DNA from: Methanoregula boonei 6A8
Lineage (GTDB): Archaea > Halobacteriota > Methanomicrobia > Methanomicrobiales > Methanospirillaceae
Length of the DNA stretch: 64,000 nt
Reading direction: 5' to 3'
NCBI RefSeq assembly: GCF_000017625.1
Contig: NC_009712.1
Location: 1,612,001 to 1,676,000 of the forward strand
This document shows, in pieces, positions 1 through 64,000 of this stretch. The position numbers were made by a program, and so were the translations under genes. Positions within the stretch are counted from its first letter, which is position 1. The number at the start of each line of letters is the position of its first letter. The notes under the pieces were generated by a model. The model did no database searches. It worked only from the letters and a program-made list of their open reading frames with translations, and was not told the DNA's origin.

Positions 1-94
1 TTTTTGTCCAGGTTCTGCCAGGTTGTCTGCAGTCCGGTTCTCTTTTTCTTTTAAAAAAAAATTGACAACCGGCCAGACCTCACAGAACCCTGTC

Positions 95-104
95 ATGATA
101 TATT
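95..104 (+). promoter_or_regulatory. TATA-like element upstream of pgk
   Basis: ATGATATATT lies about 80 bases before the pgk start and is the only AT-rich TATA-like stretch in this interval. A transcript starting about 25 bases downstream would carry a leader of roughly 50 bases. That leader contains a stem of CCTGTC (141-146) with GACAGG (158-163), overlapping the palindrome TGTCCGGACA (152-161) and ending just before the ribosome binding site. The promoter call is inferred from spacing only. Confidence 0.35.
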
Positions 105-180
105 CCCGTTTGGCACAAAAAAACAACAGAAGATACAATACCTGTCTTGTTTGTCCGGACAGGTCAGGAGGGAAAGAACC

Positions 181-1368
181 ATGCAGAAAAAGACGGTGGA
201 GGATGAAGAGGTATATGGGAAACGGGTGCTCGTGAGGGCTGATTTCAATGTGCCCATGGACCGGAACGGTACGATCGAAGACGACACCCGGATCCGGGCC
301 TGTCTTCCCACGATCACCTATCTGATCGATCACCGGGCCCGGATCATCCTCTGCTCCCATCTCGGCAGGCCGCAGGGCAGGGTAGATGGGCACCTGAGAC
401 TGGAGCCGGTAGCGCGGCGACTGTCAGAACTCTTGCAAAGGCCGGTCAAGCCGCTCAGGGAGGCGATCGGACCCGAAGTTGAGCGGGCTGTATCCGGCAT
501 GGAAAACGGCGAGATCATCCTCCTGGAAAACCTGAGGTTCTACCCGGGCGATGAAGAGAACGATCCCGGTTTTGCCCGTGAACTTGCCAGTCTGGCGGAT
601 CTCTTTGTTAACGATGCCTTTGGCGCAAGCCACCGGGCACACGCATCGGTTGTAGGACTGGCAGCGTATCTTCCCTGCGTAGCCGGTCTCCTAATGGAAA
701 AGGAGATCGAGAGACTCGGCAGTCTTCTTGAGAACCCCAGGAGGCCTTTTGCAGCCATCATGGGCGGGGCAAAAGTGGAGGAGAAGATCGGAATTCTGGA
801 AAATATCATTTCCAAAGTGGATCTCATCCTTATCGGGGGCGGGATGAGTGCCACGTTTTTAAAGGGCCAGGGCTGGGATGCGGGAATCTCTCCTGTGGAA
901 CCGGACAAGATGGAAATAGTCAGGGCGATTATGCAGAAAGCAGGAGCCCTTGGTGTAAGGATCCTGCTTCCACAGGATGTAATTGTCACGGAAAAACTAA
1001 AAACCGGTGCCATTGCCCGGGGGGTGAGCGCACAGCAGATCCCCGCCGATAGCATAATAGCGGATATCGGGCCCCAGACCATTACGGAGTTTACAAAAGA
1101 GCTCAAAAACTGCCGGACTGTGGTATGGAACGGGCCGATGGGGGTCTTTGAGATCCCGCAGTTTTCCGAAGGGACAAAATCCATTGCCACGGCTCTTGCA
1201 GATCTCCATGCTATGACGATAGTCGGGGGTGGTTCAACGGCCGAGGCCGTGACAAAGCTCGGGCTTTCCGGCAAAATGACCCATGTCTCAACCGGCGGAG
1301 GAGCAACCCTCCTGTTCCTCTCGGGAAAGATACTGCCCGGGATAGCGGTCCTGGCGGACAAGGAGTGA
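181..1368 (+). CDS. pgk: Phosphoglycerate kinase
   Basis: A 395-residue phosphoglycerate kinase, which moves a phosphate between 1,3-bisphosphoglycerate and ADP in the cytoplasm. In a methanogen it probably serves mainly gluconeogenesis. The signature VRADFNVPM near the N terminus, the LENLRFYPGDEEN loop, GGAKVEEKIG in the middle and the GGGSTAEAV nucleotide loop near the C terminus are all present, and the length is normal for the family. I chose the ATG at 181 over the in-frame TTG at 151 because GGAGGG sits 8 bases upstream (167-172). It is a single gene with no same-strand partner nearby. The other triose-phosphate enzyme of the window, tpiA, lies about 29 kb away. Confidence 0.96.
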   Translation: MQKKTVEDEEVYGKRVLVRADFNVPMDRNGTIEDDTRIRACLPTITYLIDHRARIILCSHLGRPQGRVDGHLRLEPVARRLSELLQRPVKPLREAIGPEVERAVSGMENGEIILLENLRFYPGDEENDPGFARELASLADLFVNDAFGASHRAHASVVGLAAYLPCVAGLLMEKEIERLGSLLENPRRPFAAIMGGAKVEEKIGILENIISKVDLILIGGGMSATFLKGQGWDAGISPVEPDKMEIVRAIMQKAGALGVRILLPQDVIVTEKLKTGAIARGVSAQQIPADSIIADIGPQTITEFTKELKNCRTVVWNGPMGVFEIPQFSEGTKSIATALADLHAMTIVGGGSTAEAVTKLGLSGKMTHVSTGGGATLLFLSGKILPGIAVLADKE

Positions 1369-1679
1369 TATTCATCATTTTTGGGATTTTTTCCGCATCA
1401 GGCACAAGAGAAACGGAGGATGAGGGGATTTTCGGGTAACGTTCCCGGTCGTGCGGTCAGGTCACAGTCAAATCCGGATTGCAGAATCCAAAAGAAAAAT
1501 GACAACCTGCACAAGACCTGACGGAACCGGGAGGCCTGGTACCTTAGATCTTCTGGTTATCGTTTACCTCTGAATGGATCGTTTCTCCAGAGCAAAACAT
1601 CGTTTTTATACTTCAGATGCTGAGCCGGACTTTTTCCGGGAGCTCATCGTGGGAAATCCTCATGTACCTCAAGGTCCCC

Positions 1680-2141
1680 TCAACGCTGGTGGCTCGCGGT
1701 AAGAACCAGTCCCGCTTTCCTGATCAGGTAATAGCCTGCCCCAAGACCTACCACGATAACGCCTATTCCCATCAGTTCAATCCCGTACTCGATCCCACTC
1801 ATGCCTGTTGGATCGAGCAGGATCACACTCCGTGCCACCGCAATAATTGCAAGGATAAGAACGATCTCCACGTGGATCTCTTTTTCCCGGAAGTACGCCT
1901 TGATGGTATCGAGCAATTCCACTCCAATAAGGATGAGAAGGAAGGACCCAAGCACCGAGATCACCTCCTGCACAGCATTAAGCTCGTGAGCTTCCAGTTG
2001 GGCAGAGTTGCCGGTTGCAAGCGATAAAACCAGGAAATACCCGAGATCTACGATAGCGACAATGATCACGGCAATCAGCATGAACATCAGGCCGGCATAG
2101 ATAACTTTCTCAAACTTTTCGACAGCATCTATGATATCCAT
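1680..2141 (-). CDS. PsiE-family membrane protein
   Basis: A 153-residue integral membrane protein with four hydrophobic segments (roughly residues 13-40, 58-80, 93-110 and 120-143). The loop between the second and third carries a charged KAYFREKEIHVE stretch. The arrangement and the LLILIGVELLDTIKAYF segment resemble the phosphate-starvation-inducible PsiE family, whose molecular role is unknown. GAGGT lies 7 bases before the ATG. It follows the 110-residue gene at 2181-2513 by about 40 bases on the same strand, so the two probably share a transcript. The family assignment is from memory of its conserved pattern. Confidence 0.75.
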   Translation of the reverse strand: MDIIDAVEKFEKVIYAGLMFMLIAVIIVAIVDLGYFLVLSLATGNSAQLEAHELNAVQEVISVLGSFLLILIGVELLDTIKAYFREKEIHVEIVLILAIIAVARSVILLDPTGMSGIEYGIELMGIGVIVVGLGAGYYLIRKAGLVLTASHQR

Positions 2142-2180
2142 CAGGTATACCTCATACGACCCTTTCCCAAAAGACGCTCT

Positions 2181-2513
2181 TTAGGTATTTTTTGTACTCT
2201 CTTCAAGGTCCCGGATCCAACTCGCAACAGCCCGGAGCACGGTGATGGTCTTTTCGGTCTTGTGGAGTTTTCCGGTCTGGGTAAAAATCCCGTCATTATT
2301 CTGCGAGATCACTTCGCTTATCACCCATACGCCGAAGGGATCAGCCCTCACGGAAAGACCCCCGGAAAAGCCCGGGCAGTTGATGAAGAGTTCTCCCGAT
2401 TCATAGTCAATGTCAATTTTTAGTTTGCGGTCATCAGTCTGTACCATCTTTTTCAGATACACGGACAGGTCGTGTGTTGTCAGGATCGTTTCAACATCTT
2501 CTGGTCGTAACAT
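2181..2513 (-). CDS. Hypothetical protein, 110 aa
   Basis: I do not recognise this soluble 110-residue acidic/basic mixed protein. It begins MLRPEDVETILTTHDL and ends in a helical segment rich in charged residues. The middle has alternating short strands (KLKIDIDYESGELFINCPG, SVRADPFGVWVISEVIS), suggesting a small alpha/beta fold. The frame stays open upstream to 2639, but that extension is arginine-rich and unlike the rest. I therefore prefer the ATG at 2513, which has a weak GATGAG before it. It lies directly upstream of the PsiE-like gene on the same strand. No function can be inferred. Confidence 0.6.
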   Translation of the reverse strand: MLRPEDVETILTTHDLSVYLKKMVQTDDRKLKIDIDYESGELFINCPGFSGGLSVRADPFGVWVISEVISQNNDGIFTQTGKLHKTEKTITVLRAVASWIRDLEESTKNT

Positions 2514-2645
2514 ACGTTTCTCATCTCGTTTACTGCGGTTTGGGACAGTCCCTGCATGCTCCTTTTGGGAGATCCAAAAAAGGAGCGTTTCTTTTGTCAC
2601 CCTCTGATACGGGGCCCCGGTCCGGCCAGGGAAAGGCACACAATG

Positions 2646-2918
2646 TTAAGATTGCCCGGTCTGTGTCATCTTCTTTGAGGGCCTGATGGTCGAAGGCGGG
2701 TTGGTATGGGCCGGGAGCTCGTCGCCATGGAGACGGGAATGGGCATCATGCCGGGGAGAAAGCACCGGTTTTACCTGCGGGTGGTGGGCTGCATGGGGAG
2801 GATTTGCGGGGTGGTGGCGTTCCCCTTCCCTGTTGCGTTCCTGGTCCTGCCCGGCGGATGAACCGCGGTGCGACTGCGGGTCGCGGGTATGTGTTTTGGG
2901 ATCGTGGTGTGGTGACAT
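2646..2918 (-). CDS. Small His/Pro/Arg-rich hydrophilic protein
   Basis: A 90-residue low-complexity ORF rich in His, Pro, Arg and Ser, with HPANPPHAAHHPQ-type stretches and no hydrophobic segment. The start is supported by GGGAG 8 bases upstream of the ATG. It looks intrinsically disordered. Histidine clusters could bind metal, but this is only a possibility. The composition also fits a chance ORF in GC-rich DNA, so the call rests mainly on the ribosome binding site and on its place at the head of a same-strand run (2513, 2141). Confidence 0.35.
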   Translation of the reverse strand: MSPHHDPKTHTRDPQSHRGSSAGQDQERNREGERHHPANPPHAAHHPQVKPVLSPRHDAHSRLHGDELPAHTNPPSTIRPSKKMTQTGQS

Positions 2919-3118
2919 AGGCAATACTCCCGCTGCCTGCTGATAAAACAATGTATAAATACAAGGCTTGTGGGGGAAAGAAAAATGTATTACCGCCAGG
3001 ACCGGTCTCCTGCATCACGGACAGGCCGTTTGTAAAATCCCCTTGGCTCAGGGGACCACGAAAAAAGACCGGATGGGCACCGTAATTTTTTTTACTAACC
3101 GGACCGGGTATGCACCAT

Positions 3119-3277
3119 TCAGGCAACCGGCATTTCCGGCATCATAGTCAGGAGTTCATTCCGGTCAATCTCAGGGTGCCGGGAGAGATACTCTAAAATT
3201 GCTGCCCTGCGCACTTCCGCAGATGCGTGGGTCGCACAAATGTGTATAAGTTCCAGGCTTGTTTTGAGAGCCATCAT
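3119..3277 (-). CDS. Small hypothetical protein, 52 aa
   Basis: A 52-codon ORF starting with a double ATG (3277 and 3274), preceded by GGTGAT about 4-7 bases upstream. The product starts MMALKTSLELIHICATHA and ends in a short Met/Glu/Pro tail. The segment ASAEVRRAAILEYLSRHPEI has the pattern of a single HEAT-like helical hairpin. A stem of TCCCCT with AGGGGA near 3038-3055, followed on this strand by T-rich sequence, could be its terminator. No relative is recognised. Confidence 0.5.
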   Translation of the reverse strand: MMALKTSLELIHICATHASAEVRRAAILEYLSRHPEIDRNELLTMMPEMPVA

Positions 3278-3416
3278 AACCGATCACCCCCTCTTTAGTA
3301 CGGGGAATTATTTCAGGATTCCCGACGGATCGGTCACGAGAGGTATACCCTGCACTATAGACTCAATAGGAAATTTTGTGCCCCGGTAGCGCCGGGGGAC
3401 TTTGGCCTGAGGGGGA

Positions 3417-3650
3417 TTATTGTTTTACACCGGCCGACTGTTGTCTGCCGCAATCTATGGTAAGGAAAATTCCCAACGCCAGGAAGAACAACCCGCCAAC
3501 TAAGAAAATGAGAAGCATCAGGTGTGCTGCTTCACCGGTATAACCAAAGGTAATGTTCAACCCGCAGAAGAGGAGGAAGAGCACACCCATCCCGATACAA
3601 CAGAGACTTTCCCCCACCCGATAGAGCAAATCCCAGCAATCGTCGGTCAT
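3417..3650 (-). CDS. Small membrane protein with two transmembrane helices
   Basis: A 77-residue protein starting MTDDCWDLLYRVGE with two clear hydrophobic helices (about residues 16-35 and 44-66) and a short charged, Gln-rich tail. The ATG at 3650 has GGTG 10 bases upstream. An in-frame TTG at 3656 is also possible. A CCCCGG/CCGGGG stem at about 3381-3397 lies just past its 3' end and may terminate it. The function is unknown. Confidence 0.5.
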   Translation of the reverse strand: MTDDCWDLLYRVGESLCCIGMGVLFLLFCGLNITFGYTGEAAHLMLLIFLVGGLFFLALGIFLTIDCGRQQSAGVKQ

Positions 3651-3911
3651 CTGCAAAATTCACCAGCGATGAAGAAGTGATTTTTCCACTGGATGTATTC
3701 AATGTTGGGTTTTGTCTGGTACGCTGATGTATCCGGGGGTGAAGAACAGTGGCTGGCACGTTTTTTTTTAGCCGGGCGGGGTGACACTGCAGGTTTCCGG
3801 AGATCCTTCTAATCCCTGTGAACGGGAAGTGCCCCGGCTCCCGGCGGGATGTATCCTGTGGGAAAGCGGGAATAAGAAACCTCATTATCTTCCGGAAAAA
3901 AAGACTCTTTC

Positions 3912-4805
3912 ATGGAACAAGCAGAGAGAGCCCGTGATCTCCCCGGGAACCACACCCGGTCCGGGCCCAGCCTGACTGCGGAACGGGTGGCTGCATTCCG
4001 GGCAGCCGAATCAGCGCTGCAGGAGGATCAGAGGGTATGCTACGATCCGTATGCGATCCGGTTTACTGATCCCGATCACCTTGACGAGCTGACAGAATAT
4101 ACCGACAACCATTTCCCCGGGCTCCGGAATTATATTGCTGCACGGGCCCGGCATTTTGACGATGTCATTACTCTTGCGGCAAAGACCGGGCTCGAACAGC
4201 TGGTGATCCTGGGTGCTGGGTACGATACCCGGGCGTACCGGATCGCGGAGTTTAAGGGCCGCGTGCGGGTCTTTGAACTCGATCATCCCGATACCCAGGA
4301 GGTAAAAAAAGAGAAGATTGAGGAACTTTTCAGAGGGCTTCCCAAAGATGTCGTGTATGTCCCGGTGGATCTTGAGACGCAGGACTGGGGCCGCCGTCTG
4401 CTGGAAGCCGGGTATTCCCCGGAGAAAAAGACCCTGTTTGTCATGGAAGGACTGATCATGTACCTCACTCCCACGGCCATTGATGCGATCCTGTCCTTTG
4501 TGGTCAATAACTCCGGCAAAAACAGTGCCGTGCTCTTTGATTATCCGGCAGAGACCGGTGACACTGATGCCTCATCCCGGGAGATGAGAGAAGATCTCGG
4601 GAACCATACCGCCCGGCATGGCGAACCGATCCTGTTTTCCATGCCAAAGGAAGGCCCGGGAGCATTCCTCCGCGCCCGGGGCTTTTCCCGGCTCAGGATT
4701 ACAACCGGGGAGGAGTACCGTGGCCTGTATTTCAACCGGAAAAAGGAAGGACGGGAACTCCTCACTACGTCATCGTTTATGTATGCAGTAAGAGGGGACC
4801 GGTAA
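3912..4805 (+). CDS. SAM-dependent methyltransferase, TIGR00027/LCM type
   Basis: A 297-residue class I methyltransferase of the leucine-carboxyl-methyltransferase-like family (TIGR00027, PF04072). Visible motifs are the SAM loop ILGAGYDTRAYR (about residues 96-107), the acidic FELDHPDTQEVK strand end that binds the ribose, VPVDLETQDW, and the FVMEGLIMYL segment after motif IV. Members methylate carboxyl or hydroxyl groups of small molecules, and the substrate here is unknown. The start is the first ATG of the frame, without an obvious ribosome binding site. A T8 run follows closely at 4823-4830. It appears monocistronic. Confidence 0.85.
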   Translation: MEQAERARDLPGNHTRSGPSLTAERVAAFRAAESALQEDQRVCYDPYAIRFTDPDHLDELTEYTDNHFPGLRNYIAARARHFDDVITLAAKTGLEQLVILGAGYDTRAYRIAEFKGRVRVFELDHPDTQEVKKEKIEELFRGLPKDVVYVPVDLETQDWGRRLLEAGYSPEKKTLFVMEGLIMYLTPTAIDAILSFVVNNSGKNSAVLFDYPAETGDTDASSREMREDLGNHTARHGEPILFSMPKEGPGAFLRARGFSRLRITTGEEYRGLYFNRKKEGRELLTTSSFMYAVRGDR

Positions 4806-4822
4806 AAGAAACCGGGAATTCC

Positions 4823-4830
4823 TTTTTTTT
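4823..4830 (+). terminator. T8 terminator after the methyltransferase
   Basis: Eight consecutive T residues lie 18 bases after the stop of the preceding plus-strand gene, the usual form of an archaeal intrinsic terminator. Confidence 0.55.
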
Positions 4831-5007
4831 AGAGAATGAGATTTTCCCTAAGAATTTTCATCGTATAACAATACGTGGGGACAATCCCCGGGTCCCGTGA
4901 ACGTATCAGCACCCCATTACGGGGAGAATACGTGGCCGGATCATTTCGAATACAACAATCCAGGTTCTGTTTTTGGATTTGCACGGGATTTGGCCGTAAA
5001 AACGGGT

Positions 5008-5017
5008 AAATATATTT
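5008..5017 (+). promoter_or_regulatory. TATA box of the cupredoxin-like lipoprotein gene
   Basis: AAATATATTT is centred about 31 bases before the ATG at 5044. Archaeal transcription usually starts 24-28 bases past the box, so the message would have almost no leader. This agrees with the lack of a ribosome binding site before that ATG. Confidence 0.5.
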
Positions 5018-5043
5018 ATTGTGGAAAATTTAGTATACACTAT

Positions 5044-5568
5044 ATGAAACTGCTCATGGGATTTATCGTCCTTCTTGTCGCACTGGTGGCGGTCACCGGT
5101 TGCACCCAGACCGCATCGCCTTCAGTACAGACCACAACCGCAACAACTGCTCCGGCAACTACTGCGGTCACAACGGTGACAACTGCCGTTCCCACAACGA
5201 TTGCAACCACAGTACCGGTAAACACTACTGCTGAGGAAACCCTGTCCTGGGAGGCCACACCCACCCCGGCATCCATGGTCACGATCATCCATCTGACGAG
5301 CGCCGGGTTCACTCCTGAAACCGATATCGTCCTGCCGGGCACCAGTGTCTTCTTTGCGAACAATGACAATGTCACCCACACGATCGTAGGCATCGGTAAC
5401 AGCACCGGCACGTTCAACTCAGGTGAGATTATCCCGGGTTCAGCATTCCCGTACACATTTGGTATAAAATCGGGGATCCTTTACTATGGTCTGGCAGACA
5501 ATGCCTCAGTGATGGGGACCATTATCGTCCAGCCGCCTTCCGGTACAACAACGTATCACTCAGCGTAG
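5044..5568 (+). CDS. Lipoprotein with Thr-rich linker and cupredoxin-like domain
   Basis: A 174-residue exported protein. Residues 1-20 form a hydrophobic signal ending in VTGC, a lipobox, so the mature protein is probably lipid-anchored outside the cell. A Thr/Ala/Val-rich linker (about residues 22-65) leads to a beta-rich domain resembling small blue copper proteins (FFANNDNVTHTIVG; then YYGLADNASVMGTIIV). The first His ligand and the final Met are present, but the Cys and second His expected in the YCGLHPxM loop are replaced. Copper binding is therefore doubtful. The upstream in-frame start at 4897 is rejected because the signal peptide begins at 5044. T5 and T7 runs follow the stop. Confidence 0.7.
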   Translation: MKLLMGFIVLLVALVAVTGCTQTASPSVQTTTATTAPATTAVTTVTTAVPTTIATTVPVNTTAEETLSWEATPTPASMVTIIHLTSAGFTPETDIVLPGTSVFFANNDNVTHTIVGIGNSTGTFNSGEIIPGSAFPYTFGIKSGILYYGLADNASVMGTIIVQPPSGTTTYHSA

Positions 5569-5587
5569 TTAAGATCCTTATCCACTC

Positions 5588-5601
5588 TTTTTGGTTTTTT
5601 T
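5588..5601 (+). terminator. Double T-run terminator
   Basis: T5 and T7 runs separated by GG lie 20 bases after the lipoprotein stop codon. Confidence 0.5.
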
Positions 5602-5701
5602 CCCAAAGGGCAGCTTTCGTGCTCCGGGCCATTTCCCCCGGGCCGGATCTTTTCAATGTGAGGTTCTGGTGCCTGCACAAAAACGGATTTTGAAAAACCG
5701 G

Positions 5702-6049
5702 TTACTTTGTTCCAAGCCAGGTTCTCACGGAACCGGAACCAAGCGTGGGGAGATCCAGCAGGGGTATTCCTTCCGGCTCGTTGTCCAGAATTTCTTCACA
5801 TTTAACGATAATCGGGGGGTTGCCATCCAAAAAGAATGCGACAACCTTACTCCCCCGGGGAACTGACGTGTGCCGGAAAATGACTTTTTTGCCGGTTTTG
5901 GTAAAAAGGATAACCAGCTTTTTGTCCGTATTTTCCGGGTCGGGCATTATCACCGCGTACTTCCCGCCAACCTCGAGTGCATACGCCTGAGTTTCATTCT
6001 CCGTATCCCCGATCCCGGAACTGATACTGTCTGAAATTACGTTGGTCAT
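5702..6049 (-). CDS. Hypothetical protein, 115 aa
   Basis: A soluble protein of about 115 residues that I do not recognise. It is beta-rich (EVGGKYAVIMPDPENTDKKL, KKVIFRHTSVPRGSKVVAF) with a Pro/Leu-rich C terminus. The start is uncertain. The ATG at 6049 has GGGAGG 13 bases upstream, slightly far, and a GTG ten codons earlier (6079) is possible. It is convergent with the lipoprotein gene. No motif points to a function. Confidence 0.55.
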   Translation of the reverse strand: MTNVISDSISSGIGDTENETQAYALEVGGKYAVIMPDPENTDKKLVILFTKTGKKVIFRHTSVPRGSKVVAFFLDGNPPIIVKCEEILDNEPEGIPLLDLPTLGSGSVRTWLGTK

Positions 6050-6274
6050 CAGATTTTTTCGGCCTCCCTGCCGTACCACAACAAAAACATCCTTTCTTTA
6101 CCGTCACATAAATTAGTTCTGATTGCTGCAACAGGTCTTGTATAGTATTTTGGATTAACTGTGATCCTGGCAGATTTTCTTTACAAGAAGAGGAGAATCT
6201 GCTTGGGGACCAGTAGAAGAGCCGGCCAGATCAAGGACGACGGGGAGTCGGGCAAAGCGGGAATAGATCCCGAT

Positions 6275-6600
6275 GGTAACCCGCCCCATTCCAGGGAAAA
6301 CAAAACCGGGTTTGATTTGCCCGTTTTTTGTAACCCACTCCGGAAAAGATCCTCATATTCGGCTTTTTTTTTGGCGTTTCAGTGACCAGACGGGTAAAAA
6401 CAGGGGTCAAAATTAACCTCGGCTTTAAGGCCCCTGGTGGCTCATAGCTGACATCGGAATCAGCCGTATTTTGGCATACGGGGCCGATAAAAGGCTTATT
6501 TTCCCCGCGAAGTAAAAAAGAGCCATGTACAGGCATTTCCGGAACCGGTCCGGATCCAAAAAAAGGGAATCGGAGCCCTATTCGGGCTTATTTTTCCCTG
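6275..6600 (+). repeat. Dispersed ~300-bp repeat, copy R1 (most diverged)
   Basis: The first of five copies (6.3, 11.3, 45.3, 59.0 and 62.6 kb) of an intergenic repeat. Shared landmarks in order are a CAAAACxGGG stretch, CCGGAAAAGATCCTCATATT, a GGTCAAAATTA-CTCG element, GGCCCCTGGTGGCTCATAGC (consensus GGGCCCTTGGTGGCC-ATAGCTGACATCG), a short hairpin, then CGGATCCAAAA and GGAATCGGAGCCC. Here the hairpin reads GCCGTATTTTGGCATACGG instead of the consensus CGAAATCGGGCGAATTTCG. The copy ends immediately before the 3' end of the small gene at 6618-6905. Confidence 0.8.
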
Positions 6601-6617
6601 ACCCCGGTACTACCCTG

Positions 6618-6905
6618 CTACAGGGTTTCCCGGAGGGCTGCGAGGTCTTTTTCTATCCTGCCGATAAGTTTCTCGCCTTTGTTCTCTTTCTTTTCGGAAT
6701 TTTTTATCCGGGGGTGTCGGGAGATTTCGTACTTTACAAAAACCTCTCCATCCGTGCTGACATGGATATTATGAAGGACCTGTGCATCCCGGAGTTTATC
6801 AAAATCCCCAATCCCGTTCTTTGCAAGGTTCTCACGGATTTTTCTGACTTTTCCCTGTTCGTACACGCTCAGGTTTTTTGATCCTTTGGGTCGTCCTCGT
6901 GGCAT
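6618..6905 (-). CDS. Small basic protein with AT-hook-like N terminus
   Basis: A 95-residue basic protein starting MPRGRPKGSKNLS. The GRP core with flanking basic residues resembles an AT-hook, suggesting minor-groove DNA binding. The rest is a charged helical region (EQGKVRKIRENLAKNG), a short beta part (IHVSTDGEVFVKYEI) and a Lys/Glu-rich tail ending DLAALRETL. The ATG at 6905 lies about 30 bases after AT-rich TATA-like DNA and has no ribosome binding site, which suggests a leaderless message. Its 3' end abuts repeat R1. A frameshifted relative abuts repeat R2 at 11.6 kb, so gene and repeat appear to form a unit. The function is unknown. Confidence 0.55.
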   Translation of the reverse strand: MPRGRPKGSKNLSVYEQGKVRKIRENLAKNGIGDFDKLRDAQVLHNIHVSTDGEVFVKYEISRHPRIKNSEKKENKGEKLIGRIEKDLAALRETL

Positions 6906-6929
6906 GGGAAAAAATTGTAGATTATTCAT

Positions 6930-7270
6930 TAAATATTTTTTTGGTCCTTTTTGCCAAAATGCTACTAATACATTGCCGGTTTACAGGATTTTTACAAAAT
7001 AAAAAAAAGCCCCGGGGGAATTTTCTGCTAAAAAATCCATAGGATACATGAAGGAAACCCCTGTTTTCCGGATCGGGAGTACGCAAAGGAGAGTTCCGGG
7101 GAACTCAGTTTTGCCGGGCAGGACCGGGTATGTACTGATTGAACGGACCTTTGGGCCGGAACGGTTACCTGATTCGTGCTTTTCCGGAACCGGGAGGCAC
7201 AAGGAACATCCTTGTAAGAAACGAGACAGGGGATTACCTTAAAGCCCCTTTGTGAGGCTTGGGGAGATTT
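6930..7270. other. Non-coding interval, 340 bases
   Basis: I see no convincing gene. The left end is AT-rich and probably holds the promoter of the small gene at 6905. Near 7235-7262, AAGCC pairs with GGCTT across a short loop just past the 3' end of the PAS regulator gene, which may act as its terminator. Confidence 0.4.
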
Positions 7271-8119
7271 TCAGGTCAGGGTATCATTGTCTGCCCGGAA
7301 GATCGATTCTTCCTCTGCTTTGTGCTCAGTCATGTCCGTACCGATGCTAAACATTCCGATCAATTCGCCTTTTTTATCGTAGATTGGTTTGTTACTCCAC
7401 CGGATCCAGACCCGGGTACCGTCTTTGGTGATATTCTCATTCTCATTGGCCTGGTGATTTTCCGGATGCGTGAGGATATTTTCAATCATGTATTCGAGAT
7501 CGCGTTCTGAACCCGATTCCTTGTCCGGGACAATGGTTCCCACCAGCGGTTTTCCGATAACTTCGTGGTGATCAAAGCCGAAAAACCGGTGGCCGGATTC
7601 ATTGAAGTAGGTTATTTTCCCGGATTTATCCCATTTCAGGATTATCCGGACCGGTTCCCCGATTTCAGCCCGGTGTTTCATTACTGCTTTTTTGAGCTGA
7701 TCGGCACTGGTCACCGTAGGGGAAACGAGAAAGACCTGGCTTTTCACCTGGTAAATCTTGACTTTTTTCCCTTTAACGCTGTACCGGGTCCTGGAGATCT
7801 CCAGAACTCCGGCTTTTGTAAGATTCACGATATGATACTTGGCAGCGTTCATGGATATTTCAAGCCGATTGGCAATATCAGACAGGCTGAGCGGTCCTTC
7901 GGAGGACAGGAGCTGAACCACAACCCCTGCAGTCTTGTGGGAGATCGCCCGTATGATATTCTGAGTGTTCTCGTCACCCGGCTCTAAGAAGACCGCATCT
8001 TCCATGGTGCCGGCCACTTCTCTCTTTGTCGGGATTTGATCGGAGTTCCCGCCAAAATCACGAAGGCCGGATGACGGGTCGCCAGGTTTCCTTTCACTCA
8101 GATCTCGTTCTTCGCCCAT
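7271..8119 (-). CDS. Winged-helix transcription regulator with C-terminal PAS domain
   Basis: A 282-residue one-component regulator. Residues about 45-125 form an ArsR-like winged helix (PLSLSDIANRLEISMNAAKYHIVNLTKAG as recognition helices, then a SVKGKKVKIYQ wing). Residues about 155-270 are a PAS domain (ILKWDKSGKITYFNESGHRFFGF; C-terminal IGMFSIGTDMTE). It most likely senses a small ligand or redox state and controls transcription in the cytoplasm. The start is uncertain between the ATG at 8119 and a GTG at 8128, and neither has a strong ribosome binding site. The first 40 residues are low-complexity. No partner gene is adjacent, so its targets are unknown. Confidence 0.8.
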   Translation of the reverse strand: MGEERDLSERKPGDPSSGLRDFGGNSDQIPTKREVAGTMEDAVFLEPGDENTQNIIRAISHKTAGVVVQLLSSEGPLSLSDIANRLEISMNAAKYHIVNLTKAGVLEISRTRYSVKGKKVKIYQVKSQVFLVSPTVTSADQLKKAVMKHRAEIGEPVRIILKWDKSGKITYFNESGHRFFGFDHHEVIGKPLVGTIVPDKESGSERDLEYMIENILTHPENHQANENENITKDGTRVWIRWSNKPIYDKKGELIGMFSIGTDMTEHKAEEESIFRADNDTLT

Positions 8120-8852
8120 AAGGACCACATGCCTGCTTTTGGTTTTCTTCTCTCACAGGTTATCATTGGTGCCCGGGGAGATTTTACACCCCTTTCCCGG
8201 CCGGCTTTTGCGTTCCTGTGATGATTCATGAGACCCATATCGGCGGGACCCGGATTTTTTTCAGGGTAAAAAACCCCGATGTTGTTTAACCGGGGTACAC
8301 TTTTCACAGGAATTAATATACTGAAATCAGCATTCGGGATAATAAACACCACCCTGATGAGCCACTCCGGTGAAAGAGTTCCTGAGTAAAAACCTGTTTT
8401 TGCCTGTTTTGGGATCTCCTGCCCGTCCACCGGCGGATCTCTCTACGGGCCCTGTGCTCCCAAATGTCCGATCCGGCATGAGAGTAGGCCTTGTTACGTC
8501 TTTTTGGGGGTTGCAATAAGCCTTTATCGGGGAAATATATCGCCACCCGCAGACGTTACCGTGCTGTGAAGGGCTGTATATTCAGATATTTTCGGCTATC
8601 ATCCGATTGGCCGAACCATGCGTTGAAATATACGGGATTGCGGGTATAATCCCCGTTTCCTTTTTTGACCCGGTGACTGCAAATTTTTTTCACTCAACGA
8701 CGGCCTTATTCTTCCGGCATGCGATGTTAGCTCATAAAATCCCGGTGCTGTTTTCATCTGCGGCGGGGAGTGGATTTTCCCTTCGGGGAAATAAACCCGT
8801 TAACTGCGGACGCCAGATACAGGCCGTAACGATAGGGATAGGGAGGAAACAC
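8120..8852. other. Long intergenic region upstream of the S-layer-like gene
   Basis: About 730 bases without a convincing gene. The last 270 bases before the ATG at 8853 contain two stems: TTCGGC (8591-8596) with GCCGAA (8610-8615), and a TTTTCCC/GGGGAAA hairpin near 8774-8792. TATA-like patches occur around 8525-8545. The segment may be a long structured leader. The open frames here lack ribosome binding sites and homology. Confidence 0.4.
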
Positions 8853-9764
8853 ATGACCAGACAATCTATGTTTGCACTCTGTACGCTGGGTCTGTTGGTT
8901 CTTGTCGCAGCAGTGCCCGTATCGGCAACCTGCTATGCTATCAACAACACGATTACCGTCCCGGGTGCGACAGTGTTTATTGGAGAACAGCAACTGAACC
9001 TGAACAACTTAACCGCATCTGACCCGCTCCTGAAGTCAGACGACGCGATCGGCTGGTGGGCGTCCGCAGCATCGCCTGCTACCTCTGCACCTGCGCGATC
9101 CTACCGTTTGAGTAACCTTGACCTGGGATCTTTTTATGTCTCTCCTGCTGCCTTTGGGAATTGGCCGGGCAACTGGTATGGTATGAAGAATGGAATGTGG
9201 GACGGCGGGCCTGCACTCTTCTCGGTACAGGATCCCCGTGTCTCTCTCGACATCTGGGATCTTTCCACCGCAACCACAGTAACCGGCGGTACGGTGCACA
9301 GGGGAGATTACCTTGCGTTCCGTATCAGCACGAACATGCAGTCTGCACTTGACCCGGCCAAACGCGGCCAGAGTGCTACCGGTGCCGAGGCGGGTAACTT
9401 CGATCTCCAGGTAAAGGGTCCCACCGGCATCACGTACACTGAGCTGCTCAGCGGCACGGGTTCCGATGCTACGAGCCTTACGTCTCAGAATGCCAATCTC
9501 CCGTTGTGGTTCTGGGGAACAAAGGACGCAAAGGTCCCGTCATCCTCCAACGCAGCAGCCAACTGGTCGACCGGTGCAGTCGATCAGACCGGACAAAATG
9601 CCTACCCGTCCGGTGTGTACACCGTTACCGCCCGCTCCCGGCTTAACGGCATGTATGATAACTATCAAAATGGCGGCGCAACATACACCGGTAAGACCGT
9701 CAGCCAGCCCGCAACGGTCAGTATTTCCGTACCCCGTAACCCGGTGATTCCGGAGACTTCCTGA
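8853..9764 (+). CDS. Secreted surface (S-layer-like, DUF3821-type) protein
   Basis: A 303-residue exported protein. A 26-residue signal peptide (hydrophobic core LCTLGLLVLVAAVPVSA) precedes a beta-rich region beginning with VPGATVFIGEQQLNL. This opening recalls the DUF3821 surface proteins of Methanomicrobiales. Several NXS/T sites could be N-glycosylated. There is no C-terminal membrane anchor, the chain ending ...RNPVIPETS, so the protein is secreted or held by other contacts. GGAGG at 8842-8846 clearly supports the ATG at 8853, and the longer upstream frame is rejected. A T9 run follows the stop. The family assignment is from memory. Confidence 0.75.
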   Translation: MTRQSMFALCTLGLLVLVAAVPVSATCYAINNTITVPGATVFIGEQQLNLNNLTASDPLLKSDDAIGWWASAASPATSAPARSYRLSNLDLGSFYVSPAAFGNWPGNWYGMKNGMWDGGPALFSVQDPRVSLDIWDLSTATTVTGGTVHRGDYLAFRISTNMQSALDPAKRGQSATGAEAGNFDLQVKGPTGITYTELLSGTGSDATSLTSQNANLPLWFWGTKDAKVPSSSNAAANWSTGAVDQTGQNAYPSGVYTVTARSRLNGMYDNYQNGGATYTGKTVSQPATVSISVPRNPVIPETS

Positions 9765-9765
9765 A

Positions 9766-9774
9766 TTTTTTTTT
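9766..9774 (+). terminator. T9 terminator after the surface protein gene
   Basis: Nine T residues start two bases after the stop codon. Confidence 0.6.
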
Positions 9775-9847
9775 CGTTTACCCATTTTTTCCTTGTATGC
9801 AGATAAAAGGAAAACACGTGGCCGATTCTTAAAAATAATACCGGTGA

Positions 9848-10984
9848 TCATGCCTTTTTGAGCTCGGCCACTTTCAGGATATCGGAACGGGTGACAATAC
9901 CGATGATCCTGCCGTCCTGAGCTATGGGGATCCTCCCGATATTGCGGGCTGACATGATTCTTAAGGCGTCCATGACCGGTGCAGATGGCGGAAGGGTAAC
10001 CGGATCGCGGGTCATGATGTCGCGGACCTGCTTTGCCTCGCGATCGGCCGGTGAGATACGGTTCACATCCACAAGCGTGATCATTCCTACAAGTTTGTCA
10101 TGTTCGACAACCGGGAAACCTAGGTGCTTGGTGGAAAGCATCATCTCTGCCACCTTTGAAAGTGAGAGGGCCGGTGTCACGGACGTTACCGGAGAACTCA
10201 TCGTGCTCTCTGCCGTAACGTTGTGCAACAGGTAGGTGAACTGGTCCATGGTTGCTTCCGAGCCTGCCCCGATGTAGACAAAAAGTGCGATAAGGATCAG
10301 GAACGGGTTGAAGAATAACAGGCCGATGATGCCAAAAATAATGGCAAACCCCTTACCAATATTGGCAGCAATCCGGGTCGCCTTGTGGACGGGCATTCGT
10401 TGTGCCAGTGCCGCCCGGAGTACCCTGCCGCCATCCATGGGAAATGCCGGGATCAGGTTAAATGCAAAGAGAAGGATGTTAAGCACGGCAACGTACCCGA
10501 AGATAAAAATGAGGATGCCGGCGATCGCGGGATAAGGGGTCATTCCCGGGACAAGGTAGACGAGACCGGCGCATACGAGACCGAAGAGAAGGCTGGTGAA
10601 TGGCCCGACCAGTGCCATGGGGAGCTCAACTTTCGGATCCGGTACTCCTTCTTCCTCCATCCGGGAGACACCACCGAACATGAGCAGGGTGATACTCTGG
10701 ATCCTCACACCCTTTTTCCTGGCAACAATGCAATGGGCGATTTCGTGGACCAGAACTCCCAAAAAAAGCCCGAGTGCGACGATGGTGCCGAGGATCCATG
10801 GCATGAATCCCGCCGTGATCAGGGTGGTATCTATGGGAACCTGGAAAATATACTGGATCGTAGTTGTGGTAAGTGCGATCTGGATTCCGATGATCCACGC
10901 TAAAAGGGGGATAACAATCAGAAACGAAAAATGGATCAGAACAGGAATGCCAAAGAGCCGTCCAATCTTATAGGAGCCGTTCAT
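9848..10984 (-). CDS. Site-2 protease family zinc metalloprotease with two CBS domains
   Basis: A 378-residue integral membrane protease of peptidase family M50. The zinc motif HEIAH lies in the third hydrophobic segment (about residues 81-85). The second metal-site motif NLIPAFPMDGGR lies near residue 180. Both are intact, so the enzyme should be active. Residues about 250-375 form two CBS domains (MSSPVTSVTPALSLSKVAEMM; IMTRDPVTLPPSAPVMDALR), which commonly bind adenine nucleotides and could gate cleavage. The substrate is unknown. It is convergent with the surface protein gene. Confidence 0.9.
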   Translation of the reverse strand: MNGSYKIGRLFGIPVLIHFSFLIVIPLLAWIIGIQIALTTTTIQYIFQVPIDTTLITAGFMPWILGTIVALGLFLGVLVHEIAHCIVARKKGVRIQSITLLMFGGVSRMEEEGVPDPKVELPMALVGPFTSLLFGLVCAGLVYLVPGMTPYPAIAGILIFIFGYVAVLNILLFAFNLIPAFPMDGGRVLRAALAQRMPVHKATRIAANIGKGFAIIFGIIGLLFFNPFLILIALFVYIGAGSEATMDQFTYLLHNVTAESTMSSPVTSVTPALSLSKVAEMMLSTKHLGFPVVEHDKLVGMITLVDVNRISPADREAKQVRDIMTRDPVTLPPSAPVMDALRIMSARNIGRIPIAQDGRIIGIVTRSDILKVAELKKA

Positions 10985-11282
10985 TATGCAGGGATAATCG
11001 CCCGGGAAGTTATACTTTTAGATATGGCCATTTTTTTAGCCCTTTCCACGGGTCAGGGATTAATTGAATTTCTTCACTTCCGATAAAATATCCGATCCCT
11101 CTTCAGGGTAACAGAGCCATGGGGGGGAGGGAGTACCCTTCTCTCCCTGCCGGGCGGTGAAATAAATCGACATCGTACCCCCCGGGAACAGGAACAGATA
11201 CCTGAGTCTTTGAAATCAGTGTAGCTATCGGAGTGTAAAAAGAGCATGATGCAAAAGAAGCATAACCTACATCCTTATCGGA

Positions 11283-11572
11283 TACTCCTGTTTTTCCACC
11301 CCCTCCCCCGGAAAAAATTTCCTCAAATTCGGCCTTTTTTGGCCTTTTCTGGTATCGGATGGGAAAAAGCACAGGTCAAAATTTGCCTCGATTCCAGGGC
11401 CCTTGGTGGCCAAAAGCTGACATCGAAATCGGGCGAATTTCGGCAAACGGAGCCCAATTCGGGCTTATTTTTCACGCGAACTGAAACGGAGCGTTTTACG
11501 GGCTTTTCCGGAACAGGTCCGGATCCAAAAAAGGGAATCGGAGCCCGATTTGGGCTTATTTTTCCCTGGACC
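11283..11572 (+). repeat. Dispersed ~300-bp repeat, copy R2
   Basis: Second copy, same orientation as R1 and R3. It contains CCGGAAAAAATTTCCTCAAATT, the core GGGCCCTTGGTGGCC-AAAGCTGACATCG (11398-11425), the CGAAATCGGGCGAATTTCG hairpin (11424-11442) and the distal CGGATCCAAAAAAGGGAATCGGAGCCC block. It lies between the S2P protease and flavin reductase genes and runs straight into the frameshifted relative of the small gene that follows R1. Confidence 0.85.
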
Positions 11573-11720
11573 GGGTACTGGCCCAGAACAGGGCATCCCG
11601 GAGGGCTGCAAGGTCCTTTTCCATCCTGCCGATAAGTTTCCCGTCCTTGTTGTCTTTCTTTTCGGAATTTTTATCCGGGGATGCCGGGAAACTTCTGCAG
11701 GTTTCCCGTTTGTTAAAATG
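11556..11720 (-). pseudogene. Frameshifted 3' remnant of the gene at 6618-6905
   Basis: On the minus strand one frame encodes AEVSRHPRIK and the next encodes SEKKDNKDGKLIGRMEKDLA followed by ALRDALFW. Both match the 3' half of the protein at 6618-6905 (ISRHPRIK; SEKKENKGEKLIGRIEKDLA; ALRETL). The frames meet at a T run near 11670 that is one base shorter than in the intact copy. The 5' half, including the RGRPKGSKN motif, is missing. The original stop is also lost, extending the frame to 11556. It is a decayed copy and is not expected to make the full protein. Confidence 0.65.
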
Positions 11721-11821
11721 TATAATTCACCGGTTTTTCCACAAAATCCCGTCAGGCTGTCGGGATCCTCCAAAGATACCTTTAACCTCCACCCGTACAA
11801 ACAGCAGCAAAGAGAGGAATC

Positions 11822-12382
11822 ATGGATAAAATCACGCTCGGCCCGATGCCGTATATGAGTGTCCTGCCCACGGTGATCGTGGGTGCAAATGTGGACGGAA
11901 AAGCAAACTACATGACCGCCGGGGCGGCAACGATCGCCTGCATAGCTCCGCCCATGGTCTGCGTTGCGCTCAACAAGGCCCGGTACACGGTGAAGGGAAT
12001 TGGTGAGAACAAGACATTCAGCCTGAATATACCGTCAGCCAGGCTGGCAGTTGAGACCGACTACTGCGGTATTGTATCCGGGGCCACGGAGGACAAGTCC
12101 GGGGTCTTTGGGTCGTTCTACGGCACGCTGAAAACTGCACCCATGGCAGAGGAATGCCCGGTCAATATCGAGTGCAAACTCTTCAAAGCCATTGACTGCG
12201 GGAGCCACCTGCTGCATATAGGCGAGGTTGTCGAGGTCTACGCCGACAAGGGCTGCATAACTGACAAAAAACCGGATGTCGCAAAGATAAACCCGATCTT
12301 ACTTTCCCAGTCCACCTATTTCGATATCGGAAAACAGGTCGAAAAGGCATTCTCGGCCGGAAAGAAATACCGGAAAAAGTAA
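11822..12382 (+). CDS. Flavin reductase-like FMN-binding protein
   Basis: A 186-residue split-barrel flavoprotein of the flavin reductase-like family. The N-terminal strands PTVIVGANVDGKANYMTAG, the PPMVCVALNK segment and the FSLNIPSARL stretch are typical of archaeal members, which bind FMN and transfer electrons between nicotinamide cofactors, flavins and iron proteins. It is cytoplasmic. The ATG at 11822 is preceded by GAGAGGAATC. It stands alone between repeat R2 and the convergent RNase HI gene, so its redox partner cannot be read from context. Confidence 0.85.
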   Translation: MDKITLGPMPYMSVLPTVIVGANVDGKANYMTAGAATIACIAPPMVCVALNKARYTVKGIGENKTFSLNIPSARLAVETDYCGIVSGATEDKSGVFGSFYGTLKTAPMAEECPVNIECKLFKAIDCGSHLLHIGEVVEVYADKGCITDKKPDVAKINPILLSQSTYFDIGKQVEKAFSAGKKYRKK

Positions 12383-12547
12383 GATCGGGATTATCCCCCC
12401 CACCACCTGCTGCGTTGTTGCCGGGTCCGGGACCCTCACGTTTCTTACCGGGCAACAGGCAGCCCGGAAGGGGGGGGGGCCGGGACTTCCAGCCATGCCC
12501 CGGAAGGGAACTATCCTCTCAGGATCCGGTCCCGGTAAATCCCGGGC

Positions 12548-12991
12548 TCACACCTCCGTTTCCCGGTCCAAAGCCCGATTGCAGAGTTCATCACAACGCC
12601 GGATAAAAATATTTTCCCGGGGTACATTCCGGAAATGAAGATCAGTAAAATTTTTTTCTAAGAGCGCAAGTTCTGCCCGGAGCTGGGCAAGATGTGGTTT
12701 TGTGATACGGTACTGGTTATTGATCTGCTTTATCACGAGCTCGCTGTCGGAATAGACAAGTATTGATTCACTGGCAAATTCAGTTGCCTTTTTTAGTGCC
12801 GACAGGATCGCGTAATATTCAGCAGTATTATTGGTGGCCGTTCCGATCGTTCTGGCTTCTTCAAAGATAATCTCATTATTCCTGACAAAGATGAACCCGT
12901 ATGCCGCGAGCCCCGGATTTCCCCGCGAGGCCCCATCAGTATACACCGTAAGGGTGGGAGAGGCGGACTTTTCTGAATGAGAACCAGACAT
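12548..12991 (-). CDS. Ribonuclease HI family protein
   Basis: A 147-residue RNase H-fold protein related to archaeal/bacterial RNase HI, which cuts RNA in RNA-DNA hybrids. The acidic metal-binding residues are visible in YTDGASRGNPG (first Asp), NNTAEYYAIL (Glu), YSDSELVIKQ (second Asp) and RRCDELCNRA (last Asp). The basic handle of E. coli RNase HI is missing, as is usual in these short forms. Three in-frame ATGs (13012, 12997, 12991) could serve and none has a clear ribosome binding site. I take the last because the domain starts soon after it. Confidence 0.85.
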   Translation of the reverse strand: MSGSHSEKSASPTLTVYTDGASRGNPGLAAYGFIFVRNNEIIFEEARTIGTATNNTAEYYAILSALKKATEFASESILVYSDSELVIKQINNQYRITKPHLAQLRAELALLEKNFTDLHFRNVPRENIFIRRCDELCNRALDRETEV

Positions 12992-13132
12992 TACCATGAA
13001 CGAGAGCAGCATGAGGGAAAAAGGTGACGGGATTACAACTCACCACACATCGAGGTTTGAAATAATGTACCGCGAAGTTCGTCTCCCTGTTTTCATTGAA
13101 TCCCCCCACCATGCTACACATTAGCACACACC

Positions 13133-13140
13133 ATTATATA
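13133..13140. promoter_or_regulatory. TATA element between rnhA-like gene and aro leader
   Basis: ATTATATA is the strongest TATA-like sequence in the divergent interval. It is nearly symmetrical, so it could serve either side. On the plus strand it would start RNA near 13163, giving a transcript that includes a CCC-GAGGG/CCCTC-GGG stem with a T6 loop (13186-13209) and then the aromatic leader ORF. A second candidate box, CTTTATCT (13215-13222), would start RNA close to the leader ATG. Confidence 0.4.
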
Positions 13141-13248
13141 CCCCCAGTTCCATACAAATGATCATGCAGGAAGGATGCGTCCGCACCCGTGAGGGTTTTT
13201 TCCCTCGGGAATGTCTTTATCTCTGAAAGCGAGAGCACCGTCCGGAGC

Positions 13249-13359
13249 ATGAACAGTTCCGTTTCTGAAAACCCAAGCGTGACGAGCCTGTGCTATCGCG
13301 CTTCCGGCTATTTTGGTTTTAGCTGTTTCGGTTTTGGGTATTATCCCTGGTACCGGTAA
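13249..13359 (+). CDS. Aromatic-rich leader peptide of the aro operon, 36 aa
   Basis: A 36-codon ORF between the promoter region and the first aro gene. Ten of its last 21 codons encode aromatic residues: Tyr at 16, 21, 31, 32 and 35, Phe at 22, 24, 27 and 29, Trp at 34. All three end products of the downstream pathway are thus represented. The final stretch is FGFGYYPWYR followed by TAA. The stem at 13360-13397 begins with the base after the stop codon, so a ribosome paused at the last Trp/Tyr codons would cover its left arm. GGAG at 13244-13247 is very close to the ATG; alternatively the message is nearly leaderless from CTTTATCT at 13215-13222. Function as a charging sensor is inferred by analogy with bacterial attenuators. 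Confidence 0.7.
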   Translation: MNSSVSENPSVTSLCYRASGYFGFSCFGFGYYPWYR

Positions 13360-13397
13360 GCCCCTTCGCCGCTGATCATGCATTGGTTCGAAGGGGC
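13360..13397 (+). promoter_or_regulatory. Leader hairpin (9-bp perfect stem) before the aro operon
   Basis: GCCCCTTCG (13360-13368) pairs perfectly with CGAAGGGGC (13389-13397) around a 20-base loop. A competing pairing is possible between GCGCTTC inside the leader ORF (13298-13304) and GGGGCGC (13393-13399), using two G-U pairs. This would make the two structures mutually exclusive. No T run follows, so termination on the usual archaeal T tract is not obvious. The remaining 75 bases to the first aro gene contain two copies of TTGTTGATTG. Confidence 0.6.
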
Positions 13398-13472
13398 GCT
13401 GCTGATTGTTGTTGATTGAGAGTTACTGATTCACCCATTGTTGATTGTTTAAAAAAAAGGAGTGGTAAAATT

Positions 13473-14261
13473 ATGAGAGGAAAGGAAATTCGCCTGGAAA
13501 GGATCATGAACCGCAATACGAAAAAAACGATCATCGTGCCAATGGATCACGGGGTCTCTGACGGGCCGATACCGGGCCTGATCGATATGGGCCAGACCGT
13601 GAACCTGATCGCGGACGGCGGGGCAAACGCGGTGATCGGCCACGTGGGCCTTGCACTGCACGGCCACCGCCAGGGCGGCCGGGACATCGGCCTTATCCTG
13701 CACCTGTCGGCAAGCACGAAACTTGCACCGGACCCAAACGAGAAGGTGCTCGTGAACTCGGTCACGAATGCGCTCAAGATGGGCGCCGATGCGGTCTCGA
13801 TGCACGTGAACATCGGCGCCGAGTCCGAGGCAACGATGCTCTCCGATCTCGGCACGGTCGCAGTCGAGTGCATGGAATGGGGGATGCCGCTCCTTGCGAT
13901 GATGTACCCACGCGGGAAGAACATCAAGACGAATAACGATCTCGACCAGGTCAAGCTCGCGGCCCGGGTAGCAGCGGAGCTCGGCGCTGATATTGTAAAG
14001 ACCGTGTACACCGGCGACCCTGAGTCCTTCCGCGAAGTGACCCGGGGCTGCCCGGTGCCGGTGGTGGTTGCCGGAGGTTCAAAGACGGATGACCGCACAA
14101 CACTGGAATTAATAGAAGGCGCGATGGCAGGCGGTGCGGCCGGGATCTCGATTGGCCGCAATGCCTTCCAGCACCGGACCCCGGACAAATTTGTCCGGGC
14201 AGCGGCCTGTATCGTGCACCAGAACAAGAGCGTGGAAGAAGCGCTCAAAATCCTCGGGTAA
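13473..14261 (+). CDS. 2-amino-3,7-dideoxy-D-threo-hept-6-ulosonate synthase, copy 1
   Basis: First enzyme of the archaeal shikimate route (MJ0400 type), a class I aldolase-like TIM barrel of 262 residues. It joins 6-deoxy-5-ketofructose phosphate with aspartate semialdehyde. Catalytic landmarks are present: VPMDHG (Asp), MMYPRGKN (Tyr) and [10 protein letters not shown] (Schiff-base Lys). AAGGAG at 13457-13462 supports the ATG at 13473, and the in-frame upstream extension is rejected. It opens an operon of eight genes and is followed 10 bases later by a paralogue. Expression is probably governed by the leader ORF and hairpin immediately upstream. Confidence 0.93.
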
Positions 14262-14271
14262 GGTGGCAGTC

Positions 14272-15054
14272 ATGATTGGAAAAGATATCAGGATCGAACG
14301 GATCATTGACCGGAACACGGGACGGGCCGTGATCATTCCCATGGACCACGGTTTTTCCATGGGCCAGATTGACGGCCTGCTGGACATGACCAAAGTGATC
14401 ACAGACGTGAGCGAGGGCGGCGCAAACGCGATCGTGCTCCACAAGGGCATGGTCAAGCGCGGCCACCGCAAGCACGGCAGGGACATCGGGCTGATTGTGC
14501 ACCTCTCGGGCAGTACCTCGCTCAACCCGGACCCGAATGACAAGGTGCTGGTCTGCACGGTCGAAGAGGCAATCGCGCTCGGCGCTGATGCGGTCTCTAT
14601 CCACATCAATCTCGGTGCGCCCAATGAATCCAAGATGCTCGAAGACGGTGCAAGGATCGTCCGGGACTGCAACCGCTGGGGCATGCCGCTTCTCGTGATG
14701 ATCTACCCGAGGGGCAAAGGCATCGACCCGTCATCCCCGCAGACCGTGGGCCACTGTGTACGCGTGGCTGAAGAGCTCGGCGCTGACTTAATCAAGACCA
14801 CGTACCCGGGCAGCCCCGAGGCATTTGCACGGATCACGAAAGCCTGCTCGGTGCCGGTCTTTGTGGCAGGCGGCGAAAAGTGCAGCGACCTTGAATCGTT
14901 GGAGATGATCCGGGACTCGGTTGCTGCCGGCGGTGCGGGCGTTTGCATGGGACGAAACGCGTTCCAGCGCGAAAACACCCGTGCGTTTGTCCACTCCATC
15001 TGCCGCGTTGTCCATCACAACGTTGATCCAAAGAAGGCGCTGGAGCAGCCGTAA
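14272..15054 (+). CDS. 2-amino-3,7-dideoxy-D-threo-hept-6-ulosonate synthase, copy 2
   Basis: A 260-residue paralogue of the preceding gene with the same catalytic landmarks (IPMDHGFSMG, MIYPRGKG, DLIKTTYPG) intact. AAGGTGG before the ATG at 14272 gives the start. The two proteins align end to end from MxGKxIRxERIxxRNT onward but have clearly diverged, so this is an old tandem duplication. One copy may be specialised for another aldol reaction or differ in feedback behaviour. The stop codon directly touches the ATG of the DHQ synthase II gene. Confidence 0.93.
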   Translation: MIGKDIRIERIIDRNTGRAVIIPMDHGFSMGQIDGLLDMTKVITDVSEGGANAIVLHKGMVKRGHRKHGRDIGLIVHLSGSTSLNPDPNDKVLVCTVEEAIALGADAVSIHINLGAPNESKMLEDGARIVRDCNRWGMPLLVMIYPRGKGIDPSSPQTVGHCVRVAEELGADLIKTTYPGSPEAFARITKACSVPVFVAGGEKCSDLESLEMIRDSVAAGGAGVCMGRNAFQRENTRAFVHSICRVVHHNVDPKKALEQP

Positions 15055-16044
15055 ATGAAGCAGTTCTGGGTGGATGCCCGGCCGTGGAACAAGGATGTTG
15101 TGACCACCGCCATTGAGAGCGGTGCGGATGCGGTGGTGGCAGAGAAGGCAGCAGATGTAAAGCGTCTTGGCCGGATCACGACCGTTGCCCCGGACGGCGA
15201 TCTTGTCCCGGGGAAAGACGTGATCGAGTGCACGATCACGGATAAGGCAAGCGAGAACGAGGCGGCAGCGAATGGCAAAAACAGGATCGTGATCGTGACC
15301 ACGAGCGACTGGACGGTCATCCCGCTCGAAAACCTGGTGGCCCAGTCGGATAAGATCATTGCGGAGGTAAAAAACGTGCACGAGGCAGAGCTTGCCATCC
15401 ACGTACTCGAAAAGGGCGTGTACGGGATCCTCTTAAAGACCAGCGACCCTGCGGTGGTAAAAGCCGTTGCTGCGCTTGTCAAGAGCACCTCCGGCAGCGT
15501 GCAGCTCGTTCCCTTCACGGTTACAAAGATCCATCCCGTGGGCATGGGCGACCGGGTCTGCGTGGACACCTGCTCGATGCTTGCCGATGGCGACGGTATG
15601 CTGATGGGTAACACCTCGTCTGCCATGCTTCTTGTCCATGCGGAGACGCTCGAAAACCCGTATGTGGCCCCCCGCCCGTTCCGGGTAAACGCCGGCGCCG
15701 TGCATGCCTACATCCTGCTCCCGGACGGGAAGACCGCGTACCTTGCCGATCTCAGTATTGGCGGACAGGTGCTCGTCTCTGATCACAAGGGCGCAGGGAG
15801 GTCCGCGATCGTGGGCCGGACGAAAATTGAGCGAAGGCCGCTCCTCCTTGTCGAGGCAACAGCCGAAGGCGGGGCAAAGGCAAGCCTCATCCTCCAGAAC
15901 GCAGAGACAATCCGGCTGGTGGCCCCCGACGGGAGCGCGATCTCGGTCGTGAACCTTGCACCCGGGAATAAGATCCTCGGCTGTGCCCTTGAAGGCGGCA
16001 GGCATTTTGGCATGGCCGTCAAAGAGACGATCCGCGAGAAATGA
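15055..16044 (+). CDS. 3-dehydroquinate synthase II
   Basis: A 329-residue archaeal-type 3-dehydroquinate synthase (MJ1249 family, sometimes called AroB'), unrelated to bacterial AroB. It oxidatively deaminates and cyclises the heptulosonate to 3-dehydroquinate using NAD. Recognisable segments are KQFWVDARPWNKDVVTTAIE at the N terminus, GVYGILLKTSDP, the GDRVCVDTCSMLADGDGMLM core and ASSAML-like GNTSSAMLLVHAET. The ATG abuts the stop of the previous gene. It overlaps tyrA by four bases. Confidence 0.95.
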   Translation: MKQFWVDARPWNKDVVTTAIESGADAVVAEKAADVKRLGRITTVAPDGDLVPGKDVIECTITDKASENEAAANGKNRIVIVTTSDWTVIPLENLVAQSDKIIAEVKNVHEAELAIHVLEKGVYGILLKTSDPAVVKAVAALVKSTSGSVQLVPFTVTKIHPVGMGDRVCVDTCSMLADGDGMLMGNTSSAMLLVHAETLENPYVAPRPFRVNAGAVHAYILLPDGKTAYLADLSIGGQVLVSDHKGAGRSAIVGRTKIERRPLLLVEATAEGGAKASLILQNAETIRLVAPDGSAISVVNLAPGNKILGCALEGGRHFGMAVKETIREK

Positions 16045-16871
16045 GCATGAAGGCAGGCATCATCGGCGGCACCGGCAAGATGGGAAAACTGTTCCGCCCT
16101 GTTTTTGAGCGGGCGGACTATGAGGTGATCGTATCCGGGCGGTCCACCGGGGTGACAAACGCAGAGATCGCGGAAACCTGCGATCTCGTGATTGTCTCGA
16201 TCCCCATCCGCGACACAATCCGGGTGATCGAAGAGATTGCCCCGCTCCTGAACGAAAGCCAGGTCCTCTGCGACTTCACCTCGCTCAAGGTGGCGCCGGT
16301 AGCGGCAATGCTCACATCCAGAGCGCAGGTGATCGGGCTCCACCCGATGTTTGGGCCCACCGTCTCATCCATTGCCCGCCAGACCATTGTGATGTGCCCG
16401 GCGCGGGTTACCGGGACAACGCTCTCCGATCTCCGGCACATTTTCCTGCGCGAAGGGGCAGTCTGCACGATTGCAACCCCGGAGGAGCATGACCGGATGA
16501 TGGCGATCGTCCAGGGGCTCACCCACTTTGTCACGATCTGCATGGCCGACTCTATCCGCCGCCTTGGCGTGGACATAGAAAAGACCGAACCGTTCATGAG
16601 CCCGGTGTACCAGATCGAGCTCTCGCTTGTGGGCCGGCTCCTCTCACAGGACCCGGCGCTCTACGCAGATATCCTGCAGGAAAACCCGTTTGTGCCCGAA
16701 GTCCTTGCCGCGTGCAGGGCTGCGGCCGCCGACCTTGCAGGCATTGTTGCCTCCGGCGATCCCGAAGCATTCGCGGAGTTTTTCTCCCGGGACACGGAGC
16801 ACCTTGGCACCTATTGCAAACGCGGGCAGGTGCTCACCGACACCCTGATCGAATGCATGGTGAAGAAATGA
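16041..16871 (+). CDS. tyrA: Prephenate dehydrogenase
   Basis: A 276-residue NAD(P)-dependent prephenate dehydrogenase making 4-hydroxyphenylpyruvate for tyrosine. The Rossmann motif GIIGGTGKMGKLF is at the N terminus. LHPMFGPTVSS carries the active-site His, and a helical C-terminal half follows (YQIELSLVGRLL). There is no chorismate mutase or ACT domain. It overlaps the previous gene by ATGA, and its own stop overlaps the pheA start. An in-frame ATG two codons later (16047) is an equally good start. Confidence 0.9.
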   Translation: MSMKAGIIGGTGKMGKLFRPVFERADYEVIVSGRSTGVTNAEIAETCDLVIVSIPIRDTIRVIEEIAPLLNESQVLCDFTSLKVAPVAAMLTSRAQVIGLHPMFGPTVSSIARQTIVMCPARVTGTTLSDLRHIFLREGAVCTIATPEEHDRMMAIVQGLTHFVTICMADSIRRLGVDIEKTEPFMSPVYQIELSLVGRLLSQDPALYADILQENPFVPEVLAACRAAAADLAGIVASGDPEAFAEFFSRDTEHLGTYCKRGQVLTDTLIECMVKK

Positions 16872-17662
16872 CCGTACTCACCCTTGGCCCCGAAGGAACC
16901 TTCTCCCACGAGCTTGCGCTCCGGCTCAAATGCGACCCAATAGTACTCGAACCCACCATCCATTCTGTCTTTGCCGGCGTTGCAGCAGGCCGGGGCGACG
17001 GGATTGTCCCCATCGAAAACTCCGAGGCCGGCGCGGTGGGAGAGACCATGGACGGTCTTTCCCGGTACTCCCTTTCCATTACCGGGGAGATGTACATGCC
17101 CATCCACCACAACCTTGCCTCGCTTGTCCCGCTCGAAAAGATCCGTGTCATCTACGCCCATCCGCAGACCCATGAGCAGTGCAGCACGTGGCTCGAAGAG
17201 TTAAAGGAGGTGCCGGTGATCCACACAAGCAGCAATGCGCAAAGCGCGATTGAGGCCAAAAAGACCCCGAACGCCGGGGCTATTCTCTCGGTCTCGGCAG
17301 CAGGCATCTACCATATCCCTGTTATCATGGAACATGTGGAGAACAACAAAGAGAACACGACCCGGTTTGTAAAAATCTCAAAAAACCCCGGACCGGCCCC
17401 GCGGGCAGGAAAGTGCAGCCTCCTCATCGATCCCGACACCGACCGGGCCGGGCTGTTGTACGAGCTTCTCGGGGTCTTTGCCAAACGAAAGATCAACCTC
17501 ACCCGGATCGAGTCCCGCCCGTCAAAGCGGGGCATGGGGAAGTACGTCTTCTTCCTGGATTACGCGGTAAACGGATCAACAGACGAGGCTTTTTCCGAAC
17601 TCGAATCGATCACCACGGTCCGCAACCTCGGGTGCTACCCGCGGATAGGGGTGCCGCCATGA
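16868..17662 (+). CDS. pheA: Prephenate dehydratase with ACT domain
   Basis: A 264-residue monofunctional prephenate dehydratase producing phenylpyruvate. It starts TVLTLGPEGTFSHELAL, contains GIVPIENSEAGAV and the catalytic NTTRFVKIS motif (the TRF Thr), and ends in an ACT domain with the ESRPSKRGMGKYVFFLDY segment that normally binds phenylalanine for feedback inhibition. No chorismate mutase domain is fused, and no separate chorismate mutase is seen in the window. The start at 16868 overlaps the tyrA stop. The longer upstream frame from 16712 lies inside tyrA and is rejected. Confidence 0.95.
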   Translation: MTVLTLGPEGTFSHELALRLKCDPIVLEPTIHSVFAGVAAGRGDGIVPIENSEAGAVGETMDGLSRYSLSITGEMYMPIHHNLASLVPLEKIRVIYAHPQTHEQCSTWLEELKEVPVIHTSSNAQSAIEAKKTPNAGAILSVSAAGIYHIPVIMEHVENNKENTTRFVKISKNPGPAPRAGKCSLLIDPDTDRAGLLYELLGVFAKRKINLTRIESRPSKRGMGKYVFFLDYAVNGSTDEAFSELESITTVRNLGCYPRIGVPP

Positions 17663-18924
17663 TCGTCACCCTCCCGGCCCGGAGCGGGATCGAACTTTCC
17701 GTCACCACCCCGCCCTCCAAGAGTTACACTCACCGCGCCCTGATAGCAGCAGCGCTTGCACAAGGGAGAAGCACGATTGTCCGCCCGCTCATGGCCGATG
17801 ACACAAAACTCACCATTGCATCGCTCATGAAACTCGGTGTTGCGATCCACGCCGACCAGCACAATATCATGCTGGAAGGCTGCGATGGATCCTTCCCAAA
17901 TACACCGGGAACAGTGCTTGACCTGGATAACTCCGGCACCTCGCTGCGCCTGCTTGCCTCGGCAGCCCTGCTCGCCACTTACCCGGTCACGCTCACCGGC
18001 AGCGCCCGGATGCAGGAGCGCCCGCTCGGGCCCCTTGCCCACACGCTTAACGACCTCGGGGGAATGGTCATCTTCACCAAAAAAGAGGGCTATCCCCCGG
18101 TCACCATCGGGGGCCGGCTCCTTGGCGGGACTGCCACAATTGACGGCTCGCAGAGCAGTCAGTTTGCCTCCTCGGTCATGATGGCGGCACCGTATTCAAA
18201 AGGCCCGGTGGACCTGACCGTTACAGGGACTCCTGCGTCGCAGTCGTACCTCGACATCACGGCCGGGGTTATGACGGACTTTGGCGCCGTGATCCGGCGC
18301 GAGGGCTACAGGCGGTTTTTGGTCAGCAACTGCAACCATTACACCGGGCGCACGTTTGTTGTTGAAGGGGACTACTCCTCTGCCTCGTACTTCTTTGCGC
18401 TTGCTGCGATCTGCGGGGGCAAAGTGACCGTAGCCGGCCTTGCCCCGGACTCTGTGCAGGGTGACCGGCTTTTCCTTGATGCACTCCAGCGGATGGGCTG
18501 CGAGGTGACCTATGCCCACGATGGGGTTACCGTGGAAAACCAGGGCCCGCTTACCGGGATCACGATCAATATGTCCTCGGCTCCCGACACGGTCCAGACA
18601 CTCTGCATGGTGGCGGCAGTGGCAAGGACACCAACGATCATCACCGGCATCGGCCACCTGAAGTTCAAAGAGAGCGACCGGATCGCAGTCACCGCGGACC
18701 GGCTCAGGATGCTGGGCGGTATTGTAACCGCAGAAAGAGACCGTATCGTAATCCAGCCGGCTACCCTGCACGGCGGGAGGATCGACCCGGTAAACGACCA
18801 CCGGACCGCGATGAGCTTTGCCGTGCTCGGCCTTGGGATCGGCGGGATCACGATCACCGGTGCAGAATGCGTAAACAAGTCCTTCCCCGGTTTTTGGGAA
18901 ATACTCTCGAAGGTGATGGAATGA
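17659..18924 (+). CDS. aroA: 3-phosphoshikimate 1-carboxyvinyltransferase (EPSP synthase)
   Basis: A 421-residue EPSP synthase adding an enolpyruvyl group from PEP to shikimate 3-phosphate. Motifs seen are SKSYTHRALIAAALAQG, LDNSGTSLRLLASAALLA (usually NSGTT), GSARMQERPLGPL, DGSQSSQFASSVMMAAP, HLKFKESDRIAVTADRL and NDHRTAMSFAVLG. The start at 17659 overlaps the pheA stop. It is the fifth enzyme gene of the operon, and its stop overlaps the next ATG. Confidence 0.96.
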   Translation: MIVTLPARSGIELSVTTPPSKSYTHRALIAAALAQGRSTIVRPLMADDTKLTIASLMKLGVAIHADQHNIMLEGCDGSFPNTPGTVLDLDNSGTSLRLLASAALLATYPVTLTGSARMQERPLGPLAHTLNDLGGMVIFTKKEGYPPVTIGGRLLGGTATIDGSQSSQFASSVMMAAPYSKGPVDLTVTGTPASQSYLDITAGVMTDFGAVIRREGYRRFLVSNCNHYTGRTFVVEGDYSSASYFFALAAICGGKVTVAGLAPDSVQGDRLFLDALQRMGCEVTYAHDGVTVENQGPLTGITINMSSAPDTVQTLCMVAAVARTPTIITGIGHLKFKESDRIAVTADRLRMLGGIVTAERDRIVIQPATLHGGRIDPVNDHRTAMSFAVLGLGIGGITITGAECVNKSFPGFWEILSKVME

Positions 18925-20309
18925 AGAGGATCGTGCTCTTTGGGTACCGCGGCACGGGAAAGACCGCGATTGGCACGGTACTTGCACAGAAACTTGGCGT
19001 ACCGTTTCTCGATACCGATGCGCTCGTGGAGCAGCAGGCCGGCCGGACCATTCCGGAGATCTTCCGCGACTCCGGGGAAGCGGGGTTCCGGGCACGGGAG
19101 CGTGAGGCCGTCTCCGGTCTCCCGGACCGGGACGCCATCATTGCCACCGGGGGCGGCGTGGTCATGGACCCGGCAAATATGGAGCATCTGCGAAAGGAGA
19201 GCGTCTGCGTGCTGCTCTCTGCTGACCCAAACGTTATCGGGCACCGGCTCGCACATGCCCCCCGCCCGGCGCTGACCAGTCTTTCTCCCACGGATGAGAT
19301 TACAGCAATGCTCAAGCACCGCCGCCCGGCCTACGCAGCAGCAGCCGACTTCTGCATTGACACCGGCCGGACAACAGCCGGGGAGGCGGCCGAAAAGATC
19401 CTCACTCTTCTTGGGGCAGGGAGCATCCCGGATACGGCACGCCACACTGCGGCCCGCTGGTTTGCCGCAACGCCGCTTCCGGCACCTGAAAAGGAAGAAC
19501 TGGAAAGAAAACTTCTTGGCCCCGGATACGATCCGCAGACCCGGTTTTTGGGCGTTGCCGGCTGGCCCTGCGGCCACAGCAAAAGCCCGGTTCTCTTCAA
19601 CCGGCTCTTTGAACACTACCGGCTCAACTGCCATTACACCCGGTTTGAGGCGCCCGAAATCGGCCCTGTCATGGAGATGGCCCGGCTCATCAGTGCAAAA
19701 GGGCTTTCGGTCACGATCCCTTTTAAGCAGGACGTGATGTCGTACCTTGATGAAATCGATGAGGCAGCCCAAAAGATCGGGGCGGTAAACACCGTGGTCT
19801 TTGCCTGCGGAAGGGCGTACGGATGGAACACCGACTGGATCGGGATCAGAAAACCCCTTGCCCACCTTTCCGGCTCCCGCGCTGTACTGCTTGGCGCCGG
19901 CGGAGTTGCCGCTGCGGCAGCCTATGCGCTCAGGGACCTCGATATGGAAATTATTATCCTGAACCGGACGCCGGAAAAAGCCCGGGCGCTTGCGGAACGG
20001 ACCGGCTGCCGCTTTGGGGCATGGGACGATTTCGACCGCACAAACCCGGACCTTGTGGTAAATGCAACATCAATCGGCATGCAGCCGGACACAGGAAGCC
20101 CGCTCCGGGACGATCAGCTCAAAAAGGAGATGACCGTATGTGATCTTGTGTACACCCCTCCGGTCACTTCCCTGATCGCGGCAGCACGAAAAGCAGGCTG
20201 CACCACCATTTTGGGCACCGAGACCTTTGTCTACCAGGCACAGGAGCAGTTCCGGCTCTTCTTTGGGATCGATGTGCCCGACACCACCATACGGGAGATA
20301 CTGGCATGA
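18921..20309 (+). CDS. Fused shikimate kinase / shikimate dehydrogenase
   Basis: A 462-residue fusion. Residues 1-165 form a bacterial-type P-loop shikimate kinase ([11 protein letters not shown] Walker [21 protein letters not shown] substrate site, TGGGVVM). Residues about 190-462 form shikimate dehydrogenase ([23 protein letters not shown] with the catalytic Lys, [28 protein letters not shown]). The order within the protein reverses the pathway order, since the dehydrogenase acts first. Many methanogens use an unrelated GHMP-type shikimate kinase, so this P-loop kinase suggests an acquired module. The ATG at 18921 overlaps the aroA stop. Confidence 0.93.
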
Positions 20310-21292
20310 ACACCTTTGGAAGCAATTTCCGCATAACAACCTTTGGCGAGAGCCACGGCCCGGCCGTGGGCTGCGTTATTGACGGGTGCCCGCCCCGGCT
20401 CGCACTTTCCGCGGATGACATCCAGCCGCTGCTGGACCGGCGCCGCCCGGGCACATCCCCCCTCTCCTCGGCACGGGACGAGGCAGACACCGTTGAGATC
20501 CTCTCGGGCGTATTTGAGAAGATGACCACGGGGACCCCGATTGCGCTCCTTGTGCGGAACCAGGATATGCACTCGCGCGATTACGATACGATAAAAGAGA
20601 AGTTCCGCCCGGGCCATGCGGATTTCACGTACCAGGCCAAGTACGGTATCCGGGACTACCGCGGCGGGGGCAGGAGCTCGGGGCGCGAGACCGTGGGCCG
20701 GGTTGCGGCAGGAGCGGTGGCCCTGAAGTACCTGGCCACAAAAGGGATCGCGGTCCAGGGCCGGATCGTGGCCGTGCACGGCAAAACCGATCCGCAGAAT
20801 ATCGAAAACGAGATCCTCGGGGCAAAGTCTGCCGGTGATTCTGTGGGCGGGATCGCGGAGATCACGGCCACCGGCTGCTCAGCGGGCCTGGGTGATCCCG
20901 TATTCGGGAAACTTGACGCAGGCATTGCAGCGGCCATGATGGGGATAGGCGCGGTCAAGGGTGTTGAGATTGGCGACGGCTTTGCCGTGGCAGAACGCTT
21001 CGGTAGCGAGAACAACGACCCGATGACCGCAGCCGGATTTCAAAGCAACCATGCCGGGGGGATCCTTGGGGGGATCTCCACAGGACAGGACCTCGTGGTG
21101 CGCATCGCGGTAAAACCCACGCCGTCCATTGCAAAAGTCCAGCATACCCGGGACATCCACGGGAACGCAACAACGATTACGATTGGCGGCCGGCACGACC
21201 CCTGCATCGTGCCCCGGATCCTCCCGGTGGCAGAGGCAATGCTCGCCCTCGTTCTCATCGACGCGGTGCTGGAGCAGGAAAAATACCGGTAA
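20306..21292 (+). CDS. aroC: Chorismate synthase
   Basis: A 328-residue chorismate synthase, which eliminates phosphate from EPSP using reduced [21 protein letters not shown] at the N terminus, [35 protein letters not shown] and the C-terminal [18 protein letters not shown] motif are present. At 328 residues it is a little shorter than common forms, lacking some C-terminal length, but no motif is missing. It is the last gene of the operon and is followed within three bases by a T10 terminator. Confidence 0.96.
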
Positions 21293-21294
21293 CC

Positions 21295-21304
21295 TTTTTT
21301 TTTT
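21295..21304 (+). terminator. T10 terminator of the aro operon
   Basis: Ten T residues begin two bases after the aroC stop, where convergent transcription meets. This marks the end of the eight-gene operon. Confidence 0.65.
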
Positions 21305-21318
21305 AACGCCGCCTGTCC

Positions 21319-21921
21319 TCACGTCACTTCAACGAGATTGAACACATTGGCATACTCGTACTGGTTGACAAAATCGGCAGTCTCGTCCACTCCAAGGATG
21401 CCGACAACCGTACCATTCGAGTCCCGGATCGGGGCATACCCCGAGAGAAACGATCCCCACTTTGACGTATAGATATCCGGGGAACTCTGGGGCCCGGTGA
21501 GCGCCGCCAGGAGCACCGGCTGGTCCTCGGTTGTCGGGTCCCCGATCCGTGCAACCGATGAGTCCAGACCGTGCGTAAGGTAGAAATCGTCGATGACATA
21601 CGTGATATTCCCGTTATCCACCCGCATGATGTACGCATTGCTGATATGCGTGTTATTGATGCGTGCATCGTAAATCGTCCGTGCAAACGAGAGGTAGAGC
21701 GGCGATCCTTCATCACCCGGCTTTAAGGAGAGCAGCCCGTCGCCGTTTACCTGGGCGGCGATCTGGCCGGCGGTGATCTTAAGTTCGGTCTGGAGCAGCT
21801 GCTTTCTTACCTGTACCTGCTGGGTAAACCCGATGGTAACGATAACAGCAGCCACCGCGAGCAGGATGCAGCAGAAAATAATGAGCACCCTCACCCGCCC
21901 GGTGAACCGGTCCAGTACCAT
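21319..21921 (-). CDS. Membrane-anchored extracellular sensor (PDC/Cache-like) domain protein
   Basis: A 200-residue protein with one N-terminal transmembrane helix (IIFCCILLAVAAVIVTIGF) followed by an extracytoplasmic alpha/beta domain. The segments SNAYIMRVDNGNITYVIDD, DIYTSKWGSFLSGYAPIRDS and GTVVGILGVDET match the two halves of PDC/Cache ligand-sensing domains. No HAMP, kinase, cyclase or receptor signalling module follows, and the chain ends about 18 residues after the sensor. It is either a binding protein or a sensor that works through another partner. The start is the ATG at 21921, with an in-frame GTG ten codons upstream as alternative. Confidence 0.7.
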   Translation of the reverse strand: MVLDRFTGRVRVLIIFCCILLAVAAVIVTIGFTQQVQVRKQLLQTELKITAGQIAAQVNGDGLLSLKPGDEGSPLYLSFARTIYDARINNTHISNAYIMRVDNGNITYVIDDFYLTHGLDSSVARIGDPTTEDQPVLLAALTGPQSSPDIYTSKWGSFLSGYAPIRDSNGTVVGILGVDETADFVNQYEYANVFNLVEVT

Positions 21922-22039
21922 GTCGATGTGTACTTCTCTTTTCCCACCCACATGGTTGTTGCGGTATTTCCCGGTCCGTCACGATTACAAAAACCGCCAT
22001 TGAAACCATCATATAGCCGGCAGGACGAGTTTTGTGTGT

Positions 22040-23491
22040 ATGGATGCACGGCCCGGGGCAGCCGCCCCTGAACGGTACTGGCGGCTCAACCTCGCCCTCA
22101 TCTCCCTTGGCGCCCTTATTGGCGCCTTTGCGGCGAGCTGCATCACCGTCCCGCTCCAGCAGGTGGCAGGCGATCTCCACACAAGCACCGGCCTTGCCTC
22201 CGCTTCTGTTATTGTATACCTTCTGGTCCTCTCGGGACTGTTCCTCTTTTTTGGGAAACTTGGCGACGTATGGGGATATCGCAGGGTGTTTCTTTTCGGC
22301 ACTGCTGCATTTGCCCTGGGATCGCTTCTCTGCGGTCTCTCGGATACGGTAAACCAGCTTATCCTTTTCCGCATCATCGAGGCCGTAGGTGCAACGATGG
22401 TAGCGGCCGTTGTCACCCCGTATGTTACCTGCCATGTTCCCGAAGCCTGGCACGGGCGGGGATTTGCCTATCTTTCGGGAGCGGCGGTACTGGGGGTCAT
22501 CCTCGGGCCAACGCTCGGTGTGGCAATCGCCGGTACGCTTTCCTGGCGCTGGATTTTTTTTGTCCTGGTGCCGGTCGGGATAGCGATCATTGCAACCGGC
22601 TGGTTCACTCTCCCGGCGGGCGAAGGGACTGCAAAGGGAAGGAAGTTCGATCTTCTCGGGGCCTGCCTTTTTTCCTTTGCCACCCTTGCACTTGTCCTTG
22701 CCATCAGTTCGGTGAATGTTTTTGGAATTGAAAGTCTCATCACGGCGGGCCTTGTCATTTTCACGTTTTCTTTCTGGACGCTTGCGATCGTGTACGAAAG
22801 TACGACCGAAGACCCGGCCTTTGAGCTCTCCCTGTTTCGGAACCGGCATTTCACCAGTGCGAATATCTCGTTTTTCCTCATGAAGCTGGTCATCAACGGC
22901 CCGGTCTTCCTTTTCCCGTTCTACATGACCCTTGTTTTGGGCTATTCCTATGCACTCACCAGCCTCGTTGTCATCGTGCCCGCTGCCGTGATGCTCCTTT
23001 CCACCCCGGTGGTGGGCATCTTAACCGACCGTTTCAGTGCACGGACACTCTGTCTCATCGGTGCATCAGGATCGGCGGCGGTGTACCTGTTCTTTGCCGG
23101 GTTTACTCAGGATATCACGCTCATTATGGCAGTCCTCGCACTCGTCATCCTTGGACTTACCCGGGGGGTATTCATTGTCCCCAATACAAAACTGATCATG
23201 GACCACAGCCCTGTAGATATGAAAGGCGCTGCATCCGGGGTCATGAAGGCGCTCGGGAATACCGGCATCATCCTTGGGATCGTGATCTTCCAGATCGCAT
23301 TCTCCGAGACGCTGATTGCCGCGGAAGCCGTAGGGCAGGTACACGATCCATTCTCTGTCCCGATGCCGGCGCTCGCAAGTGGGTTCCAGGCGGCGTTCTT
23401 CCTTGCCGCAGGACTCAGTCTTGTTGCGGTGTTCTTTGCCTGGCATGCACGGGACATTGCACCCGCGGATACCGATCAGGAAAGATCCTGA
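22040..23491 (+). CDS. MFS transporter, DHA2-type multidrug exporter
   Basis: A 483-residue major facilitator with about 14 hydrophobic helices, as in the DHA2 drug:proton antiporters. The motif A region LFFGKLGDVWGYRRVFLFG lies between helices 2 and 3. LIAFRIIEAVGAT-like RIIEAVGATMVAAVVTPY and the motif C-like GPTLGVAIAG region support an exporter. It is in the cytoplasmic membrane. An in-frame GTG at 22034 is an alternative start. The TetR regulator lies convergently downstream, a common pairing with drug exporters, although its visible operator is on the other side. A hairpin plus T5 follows. Confidence 0.88.
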   Translation: MDARPGAAAPERYWRLNLALISLGALIGAFAASCITVPLQQVAGDLHTSTGLASASVIVYLLVLSGLFLFFGKLGDVWGYRRVFLFGTAAFALGSLLCGLSDTVNQLILFRIIEAVGATMVAAVVTPYVTCHVPEAWHGRGFAYLSGAAVLGVILGPTLGVAIAGTLSWRWIFFVLVPVGIAIIATGWFTLPAGEGTAKGRKFDLLGACLFSFATLALVLAISSVNVFGIESLITAGLVIFTFSFWTLAIVYESTTEDPAFELSLFRNRHFTSANISFFLMKLVINGPVFLFPFYMTLVLGYSYALTSLVVIVPAAVMLLSTPVVGILTDRFSARTLCLIGASGSAAVYLFFAGFTQDITLIMAVLALVILGLTRGVFIVPNTKLIMDHSPVDMKGAASGVMKALGNTGIILGIVIFQIAFSETLIAAEAVGQVHDPFSVPMPALASGFQAAFFLAAGLSLVAVFFAWHARDIAPADTDQERS

Positions 23492-23542
23492 CCGGCGGTT
23501 AGCCGTTGGACTCCCAGGTATTATGCGGGATTGAGGAAAAAT

Positions 23543-23560
23543 ACCGGTAATCCGGTTTTT
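23543..23560 (+). terminator. Hairpin plus T5 after the MFS gene
   Basis: ACCGG pairs with CCGGT around TAAT and is followed by TTTT, 52 bases past the stop codon. Confidence 0.45.
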
Positions 23561-23693
23561 GTCGCGTTGCCGGGCCGGATATGATATATCCTGACGTGAT
23601 TCTCTAAAAAAAATACCGGGTAAACATCCCACCGGCACAAAAACGGCCCCACATGGAGAGGGGAGGTATCGGAATTTTTTTAGACTCTCAACC

Positions 23694-24302
23694 TCATTTC
23701 TCACCGTACGTTCCCGAATACGAGGACTTTAGCAGGATCCTGACCCCTTCCCTCCAGAGCTCCCTGAGTTCGTCCTGATGCATCATGAGCATGTCGTAGT
23801 TCTGGAGCCCGGAGTAGAGGGCAGCAAGCATCAGGGCGAGGTGGTGTGGATCTGCCTGCGTCTGGATGAATTTTTTCTTCTTTTCCCGGGTGACTGCACT
23901 CTCGAAGGTCGCGACAAGCCCGTCGTAATATTCCCGAATGGCATGCCGCACCTGCGAGTTCCGGTTTGCGAGGGTGAGCATATCAAAAAACACCACCCGC
24001 TTCTTTGGGTCGACAACAGCAAAACGGTCGAAGATCTGCATGAGCAGGTCTTCGGCAGGCCGGTTGTAGAAGGATTCGTACGTGACCTGTCTGATCTCTG
24101 CCTGGAGCGAGTCGAGCACCGCGGTCATGAGTTCTTCCTTGCTTGGGAAATACCAGTAGACCGCGCCCTTGGTCACACCGATCTTTTTTGCCACATCGTC
24201 AACAGTCATACCTTCGCAGCCGCGTTGTGCGATCACATCGATTGCCGCAGCAATGATCCGGCGCTTTGCATCTTCCTTGTACTCCGGGACGACCCTGGGC
24301 AT
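23694..24302 (-). CDS. TetR/AcrR family transcriptional regulator
   Basis: A 202-residue repressor-type regulator. The N-terminal helix-turn-helix is standard: RIIAAAIDVIAQRGCEGMTVDDVAKKIGVTKGAVYWYFPSKEEL spans about residues 15-58, with the recognition helix at TKGAVYWYF. The rest is an all-helical ligand-binding and dimer domain. GAGGAG just before the ATG sets the start. It is divergent from the DUF2284 gene. An 18-base palindrome between the two (24382-24399) is the likely operator, so it probably represses that neighbour and itself. Confidence 0.92.
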   Translation of the reverse strand: MPRVVPEYKEDAKRRIIAAAIDVIAQRGCEGMTVDDVAKKIGVTKGAVYWYFPSKEELMTAVLDSLQAEIRQVTYESFYNRPAEDLLMQIFDRFAVVDPKKRVVFFDMLTLANRNSQVRHAIREYYDGLVATFESAVTREKKKKFIQTQADPHHLALMLAALYSGLQNYDMLMMHQDELRELWREGVRILLKSSYSGTYGEK

Positions 24303-24374
24303 TGCTCCTCGTAATCACGTTTGAGCACGGAGCGTTAAAAAACATGGCATCCGGATGAAAAACAAACCGTTTGG

Positions 24375-24399
24375 TATTTATACATTCTAATTAGTATGT
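24375..24399 (+). promoter_or_regulatory. TATA box with overlapping TetR operator palindrome
   Basis: TATTTATA (24375-24382) is followed at once by ACATTCTAATTAGTATGT (24382-24399), a palindrome matching its reverse complement at 16 of 18 positions. It lies between the TATA box and the expected start of transcription of the DUF2284 gene. A bound TetR dimer there would block initiation. The size and symmetry fit TetR sites. Confidence 0.6.
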
Positions 24400-24425
24400 T
24401 ATTTTGCAATAGGGTATGTGAGATT

Positions 24426-25064
24426 ATGGAACTCGCAGAATCACATAACAAAAAATTTGCTTTCCTCGTGGAAGCGGCATGCCGGCTCGGGGCCGCTGAC
24501 GCAAAGGTGATTCCCGCATCGGACGTAATTGTCGAAAACCGTGTGACCTTAAAGTGCCGGGCCGGCTGCATCGGGTACGGTAAAAAACTCACCTGTCCGC
24601 CGTACGTCCCAACCCCGGACAATTTCAGAAATATCCTGTCCGAGTACCGGTACGCCCTGCTTGTGAAATTCATATCCCCGGCAGAAGCGGAGCCTGACGT
24701 GATCTGCTCGATCTACAAGTACTGGCTTGATCCGACGGCCCCGGCCGACATGAAGGTAGCAGCAGAAAAATTCTGGAAGGATCACTTCAACGGCACCGGA
24801 TCGTTTGCGCCCATGATGCTCGAACTCGAACGCCTCGCATTCAACGCGGGTAATCCGTTCGCTCTTGCTTTCGTCAATGGCTCGTGCCGGCTCTGCGAGA
24901 CCTGCAATGTCAAGGGTGGGCTCTGTATCCACCCCACGCAGGCCCGCATCCCCGAGCACGCTGTGGGCATAAACATGGTCGCAACCGCGGCAAAAGCGAA
25001 AATGCCGATAACATTCCCGGTCAAAGGGCACCCTGAGCTCATGGCGCTCCTTCTTATCGATTAA
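24426..25064 (+). CDS. DUF2284 cysteine-rich metal-binding protein
   Basis: A 212-residue cytoplasmic protein of the DUF2284 family (putative metal-binding). Cysteines lie in two groups: KCRAGCIGYGKKLTCPPYVP near residues 42-62, and CRLCETCNVKGGLCIHP near residues 155-172. The latter has the spacing of an Fe-S or zinc centre. The role is unknown. Members are common in anaerobes. GTGAG lies just before the ATG at 24426. It is followed 30 bases later by a metallo-beta-lactamase-fold gene, and both probably share the TetR-controlled promoter. Confidence 0.8.
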   Translation: MELAESHNKKFAFLVEAACRLGAADAKVIPASDVIVENRVTLKCRAGCIGYGKKLTCPPYVPTPDNFRNILSEYRYALLVKFISPAEAEPDVICSIYKYWLDPTAPADMKVAAEKFWKDHFNGTGSFAPMMLELERLAFNAGNPFALAFVNGSCRLCETCNVKGGLCIHPTQARIPEHAVGINMVATAAKAKMPITFPVKGHPELMALLLID

Positions 25065-25094
25065 AAAAAATCACACCTGTAAGAGATGATATCC

Positions 25095-26024
25095 ATGACC
25101 AATGTATCACTCAAAGCCGCGGACCGCACGGAGATCACGGTCCTTGTGGACAACTATATCGATATCTTCGTACCTCAGGCAACACCTGTTGATCACCGGC
25201 TCCTGTTCGATCCCTGCCGGCACCTCATGGCAGAGCACGGTTTCTCCTGCCTTGTCCGGGTTTTTTCCGGTAAGCAGGAGCACGCAATCCTCATGGATAC
25301 CGGGCTCTCGCGGGAATGCATGGCCTGGAACGCACGGCAGCTCAAAATCCCCCTTGGCGGGATCGAGGCAGTTGTTTTGAGCCATGGCCACTTCGACCAT
25401 ATTGGGGGCCTGCCTGCCGCTGTCAGCGGTGCGGGCCGGCAGGTGCCGCTTGTCCTCCACCCGGATGCATTTTTGGCACGGAGGATAAACGGCAAAAACG
25501 GCATCGCAGAGCTGCCGGGCATAGATGCCGTAGCGCTCAAGAAGGCCGGGGCCGATATCCTCGGGCGTGAAGGGCCATCCACGCTCGCCGCCGGCCGGCT
25601 GCTGGTCACAGGCGAGATAGAGAGAACAACCAGTTTCGAAACCGGGATGCCGGGCATGGAGATGTTTGATAAAAGCGCATGGCTTCCAGACCCGATCCGG
25701 GATGACCAGGCAATTGTCATTAAGGTAAAAGACAAAGGTCTTGTCGTGTTGAGCGGCTGTGCCCATGCAGGGATCGCAAACACCGTAAAATACGCGCAGA
25801 AGATCACCGGAACAGAAAAGGTCCATGCAGTGCTTGGCGGGTTCCACCTCACCGGCCCGGCCTTTGCGCCACGGATCCAACCGACCGTTGCTGCAATAAA
25901 AGAGATCAATCCCGATTACGTAGTACCGATGCACTGCACCGGCTGGGATGCGATCAACCAATTCATGGCCGCAATGCCGGAAAAATGTATCCTGAACACA
26001 GTCGGAACGAGATACATATTTTAG
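25095..26024 (+). CDS. Metallo-beta-lactamase-fold hydrolase (COG1237 type)
   Basis: A protein of about 309 residues with the metallo-beta-lactamase fold. The metal motif VLSHGHFDHIGGLPAA is intact, with further metal ligands at VVLSGCAHAGIANT and VLGGFHLTGPA, and VPMHCTGW near the end. The pattern is that of the COG1237 group, often annotated as a dihydropterin-ribofuranosyl-aminobenzene phosphate synthase of methanopterin biosynthesis. That activity is not established by sequence. The start is uncertain: the ATG at 25095 has GAGATGAT at fair spacing, and another ATG lies at 25086. It pairs with the upstream DUF2284 gene. Confidence 0.85.
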   Translation: MTNVSLKAADRTEITVLVDNYIDIFVPQATPVDHRLLFDPCRHLMAEHGFSCLVRVFSGKQEHAILMDTGLSRECMAWNARQLKIPLGGIEAVVLSHGHFDHIGGLPAAVSGAGRQVPLVLHPDAFLARRINGKNGIAELPGIDAVALKKAGADILGREGPSTLAAGRLLVTGEIERTTSFETGMPGMEMFDKSAWLPDPIRDDQAIVIKVKDKGLVVLSGCAHAGIANTVKYAQKITGTEKVHAVLGGFHLTGPAFAPRIQPTVAAIKEINPDYVVPMHCTGWDAINQFMAAMPEKCILNTVGTRYIF

Positions 26025-26035
26025 GATCCTATCCC

Positions 26036-26052
26036 GGGGGTCCCCCTTTTTT
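26036..26052 (+). terminator. GGGGG-T-CCCCC hairpin with T6
   Basis: A G5/C5 inverted repeat followed by six T residues, 12 bases after the stop of the metallo-hydrolase gene. Confidence 0.5.
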
Positions 26053-26079
26053 CCCGGTCAAAAATGTTCTTTTTAACGA

Positions 26080-26709
26080 TCAGGAGAGCATTTTCATCAA
26101 TGCCACAAACTCTGCAACCGAGTACTGCCCTTCTGCGGCAGGCACCCCGGCATGGCAGTACGCGAGCTCCGAGCCAAAGAGCGGGAGGATGGCCCGGGCG
26201 TACCGGAATGCCGACCCCATCACCCCGGTGCAGACCGGTTTTTTTGCTGCACGGGTAAACGCGATGAGATCGATGAGCTCGTCCTCGTTATGCGGGGTAA
26301 CAATGATCTTGGGAATGTCGCCGTACGCCCGGAGCTCCTGTTCGAGCACAAAAAGGACATGGAGCGGGAGCATCTCGGCAGTGTGGTGCGAAGCGATGAT
26401 CGCTTTTCCGGCTTCCCTTACCAGGCCGGATTTGCGGGCAAACTGCTGCTCTATATCTACGTAATCCACTAGCGGGAGGACCGGGGCGATCTTTTTGGCC
26501 CATTCCTCCGGGCTCCCGAAGTACCGCCCGCCTTCCAGTGCCGAGCGGAAGGTGGCAATAAGAGGGAGCTTCGAGATCGCTCTGCACCGCCTCGCGATAT
26601 CCACCGGGTCCCCTTCCATCAGGTCAAAGCGGAGCTCAAGGAGGTCTGCTCCCTGCGACTGGGCCGTGGCAGCCTGCGAGGGGTCGGTAAGTGAGGCTAC
26701 GATCTGCAT
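26080..26709 (-). CDS. aroD: Type I 3-dehydroquinate dehydratase
   Basis: A 209-residue class I dehydroquinase, the one shikimate-pathway step absent from the operon at 13-21 kb. The barrel motifs ADLLELRFDLMEGD, IATFRSALEGG, YVDIEQQF, AIIASHHTAEM (catalytic His) and PKIIVTPHNEDEL, and the late GVMGSAFRYARAI segment, fit. The Schiff-base Lys of the family (usually in a KxAxxxxxxxD segment) corresponds to the PKIIVT strand. It is a bit shorter than bacterial AroD. It is transcribed alone, divergent from the membrane gene at 26809, so it escapes the leader control of the operon. Confidence 0.9.
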   Translation of the reverse strand: MQIVASLTDPSQAATAQSQGADLLELRFDLMEGDPVDIARRCRAISKLPLIATFRSALEGGRYFGSPEEWAKKIAPVLPLVDYVDIEQQFARKSGLVREAGKAIIASHHTAEMLPLHVLFVLEQELRAYGDIPKIIVTPHNEDELIDLIAFTRAAKKPVCTGVMGSAFRYARAILPLFGSELAYCHAGVPAAEGQYSVAEFVALMKMLS

Positions 26710-26808
26710 CTGTCATCCGGTTTGCCGCCCCGCCACAAAAAGATGCGCCAAAAATATTCCCATGATACCGGTTTATCCCCTCCCGGGTCGAACTACAGCA
26801 CAAGCGTT

Positions 26809-27345
26809 ATGGAATATCCGGCAGTCATGGCAGTGCTCCGGCCCGCATCCGGGGCAATCGGGTGGTGCGCCCTTCTTGCATTCATCCTCCCGCTCGGCGG
26901 GGCCTGGATGCTTGGGCTCTCCCCTGCTGCTGCAGGGGCACTGGTCGCAAGTGCCTTTGTGATCGAGTACGGCTCCATCCCGATTGGGATCGGCCTTGGC
27001 CTGCCGGCACAGTACGTATTTGCCGCTGCCACAAGCATCGAAGCCGGGATCTTCCTTGGCCTCTTTGGCCTGCTCGACACGATCGGGACTGCCTCGGGGA
27101 GAGTTGCCCGGTTCCTTGCATGGATCCACTCGCTTGCCACGCGCTCGAAGATGTTTGACCGGTACGGGATCCTCGGCCTTTTTCCTGCCGAGATCATCAT
27201 TGGAGTGTACCTCTGTGCCCCGGTCTCATGGCTTTTTGGCTGGAACAAGTGGCGCAGTTTTGCGATCACCATGGCCGGGTACTGCGTTGCCGCCGCGATC
27301 ACGACCCTTGCCACGCTGGGGGTGATCCACTATCTCTTCCGCTGA
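26809..27345 (+). CDS. Membrane protein, small multidrug export-like
   Basis: A 178-residue integral membrane protein with four to five hydrophobic segments. The regions FVIEYGSIPIGIGLGL and RYGILGLFPAEIIIGVYLCA, with the helix that follows, resemble the small multi-drug export family (PF06695), for which direct transport evidence is thin. I take the ATG at 26809. The frame is open further upstream but that part is not hydrophobic. No clear ribosome binding site is visible. The downstream U32-family gene starts 29 bases after the stop. Confidence 0.6.
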   Translation: MEYPAVMAVLRPASGAIGWCALLAFILPLGGAWMLGLSPAAAGALVASAFVIEYGSIPIGIGLGLPAQYVFAAATSIEAGIFLGLFGLLDTIGTASGRVARFLAWIHSLATRSKMFDRYGILGLFPAEIIIGVYLCAPVSWLFGWNKWRSFAITMAGYCVAAAITTLATLGVIHYLFR

Positions 27346-27374
27346 ACCTGCCGCATCCCTGACCGGTGACACGA

Positions 27375-29965
27375 ATGCCTCCCGGAAAAAACAGATCCCC
27401 GAACTGCTCGCTCCGGCCGGGTCAAATGAGGCATTTACTGCAGCCATTGCTGCAGGTGCCGATGCAGTGTATCTGAGCGGCAGACGGTTTGGGGCACGGA
27501 AGTTCGCGCAGAACTTCTCCGAAGAAGAGATCGCAGGGGCGATCGCATATGCCCATGCCCGGGGGGTCCGGGTGTATGTGACGGTCAACACGCTGATCCA
27601 TGACCGGGAGCTCCCTGAAGCACTTGCGTACCTGGTCCGGCTGTACGCGGCCGGCGCGGATGCGGTGCTCGTGCAGGATGCAGGTCTTGCAGCGCTTGCA
27701 AAGGAGATCGTGCCGGATCTCGTGCTCCATGCCTCAACCCAGCTCACGATCCATAATGCCGAAGGGGTGAGGTGGGCGCACACGATGGGGTTCTCACGTG
27801 TGGTGCTTGCCCGTGAGCTGCCCCTCCATGAAGTGGAGGCGATTGCCCGGGCCACGTCAGATACCGGCGTTGGGCTCGAAGTTTTTGCCCACGGGGCCCT
27901 CTGCTACAGTTATTCCGGCCAGTGCCTCCTCTCATCGGTGATCGGCGGGCGGAGCGGGAACCGGGGCATGTGCGCCCAGCCGTGCCGGAAACCCTATGCC
28001 CTTGTTACGGCACAGACAGACCGGTACGGCCGGCCTGTTGATCCAAAAGACATGCCCGTGCCAGGTCAGTATCTCCTCTCGCCAAAGGACCTCTGCACGT
28101 ACCGGGATATTCCAAAACTCGTGGATTCCACGGTAGCAGCCCTCAAGATCGAGGGCCGGATGAAATCGGCAGAGTACGTGGCAATCGTGGTCTCGACCTA
28201 CCGGCGGGCACTCGATGCTGCGGCTGCCGGTACCTTTGTTTCGGACGAAAATGAGATCCGCGATCTTGCCCTTGCCTTCAACCGGGGTTTCACCCGGGGC
28301 TATCTCTTTGGCGACAAAAAAGGAAAAATCATGGCCCGGGACCGGCCGGACAACCGCGGGGTCCTTATCGGTACGGTCATCAGGTATGACCCAATAAAGA
28401 GGGTGGCAATCATATGTCCGGACAAGCCCGTAACCCTTCGCCCCGGCGACGGTTTCCTCTTTTCTCTTCCAAAAAGCCCGGAGAAGGAGTGGGGATTTTC
28501 CCTCAATACCGAACCGGTCATACTTCCGGAGGGGATCGCACTGTTTGTCCCCCGCCCGGCAGAGAAGGGAGAACAGGTCTGTCTCACCTCTTCGATCGAT
28601 CTCCTGGCCGGGGCCCGGCAGATCGTAAAACAGGAAAATCCCTTGCTGCATCACCCGGTCCCGGCAGCGCTTGCTGCCGCAGTCAGCCCGGACGGGGACC
28701 TCACCCTTACCGGAATCCTGTACCCTCCGGGAAAAGCGCCGGTGGTTATATCTGCGGCCGGGGAGCTCCGGCTCGAACCGGCAAAGACACGCCCGCTTAC
28801 CCGGGAGCAGCTGGCCGGGCAGCTCGAAAAGACCGGGGGAACGCCCTTTGTCCTTTCGGACCTGGCGCTTGAGTATGACGGCACCCGCTTTGCCCCGGTC
28901 CGGGAGATCAACCGGGTCCGGCGGGAGTTTTTTGCCCGGGCAGAGGCAGCCCTTGTGGCGGCCTCGCGCCCCGGGGAAAAAGCCGTCAAAGATGCAGAGC
29001 GGCGCCTGGACCGGTGGCGTACGGGAAAAACAGCACCGATATCCACGGAACGCGCCGGGCGCACACCGGAAATAATTCTCTGGGCAGACAACCTTGAGGC
29101 GATTGAAGCCGGTGTACAGGCCGGGGCAGGAACAATCTGCTATGAACCCTGCGGAAAGGGAACGGAGCCGGAGCTGGCAGCCGCGATCGATTCAGCCCTT
29201 GACCTCTGCAAGGCACAGGACACCCGGCTTATCTGGAAACTGCCCCGGATCACCCGGGAAGCAGAGATCATGCTTATACGTCAGGTCCTGCCGCGGCTGT
29301 ACGCAGCAGGCCTGCGGACCTGCATGGCAGACAACCCGGGCGCGGCCATTGCAGTTGCAGATGCCGTGCCGGGCATGGAACTGGCAGGCTCGATCGGGCT
29401 TAACGTTTTCAATGCGGAGACCGCCCGGGCTTTTGGGACCCTGCCCTTTACGCTGCTCACGCTCTCGCCGGAATTGTCCGCAACTGAGATCGAAGACCTC
29501 GCACACGCTCACGGGGAGGGCCCGGCGCTTGCAGTATTTGCGCAGGGAAATCTTGAGGCCATGGTTACCGGCGACTGTCTCATCTCCCCTCTGGAGCGGT
29601 GCCATGGCGGTACCGGGCCCTGTTCCAAAGGGAGGTGGTATGGGATCCGGGACGGGACCGGCCATCTCCTGCCGGTCCGGACCGACAGTACCTGCCAGGG
29701 CCATATCTTCAATGCTGCCGAGACCTGCCTTGTGGCTGCGGTACCGGACCTTGTCCGGCAGGGGATTCGTGGCTTTGTGATCGATGCCCGGGGGCGGACT
29801 GCAGCCTATGCAGGAGAGATGGTCGGCATCTACCGGGAAGCGATCGCTATGGCATTACCGGGCAGTACCGGAAGCAACGTTGCCGCTCTCCGCGAACGGG
29901 CAAAAGCGATCGCCCTTGGGGGCATTACCGCAGGCCACTACCAGAGGGGACTTACCGGAGAATAG
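27375..29965 (+). CDS. Peptidase U32 / RlhA-like protein, apparent 5' frameshift
   Basis: A large U32-family protein of about 860 residues. The N-terminal block [20 protein letters not shown], then [14 protein letters not shown], and [17 protein letters not shown] and [14 protein letters not shown] are the family signature. The middle resembles the collagenase-like DUF3656 region, and the C-terminal third is a second U32-like barrel ([18 protein letters not shown]). Relatives such as RlhA hydroxylate 23S rRNA. In this frame there is no ATG, GTG or TTG before GTG 27467, which would cut the signature. An ATG at 27375 with GGTGA well placed reads MPPGK and needs one extra A in the A6 run at 27386-27391 to join the frame. 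Confidence 0.8.
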
Positions 29966-30035
29966 CCAGCGGCATGCGGGCGAAAGGTTGAATGGACCCG
30001 GGAATAAACACCTCATGCACGAGGAGCATTTCCAC

Positions 30036-30704
30036 ATGACAGCGCCCCTGATCCTGGTAAATCTCAAGACATACAAGGAAGGCATGGGCAACCGCGCCCA
30101 CCAGATCGCCACTGCCGCACAGCTGGTAGCAAGGGAGAGCGGGGCCGTGATCGGCATTGCCCCGGGGTATATTGACCTCCACCCAATCTGCCACCATTTT
30201 GCGATCCCGGTGTATGCCCAGCACGTGGACGGGTACGAACCCGGGGCACGGACCGGACATATGCCGGTCGAAGCGATAAAACTGGCCGGGGCCGCGGGGT
30301 CGCTTGTCAACCATTCCGAACGGAGGCTCACCCTTGCCGAGATCGAGCTTGCGGTCCGGGGGATCCAGACCCAGAAGCTTTCCAGTGTGGTCTGCACCAA
30401 CAACGATATCACAAGCGCCGCGGCAGCAGCGCTTGGCCCGGACTATGTCGCAATCGAGCCGCCGGAGCTCATCGGGAGCGGGGTCTCGGTCGCAAAGGCA
30501 AACCCCGAGATCATCCGGCGCTCGGTTGCCGCTGTCCGTGCGATAAACCCGAAGGTAAAGATCCTTACCGGCGCCGGGATCCAGAGTGGCGAATGCGTGA
30601 AGATTGCGATTGATCTCGGGACAGACGGCGTACTCCTTGCCTCAAGCGTGGTAAAAGCCCCGGATCCGGTTGTGATACTCCGCGACCTTGTCTCTAAACT
30701 CTAA
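30036..30704 (+). CDS. tpiA: Triosephosphate isomerase
   Basis: A 222-residue archaeal-type triosephosphate isomerase, interconverting dihydroxyacetone phosphate and glyceraldehyde 3-phosphate. LVNLKTYKE holds the substrate Asn and Lys. [10 protein letters not shown] carries the catalytic His, and [16 protein letters not shown] the catalytic Glu. [12 protein letters not shown] and [11 protein letters not shown] form the phosphate loop. The length is typical for archaeal forms, shorter than the bacterial enzyme. GAGGAG 9 bases before the ATG at 30036 sets the start. It follows the U32 gene by 70 bases. Confidence 0.95.
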
Positions 30705-30731
30705 AAAAAAGGGAAAAATTCTGCTGCGGTT

Positions 30732-30839
30732 TTATTTGAGGAAGAGGTACCAGATACCGATAATTACAATAAAGAGTACCACTCCGATCCCGATAACCGT
30801 CAGACTGCTGATCTCCGTGGGGGCATTTTCTTCTGCCAT
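30732..30839 (-). CDS. Single-helix membrane peptide, 35 aa
   Basis: A 35-residue peptide starting MAEENAPTEISSL with one transmembrane helix (about residues 14-33) and a Lys end. AGAGGT lies 8 bases before the ATG, a good ribosome binding site, and the stop is clean. Small single-helix proteins of this kind often associate with membrane complexes, but nothing links it to a partner. It lies alone between tpiA and the HTH-CBS regulator. Confidence 0.55.
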   Translation of the reverse strand: MAEENAPTEISSLTVIGIGVVLFIVIIGIWYLFLK

Positions 30840-30956
30840 GAAACAGACCTCTGATGTGGCATAATCATCCACATGAGAGACCTCATGTATTGTCCATGAT
30901 AAATATTTCGGTTGAACGGGCCCGGATTTAAAAAAAACAAAAATATACGTTTTGTA

Positions 30957-31517
30957 TCAGACGATAAGCGTGATCAGGTCGTGTTTTGTGATCACGCCTT
31001 TTACAAGGCGTCCTTCGGTCACCAGCACCGCATGGTTCTGCTGGAGAATGTTTATGACCGTCTCCACGTCCATGTCCGGGGGTACCGTGGGAAAACCCGG
31101 CTCGATAAAGTCCCGGACAATTACCGGGTGGGCAGGGTGGAGGCGCTGCTGGCCAAGCGCCTTTACGATCGCCGATTCGGAGACACAGCCTACCGGTGCA
31201 CCCCGCTCGATCACCGGCAGCTGGGAGACATTGTTCTTCTCGAAAAGCTCAAGCGCCTGCGAAATGCTTGCCTGCGGCGGGACAGAAAGTACCGGCGTGT
31301 GCATGATCTGGCCGGCCGTAACTTTCCGGGGTTCGGCATTATTGAGAACCGCAATGATCTTATTCAAGGTGCTGACCCGGGGGTCTACGCTTCCGGCCTC
31401 GATCCGGGCCACCATTGACTGGCTGATCCCTGCCCTGCGGGCAATTTCGGTCTGCCGGAGACCCAGTGTTTCACGGCGGGAACGGAGTTCTTCAGGACTG
31501 GGGATATGCATATGCAA
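30957..31517 (-). CDS. XRE-type HTH regulator with two CBS domains
   Basis: A 186-residue predicted DNA-binding regulator. Residues about 8-60 form an XRE helix-turn-helix (RRETLGLRQTEIARRAGISQ, then SMVARIEAG). Residues about 65-185 form a CBS pair (IMHTPVLSVPPQASISQALELF; DVETVINILQQNHAVLV). CBS pairs commonly bind AMP, ATP or S-adenosylmethionine, so DNA binding may respond to adenylate state. It lies directly downstream of adenine deaminase on the same strand, beyond a T6 terminator. A purine-related role is suggested only by context. Two close ATGs (31517, 31511) are possible starts. Confidence 0.85.
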   Translation of the reverse strand: MHMHIPSPEELRSRRETLGLRQTEIARRAGISQSMVARIEAGSVDPRVSTLNKIIAVLNNAEPRKVTAGQIMHTPVLSVPPQASISQALELFEKNNVSQLPVIERGAPVGCVSESAIVKALGQQRLHPAHPVIVRDFIEPGFPTVPPDMDVETVINILQQNHAVLVTEGRLVKGVITKHDLITLIV

Positions 31518-31590
31518 TTACTGAGAGTGATAATGAAAATATCAACCTTCTGCTTTGGGTAATATCTGCCGGGAAAAATCTGCCGGAACC

Positions 31591-31596
31591 AAAAAA
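31591..31596 (-). terminator. T6 run after adenine deaminase
   Basis: On the minus strand six T residues lie 12 bases past the stop of the deaminase gene, separating it from the HTH-CBS gene. Confidence 0.4.
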
Positions 31597-31608
31597 CAGG
31601 AAACCGAT

Positions 31609-33285
31609 TCAGGGAAAGACCGGTACGTCCCGGAAAGCTACTGCATCAAAAAGTCCCCGGTCGGTGAGACGCAGCGCCGGTATCACGGTGAGCGCAAGGA
31701 ACGAGAGGTACATGAACGGATCATCGATCCCCCCTATCCGGCGTGTTGCCGCAGAAAGGGCATCAAGCCCGGCAATAACCTCCCGGGCAGGGTGCGTAGA
31801 CATGAGCCCGGCACAGTCGAGCGGGAGCACCGTCACGTCTTTTTTGTGCACCGCCGCCATGCCTCCCCCGGCCCGGATCACGGCGGTCAGGGCAGAAAGG
31901 ATCACCTCGTCTCCGGTCCCTGCGGCAACGATATTGTGGGCATCGTGGGAAATGCTTGCGGCAATTGCTCCATCCTTAAAACCAAAGCCATGCACGATAC
32001 CGGTACCAACCGATCCCTTTCCGTACCGGTTACAGACCACGAGCTTGAGGAGATCCCGGGAGATATCGGGAAGTGCGGCAGCATCGAGATCGAAGGTGAG
32101 CGATTCGGTGAGGATCTGGCCGGGCACAAGCCCGATCACCCGGGCCCTGCCAGTCCCAAAAAGCCGGATCTGATCCCGCGAGGGTACGGTGCAGCGGAGC
32201 GCAGCAAATACCGGCGGCCGGGCCTGCGGTGCCGCATATTCCGCAACCGGCCTCCCGCGGGAGTAGGTCTCCTTTACTGCAAAGTGCCGGGGATCGTCAA
32301 CGATGCAGAAGTCTGCCCTCCGGCCCGGCGCAAGCGCCCCACGATCAGGAAGGCTAAAGCGCTCTGCAGGGGAAAGCGTTGCCATCCGCAGGGCAAGCTC
32401 CGGTTCAAGGCCCCCGGCCACGGCCGTGCGGATGCAGCGGTCGATATGGCCACTGTGGGCAAGCAGGTCGGCATGGCAGTCGTCGGTACAGAAACTGCAC
32501 CGGGAAACGGTATATGGGGTGACTACCGGGACAAGTGCGGCAATGTTCTTCTCGGTCGAGCCCTCACGGACAAAGAGATACATGCCGCACCGGAGTTTTT
32601 CTTTTGCTTCACTAGCTGTTGTGCACTCGTGGTCGCTGTCCGGGCCGGAGAGGAGATACGCATTGAGGTCAGGGCCGGACAGGTGCGGTGCATGGCCGTC
32701 ACGGATCCGGGAGAGCACGAGTTTGGCAAGAACCCCGGGATCCCCGCCAAGAACCCCGGGCACGTTCATCATCTCCCCAAGGCCGAGGATCCCGTCCCGG
32801 CCAGGAAAGCCGGCAAGATCTCCTGCATCCAGCACCGCCCCGCCCACATCAGCAGGAGTTGCCGGCACACAGGACGGCAGCATGTAGAGGATATCCACCG
32901 GCAGGCCGGCCCGGCAGGCAAGCATGTATTCGATCCCCTCTTTTCCTGCAATGTTTGCAATCTCGTGGGGATCTGCAATCACCGTTGTCGTGCCATGTGC
33001 CGCAACGAGGTGTGCATACTCCTGCGGGACCAGAAGCGAGCTCTCGATGTGTACGTGGGCATCGATGAGGCCCGGTACCACGAGCGCACCGCCAAGGTCA
33101 CGCTCGCGGATGCCCCGGTAGGATCTGCCCGTCCCGACTATGATACCATCTTTTATTGCGAGATCACCCTCCTCCCAGGAACAGGAGAAGGCATCGAAGA
33201 GCATGGCGTTTTTTAGGACCAGATCCGCAGGTTCTGTACCGCGGGCAGCCGGGATCAGGTTCGCATGCAAAGGGGGGGCATCCAT
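31609..33285 (-). CDS. ade: Adenine deaminase
   Basis: A 558-residue amidohydrolase converting adenine to hypoxanthine for purine salvage. The metal-binding VVPGLIDAHVHIESSLL segment, HGTTTVIADPHEIANI, GLGEMMNVPGV, FCTDDCHADLLAHSGHIDR and the C-terminal half with GMVSTHPAREV-like LMSTHPAREVIAGLD follow the adenine deaminase pattern, and the length matches. GGTGTGAG precedes the ATG. It starts four bases after the stop of the small lipoprotein gene, so the two are cotranscribed. The HTH-CBS regulator follows it. Confidence 0.93.
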   Translation of the reverse strand: MDAPPLHANLIPAARGTEPADLVLKNAMLFDAFSCSWEEGDLAIKDGIIVGTGRSYRGIRERDLGGALVVPGLIDAHVHIESSLLVPQEYAHLVAAHGTTTVIADPHEIANIAGKEGIEYMLACRAGLPVDILYMLPSCVPATPADVGGAVLDAGDLAGFPGRDGILGLGEMMNVPGVLGGDPGVLAKLVLSRIRDGHAPHLSGPDLNAYLLSGPDSDHECTTASEAKEKLRCGMYLFVREGSTEKNIAALVPVVTPYTVSRCSFCTDDCHADLLAHSGHIDRCIRTAVAGGLEPELALRMATLSPAERFSLPDRGALAPGRRADFCIVDDPRHFAVKETYSRGRPVAEYAAPQARPPVFAALRCTVPSRDQIRLFGTGRARVIGLVPGQILTESLTFDLDAAALPDISRDLLKLVVCNRYGKGSVGTGIVHGFGFKDGAIAASISHDAHNIVAAGTGDEVILSALTAVIRAGGGMAAVHKKDVTVLPLDCAGLMSTHPAREVIAGLDALSAATRRIGGIDDPFMYLSFLALTVIPALRLTDRGLFDAVAFRDVPVFP

Positions 33286-33289
33286 GGTC

Positions 33290-33637
33290 TCACACCGTGA
33301 TATCCCGGATCACGGCGGCCTCGCGGTTGCCGTTTGCAATAAGATAGACATATATCTTGTACGTGCCCGGTGCAAGATCTGCCGGGATTGTCACCGTCTG
33401 CCCCGTCCCGTCAAGAGTGGTCGTGGTCCCGGTGGTGAAAAGTTCGTGCTGCGAAAGATCGCTTACCCCATACACCGTAACCTGGACACCGATCTCCTGA
33501 GGGCTTTGCGGCCCGGTAACCCCGATGGAGAGATTGTTGTTTGCGTACGATACCGTGCCAATGGAAAGCGAGGTGCAGCCGGCAGCGCACAAAAGAAGCA
33601 GCAGAAAACCCAAAAGCAGGTACCAGCGCCCGGTCAT
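33290..33637 (-). CDS. Small lipoprotein with beta-sandwich-like domain
   Basis: A 115-residue exported protein with a leucine-rich signal peptide ending in CAAGC (lipobox at residue 21), then a single beta-rich domain of about 90 residues. LAPGTYKIYVYLIANGN near the end is the kind of strand pair seen in Ig-like or FxLYD-type domains. It is probably lipid-anchored outside the cell. It is the first gene of a two-gene unit with adenine deaminase, with no known functional link. I do not recognise the family. Confidence 0.65.
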   Translation of the reverse strand: MTGRWYLLLGFLLLLLCAAGCTSLSIGTVSYANNNLSIGVTGPQSPQEIGVQVTVYGVSDLSQHELFTTGTTTTLDGTGQTVTIPADLAPGTYKIYVYLIANGNREAAVIRDITV

Positions 33638-33728
33638 AGTTCTTTGTCAGGGTTCATCCATAAATACCTTTTAGCCGGCCCGGATACCGAAAAACCCGGC
33701 TATGTTTAGGACCCGGGCAGGGTCCGTA

Positions 33729-33821
33729 ATGCAAAACGCAGCGGAAGTCCCAAATGAAGAAGGCCGGATATTTTACGAGGAGCGGGGCCGTAAAAGCGTC
33801 TCAATTTCCCTCAATAAATAA
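33729..33821 (+). CDS. Possible short ORF, 30 aa, before parA
   Basis: A 30-codon ORF with AGGGT six bases upstream. The product is hydrophilic and ends GRKSVSISLNK, which resembles the first strand of ribbon-helix-helix proteins but stops there. It could be a truncated gene or a chance ORF. Included because it is the only candidate between the lipoprotein promoter and the ParA gene. Confidence 0.25.
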   Translation: MQNAAEVPNEEGRIFYEERGRKSVSISLNK

Positions 33822-33874
33822 TAAAACCAAAATCTACGACGATTATTGGGGAGGCAAAGTTATTATAGGGATTC

Positions 33875-33883
33875 TTTATAAAA
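33875..33883 (+). promoter_or_regulatory. TATA box of the parA-chemoreceptor operon
   Basis: TTTATAAAA is centred about 26 bases before position 33905. The transcript is therefore expected to begin almost exactly where the ParA reading frame begins, implying a leaderless message. Confidence 0.5.
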
Positions 33884-33901
33884 GTTCAGTCAGGTGAGAT
33901 C

Positions 33902-34798
33902 ATAACAACCATCACGTTCTGCCATCATAAAGGCGGAACCGGGAAGACCACTTCCTGCCTGAATATTGCCGGGTTCTGTACTCTTGCAGGAAAAAAAGTG
34001 CTGGTGGTTGACTGCGACCCCCAGGCAAATGCCACGGCCGGTCTCGGCATCGTCCCTGACCCGGAGAAAAAGAACATCTATGATGTCTTCATGAGCCGGG
34101 TGGAGGGTTTTCCCCAGGTACCCATAACAGATATCATCTGTTCTTCCGAATCCGGTATCGACGTTGCACCGGCAACTCTCGATCTTGTCGGTGCAGAACC
34201 CTACCTGTACGGGATCGCGTCACGGGCCGAGGTGCTTAAAGACGCTCTCTGGCCGGTAAAACAGCGTTATGATTTTATCCTGATTGACACTCCCCCGAGC
34301 ATGGGGCAGTTTGTGATTAACGGGCTTGTTGCCGCCGATCACGTAATTGTCACTCTTGATTCCGGCTCCTTTGCCCTTGCCGGCGTGAGTCCCCTCCTGA
34401 CTATTTTCGGGGACATCCGGGAGAGTATGGGTAAGAACCTCAGTGTGGACATGGCAATTATTTCCCGCTGGGGAGAGGGTGGGGACCTGGAACCCGCAGT
34501 GCAGGAAGAGGAGACAAAAAAAGATCTTGCAGGCTGGCTGCGCTCGCTCTTTTCCCCCCGTCACGAGCCCAGTGAGGAGGAAAAAAGGGCAGAAAAAGAA
34601 CGTGTGAAAGAACACGAGCGGTTACAGGGAATGCTTGGCGAGGTAGAAAAGAAGTTTGCCGATGTGCATACCGTGCCGTACTCTCCCGAGGTGTACGAGG
34701 CCCAGAAGCGCGGGCTGCCGCTTTCACACTTTGCTCCCGACAGCAGTGCCGGGAAGGCATACAGGGCAATCGCAGATGAAGTGATACCATGGACATGA
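33902..34798 (+). CDS. ParA/MinD-family ATPase of a chemoreceptor cluster, non-standard start
   Basis: A ParA-type ATPase of about 298 residues. The deviant Walker [15 protein letters not shown] lies within 20 residues of the start. [16 protein letters not shown] and [12 protein letters not shown] are the A' and B motifs. A charged, probably coiled-coil insertion (about residues 205-245) precedes the C terminus. No ATG, GTG or TTG precedes the Walker A in this frame back to the stop at 33866. The first is GTG 33998, which would delete it. I place the start at ATA 33902; ATC 33899 is the alternative. Its stop overlaps the first chemoreceptor gene. Relatives such as PpfA and ParC position chemoreceptor arrays. 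Confidence 0.8.
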
Positions 34799-36780
34799 CA
34801 CCACTGGAACTGGCAGTAAAAAAAGCCGCAGAAGGGGACCTTGCGGTCCGCATTGACGAGAACCATGCAGAGGCAGAACTGCGTCCGCTGGCACAGCAGA
34901 TAAACCGGCTTATTGCAAAGGCATCGGACACGGCGGAAAAAAAGCAGCGGGCAGATATCATGATCAAGTACAACCCGCTTGCGATTGCCATCTTAAAGAA
35001 AGACCGGGCAATTATCAATATCAACAAAAAATACGAATCGCTCTGGCGCGGGACCCGGGAAGAGCTCTTGAAAAAGCGGCTTTATGACTTCGATATTACG
35101 GTCATATCCGGCGATCACCTCTATGCCTGCTTTGAGACACGCAAGCTTGCCGAAAGCCACTGCCGGGTGAAGTGGGCTGACGGCACCCAGAAGTACCTGA
35201 CGCTCCAGGCCATGCCGATGCTGGACAAGGCAGGGGAGGCTGACGGTGCATTCTATTTCTGGATCGATACCACCGATCTCCATGACAAAGTTGCCGAGGC
35301 AGAACAGATCCGGCAGCGGGCAGACCGTATTATCGAGGAAAACCCGTACGCGCTCTTTACCATCGATACCGGGCTTACCGTTCGTTCGATAAACAGTGCG
35401 TTTTTAAAGCTGACCGGGTATTCCCGGGACGAGGCTGCTCATCTCACCATGAAGAATTTCCGGTTCAAGAAGAACAAAGGCGCCAGTGTCGAGGCGACAA
35501 TCACTTCAAAGCAGCGCGGGCACGGTGAATCGGTGATCGAGTTTCCCGCAGGCACCCTCACGCTCGACTGGTACTACATCCCGCTTCTCACCGAAAAAGG
35601 CGAGGTGGAATCCCTGCTCGTCGTGTACAACGATATCACCGAGCGGCGCCGGCAGGAACAGGAAATCCAGGAACTTGTGGACGATTCAAAGAAAAAAGCC
35701 CAGGTCCTTTCCGCAAGCGCAGCAGTTCTCGAGACCGGGCTTGCACGGCTTGCCGAAGGGGATCTCACCTTTATTGCAGAGATCGATGAGAAAGATCCGC
35801 TTGTGGCCTTAAAGAAGGATTACAACTCGGCCACCGGCTCCATAAGAAACGTGATCGACGAGATCGTAAAGTCTGCCCGCCAGCTTGACGCCACCACGGC
35901 AGAGACCGGCAAGAGCACCCAGGAGATCTCCCGGTCTACCGAGCAGGTGGCGATCTCCACCCAGGAATCCGCAGAAGGGGCAAAAAAACAGATCTCCGAG
36001 ATCGAGAAAGTCTCAAGCGATGTCTCTGATCTCTCTGCCTCGATCGAGGAGATCGCAAGCACCACCCATGACCTTATGACCCACGCGCAGAAGGCCGCTA
36101 CCGAGGGGAACCAGGCAGCAGAGCTGGGCAAGGTTGCAACCGCCAAGATGAAGGCCGTAGAAAAGATCTCGGGAGAGAGCGTCAACGAGATCACGGCCTT
36201 AAACGAGCGTATGAAGGAGATCTCCAACATCGTAAAGATGATCGCCGATATCTCCAGCCAGACAAACCTGCTGGCCTTAAACGCCGCGATCGAGGCCGCA
36301 AGAGCCGGCGAGCACGGCCGGGGTTTTGCGGTTGTGGCAGGAGAGGTCCGAAACCTTGCCGGGGAGTCCAAGACCGCCACCAACAATATCGAGACCCTGA
36401 TTGGCTCCATCCAGAACAACAGCGAGAAGACCGCGGCGGCAATCAGGAACTCCTACCAGGAGATCCAGACAGGTATCGAGAGTGTCAACCAGACCATCGA
36501 GGTACTCAACCGGATCATCTCCGAAGCCCACGTGGTCTCGCAGGGGGTTACCGAGATCACCAAGGCCACCGAGGCTCAGGCCGAAGCCACAAACCGGGTG
36601 ATGCAGGGCATGGAGCAGACAAGCACCCTCACCCATGAAAACCAGCAGCGCATGGAGGACATGGCAGCCCTTGCAGAGGAGACAAGCGCCTCCACCCAGG
36701 AGATCGCCAGTGCATCCTCAGAGCTCTCCCGCATGGCGGAGAGACTTAAAGTCGCAACCGACAAATTCAAGTTACGGTGA
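34789..36780 (+). CDS. Soluble methyl-accepting chemotaxis protein, two PAS domains
   Basis: A 663-residue cytoplasmic chemoreceptor with no transmembrane segment. A short HAMP-like stretch ([16 protein letters not shown], residues 14-42) is followed by PAS domains at about 57-165 and 180-290, a HAMP-like linker ([16 protein letters not shown], near 320) and the receptor signalling domain. The signalling hairpin tip [20 protein letters not shown] and flanking [17 protein letters not shown] are canonical. It should bind CheW and a CheA kinase and sense an internal signal through the PAS domains. The start (34789, or 34795) overlaps the ParA stop. CheW follows by three bases. Confidence 0.92.
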
Positions 36781-36783
36781 ACC

Positions 36784-37296
36784 ATGGCCGGAACAATTGA
36801 CGTAGTGGAGTTCGAATTAGGCGGGGAGCGGTATGCGCTTGACATCAACCTGGCGCGCGAGATCGTGGAGATGATACCGATCACCCCTATCCCCCGGGCG
36901 CCGGCCTTTATCTCGGGCGTGATCAACCTTCGGGGTGAGATCACCAATATCATGAACCTCAATACGCTCCTTGCGCTGCCGGAAAAGGAAGTGCGCGAGA
37001 ACCAGAAGATCATTGTTCTTGTGCCCGATGCGGCAAACGGGAACAATGTCGGGATTATTGTCGACGATGTTGCAAGTGTCCGCCAGGTATCACAAGACAA
37101 CATCGAGCACATCGGCTCCGGGATATCTTCGGAATTCTCGCAGTTTGTCAAGGGGATTATCAAGGTCACAAACGAGGATACTGAAAAAAAGGAAAAAGAT
37201 CTCATCATCTGGCTTGATATGGAACGGGTGATTGCAGACCTGGGCAGCGGGTCAAGGAACGGCCCGGGAGCCGGTACCAGGCATGATGCCCTGTGA
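36784..37296 (+). CDS. cheW: CheW coupling protein
   Basis: A 170-residue CheW-like scaffold linking chemoreceptors to CheA. FELGGERYALDINLAREIVEM, PRAPAFISGVINLRGEI and VGIIVDDVASVRQV are the family motifs. The C terminus after about residue 150 is Gly/Arg-rich and extends beyond the usual CheW end. It lies between two receptor genes (3 and 36 bases away), which suggests it serves both. No CheA gene occurs in the window. Confidence 0.93.
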   Translation: MAGTIDVVEFELGGERYALDINLAREIVEMIPITPIPRAPAFISGVINLRGEITNIMNLNTLLALPEKEVRENQKIIVLVPDAANGNNVGIIVDDVASVRQVSQDNIEHIGSGISSEFSQFVKGIIKVTNEDTEKKEKDLIIWLDMERVIADLGSGSRNGPGAGTRHDAL

Positions 37297-37332
37297 GGAC
37301 ACGACGGGAAATGAGCAAAAAGGAGGCCGGGT

Positions 37333-40236
37333 ATGACTGAACAACGACCGGGACGAAAGGCATTGTTTGTCGGGGCCCAGGCCCCGGCGGCAGTACGGAC
37401 AACCCCGGATGAAATAGCACAGAAAGTCCGGGATCTCAATGAAGAGCTTGCACTGGCACTCAAAGGTGCCCATGCAAAAAAGGCAGTACCACCGCTTGAT
37501 CCGGCGCATTTCGGCAGCGAGTACACAACCCTTGTGGATGCCGTAAACACCGCTGCGGCACAGATGACTGCACCCGCACCGGGCGTGCCGGCCCCCGGGG
37601 AAATGCTCCCGGAGATGCTTGCAGAGTACGGGAAGAAGATCGATGTGCTCGAACGCCGGCTCGAATTCATGGAGAAGAACAACCCGGTGCCCATGCTGAT
37701 TGCAACACCGGCACTTGATATCACCGAGGCCAATGCCGCATACGTGGCCCTGACCGGGATCCCGGAAGACAAGATCGTAAAAACCAATCTCCACGATTTT
37801 ACCATCACGGACCGGTCCGGTGAGGGCGCACGCGAAGCCATAGAAAAGAAACGGCGGGCCGTGGGCGAACTCACCGTTACCTTCCCCTCAGGAGTCCACA
37901 CCTTGGAACAGTACTGCATCCCGGTCCTTGACAGCAGCGGTGCGGTCACTTCGCTTGTCATTCTCTACGACGACCTTACCACAAAGAAAAAGAAGAACGA
38001 GGAGATCGAGCGGCTTAAGGCGCGCTCAGAGACGATTGTCCAGCAGAACCCGATGCCTATCGTGCTCGTTGATACCGGTTTTATCATTAAAGTGGTAAAC
38101 GATGCCTTCGTGGCGCTTGCCGGCAGGGAAAAGGACCAGTTGCTCTCCCGGTCCCTCAATGACCTTGCCATCACACAGCAGGCCGGGGACGGGCTTAAAA
38201 AAGTCCTTGAGACCGGGACCCGTTCTGAAGGAGAGGTTGTCATTGAGTCTCAGGGGAAGGCACACCGGCTCCGCCAGTATGGCATCCCCATCCCCGGGGC
38301 AAAGGGCGCCATCGAGAACATCCTTGTGGTATACAACGATATCACCGGGGAAAAACAGGAGGCAGGCGAAGGTCTTGATACCCGGAACCTGTCCGAGGCG
38401 CTCATCCGGGAAAATCCTATCCCTATCCTTATAACCGACCGCTCCTTTACCATCATCTCGGCTAACACCGCCTTTGAGAAGCTGAGCGGGTATACTCCTG
38501 ACCGGATCACCGGCATGAACCTGCGCGGGATAAAGATCCGTGAACAGAAGGGCGAAGGTGCCGGCATTGCAATCAGGGAGAAACGCCGCGCATCCGGGGA
38601 AGTTACCGTGGATCTCCCGAGCGGGACAAAGATTCTCGAACAGTACGTGATGCCGCTCCTGGACGCCAAAAACAGTATCGAGCACCTCCTTCTCGTATAC
38701 TACGATGTTACTGCCCAGAGGGCAAGCCAGCAGGACCTTGCAAAGAAGATGGAGGAAGTTGCGGCCTTAAAGAAGCGCTCCGATATCATTGTCATGCAGA
38801 ACCCCATGCCCATCATGCTTATGGATCCCTCCTTTAAGATCCTCATGGCAAACGAGGCCTACACAAATCTCACCGGCCTCTCAAAAGAAAAAATCCATGG
38901 CATGAGCGCACGGGAGTTTAAGATACTCTCCCAGTCCGGGGAGGGGCTCAAAAAAGTGCTTGAAAAGAAGGCCAGGAGCTATGGCGAGGTTACCATCGAG
39001 TTTCCAAGAGGCCTGCGCATTCTCGAACAGTACGGCATCCCCATGCTGGATGCACAGCAGAACCTCTCCACGATCCTCTGTGTGTATGTGGATGTGACCG
39101 CCCGGCGCGAACAGGAGAATAAGATCCGGGCCATGATGGACGAGGCCAAGGCAAATGCCGAACTGCTCTCCGCGAGTGCTGCCGAGCTCCAGACCGGGCT
39201 TGCACGGATCGCTGCCGGAGATCTCACATACCAGCTCAGCATCGATGAGGCAGACCCGCTGGTGCGGCTCAAGAAAGATTACAACTCGTCCGTTGCTGCA
39301 ATACGGTCGGTCATTGCCGAACTGATGCAGTCAATCCGGAAACTGGATGTGACCATCCAGGACACCATCAAAAGTACTGACGAGATTGCAAAAGCTACCG
39401 AGCAGGTGGCCATATCCTCCCAGAAGGCAACCGACAATTCCAAGGAGCAGCTCGCCGGCGTGGAGAAGATCTCCGTCACCGTCTCGGACATCTCTGCTTC
39501 CATCGAGGAGATCGCAAGCACTTCCCACGATGTTATGGCTCATGCCGGAAAAGCGGCGGAGGAGGGATCCCATGCCGCAAGCGTGGGCAAGACTGCAACA
39601 GACAAGATGCAGGCAGTAGAGAAGATCTCGCAGCAGAGTGTCAATGAGATCACGGCGTTGAACGAGCAGATGCGCCAGATCACAAAGATCGTCAACCTGA
39701 TTACCGATATTGCAAACCAGACAAACCTGCTTGCCCTAAACGCTGCGATCGAGGCCGCAAGAGCCGGCGAGCACGGTCGCGGGTTTGCCGTTGTTGCCGG
39801 GGAAGTAAAGAACCTTGCCGGGGAGTCCAAGAAGGCAAGCAACCAGATCGAGACCCTCATTAAGGCCATCCAGACAAAAAGCGAAGTTACGGCGACATCC
39901 ATCCAGGACTCCTTTGTGCAGATTAAGGGCGGCATCGAGAGCGTGAACATGACGGTCGAATCGCTCAATAAGATCATAGCCGAGGCAAGCGTGGTCTCCC
40001 AGGGACTTGCCGAGATCACCAAAGCCACCGAGAGCCAGGCGCAGGCCACTTCCGGCCTGATGGCAGGGATTGACACGCTCAGGAGATCGACCGAAAACAA
40101 CCAGCACCGGATGGAGGATATGGCGGCCCTTGCACAGGAAACCAGTGCCTCCACAGAAGAGATCGCCAGTGCTTCTGCCGAACTCTCGATCATGGCAGAG
40201 CGCTGCTCCGGGATGATGAAGGAGTTCCATACCTGA
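37333..40236 (+). CDS. Soluble methyl-accepting chemotaxis protein with four PAS domains
   Basis: A 967-residue cytoplasmic chemoreceptor without membrane segments. After an Ala/Pro-rich N-terminal region come four related PAS domains starting near residues 113, 234, 356 and 485. Each opens with an NPxPxxxxD strand and ends with a YDDLT/YNDIT/YYDVT-type motif. A HAMP-like linker ([17 protein letters not shown], near 622) and a canonical signalling domain ([20 protein letters not shown]) follow. The PAS units are more similar to each other than to those of the first receptor, indicating internal duplication. GGAGG lies before the start. Confidence 0.92.
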
Positions 40237-40327
40237 TTTTGCGGTTGTGCAAAATGCATGAGTATTGCACTCCTGTTTTTTGCCATCCCCACAGTCAGCC
40301 AGAAGCACTACGGGACAGGAGCATACC

Positions 40328-41137
40328 ATGACCTTAGAGAAAGACGACGGTTTTTCCGCCCTGAAGCGGTATATCGAGCAGACGTTAAAGATCCAGTGTT
40401 CCAACTACAAGGAGGACTACATCAAGCGCCGGCTCCTCTCACGCATGCGGTCCACCGGCACCTCGGCATATGACGAATATCTCCGGTACCTGCGCGAGCA
40501 CGAACCGGAGCTCGAAAACTTGAGAAACGCACTCACGATAAACGTTACAGAGTTCTTCCGCGATGCCGACGTGTATAATCTTATCAAAAAGGAGGTATTC
40601 CCCGCACTCTTCAAAGGCAGGAAGACAATCAGGATTTGGTGCGCCGGCTGCTCGACCGGCGAAGAGCCGTATTCCCTTGCCATGATGCTCTCGGATATGA
40701 TGGCTGCTGACAAGACCATCTCCGGCCAGATCTTTGCCACCGATATCGATGAGGTGGTGCTCAAGAAGGCAAAAGAGGGGATTTATCCGGAGAAATCCAT
40801 GGGTAAACTCTCTGAGACCCAGGTTCACCGCCATTTCACGAAGCTTCCCGACGGTAATTTCCAGGTAAAACCGCATCTCCAGTCGCTCATCCGGTTCCGC
40901 CCCCACGATCTTATGAGCGGCCAGCCGATCTCGCGCTACCTGGACATGATCAGCTGCCGGAACGTGACCATCTACTTTACCGAGAAGCAGAAAGATGAAC
41001 TGGCAAAAATGTTCCATGCAGCGCTCGTGCCCGGCGGGTACTACGTGATGGGCAAGACCGAATATCTCGGGCGAGAGGTAGAAGGGCTCTTTTCGCCGGT
41101 CAATTCCATCCAGAAAATTTACACAAGAAAAGACTAG
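40328..41137 (+). CDS. cheR: CheR chemoreceptor methyltransferase
   Basis: A 269-residue CheR, methylating receptor glutamates with S-adenosylmethionine. The N-terminal helical CheR domain (SNYKEDYIKRRLLSRMRSTG) is followed by TEFFRDADVYN, IRIWCAGCSTGEEPYSLAM (SAM site), FATDIDEVVLKKAKEGIY and DMISCRNVTIYFTEKQK. AGGAG 7-12 bases before the ATG at 40328 sets the start. It closes the cluster. A T6 run (41142-41147) follows the stop. Confidence 0.94.
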   Translation: MTLEKDDGFSALKRYIEQTLKIQCSNYKEDYIKRRLLSRMRSTGTSAYDEYLRYLREHEPELENLRNALTINVTEFFRDADVYNLIKKEVFPALFKGRKTIRIWCAGCSTGEEPYSLAMMLSDMMAADKTISGQIFATDIDEVVLKKAKEGIYPEKSMGKLSETQVHRHFTKLPDGNFQVKPHLQSLIRFRPHDLMSGQPISRYLDMISCRNVTIYFTEKQKDELAKMFHAALVPGGYYVMGKTEYLGREVEGLFSPVNSIQKIYTRKD

Positions 41138-41145
41138 CCCGTTTT

Positions 41146-41487
41146 TTAGTGGCGCTGGCGGTCGTCGACCTCTTTTTTGTCTTCCTTGCCAATATTTTTG
41201 GTCAGTTCAGCCTGCATGGCCTTGCGCGAGGCCTGGGACTTTATCTGGTTGTACACGGTGACAAAGTTGATGCCCACGACCACGATCACAAGCATCAGGC
41301 TCACCCAGAGCATGGTGCCGTTTACAGTCAGAAACGCGGCCCAGAGAAGAACGACAAACGAGATCAGGTAAAAGATCACCCATGTCCTCAGGCCGGGAAC
41401 ATCCATATCATCAATATTTACCAAAGGAGTACTAAACCGTTTCCGAAAAAGCCGGTAGCCGCGGAGGACGGGGCCCTTTTGCGCCAT
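41146..41487 (-). CDS. Small membrane protein, two transmembrane helices
   Basis: A 113-residue protein with a basic N terminus, two adjacent hydrophobic helices (about residues 36-58 and 60-80) and a charged C-terminal tail rich in Lys, Glu and Asp. It is cytoplasmic-membrane located by prediction. It is convergent with cheR and divergent from the anchored surface protein at 41514. The family is not recognised. Confidence 0.55.
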   Translation of the reverse strand: MAQKGPVLRGYRLFRKRFSTPLVNIDDMDVPGLRTWVIFYLISFVVLLWAAFLTVNGTMLWVSLMLVIVVVGINFVTVYNQIKSQASRKAMQAELTKNIGKEDKKEVDDRQRH

Positions 41488-41513
41488 CGGATCGTCACGG
41501 TTTTATCGCACCG

Positions 41514-42191
41514 ATGCCAGTAATACGTGTGGACAAGGGAGATCTTTTCACGCTCGCCGGCGGCTTTGCGGTGATCCTGATCATTGCTGTTGTCGCTAAC
41601 TCAGGACTTCTCCCGTCACTCCATCCGGGCACACCAGTGACACCGGAGGGGCCGGGAGTGCAGGTGACCGCCACCCCGACTGCAGTACCCGCCACGGTCC
41701 TTACCACACCCACTCCCACGCCGACCGCTAACCTGACCCCGCAACCTCCGGCAGCCCCGACCCGTATCCTGTTCACAAATAACCCCTTTACGTACCCGAT
41801 GATCCATCTCCCCGATCGCATGACAACCTTTGGTACGTCCAATATCCCCCTGCGATCGAACGATACCGTGACGTTTGCCTATGTCACGGATTCACGCGGC
41901 GGTCTTACCACAATCTTTACCGTACCCTACGAGGTGTGGGCGCTCAATATCAGTGTCAATGCAACCACCCGGCCCCAGTACTCGGACTTTAAGATGGTGC
42001 TCTGCGATGCAAAGACCGGTACCATTCTCACCGGATCAGAGATCCAGAACGGAGGGTCGATGTACAAGGTGGTCAGGAACACCGGGCCGGTGTACATGAT
42101 CATCAGTGTCAGCTATGTGGATTCGTACACAATCTTGATGGAAACGCCGTACGAATATTATGTAAAAGCCGCTGCACCCGGAACAACATGA
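41514..42191 (+). CDS. Membrane-anchored surface protein with Thr/Pro linker
   Basis: A 225-residue protein with one N-terminal helix (FTLAGGFAVILIIAVVANSG), a Pro/Thr-rich linker (about residues 36-82) and an external beta-rich domain of about 140 residues containing several NXS/T sites. The signal region has no cleavage-type end or lipobox, so it is probably a signal anchor. The layout is common among methanogen envelope proteins. The function is unknown. Confidence 0.6.
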   Translation: MPVIRVDKGDLFTLAGGFAVILIIAVVANSGLLPSLHPGTPVTPEGPGVQVTATPTAVPATVLTTPTPTPTANLTPQPPAAPTRILFTNNPFTYPMIHLPDRMTTFGTSNIPLRSNDTVTFAYVTDSRGGLTTIFTVPYEVWALNISVNATTRPQYSDFKMVLCDAKTGTILTGSEIQNGGSMYKVVRNTGPVYMIISVSYVDSYTILMETPYEYYVKAAAPGTT

Positions 42192-42238
42192 CCAGATGAG
42201 AAAAGGGGGCCCGAAAGTGTGCCCCTGCAGGGGGAAGA

Positions 42239-42427
42239 TCAGGAAATCTTTTCCACGGTTACCCGTACGCGGTCGCCGGCCACAAAACCATGGCCCTTGG
42301 GGATATCGATGTTGAACCAGAGAGCCCCGGGGTTGTCCTGGGTACAGTCCTGGGACATGAGGCAGTCCTTGACCTCGTTGATATCGGCAACAAACTCAAT
42401 GGGTGCTTCGAATGCGTGTTTTGCCAT
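42239..42427 (-). CDS. Small hypothetical protein, 62 aa
   Basis: A 62-residue soluble protein. It has two cysteines in CLMSQDCTQDNPG and a final strand block GHGFVAGDRVRVTVEKI, typical of a small beta-barrel or swapped-hairpin fold. I do not recognise it. It is separated by 32 bases from the winged-helix gene upstream on the same strand, so the two may be cotranscribed. Confidence 0.6.
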   Translation of the reverse strand: MAKHAFEAPIEFVADINEVKDCLMSQDCTQDNPGALWFNIDIPKGHGFVAGDRVRVTVEKIS

Positions 42428-42459
42428 AAGTAAAGAATGCGGGGAGGACTAAAAAAAGT

Positions 42460-42711
42460 TTAGAGGGCACGGGGCGTGACCATCCACGTCGTGCTGTTCG
42501 AATAGCTCCACCTGATGATGGACAACTCCTTGCACATGTCGGCAAGGATCGCCATATTCGTTCCCACTTCCTTTGGGGAGAGACCAAGGTCCTTTGCAAT
42601 GTACTTCGATTTGAAGTAGTGCTTGCCTTTGTTTATCCCTGTATGAAGGTAGGAGACGATTTTGTGCTGGGTTTCATTGTACTTATCGCGTATGTTCGTG
42701 CCTGTTGACAT
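42460..42711 (-). CDS. Small winged-helix-like protein (DUF7123-like)
   Basis: An 83-residue protein. NETQHKIVSYLHTGI, YFKSKYIAKDLGLSPKEVG and the C-terminal WSYSNSTTWMVTPRA strand pair form a compact winged-helix pattern known from small archaeal proteins, especially in haloarchaea. It probably binds DNA, but no target is known. GAGGCG lies six bases before the ATG at 42711. A strong TATA-like TTTATATATA lies near 42750-42762 on this strand. Confidence 0.65.
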   Translation of the reverse strand: MSTGTNIRDKYNETQHKIVSYLHTGINKGKHYFKSKYIAKDLGLSPKEVGTNMAILADMCKELSIIRWSYSNSTTWMVTPRAL

Positions 42712-42936
42712 ATTTCGCCTCAGCAATACGAATGCATATAGATCAAGTCCTATATATAAATATCTGATGGTTGCGGTAAGATTAATGGTTTTTTTTCCAA
42801 GAGTGTCACAATCTTGACATGAAACAATTCAAATCGGGCAAATTTCTGGCCGAATTTTTTCCGGCAGGATTCTACATTATTTTCAAAAATCCGGGGCAAC
42901 GATCGGGCCGGAGCGGAAAAATAAGGGGTCGCTCCC

Positions 42937-44772
42937 TCACTGCTGGACCGGTGCTTCGGCGATCTTTGCAATGAGTGCTTCGAGCACCGGCTCCCTCATG
43001 CCTTCGACAAACTTGATGCTGCCCACGACAAGGTGGCCGCCGCCCGAGATTCCGCCCCCGGGGATCTCGTTGTGAAGTTCGCGGACCATACGGGGGATGT
43101 TCATGTGCACGCCCCGGGACCGGAGCACGGCAAAGTCCGGGCCAAAGCCGATCGTGACCACCGGTTTTCCCTCGTTCTGTCTGCAGAGCCGGTCGTGAAC
43201 CTCACCGGAGGTCTTCCCCGGCGGCGGGAAGGTGAACTTGTGGGCATGGATCTCCACGTCAATGAGGAAGAGTTTTGCCTCATTTTTGAGAACACGGGGA
43301 ACGACGTGGGGCATGCAGGCGTTCATCTGGTCCTCGATCATGGCATTTGCCCCGTCCACGAGCAGGCCGACAAGTTTTATGTGCCGCTCGTGGTTGCCCA
43401 CGAGATCGAGCACATCTTTTACTATCTCCCGGCCATCGTTGAACCGGAGCCAGAACTGCTCGTAATCAAGGGCAAGCGCAATATCCTTGCAGGCCTGCTC
43501 GGGGTACTGGTCGCGGACAAGCGCGAGGTAATGTCCCCGCTCGGGGGCTTCGCTCCGGTCCCCGACCGCGGCAACCGCCGGCAGGTGGCGGATGAGCGGC
43601 TCGACCCTGGGGTTGATCAGCCGGGCCACTTCGGTGCCAAGCATCCCTGCCGTGACCCCGAAGTCTCCGCCCACGTGGTACGGGTTCACGTGCCCGACCA
43701 GGTACTTGTCGATAGTCGCATCCGGGTGGTGGTGGTCGATGACCACGAACGGGATCTCGTACACGCTTGCGATCTTGTAGGACGGTTCGTCCTCTTCGGT
43801 GGAGCCATTATCGGTGAGGATCACAAGGGGCATCTTCTGGCCGAAGCGTGCATGGTCCTTGAGTGCAAAGTCCAGGTCACGGGTGATGTCCTCGATCTCG
43901 TAGAAGGGCGCCTTTGACGGTGCACGCTTGAAGAGATAATAGTCAGCGTCAAAGTCCCCGCCGGACTCGCGGATGAGCGAAACCACTGCCTGCTCGATGG
44001 CAACCGCGGAGCAGATGCCATCGGCATCGGCGTGGTGGCGGAGGATGATCGGTTGGGCGGTAAAGACCGCCCGCCGGATGATCTTTGCCACCTTGCGCAT
44101 CTCGGGCATGAGGCTGTCAAGCACATCGCTTTTCACCATCGGCTTGATGTTCTCGGGCTCTGCCCGTGCATCAAGAGCGGTCTCGATCCGGGCCCGGACG
44201 GTTTTCTCCTCCTCATCAGAAAGCGCAGTCACCGCATCGGCCTCGATCTGCAACTGGTTGTTGCGCATCATGACCTCGCCGATGACTTTGACTATCATGT
44301 TGAGCTCGACCTCGGGAAAGGCCCGGACACCGGCTTCGACGAATGCGGCCACGTTCTGGGTGCCGGATTCGTCAACAATGGTAAAGATGGTGGGGCCGCT
44401 TGTCTGCTTGATCTGGGCAACCTCGCCTTCGATGGCAACCGTCTTTCCCTGTTTTGTACCGAGATCGGCAATCCTGACCGTGGTGGACTTGCGCTCCACG
44501 GGCTGGACCTGGTACACCTGGATAAGCTGCTCTTCGAGATCGATGTTCCCGTTGGGCCGGATCTGCCGGACCCGGACAAGCACGGAATCTTTTTCCTTGT
44601 GCTCGGCCTTCATGCTGGTCTTGTGGACCAGGCCTTTTATCCGGTCATTGAGCTGGACAAACATCCCAAACGTGGCAAAGCCCTGGACCTTTCCCAGGTA
44701 CGTATTGCCTTCCTCGACATCGGACAGGTCACAGCCAGGTGACAGCCGGTAAACAAGAGTATCTTCTTCCAT
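42937..44772 (-). CDS. RecJ-like DHH phosphoesterase with S1 and OB domains
   Basis: A 611-residue archaeal RecJ-like nuclease candidate. It has an N-terminal S1 RNA-binding domain (GKVQGFATFGMFVQLNDRIKG, about residues 25-75), then an OB-type nucleic-acid domain (about 95-190). The DHH core carries ILRHHADADGICSAVA, LTDNGS, VVIDHHHPDATID and GHVNPYHVGGD. The C-terminal DHHA1 part contains GGGISGGGHLVVG. All metal ligands appear intact. Relatives act on single-stranded DNA or RNA in repair or with the GINS complex. GGAGA precedes the ATG at 44772. The open frame further upstream is not used. Confidence 0.88.
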   Translation of the reverse strand: MEEDTLVYRLSPGCDLSDVEEGNTYLGKVQGFATFGMFVQLNDRIKGLVHKTSMKAEHKEKDSVLVRVRQIRPNGNIDLEEQLIQVYQVQPVERKSTTVRIADLGTKQGKTVAIEGEVAQIKQTSGPTIFTIVDESGTQNVAAFVEAGVRAFPEVELNMIVKVIGEVMMRNNQLQIEADAVTALSDEEEKTVRARIETALDARAEPENIKPMVKSDVLDSLMPEMRKVAKIIRRAVFTAQPIILRHHADADGICSAVAIEQAVVSLIRESGGDFDADYYLFKRAPSKAPFYEIEDITRDLDFALKDHARFGQKMPLVILTDNGSTEEDEPSYKIASVYEIPFVVIDHHHPDATIDKYLVGHVNPYHVGGDFGVTAGMLGTEVARLINPRVEPLIRHLPAVAAVGDRSEAPERGHYLALVRDQYPEQACKDIALALDYEQFWLRFNDGREIVKDVLDLVGNHERHIKLVGLLVDGANAMIEDQMNACMPHVVPRVLKNEAKLFLIDVEIHAHKFTFPPPGKTSGEVHDRLCRQNEGKPVVTIGFGPDFAVLRSRGVHMNIPRMVRELHNEIPGGGISGGGHLVVGSIKFVEGMREPVLEALIAKIAEAPVQQ

Positions 44773-45010
44773 GTTCTTTCTCCACACGCACGAAGCGAAA
44801 CGAAACGATATGGTATGCGGCTTATCTTTGGTATTTGCATCGTTCAACGTATCCGGCACCGCGATTGAGGTGCCAGCGTGTACCAAGAATGGTCACCGGA
44901 GGGTTATGTTAGTTGTGATACAGTCAGCGGGATGAAAATGGCCGGTCTGAATTTATTAAAATCTTCAGGTGCTGAGCCGCCCTTTTTTTTGGATCTTTTA
45001 GTTCGCAACT

Positions 45011-45204
45011 GGAACTTTTCCGGGAAAAACTCTCCAACATTACCGGACTTTTTAAAATTGCCCGGCAAAGTTATCGAACTTTTCAAAAATTGTTCGCCAG
45101 GGTTGCCGGTCTTTTTAAAAAAAGTCTGGCAATGTGATCGATATTTTCGGAAAAAAGCCGGCAACGTGGTCGGACTTTTCCGGAAAGTCCATTGCCGGGA
45201 CGCA
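45011..45204 (+). repeat. Tandem array of six ~32-base hairpin-forming units
   Basis: Six degenerate units start near 45011, 45045, 45075, 45108, 45139 and 45172 (spacing 34, 30, 33, 31, 33). The consensus is about CGGACTTTTCCGAAAAAGTC followed by CGGCAACGTTAT. Each unit carries a short inverted repeat of the form GGACTTTT-N-AAAAGTCC; the last is nearly perfect (GGACTTTTCCGGAAAGTCC). There are no unique spacers, so it is not a CRISPR array. Both strands stay open through the array, but the unit length is not a constant multiple of three. Confidence 0.65.
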
Positions 45205-45321
45205 GGCTCATGATTGCATCGTGGGGGCAGTCAACCCGCACATCCCAACGAGCGGGAAGTGCTGCCACCCCCGAAAGGACGCTTCCTCGGGGGAACAGGA
45301 GAAAGACTCATCCGGACAGAT

Positions 45322-45655
45322 ATTACCCTAATACCGGGGAAACAAAACAGGGCCCAATCTGCCCTTTTTGCCACCCCCTCTCCGGAAAAAAGATCCTCAT
45401 ATTCGCGTTTTTTCGGCCTTTTTGGGTACCGGAGGGGTAAAAGCACTGGTCAAAATTATCCTCGATTTTTGGGCCCTTGGTGGCCTATAGCTGACATCGA
45501 AACCGGGCGAATTTCGGCAAACGGGGCGATTATTAGGCGTATTTTCTACACAAACTGAAAAGAAGCATTTTACGGGGTTTTCCGGGAGGGGGTCGGATCC
45601 AAAAAGGGGAATCCGGGCCCAATTTGGACCCGGATTAGTGCAGACCGGATTAGGA
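45322..45655 (+). repeat. Dispersed ~300-bp repeat, copy R3
   Basis: Same orientation as R1 and R2. It contains CAAAACAGGGCCCAATCTGCCC, CCGGAAAAAAGATCCTCATATT, the core GGGCCCTTGGTGGCC-TATAGCTGACATCG (45471-45499), the CGAAACCGGGCGAATTTCG hairpin and CGGATCCAAAAAGGGGAATC. It lies about 120 bases after the tandem hairpin array. Unlike R1 and R2 it has no copy of the small RGRPKGSKN gene beside it. Confidence 0.85.
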
Positions 45656-45865
45656 GAAAGCGGGGGGTCGTAACCCCTTATGACTGCAAAAATACGGACA
45701 TGAAATCGCAATGCTTGTATCTTCCATTAACAAATAGCCATTACTATTCCGGTGAGGCTGTTGGTTGTTGTTGACACAATAAATCCCGTATCCCCCGGGG
45801 GTATTGCCCTTCGGGAGGTTATCCGGGGGGAATTATCTTCAGTTCAGAAAAGCCGTGCCAACAGT

Positions 45866-46864
45866 ATGACACCCCGGAGTCTGCGGGGGACAGAGGCCCT
45901 GACCCTTGGTGTCTGCATCCTGGTTAACCTTATCTTTTTTTTGACCCGGTCCGACTATTTCGGGCTTTTTATTGCGGCCAGTTTCTACCTCAACATGTAC
46001 TATTTTATCACCCTGATCATCCCGACAAATTTTAATAAAACCAATCTGCCGGTTGCAGACTTCTCACGATTCCAGTCATGGCTCAGGGAGGTTGGCGTAA
46101 CATCTGGCGCAACACAGTTTACCCGGTTGTTCATCAACTCGCTTTTCATCAACAGCCGGGCCCTGTCTTTAGGTATCGGGCTCGTCTTCTCCATCGATAT
46201 CGTTTTCACCCTTTTCGATTATTCCCGGGGAGGAGTTCCCCTCCTGACAGCTGCAGCCGTAATCGCCCAGTGTGCGGTCATTGTCATCTTCTACCTGCTG
46301 GTCTGGAGGATGGAACCCTTTTCGACAACCTATGTAAAAAAAGTGGAGGGGGTAAAACTCAGCCTTCGCCGGAAGAAACTGCCGACACAGTTGATCACGA
46401 TTATGTTTATCTTCGGTTTCTTAATGGCCATATTTCTCTTCCTTATTACCATCATCTGGTTACCGGGTGTTACCCTGCAGGCGTTCCTGAATTATTCCCA
46501 GCTGGCCCAGATCGAGAACCTCTTTGCCTTCATCGCCATCCTTGCGGTCAGCCAGTATTTCATTATCCGGTACATCCACGGCATAACCAGCAGGGCGATG
46601 GCAGAACGGCTCTTTGACTTCAAGGAAAGTGCACTAACTGATATCCTCGATGCGGAGAATACGGCTGCGTCGGAAATCCCGGGCCCGGATGAGAACCCGT
46701 TCGAGCTAAGCAAACTCCTGCTCGAAGTAAAGATCTTTACGGTAAACCGAAAAACGCTCGGTGGAGCCTTCCCGGTCTTCATCGTGGATCTTGACTTCTC
46801 AGTGATGCTGGACAGCACGACCCTGACCGCCATCAAGGGATATATTCTTGAGAAAAAAAGATGA
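45866..46864 (+). CDS. Polytopic membrane protein, unknown family
   Basis: A 332-residue protein with about six hydrophobic helices in its first 250 residues and a cytoplasmic-looking C-terminal region of about 80 residues. That region contains FDFKESALTDILDAENTAA and a final beta strand (FPVFIVDLDFSVML). It is not recognised. The frame is open from GTG 45752, which would add a 38-residue non-hydrophobic extension. I prefer the ATG at 45866, but no ribosome binding site supports either. Confidence 0.6.
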   Translation: MTPRSLRGTEALTLGVCILVNLIFFLTRSDYFGLFIAASFYLNMYYFITLIIPTNFNKTNLPVADFSRFQSWLREVGVTSGATQFTRLFINSLFINSRALSLGIGLVFSIDIVFTLFDYSRGGVPLLTAAAVIAQCAVIVIFYLLVWRMEPFSTTYVKKVEGVKLSLRRKKLPTQLITIMFIFGFLMAIFLFLITIIWLPGVTLQAFLNYSQLAQIENLFAFIAILAVSQYFIIRYIHGITSRAMAERLFDFKESALTDILDAENTAASEIPGPDENPFELSKLLLEVKIFTVNRKTLGGAFPVFIVDLDFSVMLDSTTLTAIKGYILEKKR

Positions 46865-47150
46865 ACGTGCCCGCCAGGACAACATTCCCTGCATTTCCCG
46901 TCACGATCCCCCCGCCATCCGGCCTCACAGGCTCATAGGGAATGACAACAGTCCCGACAGCCTGACAGACACCCGGACAACACACAACCCGGATTCCCCA
47001 AAACCCGCAAGGTTCAGGACCGGTTGCAGGCATCATCCGGGTAATCTCCCGGTGCATCGGACCTGGTGACAGCCATCCTGTTTTCCTCCCGGCCGGAATC
47101 TTTCGAGCTGTCCTGTAAGTAGCATATATTCCCGGGAGGATCTGCACTAT
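46865..47150. other. Non-coding interval, about 290 bases
   Basis: No convincing gene. The minus-strand frame through it (46833-47147) overlaps the end of the membrane protein and lacks a ribosome binding site. Confidence 0.4.
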
Positions 47151-47714
47151 TCACGCCTCAGGTGTATCCGAGCCTGTGCCATTGTTCCGGCCCGGTACCG
47201 GCTCGTCCTCAAAATGCCGCCGGAAAAAGTCCAGCAACCGGTCAGGCGAAATTACCCGGATGTCCGGTGGCGACCCGGGCACCACAGACCCGGTAACCGT
47301 AAAGTACCTCCCCTGCATATAGAGTTCGACAGATCCTTTTTTCCTGCCTTTGAGTACTATCGCTGAACGGCCAATGACATGCACCCCGTGACCGGAAGGG
47401 CTCCATTCCGTATAGGAACCAAGGGATAATGCTTCCTGAACCATCGCATCAGTCGCATGATCGAAATCGATGCCGAAAATTCCCTCTCCCAGGACAAAGC
47501 CGATCCCGTCAAAGCCACCGGCGTTTACGGTGTTTTTTGCCTGCTCAAAAGTCCCCCATGTGGAGGGGACATTGACAAGTGCATGGCGCATTTTTCCCGG
47601 TGCCGGGACATACGGCGGTTTGGTAAGCTTCCCGTTCCGTTCTTCGTACCGCCAGACGACCCAGCGGTCAAGCCGGGTAAGATCTGCCGGGATATTCTCA
47701 TACCGATCACGCAT
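47151..47714 (-). CDS. Stand-alone primase-polymerase (PrimPol) N-terminal domain
   Basis: A 187-residue protein matching the N-terminal domain of plasmid and virus primases: NIPADLTRLDRWVVWRYEER, then PSTWGTFEQAKNTV, GFDGIGFVLGEGIFGIDFDH, YTEWSPSGHGVHVIGR and YMQGRYFTVTGS. The acidic pair (GIDFDH) and His motif (SGHGVHV) are intact. The helicase or second primase domain that normally follows is missing; the chain ends in a short acidic tail. It may be a relic of an integrated element or a domesticated domain. An in-frame TTG at 47753 would add 13 residues. Confidence 0.75.
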   Translation of the reverse strand: MRDRYENIPADLTRLDRWVVWRYEERNGKLTKPPYVPAPGKMRHALVNVPSTWGTFEQAKNTVNAGGFDGIGFVLGEGIFGIDFDHATDAMVQEALSLGSYTEWSPSGHGVHVIGRSAIVLKGRKKGSVELYMQGRYFTVTGSVVPGSPPDIRVISPDRLLDFFRRHFEDEPVPGRNNGTGSDTPEA

Positions 47715-47789
47715 CTGCAAAAGATCAACCCCACAAAAAAAAGATGGTGCCAAAAGGATTCATGGTACACCGGCCAGCACTTCGAGGAC

Positions 47790-48440
47790 TTAGCGATCGG
47801 TCAGATCATACCACTGTTCGTAGGCATCAGCGACAGCAAACGTACGGCTGCTGCGGATGTTGAGGCAGACCAGGTAATCCGCAAGCAAAGAAACCATCCC
47901 GGCAGCTGATGCAGATGCAGTAGGAACAGCGACAATGATACGGGCAGGCTCGCGGAAGCGGATGCTTTTTATCGCGGCAAGCATCGTAAACCCCGACGCA
48001 AGGCCGTCGTCTGTCAGGATGACGGTTTTCCCGGCGGGTGAAGGAAGCGCCACTCCTCCGGTAAACCGGGCTACCCGGTCACGTACATTTTCGCGTGTCT
48101 GAGCGATTGCCAGTCTGACTTCGGGTGCCTGAATCCCCAGTGCGGCACGCAGCTCTTCATTGATCAGCACCTCCCCGTCCCAGGTGATTGCCCCAAACCC
48201 CGATTCGGTACTGCCGGGGATCCGGATCTTTCTTACAATCGCCAGTGACAGGGGCGCACCGAGAGCGATTGCAACCTCTTTTCCGATCGGCACACCACCT
48301 GCAGGAATGGCAAGAACGAGCGGGTTGCGGATAGCGGGGAGAGTTTTTAAAAGCGCTCCCAGTTGTCTTCCTGCATCATGACGATCGGAAAAGACAAACC
48401 TCTGTTCCCGGAGCCGGGGATTGTCAAGTATCTCCCCCAT
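47790..48440 (-). CDS. Phosphoribosyltransferase family protein
   Basis: A 216-residue type I phosphoribosyltransferase-fold protein. PLVLAIPAGGVPIGKEVA forms the early loop, and VILTDDGLASGFTMLAAI is the PRPP-binding motif with its two acidic residues. Related COG1926-type proteins are predicted phosphoribosyltransferases with unknown bases. I take the ATG at 48440, since the upstream 42 codons are not conserved-looking. It lies immediately downstream of RNase Z on the same strand. Confidence 0.8.
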   Translation of the reverse strand: MGEILDNPRLREQRFVFSDRHDAGRQLGALLKTLPAIRNPLVLAIPAGGVPIGKEVAIALGAPLSLAIVRKIRIPGSTESGFGAITWDGEVLINEELRAALGIQAPEVRLAIAQTRENVRDRVARFTGGVALPSPAGKTVILTDDGLASGFTMLAAIKSIRFREPARIIVAVPTASASAAGMVSLLADYLVCLNIRSSRTFAVADAYEQWYDLTDR

Positions 48441-48546
48441 ATGCGGTTGCTCTGGATCCCATTGCACATAATGATTGCGGAGACCGGGGGCGCACATGCG
48501 GGGTCTCCCGGGCAACGAAAAAAGGGGTTCACATTCCCGGCTTTTT

Positions 48547-49485
48547 TTAGTTCTGCCAGGGAACATCCAGCATCAAGAGATCATCCGGGACAACAATAGT
48601 CCCGGTAAACGCAGCCTTTGCTTCGGCAGCGTGAGCAGAGGTGTCCGTGTACCGTGAGCTGATGTGGGTGAGGACAAGGGTCCGGGCATTCATGGCCGCT
48701 GCTGCCTGGCCGGCCTGCGCTGCGGTGGCGTGGTAGAATTCTGCGGCCCGTGCCTTTTCGCTCTCATCGTAGGTTGCATCGTGGATGAGGAGATCGGCAT
48801 TTTTCCCGTACGCAACAAGGGCCGGGATAATCGGGCGGGTATCGCCGGTGTACACCACTTTCCGGCCCGGGCGGGGTTCGCCCATCACGTCCGAAGGCAG
48901 CACCTCCCGCTCCTCTCCGTCCTTTGTCACCTTCACGGTCTCGCCGCGCTGAAGCCGGCCAAAGAGCGGTCCTGCGGGGACGCCGAGTTCTATGGCATGC
49001 TCGCGATCGAACCGGCCCGGCCGCGGGTCTTCTTCGAGCACGTAGCCAAGCGCCGGCAGGCCGTGGCTTGCGGCAAAGGCGGTGATCGTGTAACCTTCAA
49101 AGCGCACCCATGAGCCCTCTTCGAGTTCGACAGAATCCAGGGTAAATTTGAGATTGAACCGGCTCACTTTCTTTACAGTCTCGACAAAGTCGTGCACCCA
49201 GGAAGGGCCGTAAATGGTCAAAGGTTCGGTACGGCCGTTAAAGGACATGGTCTGGACAAGGCCGAAGATCCCAAGGAAGTGATCGGCATGCCAGTGGGAG
49301 ACAAAGATCGCATCGATGGTAAACCCGCACCGGGCCCGCATCATCTGCTGTTGGGCGCCTTCCCCGCAGTCAAAGAGGAGCGTATCGGTGCCGCGCCGGA
49401 TCATGATGCAGGACGGGTTGCGCACCGGGGTAGGAAGCGCTCCCGCCGTCCCGAGGAAATAGACCTGGAGGGTCTCGCCACTCAT
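48547..49485 (-). CDS. rnz: Ribonuclease Z
   Basis: A 312-residue tRNA 3'-processing endonuclease of the metallo-beta-lactamase fold. It has the zinc motif FVSHWHADHFLGIFGL, the RNase Z segments GALPTPVRNPSCIM and DCGEGAQQQMM, VYTGDTRP, LIHDATYDESE and the terminal LTHISSRYTD His motif. The length is normal for the short form. It removes 3' trailers from pre-tRNAs in the cytoplasm. Its start overlaps the end of the TIM-barrel gene by four bases in a run of four overlapping genes. Confidence 0.95.
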   Translation of the reverse strand: MSGETLQVYFLGTAGALPTPVRNPSCIMIRRGTDTLLFDCGEGAQQQMMRARCGFTIDAIFVSHWHADHFLGIFGLVQTMSFNGRTEPLTIYGPSWVHDFVETVKKVSRFNLKFTLDSVELEEGSWVRFEGYTITAFAASHGLPALGYVLEEDPRPGRFDREHAIELGVPAGPLFGRLQRGETVKVTKDGEEREVLPSDVMGEPRPGRKVVYTGDTRPIIPALVAYGKNADLLIHDATYDESEKARAAEFYHATAAQAGQAAAAMNARTLVLTHISSRYTDTSAHAAEAKAAFTGTIVVPDDLLMLDVPWQN

Positions 49486-50255
49486 ACAAAATACTCCTTA
49501 AAGACTGCAAGGCTCTTTTTTGCCTCCTCAACCGAGCGGCCCTCGATCGCGGCCACCCCATTGTAACGTGCGGCAACGCCTTTTCCCACGCTCTTCCAGT
49601 CGATCGTCCCGGCGCCGAGCATCAGGTGCTCGTCAAGAACGCCGTGGTTGTCATGGATGTGGATGTGGTTTGCAGAACCGACCTGTGCAAGGAACTCGGG
49701 GACCTTGCCCACGGTGTTTGCGTGCCCGAAATCAAACGTGAGTCCGATGCCCTCGATCCCGCCGGCCATCCCCATGAGTTCTCCCACGTCACGGCAGAGA
49801 AATTCCTTGTGGCTGATCATATTCTCCAGGCAGGCAAGCACCCCGTGCTCTACGGCGCACTTCCCGATCCGGCGCAGGGCCTCTTTCTGGAGATCCCAGA
49901 CCTTGCCGGGCAGGAGTTTTCCTGCCGGGGAGAGATAGCCGGGGTGGATCGTGACCCGGTCGGTGAGCTCCCCGGCACCCGCGATGCAGACCTCTACTTG
50001 CCGGATAGACTCGCGCCAGATCGGGTCATTGAGGGTCGCAAGATTGAGATCGCCGTAAGGTGCATGCACCGTGGCCTTAAGGCCGGTACTTGCAAGCACC
50101 TCTTTGATTTTTTTGAGGTTCTCGGGCTGCTCGAACCGGTAATTGCCATCCGCCACGATCTCCCAGCCGGGATACCCGGCTTCCTCAATGCCGTATACCC
50201 AGGAGATATCGTCCCAGACTTTAGCCGATGAGGAGAAATACGGGCGGACGGTCAT
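49482..50255 (-). CDS. Sugar phosphate isomerase/epimerase-like TIM barrel
   Basis: A 257-residue xylose-isomerase-like TIM barrel (AP endonuclease family 2 fold). TVHAPYGDLNLA, VTIHPGYLSPAG, LACLENMISHKEFL, GLTFDFGHANTV and HIHIHDNHGVLDEHLMLG supply the metal-binding His, Glu and Asp residues in the usual order. It may act on a sugar phosphate or on abasic DNA. The sequence does not decide. It is translationally coupled (four-base overlaps) to UPF0200 upstream and rnz downstream. Confidence 0.85.
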   Translation of the reverse strand: MTVRPYFSSSAKVWDDISWVYGIEEAGYPGWEIVADGNYRFEQPENLKKIKEVLASTGLKATVHAPYGDLNLATLNDPIWRESIRQVEVCIAGAGELTDRVTIHPGYLSPAGKLLPGKVWDLQKEALRRIGKCAVEHGVLACLENMISHKEFLCRDVGELMGMAGGIEGIGLTFDFGHANTVGKVPEFLAQVGSANHIHIHDNHGVLDEHLMLGAGTIDWKSVGKGVAARYNGVAAIEGRSVEEAKKSLAVFKEYFV

Positions 50256-50800
50256 GGTTCGCGCTCCATCGAGTGGATAAGATCGGTCACGCGTGCCGTA
50301 AACTCTTCAAGAGACCCGTCGTTGTTGAGCCGGATGTCCGCGAGTTGCAAGGCGTTACCCAGGCCCCAGCCAAGCTCGCGCTTGTCCCGGGTAAGAAGAC
50401 CCTCAGCCGATCCCACGTCATCGCTGCGTTTGCGTTCGCAAAGCCGGCTGAGCCGCTTTTCAAACGAGGTCTCGATGGCAATGAGCCGGAAGCCGGGAAA
50501 ATGCTCCCGGAAGACCCGGACTTCCGCATCGCCCCGTATACCGTCGATAAGGACGAGCCGGGCCTTCTGTTCCTTTACCGCATCCACGCAGAGGATGGCA
50601 ATCGCATCCATGCCCCGCTCGGCCCGGAGCCGGTTTGCCATGGCCCCGAGGTTCTCATCGGTCGGGGGAAGGCCGGCCTTTTTTACCGCGTTCCGGATCA
50701 CGTCGCCCATGACCACGACCGGGATCCCAAGGCCCTCTGCAATCTTTGAAAACTCTCCCTTGCCGCTTGCAGGAAGCCCGACAACACCGATTACGTTCAC
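50252..50800 (-). CDS. UPF0200 family nucleotide kinase-like protein
   Basis: A 182-residue P-loop protein of the archaeal UPF0200 group (related to dephospho-CoA and adenylate kinases). VIGVVGLPASGKGEFSKIA is the Walker A. VLIDGIRGDAEVRVF and FEKRLSRLCERKRSDD provide the acidic site and the basic lid. It probably phosphorylates a nucleotide or coenzyme, but the substrate is unknown. It overlaps both neighbours by four bases. Confidence 0.88.
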   Translation of the reverse strand: MNVIGVVGLPASGKGEFSKIAEGLGIPVVVMGDVIRNAVKKAGLPPTDENLGAMANRLRAERGMDAIAILCVDAVKEQKARLVLIDGIRGDAEVRVFREHFPGFRLIAIETSFEKRLSRLCERKRSDDVGSAEGLLTRDKRELGWGLGNALQLADIRLNNDGSLEEFTARVTDLIHSMEREP

Positions 50801-51609
50801 AGGAGATACCTCCGGTTATATGCCATCTCGCCGATCTCCCGGGTCCGGATCCTTACATCCCGTTTGAGCCCGTCGGCAATTGTTTTGATCTCGGCAAGTG
50901 TTAAAGGCGTGTACTGCCCGAGGCCGGCCTGCTTTTCTGCAAGGTAGGCAGAGGCGTTTCTTACCCCGCCCGGGACCATGGGGATCTTGTGCTCCCCCTG
51001 CTGGAGGACGAGCGGGATGTCGCCAAACATGCGTGAAATCTCCTGTAAGTATTTCGCATTCTCATAAAATACGGTTACTACGATCTCGAACTCAGGAAGG
51101 ATCTTTTCCCGGAATGCAGCGGCCGCGATCTCCACTGACCGCTGCACGTTCTTTTTGTAATTCGGGCTGGTGAGTCCTGCACCTTCCCCGGCACAGGTGA
51201 AACCCTCCCACTGCGTCTTGTAATCGATCGCGATCCGGTCCACCAGCCGTTCGCGGATGAGCACATCTATCGTATCCGGGAAGAGGCCGTTTGTCTGGAT
51301 TCCCACGGCAAGGCCAAACTTTTTTGCCGCACGGGCAAGAACGAGAAGCGCATCCTTCTGCATCGTGGGCTCGCCCCCGGAAAAGACCACGCCGCTGGCT
51401 GCAATCTTCGATCCCTGAATCAGATCGATAATCTCGTCAGTATCCCGCAGGTCCTCACCGGCCAGGATCGCCGCGTTCTGGCAGTACGAGCACCGGAGCG
51501 GGCAGCCCCGGAAAAAGACGGTACAGACCGACCGGCCCCGCCAGTCCACGGTCGAGAGCGGGATAAAACCACCATAGTTCAGCCTGATACCATCACCGTA
51601 ACGAATCAT
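50797..51609 (-). CDS. Radical SAM activating-enzyme-like protein
   Basis: A 270-residue radical SAM protein of the anaerobic ribonucleotide reductase/pyruvate formate-lyase activase type. CPLRCSYCQN supplies the CX3CX2C iron-sulfur site. FSGGEPTMQ and IQTNGLFPDTI are the SAM-binding motifs, and IAIDYKTQWEG is typical. It likely makes a glycyl radical or modifies a protein or RNA, but its partner is not adjacent. It heads the overlapping run with UPF0200, the TIM barrel and rnz. thiC lies 69 bases upstream on the same strand. Confidence 0.88.
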   Translation of the reverse strand: MIRYGDGIRLNYGGFIPLSTVDWRGRSVCTVFFRGCPLRCSYCQNAAILAGEDLRDTDEIIDLIQGSKIAASGVVFSGGEPTMQKDALLVLARAAKKFGLAVGIQTNGLFPDTIDVLIRERLVDRIAIDYKTQWEGFTCAGEGAGLTSPNYKKNVQRSVEIAAAAFREKILPEFEIVVTVFYENAKYLQEISRMFGDIPLVLQQGEHKIPMVPGGVRNASAYLAEKQAGLGQYTPLTLAEIKTIADGLKRDVRIRTREIGEMAYNRRYLL

Positions 51610-51677
51610 TGTGAGACGGAATTATTTAGTATGCGTGGTTGGGGAGAGAAGGACCGGTCTGTGGAGAAAAAAGGTAT

Positions 51678-52955
51678 TTAGAATTTAAAGTAGCGGTTAA
51701 CGATCTTAATGGCACAGAAGTCACCGCACATGGTGCAGCCGTCAGTGTCGGCCGGCATCCGCTCTTCGCGGATCTTCCGGGCCCGGGCCGGGTTCATGGC
51801 AACCGCAAACTGGCGTTCCCAGTCGAGATCGCGCCGGGCATGGCCCATCTCGAGATCGGCTTCCCGGACTTTCTTAAGCTTGACCATATCCCCGACATGG
51901 GCCGCAATCCGCGAACTGATGACACCCTCGTACACCTCTTCGGGCGTCGGGAGCGCAAGGTGCTCTGCGGGGGTGACGTAGCAGATGAAGTCGGCGCCGA
52001 GCGATGAGGAGATGGCGGCCCCGATGGCCGAGACCCGGTCATCGTAACCCGGCGCAATGTCGGTGACAATGGGGCCGAGCATGTAGAACGGCTTGTTGTT
52101 GGTGACCCGCTTCATGAGCTGGACGTTTGTGGCGATCTCATCGATCGGCACGTGGCCCGGACCCTCGACAATCACCTGGATGCCCTTTGCATGCGCCTTG
52201 TCGGCAAGCTCTGCATTGATGAGGAGTTCCTGGATGCCGGCCCGGTCGGTGGCATCGTGGATGGCTCCTGCCCGCATTCCATTACCCATGGAGAGGGTGA
52301 CCTCGTGCTCCTTCATGATCTCCATGAGGTAGTCGAACTCGGAGTAGAGCGGGTTTTCCTTTTCGTTATGGAGCATCCATGCGGTCATGAACGCACCGCC
52401 CCGGGAGACAAGCCCCGCGTGCCGGCCCTGGTTGCGCAGACGCTTTACCGTCTCCCAGTTGATGCCGGTGTGGATCGCCATGAAGTTCGTGCCCAGTTTT
52501 GCCTGCTCGGCCGTGATCCGGAAGAGGTCGTCCTCTTTCATGTGGATGACGGCCCCGTCCTTTTTCACGGCCTCGATGAATGCCTGGTAAAGGGGGACAC
52601 TACCGACAGAGAGCGTGGTATTGGCGATAATCTGTCTCCTGATATCGGCAAAGTCCCCACCGGTGGAGAGCTCCATAAGCGTGTCGGCGCCGGCCCGTTC
52701 TGCCTGTTTTGCCTTCTCGATCTCTTCAGGGATATTGACAATATCGGTGGAGGTCCCGATAGAGGCGTTCACCTTGGTGCGCAGGCCCTCGCCGATACCG
52801 CAGATCTTCACCTTGCGGTAGGGCGAGACCGGGATAACAATGTGGCCTTCGGCGACGCTGCGCCGGATAAAGTCCTCGGTCACGCCTTCGGCTTTCGCGA
52901 CCTGTTTCATCTCTTCTGTTACGATGCCGTGCCGGGCATCCTCAATGATACTCAT
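51678..52955 (-). CDS. thiC: Phosphomethylpyrimidine synthase ThiC
   Basis: A 425-residue radical SAM enzyme turning aminoimidazole ribotide into hydroxymethylpyrimidine phosphate for thiamine. The C-terminal [16 protein letters not shown] carries the CX2CX4C cluster site of the ThiC family. [56 protein letters not shown] and [13 protein letters not shown] are ThiC hallmarks. Archaeal and short bacterial forms have this length. I looked for a TPP riboswitch in the 200 bases upstream and did not see one. Confidence 0.96.
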
Positions 52956-53164
52956 ACCTTACCGGTACTGCAAAAGGACAAGATAAAGACTCGGTTTTAC
53001 ATTTCCGAGCGAAATCTGGCTTGTCCTGGAAACAAGTAAAATTGTGTTTAGAAAAATGGACCGAACATGCGGATGGCCATGGCGGGCCGGTATTCCTGCC
53101 TGCACGGTTGTTTTTATAGCCCACCACGCCCAAGAAGAGGGGTGAGAAATACTGCGGGGCACCG

Positions 53165-55570
53165 ATGGCGGAATCTGATTTTTTCGAGGTAACGGTCAAA
53201 GAGGCGGCGCACAACGATGCAAGCCGGGGTATTGCCCGGCTCAGTGTCGATGTGATGAAAAAACTCAACCTTGTCTCGGGCGATGTCATCGAGATCGTGG
53301 GAAAGAAGAACGCTGCGGCGATTGTCTGGCCGGGCTTTGCCGAGGACATCGGCTTTGCGATCCTCCGGATAGACGGGAGCATACGGGCAAACGCGAATGC
53401 CGGCATTGACGAGAAGGTGAAGATCCGCAAATCCGAGGCGGTGTACGCGACAAAAGTCGTGATCCAGCCGACCCAGGCCACCCAGCTCGTGGGCGGGGAG
53501 CAGTACCTTTCAAGGGTGCTCCGGGGTCGCTCGGTGGTAGAGGGCCAGACGCTCCGCGTCGATATCATCGGGAACTCCGTCACGTTCGTGATTGTCCGGG
53601 TCTCCCCCCGGGCCATCGCGATTGTCTCCGATGACACCGAGATCGAGCTCAAGAACGAGCCGTTCAATCCCGAAGAAGGAAAGCGGGAGATCTCCTCCAT
53701 CCAGTACGAGGACATCGGCGGCCTCGAACGCGAGCTCCAGCTGGTGCGCGAGATGATCGAACTCCCCCTGCGCCACCCTGAGCTCTTTGAAAAACTGGGG
53801 ATAAAGCCCCCGAAGGGTGTCCTCTTCTACGGCCCGCCGGGCACAGGTAAGACCCTGATTGCAAAGGCTGTGGCAAACGAGGTAGATGCCCACTTCAGCA
53901 CGCTCTCGGGCCCCGAGATCATGAGCAAGTTCTACGGGGACAGCGAAAAAGCCCTGCGGGACAAGTTCCACGACGCGGAGGAGAACGCCCCGTCCATCAT
54001 CTTTATTGATGAGATCGACGCGATCGCCCCCAAGCGCGAGGACGTGCAGGGAGAGGTGGAGCGCCGGATCGTGGCACAGCTCCTGGCCCTCATGGACGGC
54101 CTTGCCGGGCGGGGACAGGTCGTAGTGATTGCGGCAACAAACCTCCCCAACTCCATTGACCCGGCGCTCCGGCGTGGAGGGAGGTTTGACCGCGAGATCG
54201 AGATCGGCATTCCGGACAAGAAGGGACGTTTAGAGATCTTCCAGGTGCACACCCGGGGCGTGCCGCTGGCAAAGGACGTGGATATCGCCGCCCTTGCCGA
54301 GACCACGTTTGGGTTTGTGGGCGCCGATATCGCGCTTCTGGTCAAGGAAGCCGCGATGAACGCGATCCGGAAGATCATCCCGCTCATCGACATCAACAAG
54401 CAGATCCCGGCCGAGGTGATTGAGCAGCTGCGGATCACAAAAAACGATTTCGATACGGCCCGGAAGATTGTCCAGCCAAGCGCCCTGCGCGAGGTGCTTA
54501 TCGAGATCCCGGATGTGGCATGGGAGGATATTGCCGGGCTTGACCAGACCAAGGATACGCTGATTAAGATCATCGAGGGGCGCCTGCGGTACCCGAAGAT
54601 CTTCGAGAAACTGGACTACAAGCCCCCCCGGGGGATCCTCCTCTTTGGTCCGCCCGGGACCGGGAAAACGCTGCTTGCAAAGGGCATCGCAAGCAAGCGC
54701 CAGCTCAACTTCATCTCGGTCAAGGGCCCCGAGCTCCTCTCCAAAGGGGTGGGAGATTCCGAGAAGCATGTGAGGGAGGCGTTTCGCAAGGCCCGCCAGT
54801 CGGCGCCCTGTATCATCTTCTTTGACGAGATCGACGCGCTCTTCCCGAAAAGAGGCACGGTTGCCGACAACACGCACGTGACCGAGAGCGTGCTCTCCCA
54901 GTTTTTGACCGAGCTCGACGGCATCGAGGAACTCAAGGAGGTCTTTGTGATCGGGGCCACCAACCGCCCCGACCTGCTTGACCCGGCCCTGCTCCGTCCC
55001 GGCCGGCTCGAAAAACACCTGTACATTCCCCCGCCGGATGAGGCGGCACGAAAAGCGATCCTTGCCACCTATCTCCGGGGCATTGAGGGAGTCCTTGACC
55101 CGGACGTGAACACCGGTGAACTTGCCGCACAGACCCGGTTTTTTGTGGGCGCTGATCTCGAAGCGCTGGTAAGAGAGGCAAAGGCGATCGTGATCGATGA
55201 GGTGACCGGGGATGGCAGCACCGGGGAGGAGAAGATACCGGAGACGGTCCGGATCACCCGGCAGCATTTCGATGCTGCGCTGGAACAGGTCAAGGGCACA
55301 CTTGACGGAACGGACTTCGAACGGTACGAGCAGAAGTCCTGGGACCTCCTGTACGCGAAAAACAGGCGCGAGATCCTGTACCAGGCAGTCGGTCTCATCA
55401 ACCAGGTCGAGTACCTCAGGGGGAAAACCACGCTTAAAGCCGGGATCATAAAACAGGCCGACGAACTGCGGGATCTCGTGTACTGGCAGCGGCGTTCGTT
55501 TGACGAGATCCGGGAACGTACCGAAAAGCTCCGGAAGGCGCTTGAAGCATGTACCAAATCTCCGGATTAA
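53165..55570 (+). CDS. CDC48/VAT AAA+ ATPase
   Basis: An 801-residue double-ring unfoldase of the CDC48/p97 family, feeding proteins to the proteasome and remodelling complexes. The N-terminal double-psi barrel (about residues 1-185) is followed by the D1 ATPase ([33 protein letters not shown], arginine fingers near RRGGRFDRE) and the D2 ATPase ([33 protein letters not shown]). The D2 pore region reads [15 protein letters not shown]. The C-terminal 100 residues are helical. A TATA-like TTTTTATAG at 53111-53119 lies 50 bases upstream. Confidence 0.95.
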
Positions 55571-55808
55571 GCCCGGACTTTTCCCGGATCTCCCCCGCGG
55601 CTTCTGCCAGGGCTGCATGCCGGCAGGGAGTCCCGGATACTTCCGGCCCTCCCGGAAAGGCCGGAAAAATAACGGTCCTGCCCCGGCAGGTCTGCGAGGA
55701 TGACCACGGAGACCGGGGGATTGCCTCATGGTCGCTTTAGTAAATCATTTATTACAATATGTTCAATAAGCATTACAATAATCCATTCCCTGCACCAGGG
55801 TGACCTGT

Positions 55809-57965
55809 TTGATCGGCAGCGACTATCTCCGGAAGTACAAAACAGAATTCCTGCTTGCCGGGATCCTCTCCCTTGCCCTGTTCCTGAACCTCTGGGGCAT
55901 CTGGAACCAGGGGATTTCGAATTCGTTTTATGCTGCTGCGGTAAAAAGTGCGCTCGTCAATCCCCCGGTTGCCCTTTTTAACTCCTTTGATCCGGCGGGA
56001 TTTGTCACGATTGACAAGCCCCCGGTGGGCATCTGGGTCCAGGCGGCATTTGCTTTTGTCCTTGGTTTCTCGGGCTGGGTCCTTGTCCTCCCGCAGGCCC
56101 TTGCCGGCGTGGGATCCGTTCTCCTCGTTTATCTTATCGTCTCCCGCCCGTTTGGGAAACCGGCCGGTCTTGTTGCTGCCCTTGCCTTAGCGGTAACACC
56201 CATCCTTGTTGCGGTCTCACGGAACGGCACCATGGACTCCCAGCTCATCTTTGTCCTTCTTCTCGCGCTCTGGGCGGTCTTAAAAGCTGCACGGGAGCGG
56301 TCCCTGCCCTGGCTCCTTGTTTCGGTTGTCCTTATCGGGATCGGTTTTAACATCAAGATGATTCAGGCATTCGTGGTTGTGCCTGCGATCCTTGCGGTCT
56401 ATTTCCTTGGCGCTACGGATCTTTCGTTAAAAAAGAAGGGACTCCATCTTGGGCTTGCCGTCCTTGTCCTTCTTGCCGTCTCACTTTCATGGGCGGTCGC
56501 GGTTGATGCGATCCCCGCAGACCAGCGGCCCTACATCGGCGGCAGCGGCGACAACACGGTCCTTGGCCTTATTGTCAATTACAATGGCCTCGAACGCCTC
56601 GGACTCGAAGGCCGCGGCATGGGCGGAGCATTCAATGGTACCCGGGACCCGGGGGCGGGAGCCGCGGGCGAATACCGTTCGGGCAGTACACGGCTGACCG
56701 GTGCGGGGGAACGGACGGGTGCAGGAGCGGCGTCCGCGGGGACAACAGCCCAGGCTGCATTCACCCTGGACCCGGCACGCGGAGGCACGGCTGCCGGCGG
56801 CATGGCAAACGGTGATGGTACGCCGGGCATCACAAGGTTCTTTGGCGAAGGGCTTGCCGGCCAGGTCTCCTGGCTTATTCCCCTTGCACTGATTGGGCTC
56901 CTTGCATGGATACGAAAACCGGCGGCCCTCTCGATAAGGTCGCTTGAAGATGCCGGCCTGACCAGCGAGCGGGGAGTTCTCCTTGCCGCACTGCTCCTCT
57001 GGTTTGTGCCCGGCCTGTTCTTCTTCAGCTTCTCGACCGCATTTGCGCATACCTACTATATCGCGACCATCACGCCGCCGCTTGCCGGCCTTGTCGGTAT
57101 CGGGGCTGCGGGCATGTACCAGCAGTACATGGCAGGGGGCAGGAAAGGCTGGATCCTTGTCGGCGGCATTCTTGCCACCGGACTCTGCCAGGCTCTCTTT
57201 CTTTCCTATGCCATCCACTGGGACGGCCTGCTTATCCCGGTCATTCTTGTTGGGACACTTGCCTGTGCAGGTCTCCTTGCATACTTCCTTGCCCGGGACC
57301 ACCCGGTGCCGCACAATCACAAAAAAATCCTTGCGGTTGTTGCACTCGGCCTTCTCTTCATTGCCCCCCTTGCGTGGTCCTCCACGCCCATCCTGTATGG
57401 GGACCGGGATGCGGTGGCCGGCCCGCCCACGACCGTATCCGGCGCGGGATATGCACAGGCAGGCTTTGCCCTCGCCGGCGCGGACCGGATCCCTGCCATG
57501 GACGGGAACGCCAATCGTGGGGCGGGAGGTTTTGCGCTGACCGGTGCGAGAGCCGCAACGGCCCGTAATGCCACGGCATATACCGGACAGGGCAGTTCAA
57601 CCGACACGGCGCTCATCAATTACCTGCTTACCCATACCACAAATGAGACATGGATCCTTGCAACGCCGAGCAGCCAGTCCGCATCCCCCATCATTGTGGC
57701 GACAGGAAAACCGGTCATGGCAATCGGGGGATTCTCGGGCAGCGACCGGATCCTCACAGCGCAGTCATTTGCAGCGCTGGTCAGTGAGGGCAAGGTCCGG
57801 TACTTCCTTGGCGGAGGTACCGCAATGGGAGGAGCGGGTGGAGGGAACAGTGCGGTTGCCACATGGGTGGAGGAGCACTGCCGGGCAATCGTTCTCCCTG
57901 CAGGAAACGGGACTGCGGGAGCCGGATCCCTGTACGATTGTGCAGGCGCCACATCCGGCTCATGA
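55809..57965 (+). CDS. GT39/PMT-like membrane glycosyltransferase
   Basis: A 718-residue polytopic membrane protein of the GT-C class (ArnT/PMT-like). The first external loop WGIWNQGISNSFYAAAVKS and FDPAGFVTIDKPPVGIWV contain the acidic and substrate residues typical of family 39-like transferases. About ten helices follow. Residues about 265-345 form an unusual Gly/Ala/Thr-rich loop, and a similar Ala/Gly/Thr-rich external part lies near the C terminus. It probably glycosylates surface proteins or lipids using polyprenyl-phosphate sugars. The TTG at 55809 has GGTGA at 55799-55803, while the GTG at 55800 has none. GtrA follows. Confidence 0.85.
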   Translation: MIGSDYLRKYKTEFLLAGILSLALFLNLWGIWNQGISNSFYAAAVKSALVNPPVALFNSFDPAGFVTIDKPPVGIWVQAAFAFVLGFSGWVLVLPQALAGVGSVLLVYLIVSRPFGKPAGLVAALALAVTPILVAVSRNGTMDSQLIFVLLLALWAVLKAARERSLPWLLVSVVLIGIGFNIKMIQAFVVVPAILAVYFLGATDLSLKKKGLHLGLAVLVLLAVSLSWAVAVDAIPADQRPYIGGSGDNTVLGLIVNYNGLERLGLEGRGMGGAFNGTRDPGAGAAGEYRSGSTRLTGAGERTGAGAASAGTTAQAAFTLDPARGGTAAGGMANGDGTPGITRFFGEGLAGQVSWLIPLALIGLLAWIRKPAALSIRSLEDAGLTSERGVLLAALLLWFVPGLFFFSFSTAFAHTYYIATITPPLAGLVGIGAAGMYQQYMAGGRKGWILVGGILATGLCQALFLSYAIHWDGLLIPVILVGTLACAGLLAYFLARDHPVPHNHKKILAVVALGLLFIAPLAWSSTPILYGDRDAVAGPPTTVSGAGYAQAGFALAGADRIPAMDGNANRGAGGFALTGARAATARNATAYTGQGSSTDTALINYLLTHTTNETWILATPSSQSASPIIVATGKPVMAIGGFSGSDRILTAQSFAALVSEGKVRYFLGGGTAMGGAGGGNSAVATWVEEHCRAIVLPAGNGTAGAGSLYDCAGATSGS

Positions 57966-57974
57966 GTGCTGCCT

Positions 57975-58442
57975 ATGGATGTCTGGGAGGGGGACGGGCC
58001 GGTCGCATCTGTCGCCCGGCTCCTTTCCCGGGAAAAGATCCCCGGGTTTGTCGTTATCGGCATCATCTCGACCATCCTTGACCTGGGTCTCCTCTACGGC
58101 CTCACCGAATATTTCCATATCTGGTATCTCCTGTCCGCAACAGTCTCGTACAGTTGCGGGATGGTTCTCAATTTTCTCTTAAACAAGTTCCTCAATTTTC
58201 AGGATACGAGCCGGCATTACCTCTGGCAGTTTGTCACCTTTGCCCTGATCTCCTCGACCGGCCTTGCCCTGACACTCGGGGTTCTCTATATTGCAGTCGA
58301 GATCTTCTCGCAAAACTACCTTGTCGCAAAACTCATCGCGATCATTCTGTCCTTTGCCTGGAACTATCTTGGCCAGAGCAGGATCACGTTCTCTTTAGGG
58401 AAACACCGGATCAGCGGCGACCGGAGAGATTACCTGCGATAA
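57975..58442 (+). CDS. GtrA family membrane protein
   Basis: A 155-residue protein with four transmembrane helices in the GtrA arrangement: FVVIGIISTILDLGLLYGL, MVLNFLLNKFLNFQ and the final helix ending NYLGQSRITFSL. GtrA-type proteins are thought to move or organise polyprenyl-phosphate-linked sugars. Its place ten bases after the GT39-like gene fits supply of that enzyme with lipid-linked donor. A GTG at 57966 is an alternative start. Confidence 0.88.
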   Translation: MDVWEGDGPVASVARLLSREKIPGFVVIGIISTILDLGLLYGLTEYFHIWYLLSATVSYSCGMVLNFLLNKFLNFQDTSRHYLWQFVTFALISSTGLALTLGVLYIAVEIFSQNYLVAKLIAIILSFAWNYLGQSRITFSLGKHRISGDRRDYLR

Positions 58443-58736
58443 CGGAGAGACCGGGACGCCGGCACCCTGTGATGCAGACCGGATCCCCGCAACCAATCCG
58501 GGCCGGGGAGGGCCCGGCATTTTGTGCGAAGGGGCAGGAGAACTCCCGCCCGTTACGACAACAGGGTACATGATGATGAGCCCATGGATGTGTTACCCGG
58601 TGAAACTCAGGTAAATCTTTTTTAACCAGCTCGCAGATCAGATCGATTGGCAGCTTGTTTGCTGGCTAGTACTCAATGAATTGATCGCGTTTCAAAACAT
58701 TTCCGGGCTGCTAAACATTTGAGAGGTGGAAGGAAA

Positions 58737-58925
58737 ATGAGTAAAATGGTAATGGTCGCAGTGTGGATTTTGATCGGGCTTCTCCTGATTATTGCCGGAG
58801 TCACAAGTATGATGACGCTCTATATAACAGGTATCTGCCTGATCCTTGCAGGACTTTTGATCATCATCGTGGCAATCAAGAAGGCGCTCTGGAAGAAACC
58901 GGAAATGATGGCGCCGGCAAAATAA
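58737..58925 (+). CDS. Small membrane protein, 62 aa, two helices
   Basis: A 62-residue protein starting MSKMVMVAVWILIG with two hydrophobic helices (about residues 3-23 and 26-47) and a basic tail KKALWKKPEMMAPAK. GAGGTGGAAGG lies just before the ATG at 58737, a strong ribosome binding site. The family is unknown. It is separated by 294 bases from gtrA and stands at the edge of the repeat-rich region. Confidence 0.6.
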   Translation: MSKMVMVAVWILIGLLLIIAGVTSMMTLYITGICLILAGLLIIIVAIKKALWKKPEMMAPAK

Positions 58926-59010
58926 TCTTCTTTTGTTTTTTCCCTCCCTACAGTCACGGCGCTCTGTCCGGTGTCCGCGGGGTTGTGCCCCTTCGGGAGA
59001 CCACAGGCTT

Positions 59011-59335
59011 ACCCCCTCCGGGGGTGTATGGTCCGACAACCCCTCCTCACCTGATCAGACCTGCATTAATCCGGGCCCGTATCGGGCTCCGATTCCCTGT
59101 CCCCCATTTTGCCTCCTCCCGGAAACGCCCGTAAAACGCTTCTTTTCGGTTCGCGTGGAAAAGAGGCCCTATAATCGCCCCGTTTGCCGAAATTCGCCCG
59201 ATTTCGATGTCAGCTATTGGCCACCAAGGGCCCTAGAATCGAGGATAATTCTGGCCCGGGCTTTTGCCTATCTGACACCCGAAAAAGCGGTAGAAACGCG
59301 AATATGGGGATCTTTTTTTCCGGGGTAGGGGTACC
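59011..59335 (-). repeat. Dispersed ~300-bp repeat, copy R4 (inverted)
   Basis: Opposite orientation to R1-R3. In plus-strand order it reads CCGGGGGTGTATGGTCCGAC, GATCAGACCTGCATTAATCC, GGGCTCCGATTCC, the core CGAAATTCGCCCGATTTCGA with TGTCAGCTATTGGCCACCAA (59188-59227), GGGCCCTAGAATCGAGG, then ACACCCGAAAAAG and a T7-CCGGGG end. It is very similar to R5, including about 45 bases on the left that R1-R3 lack. Confidence 0.85.
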
Positions 59336-59493
59336 GCAGGTAAAAGATGGCCCCGCTGCCCGCCCCCCGTTCTCCGTCGTAAAACCACTCCTTCTATCAA
59401 AACGCCGCCAGGCCCTTACAATCAGATAAACTCCCCCGGGAAAGGCAAATCCCTGCCCCTTATCAGTTTTCGCCATCCAAATGCTGCTAATTG

Positions 59494-59814
59494 TTACCTC
59501 ACGATCTCCGACGGAAAAATACCCTGAATAACCTGAATTATTACCGTATTTTCGGGAATTATTACCTTCCGGTCCGGGAAAACGGGAAATCGGAGCCCGT
59601 ACAAGGCGTATTTTTGAAGTACTGATCCATCCGGAAAAACCGGTGTCCGGTGAAATCCTGCCGGAGTGACTTTTGTTCCCGAGGGGAACACGAATATTTT
59701 AGCCGGGAGGATTGCTCCGAATTGAGGCTTTATGGACATAATTCCCATGCCTACAAACAGTAAAACTCCTGCAAGAAGGATAGCGGTTATCACACCGCAT
59801 AAACCAGCAGCCAT
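59494..59814 (-). pseudogene. Chimeric copy of the small membrane gene at 62262-62420
   Basis: The first 27 codons encode a hydrophobic helix nearly identical to the 52-residue protein at 62262-62420 (MAAGLCGVITAILLAGVLLF, then VGMGIMS). The second helix is then replaced by about 80 residues of unrelated, non-hydrophobic sequence. The similarity extends upstream through 59942, so the whole block was duplicated and this copy lost its 3' part by rearrangement. It may still be translated but is unlikely to be the original protein. Confidence 0.5.
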
Positions 59815-59942
59815 ACCGGGCGTAAGGGTTACGTTCTATTATTGAAGCATAATTTTTGTGGATGCCGTCTGATCCAAAATTTTGCCATCATCTCACTCGG
59901 GTTAACAGCTGTTTATACCCCACGCCAAGTTAACAGAACTTG
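59711..59942 (+). repeat. Segmental duplicate D1 (pair with 62318-62548)
   Basis: About 230 bases aligning in the same orientation with 62318-62548. Shared stretches include CACACCGCATAAA, CAGCCATACCGGGC, TGAAGCATAATTTTTGTGGATG and CGGGTTAACA. It covers the 5' half and upstream region of the small membrane gene. D2 is followed directly by repeat R5, whereas D1 lies about 375 bases beyond R4, so the relative order was changed after duplication. Confidence 0.65.
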
Positions 59943-60600
59943 GTACCAGATTCTGGAAATATTTGCGTCCCGCTTCGGGGCCCCTCAAAATGGCAGATTT
60001 CCCTGATACCGATACGAGTTTTCTCACCCCCTTCGGGGGTCGCTCGGGCATCTTGCCAAGCCCTCGCCGGGCAGATTACCTTTTCTGGCGGACATGTGGT
60101 CCCCTTCGGGTGACGCATGGGGAATCGCTATGATCATTGCTGGCAAGCAGATCTGCCACAACTTCATTAAACTGATGGGGATAAGAGAGCAAGAGTTGAA
60201 TATATCATGGATCCATTCAGAAGAACAAAGTTAAAACCGTATTCTTCATCCTGAAAAGATATTTCGGGTGGAACCCTCAAGGCATGCAAATACCGGCTCC
60301 ATGTCAGAGAAATTAAGATCAAAATCATTCTCTACAATATCTCAAAAATGATCTTTGCTTTGTCCCTCATGATTCTCTTTTTGAGGAATTTTACAGAGCC
60401 GATTTTTACTCGTTAAACATATTATTTGATATAATCCACCCCTTACCCCAAACCGAAGTACGGAGAATTTAATTAAATTCCCATATCATTTTAGTACAAG
60501 GAATGCGACGTCGGTCCATTTTTATTAAGGGATTGAGTAACCGGTATCGTGGTATGCCGTCACGGATCCGATGTAGTTCCCTGTTGCTGGTGAATTGCGT
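59943..60600. other. Region without intact genes between D1 and the NHL protein
   Basis: This holds a GC-rich part with several CTTCGGG motifs (to about 60120), then the decayed transposase-like fragment (60130-60416) and an AT-rich stretch that probably carries the promoter of the NHL-repeat gene. No intact gene is seen. Confidence 0.4.
60130..60416 (+). pseudogene. Decayed transposase-like fragment
   Basis: Three successive frames each carry a piece of what looks like one protein: NFIKLMGIREQELNISWIHS (frame of 60130), then KNKVKTVFFILKRYFGW (from 60221), then LKACKYRLHVREIKIKIILY and NISKMIFAL ending at TAA 60414-60416. The basic pattern of the last piece resembles C termini of DDE transposases. 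The frame changes show it is broken. The transposase identity is a judgement from pattern, not from an alignment. Confidence 0.35.
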
Positions 60601-62076
60601 ATGAAATCGTACCGTCTGGTATTGGCAGGATTTCTCCTCATTGTATTGCTGATAATAATTGTGCCGGTATCGGCTGCCTCTCCTATATTCACCCATGTTA
60701 CCCAGTGGGGATCATCAGGATCAGGAAACGGGCAGTTTAGCCAGCCGGAGGAGGTCGCGATCAACACCACCGGGTACATCTACGTGACGGATAACCAGAA
60801 CAACCGGATCCAGGTATTTGATCCGAGCGGAAACTATGTTTCCCAGTGGGGATCAGCGGGATCAGGAAACGGGAAGTTTGAAGGTCCCTCCGGGATTGCC
60901 GTCAATACGACCGGGTATGTCTACGTGACAGACTATGGCAACGGCCGGATTCAGGCATTTGATCCGAGCGGAGCCTATGTCACCCAGTGGGGAGGTTTCT
61001 ACCACCTCATTGGTGTCGCCGTCAACACGACCGGGTATGTCTATGTGGCTGACTCGGGCAACAACCAGATCAAGGTATTTGATCCGAGCGGGACCTCTGT
61101 TACCCTGTGGGGATCAGCAGGCTCGGGAAACGGGCAGTTTAACCTGCCCTGGGTTATCACCGTCAATACTACCGGGTATGCCTATGTGTCAGACTGGAAC
61201 AACAACCGGATCCAGGTCTTTGGTCCGAGCGGAAACTATGTTTCCCAGTGGGGATCAGCAGGCTCAGGAAACGGCCAGTTTGACCACCCCTATGGTGTCG
61301 CCATCGACTCGACCGGGTATGTCTATGTGGCCGACTCGGTCAACAACCGGATCCAGGTTTTTGATCTGAGCGGAAACTATGTGACCCAGTGGGGATCGGG
61401 GTTTAACGATCCCTCCGGGATTGCCGTCAACTCAACCGGGTATATCTATGTGGCGGACGCGGGCAACAACCGGATCCAGGAGTTTTTGCAGATCACTCCT
61501 CCTGTCGCCTCATTCACGGCCACTCCCCGTACCGGTACCACCACCCCCCTTACCGTTCAGTTCAATGACACCTCGGCATATTCACCGGATCAGTGGAACT
61601 GGTCGTTTGGCGACGGCCAGTGGTATAACACCACGGATGATTCTCTCCGTAATATCACGCATGAGTATACCCAGACCGGAAGTTACACCGTCAGTTTAAG
61701 CGTCCAGTATGCGGCGGGATCCGATACCAGCTCTCAAGCCGGGTACATCACGATTACCTTACCTACTACCGCACCCACTACCGCACCGAATTCCGGGGGT
61801 CATGCTGCACGAACCGACTATTGGGTCAACTCCGGCAGTGCAAACGACCAGGGTTACACCGGCCCGGCCCCGACGCCGATGGGGGTATCTCCTGCTGCGC
61901 CATCGGTCACGAATTCAGGTTCCCCTGGTGTACCAGCGCCAGTTCAACCTCTGGCTGCATCAACCGTAGTCCCGGAACCCCTGCCAACGAACACTCCGGC
62001 CACGCCACCTTCCCCGCTCTCCCCTATAACGACATTCATCAGTGAATTGCTGCAGGATATATTCGGCACAAAGTGA
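60601..62076 (+). CDS. Exported NHL-repeat and PKD-domain surface protein
   Basis: A 491-residue exported protein. A signal peptide (LLIVLLIIIVPVSA) is followed by six NHL repeats (about residues 30-298), each of the form NGQF-xxP-GVAVNTTGYVYVAD-NNRIQVFDPSG. A PKD domain follows (PVASFTATPRTG to VSLSVQYAAG, about 300-385), then a Pro/Thr/Ser-rich C-terminal stretch. The repeats should make a six-bladed beta-propeller. Many N-T-T sites could be glycosylated. GGTGA seven bases before the ATG at 60601 sets the start. It is probably involved in surface binding. No membrane anchor or sorting motif is visible. Confidence 0.85.
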   Translation: MKSYRLVLAGFLLIVLLIIIVPVSAASPIFTHVTQWGSSGSGNGQFSQPEEVAINTTGYIYVTDNQNNRIQVFDPSGNYVSQWGSAGSGNGKFEGPSGIAVNTTGYVYVTDYGNGRIQAFDPSGAYVTQWGGFYHLIGVAVNTTGYVYVADSGNNQIKVFDPSGTSVTLWGSAGSGNGQFNLPWVITVNTTGYAYVSDWNNNRIQVFGPSGNYVSQWGSAGSGNGQFDHPYGVAIDSTGYVYVADSVNNRIQVFDLSGNYVTQWGSGFNDPSGIAVNSTGYIYVADAGNNRIQEFLQITPPVASFTATPRTGTTTPLTVQFNDTSAYSPDQWNWSFGDGQWYNTTDDSLRNITHEYTQTGSYTVSLSVQYAAGSDTSSQAGYITITLPTTAPTTAPNSGGHAARTDYWVNSGSANDQGYTGPAPTPMGVSPAAPSVTNSGSPGVPAPVQPLAASTVVPEPLPTNTPATPPSPLSPITTFISELLQDIFGTK

Positions 62077-62261
62077 CGAGAAAAAAGATTGAGAGCATAT
62101 CTCCAAATGAGGGGATGGAAGTCTGTCAGAACTTTATCAAACCGCACGAGGGGTCAGAGGGCAAAACCCTGCCGGAAGCGTGCGGGATTGTGGTTAATGG
62201 GAAAATAGGTGGCGGACTTTAATCCGGAATGCAGCTGCGGCAGAAAAATAAAATTATAAAT

Positions 62262-62420
62262 TCAGGTCACACTTTTTAGACACAGCGTTATTACCGCAAT
62301 CCCGATGAGCAAACAGATTGCTCCAAGTTGGGAATTTGTTGACATAAGTCCCATGCCTACAAAAAGCAAAACTCCTGCGAGAAGGATAACGGTTATCACA
62401 CCGCATAAATTAGCAGCCAT
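62262..62420 (-). CDS. Small membrane protein, 52 aa, two helices
   Basis: A 52-residue protein starting MAANLCGVITVILLAGVLLF, with a second helix near residues 32-48 and a short LKSVT tail. It is the intact relative of the chimera at 59494-59814. It lies just left of repeat R5, divergent from it. No ribosome binding site stands out before the ATG. The family is unknown. Confidence 0.45.
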   Translation of the reverse strand: MAANLCGVITVILLAGVLLFVGMGLMSTNSQLGAICLLIGIAVITLCLKSVT

Positions 62421-62548
62421 ACCGGGCATAGGGATTACCTTCTGTTACTGAAGCATAATTTTTGTGGATGCTACCGGTCCGAAATTTTATCATTATCTCA
62501 CCCGGGTTAACACTTGTTTTCACACCTTACGCGAAGTAAACAGAACCG
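62318..62548 (+). repeat. Segmental duplicate D2 (pair with 59711-59942)
   Basis: Aligns with D1 in the same orientation. It includes the start of the small membrane gene and about 125 bases upstream of it, and runs up to the left edge of repeat R5. Confidence 0.65.
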
Positions 62549-62566
62549 TCGGTGGACAGCAGACTC

Positions 62567-62943
62567 ACCTCCTCCGGGGGTGTATGGTCCGACAGCCCTT
62601 CCAGACCTGATCAGACCTGCATTAATCCGGGCCCGTATCGGGCTCCGATTCCCTGTCCCCCATTTTGCCCCCTCTCGGAAACGCCCGTAAATCGCTTCTT
62701 TTCGGTTCGCGTAGAAAAGAAGCCCCATAATCGCCCCGTTTGCCGAAATTCGCCCGATTTCGATGTCAGCTATTGGCCACCAAGGGCCCTAGAATCGAGG
62801 GTAATTCTGACCCGGACTTTTACCTATCTGACACCCGAAAAGGCAAAAAAGGGCCGAATTTGAGGAACTTTTTTCCGGGGAGGGGATTAAAAAACGGGCA
62901 AACTGGGCCCTGTTTGTTTCTTCGGGAATAGGGCGAGTATCCG
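62567..62943 (-). repeat. Dispersed ~300-bp repeat, copy R5 (inverted)
   Basis: Opposite orientation to R1-R3. The core CGAAATTCGCCCGATTTCGA-TGTCAGCTATTGGCCACC lies at 62744-62781, and GGGCCCTAGAATCGAGG follows. The right end extends to a CCGGGG-AGGGGATTAAAAAACGGG block and an ACTGGGCCCTGTTTGTTTC block that matches the left end of R3. It is the longest copy. Confidence 0.85.
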
Positions 62944-63148
62944 CCGGGTCTGATTGTTCAAGAGAGCATTTGCCGAAAAGACACGATCTCACGTTTCACT
63001 ACACCTGCCCATCACGCGGATAATCTAAATTAAATTCTATATTTTTTAGATTTTTACTTGCGTGAAAATATACGATCAATTGTTAACGAACCAAACTTAA
63101 TGAAGCGAAAGTAATATCATTTCAACATTTTTTAATCATTAAATATCC
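62944..63148. other. Transition into AT-rich DNA
   Basis: GC-rich repeat DNA gives way at about 63000-63030 to AT-rich DNA with TTAAAT and TTTTTAGATTTTT stretches and TATA-like sequence just before the nuclease gene. The sharp change marks a likely junction of acquired DNA. Confidence 0.5.
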
Positions 63149-64000
63149 ATGGCAAGAAAAGGTAGATATTTAGAGAAATTTGTTGCTCTATTAGAGAAAA
63201 TTGAAGTCCCAGATGCTATAATTACAACTCCCGATCGTATTGTTGATTCAGTAACTAATCGATCACGTGAAGTTGATGTTTTAGTAAAACTCAAAACAGG
63301 AGATCTAATTTTTTTAGAATGTCGTGATAGAAAATCAAAAGGCGGGGTTGAATGGATTGAGCAAGTTATCCAAAAGGCACGAGATAATAAAGCAGACAAA
63401 GTTATTGTTGTGTCTTCTTCAGGATTTACAAAAAGTGCAATCAAGAAAGCTAAGGTTTACAATATAGGATATAGAACGCTTAGAGAAGTCACCGCGCAAG
63501 AAATCGGTTCTTGGTTACAGTGTCGAGAAGTTCTATGCAGAACCCCCAACGTAAATTTTTTACGAATAGATATAAATTTAGTAAATCCAGTATCTTCCGA
63601 TTTTGTATATGAGGGTATTCCACCAAAATCACACGATATTGTATTTTTGAATAAGAAAGATGGAAAATTATTAAGTTTTTGGAATTTGTGGCAATCTTCA
63701 AATTTCGATTTTGTATATAATTCATTACAACCAAATGGAGAGAGGAGAACACGCCTTGTCAATTTAAATTTAGATCCCAAATTGCATGTAATTGCACTTA
63801 TCGGGAAACAAGGATTGGCTGATGTGGAAAATTTTAAAGCAATTGCAGAATTTTGGATAGAAGAAAAATGGGTACCTCTAACCTATCGGAAATATGAAGG
63901 AGATAACGGGGTGATCAGTGAAATGATCGAAGCCGAATTGCCAATAAATAAGGAGAGAGGAATTGTGACATTTCATAGAAAACCCGAAAAGAACGGAGAG
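63149..64000 (+). CDS. Mrr-like PD-(D/E)XK nuclease, truncated by window end
   Basis: An open frame of 284 codons running off the window. The N-terminal part carries SREVDVLVKLKTGDLIFLEC, then RDRKSKGGVEWIEQVIQKAR. This is the Asp...Glu-Cys-Arg arrangement of restriction-endonuclease-like domains, where ECRxR stands for the usual ExK, followed by a helix and KVIVVSSSGFTKSAIKKA, which is typical of Mrr-like proteins. The remaining part is unrecognised. Codons are strongly A/T-ending (TTA, AAA, GAT, ATT), unlike the rest of the window, which indicates transfer. The ATG follows TTAAATATCC with no ribosome binding site. Confidence 0.75.
   Translation, partial: MARKGRYLEKFVALLEKIEVPDAIITTPDRIVDSVTNRSREVDVLVKLKTGDLIFLECRDRKSKGGVEWIEQVIQKARDNKADKVIVVSSSGFTKSAIKKAKVYNIGYRTLREVTAQEIGSWLQCREVLCRTPNVNFLRIDINLVNPVSSDFVYEGIPPKSHDIVFLNKKDGKLLSFWNLWQSSNFDFVYNSLQPNGERRTRLVNLNLDPKLHVIALIGKQGLADVENFKAIAEFWIEEKWVPLTYRKYEGDNGVISEMIEAELPINKERGIVTFHRKPEKNGE

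Follow-up and report, generated by a model that had tools for sequence, protein, structure and literature searches.

A dispersed intergenic repeat family in Methanoregula boonei and its relatives as a probable site of flanking-module exchange

Two neighboring copies of a noncoding repeat in Methanoregula boonei 6A8 adjoin related copies of one small gene, encoding a protein with the stretch RGRPKGSKN, which raises the question of whether repeat and gene travel together as a single mobile unit. The window that we analyzed is a 64,000-nucleotide stretch (bases 1612001-1676000) of the single-contig, 2,542,943-bp genome, and it contains five repeat copies, R1-R5 (Table 1), whose profile E-values of 1e-67 to 1e-80 exclude chance matches. 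The original prediction was that of a composite element, consisting of the repeat plus the gene, from which gene-free derivatives arose. Our data do not support such an autonomous element as a general unit. Instead, we think it more probable than any other reading that R1-R5 belong to a dispersed intergenic repeat family at which ectopic recombination exchanges flanking modules, with the RGRPKGSKN gene as a passenger.

Table 1. Repeat copies and associated genes in the window and MarR-linked repeat loci in other genomes
Feature	Location	Strand	Basis
R1, full-length repeat	window 6329-6612	+	profile match (hmm 3-287 of 293), E 3.5e-67
R2, full-length repeat	window 11299-11576	+	profile match, E 2.4e-80
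R3, repeat without gene	window 45372-45649	+	profile match, E 2.5e-78
R4, repeat without gene	window 59052-59331	-	profile match, E 8.3e-77
R5, repeat without gene, 88% identical to R4	window 62607-62891	-	profile match, E 1.1e-72; pairwise identity
95-aa RGRPKGSKN gene, most likely passenger (copy 1), 3' end toward the 3' edge of R1	window 6618-6905	-	translation, 11-row alignment
RGRPKGSKN gene remnant, 5'-truncated, frameshifted	window 11589-11695	-	protein match to residues 67-95; DNA homology with R1 reaching 11695
MarR-linked repeat loci	L101:953-1324; G163:C128:6399 and 10396; G195:C1:420212 and 347328; G158:2394305		

The RGRPKGSKN gene and its neighbors

The local arrangement is as originally predicted. 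The stop codon of the gene, which encodes 95 aa on the minus strand, lies 5 nt from the 3' edge of R1, and the relative that abuts R2 keeps only residues 67-95 (76% identity; genome positions 1623589-1623675, i.e., window 11589-11675), its frameshift being marked by a T-run beside the surviving part that is one T shorter. Similarity continues unbroken from repeat into gene (R1 and R2 are 79% identical over 391 columns, the R2 side being window 11308-11695), and at R3-R5 the match to the repeat ends before the gene. Further analysis of the M. boonei genome revealed two intact gene copies that the original prediction had missed. One is a third repeat-plus-gene copy (C380; genome positions 380743-381312; 82% protein identity), and the other lies at positions 612786-613067 (55% identity) with no repeat beside it, as the only one of the three intact copies in this genome to do so. 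The homology around the repeat extends from -35 to +588 between R1 and C380 and from 15 to 402 between R1 and R2. Repeat and gene were thus duplicated together at three places in the M. boonei genome, and to that extent the composite unit stands; the part that lacks support is the role of the gene as the autonomous member of a composite element. The gene order around R1 and R2 is not conserved (window 1-19900 compared with six genomes).

We found homologs of the protein in 9 of the 232 genomes from the order, and these 9 belong to one genus. The gene has four loci in the M. boonei genome (three intact and one remnant), and elsewhere we found two full-length relatives (54-55% identity) and six shorter ones that match the protein from residue 1 to about 61-67; two of the relatives from the protein search come from a Methanoregulaceae archaeon and from a Methanoregula sp. 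The repeat profile was run at E up to 10 over 16 gene loci, a set in which two genomes are represented twice and two protein hits are due to chance. The collected homologs adjoin the repeat at three of the four M. boonei loci and at none of the eight in other genomes; two of these eight lie close to a contig end, which leaves ~150 nt of 3' flank at one and ~60 nt of 5' flank at the other. Absence of the repeat from most homologs elsewhere is the outcome that the original prediction had named as refuting it, and an autonomous element with the RGRPKGSKN gene is accordingly rejected as a general rule.

The conserved core of the protein in an 11-row alignment is MPRGRP...YE..K...R, and we take its start, MPRGRPKGSKN, to resemble an AT-hook. 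Searches with the 95-aa protein gave no match in Pfam or PHROG and none below E 0.4 in PDB, and its AlphaFold model, built with 3 sequences, is poor (mean pLDDT 55).

A second small gene was found beside the repeat in other genomes. Of 30 MarR-family matches in ten genomes, seven lie 30-70 nt upstream of a repeat on the same strand, two of the seven being fragments, and members of this family also lie upstream at 8 full-length copies that we examined, some of these loci overlapping with the previous set. The protein (123 aa) matches Pfam MarR_2 with E 2.8e-7. One MarR relative, present as a single copy in most of these genomes, stands without an adjoining repeat. Neither this protein nor the RGRPKGSKN protein has a recognized recombinase domain in Pfam or PHROG searches. 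These observations support a repeated association of the repeat with small DNA-binding genes, with no mobility function implied; more generally, a gene that adjoins a repeat need not be the repeat's own gene. At five loci (L074, L077, L096, L103, and L111), a different conserved stretch, 100-400 nt long, lies upstream of the repeat; it is absent from the MarR-linked copies.

Spread, flanks, and orientation of the repeat family

Of wider interest than the original repeat-plus-gene reading is the repeat family itself, which is found at module junctions. The repeat is ~280 bp long, with a mean column identity of 71% and a mean pairwise identity of 0.64 among 51 aligned copies. A sequence-only model detects it in 43 of the 231 genomes searched from the order, and these belong to one family (Methanoregulaceae; 7 of 40 genera). 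It is thus far more common than the gene (9 of 232 genomes). The open-licence literature that we searched yielded no report of this repeat, and the accessible part of the RepRanger survey does not name Methanoregula (PMC12306157). The M. boonei genome contains 54 matches (E ≤ 1e-4), of which 10 are full-length and the rest truncated or weaker, and eight other genomes contain 24, 16, 17, 30, 2, 5, 21, and 5. Some 40 shorter or weaker relatives are scattered over the M. boonei genome (e.g., at 203377-203589, 93440-93668, and 1261484-1261716) and may represent a second subfamily.

By a simple longest-ORF gene call, the 52 full-length copies collected from many genomes are intergenic. Their orientation to neighboring genes is not fixed (15/15/14/8 among the 52), and a fixed gene-regulatory element is rejected on this ground. 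A coding relic is likewise rejected, since 41 copies have stops in all six frames. A viral or plasmid origin is rejected as well: the exact core is absent from viral contigs, and no distant match was found in phages or plasmids.

Comparison of the 52 copies in 993 pairs revealed that 946 pairs have no common flank of at least 100 nt. Among the 43 flank-sharing pairs, 37 share one side (20 upstream only and 17 downstream only) and 6 share both; 4 of the 993 pairs were too short to judge, and the pairs are not independent, several involving the same copies. R1, R2, and C380 account for three of the 17 downstream-only pairs, which makes the originally predicted unit an instance of a general pattern.

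The copies are also co-oriented within neighborhoods. More specifically, 44 of 52 pairs of neighboring copies within 30 kb point the same way; when genome G194 is left out, 38 of 45 pairs do so, a value reached in 12 of 5000 within-contig strand permutations. Entire arrays are co-oriented in G193 (12/12), on contig C1 of G195 (9/9), and in G140 (5/5), and copies are clustered in three of the five contigs tested.

The high copy number (54 in M. boonei and 2-30 in the eight other genomes) and the intergenic placement at unrelated loci, where most pairs share no flank, could also reflect a non-autonomous, MITE-like element that was inserted copy by copy, mobilized in trans now or formerly, with rearrangement being secondary. 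A duplicate at L103 that is 98.3% identical and begins at the 5' edge of the repeat points in the same direction. Indeed, MITEs and similar prokaryotic dispersed repeats are likewise short, noncoding, multicopy, and intergenic, whereas the repeat described here is longer, conserved across genera, and found in co-oriented clusters, with neither a terminal inverted repeat (TIR) nor a target-site duplication (TSD) signal nor a known parental IS. The TSD score, taken from the longest word shared by the two edges, was 4.91 versus 4.80 ± 0.12 in a control with mismatched copies, and three other windows gave similar results, although very old copies could have lost their TSDs. The 5' end compared with the reverse complement of the 3' end scored 7.53, against 6.77-7.56 for internal windows. 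In addition, the genome-wide search, which covered PF00589, returned no parental transposase, and no clean empty site was seen between G193 and G194. Taken with these results, a MITE-like origin appears rather unlikely.

REP/BIME elements are a further point of comparison, being likewise intergenic and multicopy with a palindromic part. The repeat studied here differs in that the whole ~280-bp unit is conserved in sequence and its copies are co-oriented; REPs within BIMEs are described as alternating in orientation (PMC2817692).

Repeat copies at synteny breaks and a relocated block

We compared the genomes G193 and G194, whose longer aligned blocks are ~95% identical. In 554 kb of G194 and 470 kb of G193, regions chosen for their clustered repeats, we found 14 synteny-block ends. 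Six of them, at five repeats or remnants, are no more than 120 bp away from a repeat, and only 10 of 20,000 circular shifts of the repeats reach that number; the other 8 ends are not at repeats. This formal test of breakpoints is based on a single genome pair and on the 554 kb of G194.

The comparison also uncovered a relocated module. A 23-kb block of G193 (C1 224505-247285) has a repeat copy at either end (224224 and 247285), the two being co-oriented. In G194, the block is placed at a repeat whose G193 position is -68675, followed by a further 5 kb, a 49-nt repeat remnant, and then the original right flank. The block belongs to a 110-kb G193 island with several repeats (207240-317826), to which one repeat plus ~3 kb corresponds in G194 (304615-307803). 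Ten proteins of the block were scanned, and most of their functions relate to ions and osmolytes: two Na/H exchangers, a K+ transporter, three MscS channels, a lysine 2,3-aminomutase, a P-type ATPase, a CLC channel, and one protein without a match. We also scanned ten proteins from outside the block (eight encoded elsewhere in the island, two at another locus), and these include kinases, transporters, a secretion protein, and a beta-lactamase-fold protein.

Of seven orthologous copies in G193 and G194, three keep both flanks, and in the other four the similarity ends on one side, at the repeat edge or close to it. In one of the three that keep both, the interior of the repeat is less alike (0.72-0.88) than its flanks (mostly 0.89-1.0). 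Junction copies resemble several other copies in turn and did not point to a single crossover position. In a third genome, G191, one copy, judging by match coordinates, lies at the junction of two blocks that are apart in other genomes, and several of these blocks adjoin a repeat. At G161:C48:10513 and G192:C1:2404005, the end of one conserved gene block is followed by a repeat oriented oppositely to that of G191, which suggests that this spot has been used more than once.

Exchange at the repeats and competing explanations

The one-sided flanks, the breaks at copies, the co-orientation, and the less-alike junction copies all agree with exchange between copies. According to the explanation that we favor, ectopic recombination between copies in loose, co-oriented clusters would join different flanking DNA at the copies, so that the blocks between them, from a few to some 25 kb, could be exchanged, lost, or relocated. 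The gene-plus-repeat pairs at R1, R2, and C380 would then have arisen because one flank stayed with the repeat while the other was exchanged, or because the repeat was copied together with that flank. Since one flank stays with its repeat in either case, the RGRPKGSKN gene is most likely a passenger rather than a mobility gene. We infer that the repeat would be the cause of exchange, although it may instead be a bystander at loci that are fragile or poor in genes, and that exchange would by default be homologous (RadA-type) rather than site-specific.

Several observations count against this explanation, among them the 8 block ends that are not at repeats and the three orthologous copies with both flanks retained. 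In addition, copies within G193 or G194 have an average identity of 0.60-0.62, which makes them poor substrates for homologous recombination except in a short conserved core, and a dedicated system may therefore operate instead. Moreover, that ~280 bp are conserved between genera implies some role beyond that of an exchange substrate alone. One such dedicated system would be an archaeal module-exchange machinery specific to the family, with the co-oriented ~280-bp repeats as docking sites, dedicated excision and re-insertion of niche-adaptive modules such as the 23-kb block, and MarR-type proteins as candidate regulators; we regard it as quite improbable.

Site-specific recombination, in which the repeat would be an attachment site for modules and the recombinase an XerA-like chromosomal or other enzyme, could likewise explain the co-oriented arrays of G193, G195, and G140, the relocated 23-kb module bounded by repeats, the strong conservation of the core, and exchange despite the low overall identity of the copies. 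In integron cassette arrays, co-oriented repeats (attC sites) delimit gene modules that differ between relatives, and in these respects the arrays described here are similar. They differ in that their modules are kilobases long and comprise several operons, the spacing within clusters is mostly 3-25 kb, the island examined has no integrase, and the ~280-bp repeat has no clear conserved pairing. In four genomes, only 1-4 integrases per genome exceed the Pfam cut-off, and integrase (PF00589) is absent from the G193 island (207-318 kb) and from the G194 region analyzed, the only matches above the cut-off in G193 (at 354644) and in G194 lying outside these blocks. Known Xer sites are also far shorter than ~280 bp, and the copies compared gave no defined crossover position. 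Collectively, these points make a site-specific mechanism highly unlikely.

An equally slim chance attaches to a cis-acting element or small-RNA gene that is conserved for its own function and reached the junctions by segmental duplication: although its conservation across genera (mean column identity 71%), a terminator-like 3' hairpin in the consensus, and relaxed consensus folding (-47.0, against -19.2 ± 3.6 after column shuffling, for 41 copies on the plus strand) speak for it, the consensus has almost no structure under standard RNAalifold settings (-0.36 kcal/mol, 5 pairs), the top covarying columns form no helices, Rfam returned no match up to E 1 in window 5800-12300, and the orientation to genes is not fixed. 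Overall, the signs of RNA structure are mixed and weak.

Methanoregula species are major methane producers of peatlands and wetlands. If the repeat does mark the exchange of adaptive modules, as our favored explanation of recombination between copies would have it, it would account for genome differences between close Methanoregula relatives and would offer a way to test how genomic islands of archaea are moved when no integrase of the phage or plasmid type is involved.

Within the window itself, a further repeat of 230 nt (83% identity) occurs at 59710-59939, upstream of R4, and at 62316-62546, directly downstream of R5, and from its placement the order around the R4-R5 segment is permuted.

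Follow-up and report, generated by a model that had tools for sequence, protein, structure and literature searches.

Introduction

ParA/MinD ATPases are turned over by a short basic peptide at the N terminus of a partner protein, and 20-52 residues suffice in Spo0J, SopB, MinE and PomX (PMC7993993). In Rhodobacter (Cereibacter) sphaeroides, the gene for the ParA-like ATPase PpfA lies beside that for the soluble receptor TlpT in a che cluster (PMC3964821; PMC7993993). The N terminus of TlpT binds PpfA (PMC3964821), and TlpT, which has such a basic N-terminal stretch, is thought to activate PpfA through it (PMC7993993). A second described system is ParC-ParP of Vibrio, together with Hn0722 of Halothiobacillus; in ParP, an N-terminal domain binds ParC, and a CheW-like domain, beyond a proline-rich linker, enters the array (PMC5706961). 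Within the archaea, MinD4 of Haloferax volcanii, an ATPase of the ParA/MinD superfamily, positions chemosensory arrays and archaella (PMC11588486).

Here, we describe a cluster of Methanoregula boonei 6A8 in which a ParA gene precedes chemoreceptor genes. An earlier note on this DNA had named PpfA and ParC as comparisons, and these turned out to be the right ones; the likeness is drawn through published descriptions and gene layout. Hamer et al. 2010 (PMC2829493), whose species set included M. boonei, report PpfA homologues in the che operons of 77 species, and the bare ParA-che linkage in M. boonei may already be on record in that species list. A literature search found no published study of this ParA in Methanomicrobiales. 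From its sequence, the system is best described as an archaeal variant of ParA-driven chemoreceptor-array positioning.

Results

Organization of the cluster

The window, which is the whole stretch of 64,000 nucleotides analysed, covers positions 1612001-1676000 of a genome made up of one contig of 2,542,943 bases. Five genes, each of which was checked and is supported by Pfam, lie head to tail in the order ParA, MCP1, CheW, MCP2 and CheR (Table 1). The ParA stop codon falls inside MCP1, past the MCP1 ATG, resulting in an overlap of 10 nt. A search for transmembrane segments found none in MCP1 and no convincing one in MCP2, where a single borderline stretch was located within a PAS domain. Pfam, the overlap and the transmembrane search agree with the description, given in the earlier note, of one cluster containing ParA, two membrane-free PAS receptors, CheW and CheR.

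Table 1. Features of the ParA-chemoreceptor cluster (positions within the window).
Feature	Position	Strand	Evidence
Shine-Dalgarno sequence AGGTGA of parA	33892..33897	+	spacing to the start codon conserved in many orthologues
parA, 298 aa, probable non-canonical start ATA at 33902, deviant Walker	33902..34798	+	Pfam AAA_31, E=1e-47
LAGWLRSLF codons, ParA residues 209-217, amphipathic helix of the insertion, resembling a membrane-targeting sequence	34526..34552	+	orthologue pattern, alignment
MCP1, soluble receptor, PAS and MCPsignal (residues 445-614), without GRKALF	34789..36780	+	Pfam
cheW	36784..37296	+	Pfam CheW, E=2e-31
MCP2, soluble receptor, at least four PAS and an MCP signalling domain (residues 751-911)	37333..40236	+	Pfam
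PGRKALF codons, MCP2 residues 6-12, proposed ParA docking and ATPase-activating peptide	37348..37368	+	near-invariant in ParA-linked proteins
cheR, ATG at 40328 (a longer frame opens at TTG 40265)	40328..41137	+	Pfam CheR, E=4e-57, and CheR_N

The start of ParA had previously been put at 33875 and had to be moved, as the frame contains no ATG, GTG or TTG before the Walker A motif and the likely start is the ATA that follows the Shine-Dalgarno sequence (Table 1). Among loci of the order with a conserved start position, the start codon was AUU, AUA or AUC in 61 of 70 and AUG in 8, and in 39 of the 80 loci read, the stretch from the in-frame stop upstream to Walker A contained no ATG, GTG or TTG. 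Many parA loci also have a GGTGA-type Shine-Dalgarno sequence at a fixed spacing. Methanoculleus has a GTG three codons upstream as a possible alternative start, and the parA of family f10 starts with ATG. A non-AUG start could plausibly keep the ParA dose low and fixed.

Linkage of ParA to chemotaxis genes

Of the 232 genomes of the order, 113 had a ParA orthologue. A co-occurrence analysis, which the earlier note had proposed, showed that MCPs were encoded in 111 of these 113 genomes versus 57 of the 119 genomes without ParA (Fisher p=3e-20, with species not independent); the two ParA genomes without MCPs were incomplete assemblies. We then examined gene neighbourhoods, at first sixty and later additional ones, among them those of relatives in other families of the phylum. 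Wherever the DNA downstream of ParA could be read, it contained, on the ParA strand, a gene for a receptor, CheW or PAS-CheW. Within the phylum sample, ParA relatives scoring at least 200 bits were che-linked, and two at ~150 bits (L131 and L132) had no che gene nearby. The arrangement is far beyond chance, because it recurs in every relative of this ParA subtype examined that has readable downstream DNA. ParAs of this subtype were thus consistently che-linked, the opposite of usually lying away from chemotaxis genes, which had been named beforehand as the outcome that would speak against the reading. These results support the view that ParA belongs functionally with soluble receptors.

An N-terminal peptide on the partner proteins

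We found that 80 of 82 ParA ORFs, from two archaeal lineages, have a downstream partner with an N-terminal GR[K/R/Q/M][A/G/V]L[F/L], which in 63 cases is exactly GRKALF; at the other two ORFs the contig ends. This count includes some loci that give two ParA ORFs (by duplication or frameshift) and a few that are near-identical. If the choice of start codon is allowed for, the peptide, with the consensus [P/I/L/T/S/A]-G-R-[K/R]-A-L-F, lies within approximately the first 25 residues and is followed by a low-complexity stretch. In a set reduced to 54 dissimilar sequences, conservation was 100% for G, R and L, 98% for F, 89% for A and 83% for K, and mostly <50% at flanking positions. Since the pattern had first been chosen by eye after the data were seen, a genome-wide DNA search was added. 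The PGRxALF pattern matched 139 times in the 232 genomes, and 78 of the matches lay ≤6 kb from ParA, versus 0.2 expected; ParA-less genomes had 0.18 matches per genome. The M. boonei genome contains only two matches of the PGRxALF type, one of which is the peptide of MCP2.

The peptide is carried by proteins of three unlike kinds: PAS-MCPs, poly-HAMP-MCPs and, at 17 loci, PAS-CheW fusions. In Methanoregula, MCP1 and CheW lie between ParA and MCP2, the more distant receptor, which has the peptide; by gene order, MCP1 appears to have been inserted there. The suggestion that the N termini of both receptors could be docking sites for ParA needs correction: it may hold for MCP2, which carries PGRKALF, but not for MCP1, which has a HAMP-like N terminus (Pfam HAMP at residues 6-43) without the peptide and was rejected as a docking site. 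The likely docking site for ParA is GRKALF on MCP2. The control without ParA, six loci only, from several genera, pointed the same way. The soluble receptors at these loci (L104, L105, L114, L115, L117 and L118) all lack the peptide, even though CheW and CheR genes are still present at L104, L105, L114, L115 and L117, and L117 comes from a genus (g34) that also includes a genome with ParA and the peptide.

GRKALF resembles the short, basic peptides at the N termini of ParB, PomX and TlpT that activate the ATPase. Both it and the ParB/Spo0J N-terminal box are short and basic, with Gly-Arg followed by Ala-Leu-hydrophobic, but the carrier in archaea is a chemotaxis protein, not a centromere-binding protein. 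The Spo0J box of Thermus thermophilus, SGLGRGLEALL, has between GR and AL two residues that are missing from the archaeal peptide; because of this shorter spacing, we regard the resemblance as a likeness of function, with homology unproven. As the counterpart of the TlpT peptide GRKALF is identified by sequence only, and it differs in being near-invariant and in occurring also on PAS-CheW fusions. These fusions appear to have a ParP-like architecture (PMC5706961), with an N-terminal ParA-binding part, a linker and a CheW-like domain. The window, in contrast, contains no ParP and has the peptide on an MCP, and the archaeal arrays would be soluble. The archaeal proteins follow the same plan as ParP and TlpT.

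ParA type and the surface on which it may act

The best solved match in a ParA profile search was Soj (6iub, E=8e-41), and the Walker A motif KGGTGKT was invariant in 27 aligned orthologues. There is no N-terminal HTH, as the AAA_31 match begins at ParA residue 2. With the archaeal MinD model TIGR01969, ParA scored 68 bits, below the cut-off of 201.75. By sequence, ParA is of the ParA/Soj type and not MinD, which sets it apart from MinD4, for which, moreover, PMC11588486 describes no peptide-bearing receptor adaptor. An AlphaFold model of ParA built from five sequences had a mean pLDDT of 59 and was too poor for use.

Two features distinguish ParA from PpfA: its long insertion, which holds an amphipathic helix, and the lack of the PRN arginine. 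The insertion, which follows a strand ending in ...AILTRW, varies in length and sequence. An amphipathic basic helix with the pattern phi-xxx-phi-xx-phi-phi was present in the insertion of 67 of 80 orthologues, versus 6.8 expected from shuffles and 59 of 240 (25%) control segments. Examples among the orthologues are GLALFLKRIFSP and GFIARLKQLFFGK, which we take to resemble the MinD tail. The earlier note had proposed that a charged insertion in ParA could contact the receptor. The insertion is real, but what is conserved in it is an amphipathic helix of the MinD-anchor type, and the contact found no support; we rejected the insertion as a receptor-contact site, since the insertion varies and the peptide does not.

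In 73 of 81 ParAs, Tyr or Phe takes the place of the PRN-motif arginine, and nucleoid binding therefore cannot be assumed, although other basic residues could serve in DNA binding. Nucleoid-based and membrane-based movement are both possible, because of the insertion helix and the lost PRN arginine on one side and the ParA-type sequence on the other. It is conceivable, though less likely than not, that this ParA surfs the membrane as MinD does: in the ATP state the helix would bind the inner membrane face, the GRKALF proteins would release ParA, and the arrays would be set along the membrane or at the pole near the archaellum, not over the nucleoid. The frequency of the helix pattern, the replaced arginine and the positioning of arrays and archaella by a MinD homologue in Haloferax (PMC11588486) argue for this reading, but the Soj-type sequence with its low MinD score argues against it. 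The anchor of MinD is also C-terminal; the ParA orthologue alignment contained no C-terminal membrane-targeting helix, the MinD-anchor-like helix being internal instead, and in family f10 the insertion is shorter and its helix weaker.

The chemotaxis pathway elsewhere in the genome

A search of the genome for cheA, cheY, cheB and other receptors found a single CheA, at ~1361k, in a CheD-CheC-CheA-CheB-CheY-CheF run (G000:1360488-1365890). This run adjoins ArlJ and ArlI, and four archaellin matches are located at 1371-1375k. CheA and CheY are indeed absent from the ParA cluster, as had been pointed out, but not from the genome. CheR matches were found at three places in the genome. Its two other receptors, one of the poly-HAMP kind at 1269k and one with PAS at 1091k, are both soluble, with their own CheW and without ParA. 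In close relatives of the same genus (L044, L046 and L053), the ParA cassette directly follows the cheFYBACD genes, and in L052 ArlI and ArlJ also lie in the same stretch as the che genes and the ParA cassette. Two family members (L130 and L122) have ParA together with a che cluster that is complete or nearly so. Because CheA lies by the archaellum genes and the relatives' ParA cassette lies beside che genes, signalling to the archaellum is the simplest reading of the output. An output other than motility, which the earlier note had considered, was dropped as needless, the sole CheA being beside the archaellum genes.

Discussion

We consider it probable, from gene content and conservation, that the cluster encodes a cargo-positioning ParA together with its cargo, a cytoplasmic chemoreceptor array, and that the GRKALF protein acts as adaptor and ATPase activator. 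ATP-bound ParA dimers would coat a cellular surface. MCP2, or the PAS-CheW fusion in other lineages, would enter the array through its signalling or CheW domain and display the N-terminal GRKALF on a flexible tail. The peptide would dock on ParA and stimulate ATP hydrolysis, like the N-terminal peptides of ParB, and the array would track the resulting ParA gradient and be positioned, or be shared between daughter cells. It would feed the single CheA and CheY and then the archaellum via CheF, an output that probably distinguishes the system from PpfA-TlpT. That ParA positions or partitions the array is, like the docking, the ATPase stimulation and the output, what we infer from these sequences.

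An improbable alternative is that ParA governs how the array is assembled, in what stoichiometry, or which receptor type is chosen, and not the position or inheritance of the array. When a ParC-type ATPase of Halothiobacillus is deleted, clusters change in their assembly and also in their position (PMC10241942), and one kind of GRKALF protein, the PAS-CheW fusion, could be a competitor of CheW. However, the characterised ParA-type chemoreceptor partners that we found in the literature all affect localisation, and no assembly-only example was found among them. Neutral hitchhiking, in which the receptor genes are inherited as one block and ParA, a separate gene, is in their operon by chance, is very improbable: one ancestral cassette could underlie all loci in the order, but linkage and peptide recur in two other families of the phylum, where the sensor domains of the receptors are unrelated, the six ParA-less receptor loci lack the peptide, and both copies of the duplicated cassettes L065/L066 have kept ParA and the peptide.

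An array-positioning ParA thus appears to explain the cluster best. A more elaborate form of this reading, which we regard as rather unlikely as a whole, is that of a distinct archaeal ParA class, in which an internal helix moves soluble arrays on the membrane, a portable GRKALF, shifted by evolution between receptors and CheW fusions, recognises them, and a conserved non-AUG start keeps the dose low.

Mutation of the seven-residue peptide should uncouple the array from ParA, which makes the proposed mechanism testable, and searches with GRKALF as a tag could reveal ParA cargo adaptors elsewhere. The main example that we found of an archaeal system for placing large protein assemblies is MinD4 of Haloferax; the cluster described here would be a second such system, of the ParA type.

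PAS-CheW fusions beside ParA

In 17 neighborhoods (L054, L055, L056, L060, L061, L079-L084, L094, L095, L134, L135, L137 and L138), the receptor adjoining ParA was replaced by a PAS-CheW fusion bearing GRKALF, the near-invariant N-terminal peptide of ParA-linked receptors. The gene order suggests that the receptor signaling domain was deleted and the remainder joined to the next CheW gene, an outcome that would resemble ParP, the Vibrio adaptor of ParC. In a Methanoregula relative (L050), the start of MCP1, the receptor overlapping parA, was fused to CheW (CheW gene beginning at 9465, minus strand), which is apparently a relic of MCP1 deletion.

Variation in parA and its neighbors

Across most of the Methanomicrobiales, the apparent parA start was AUU, AUA or AUC after a good Shine-Dalgarno sequence (window 33892-33904; L040-L099), and this non-canonical start seems to be conserved. 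Two parA copies, L139 (genome G167) and L098 (G104), were broken by a stop or frameshift, with the GRKALF receptor still present, and could represent assembly errors or recent decay. Four ParA-less Methanoregula relatives (L108, L110, L112 and L113) retained the CheW-CheR pair; no soluble receptor lay next to this pair, and the MCPs in the four stretches contained transmembrane segments. In family f10, from outside the order (L120-L129), nine of the ten contigs stopped within the receptor gene directly 3' of ParA, suggesting that these genes hold repeated poly-HAMP sequence that breaks assemblies.

Other receptors of M. boonei

Since the genome's two remaining receptors are likewise soluble, M. 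boonei may lack membrane receptors altogether.

Remaining chemoreceptors of M. boonei
Receptor	Position in stretch	Genome position	Features
Poly-HAMP receptor	L005:7097-10057	1269k	Soluble; own CheW; without ParA
PAS receptor	L006:6799-8313	1092k	Soluble; own CheW; without ParA
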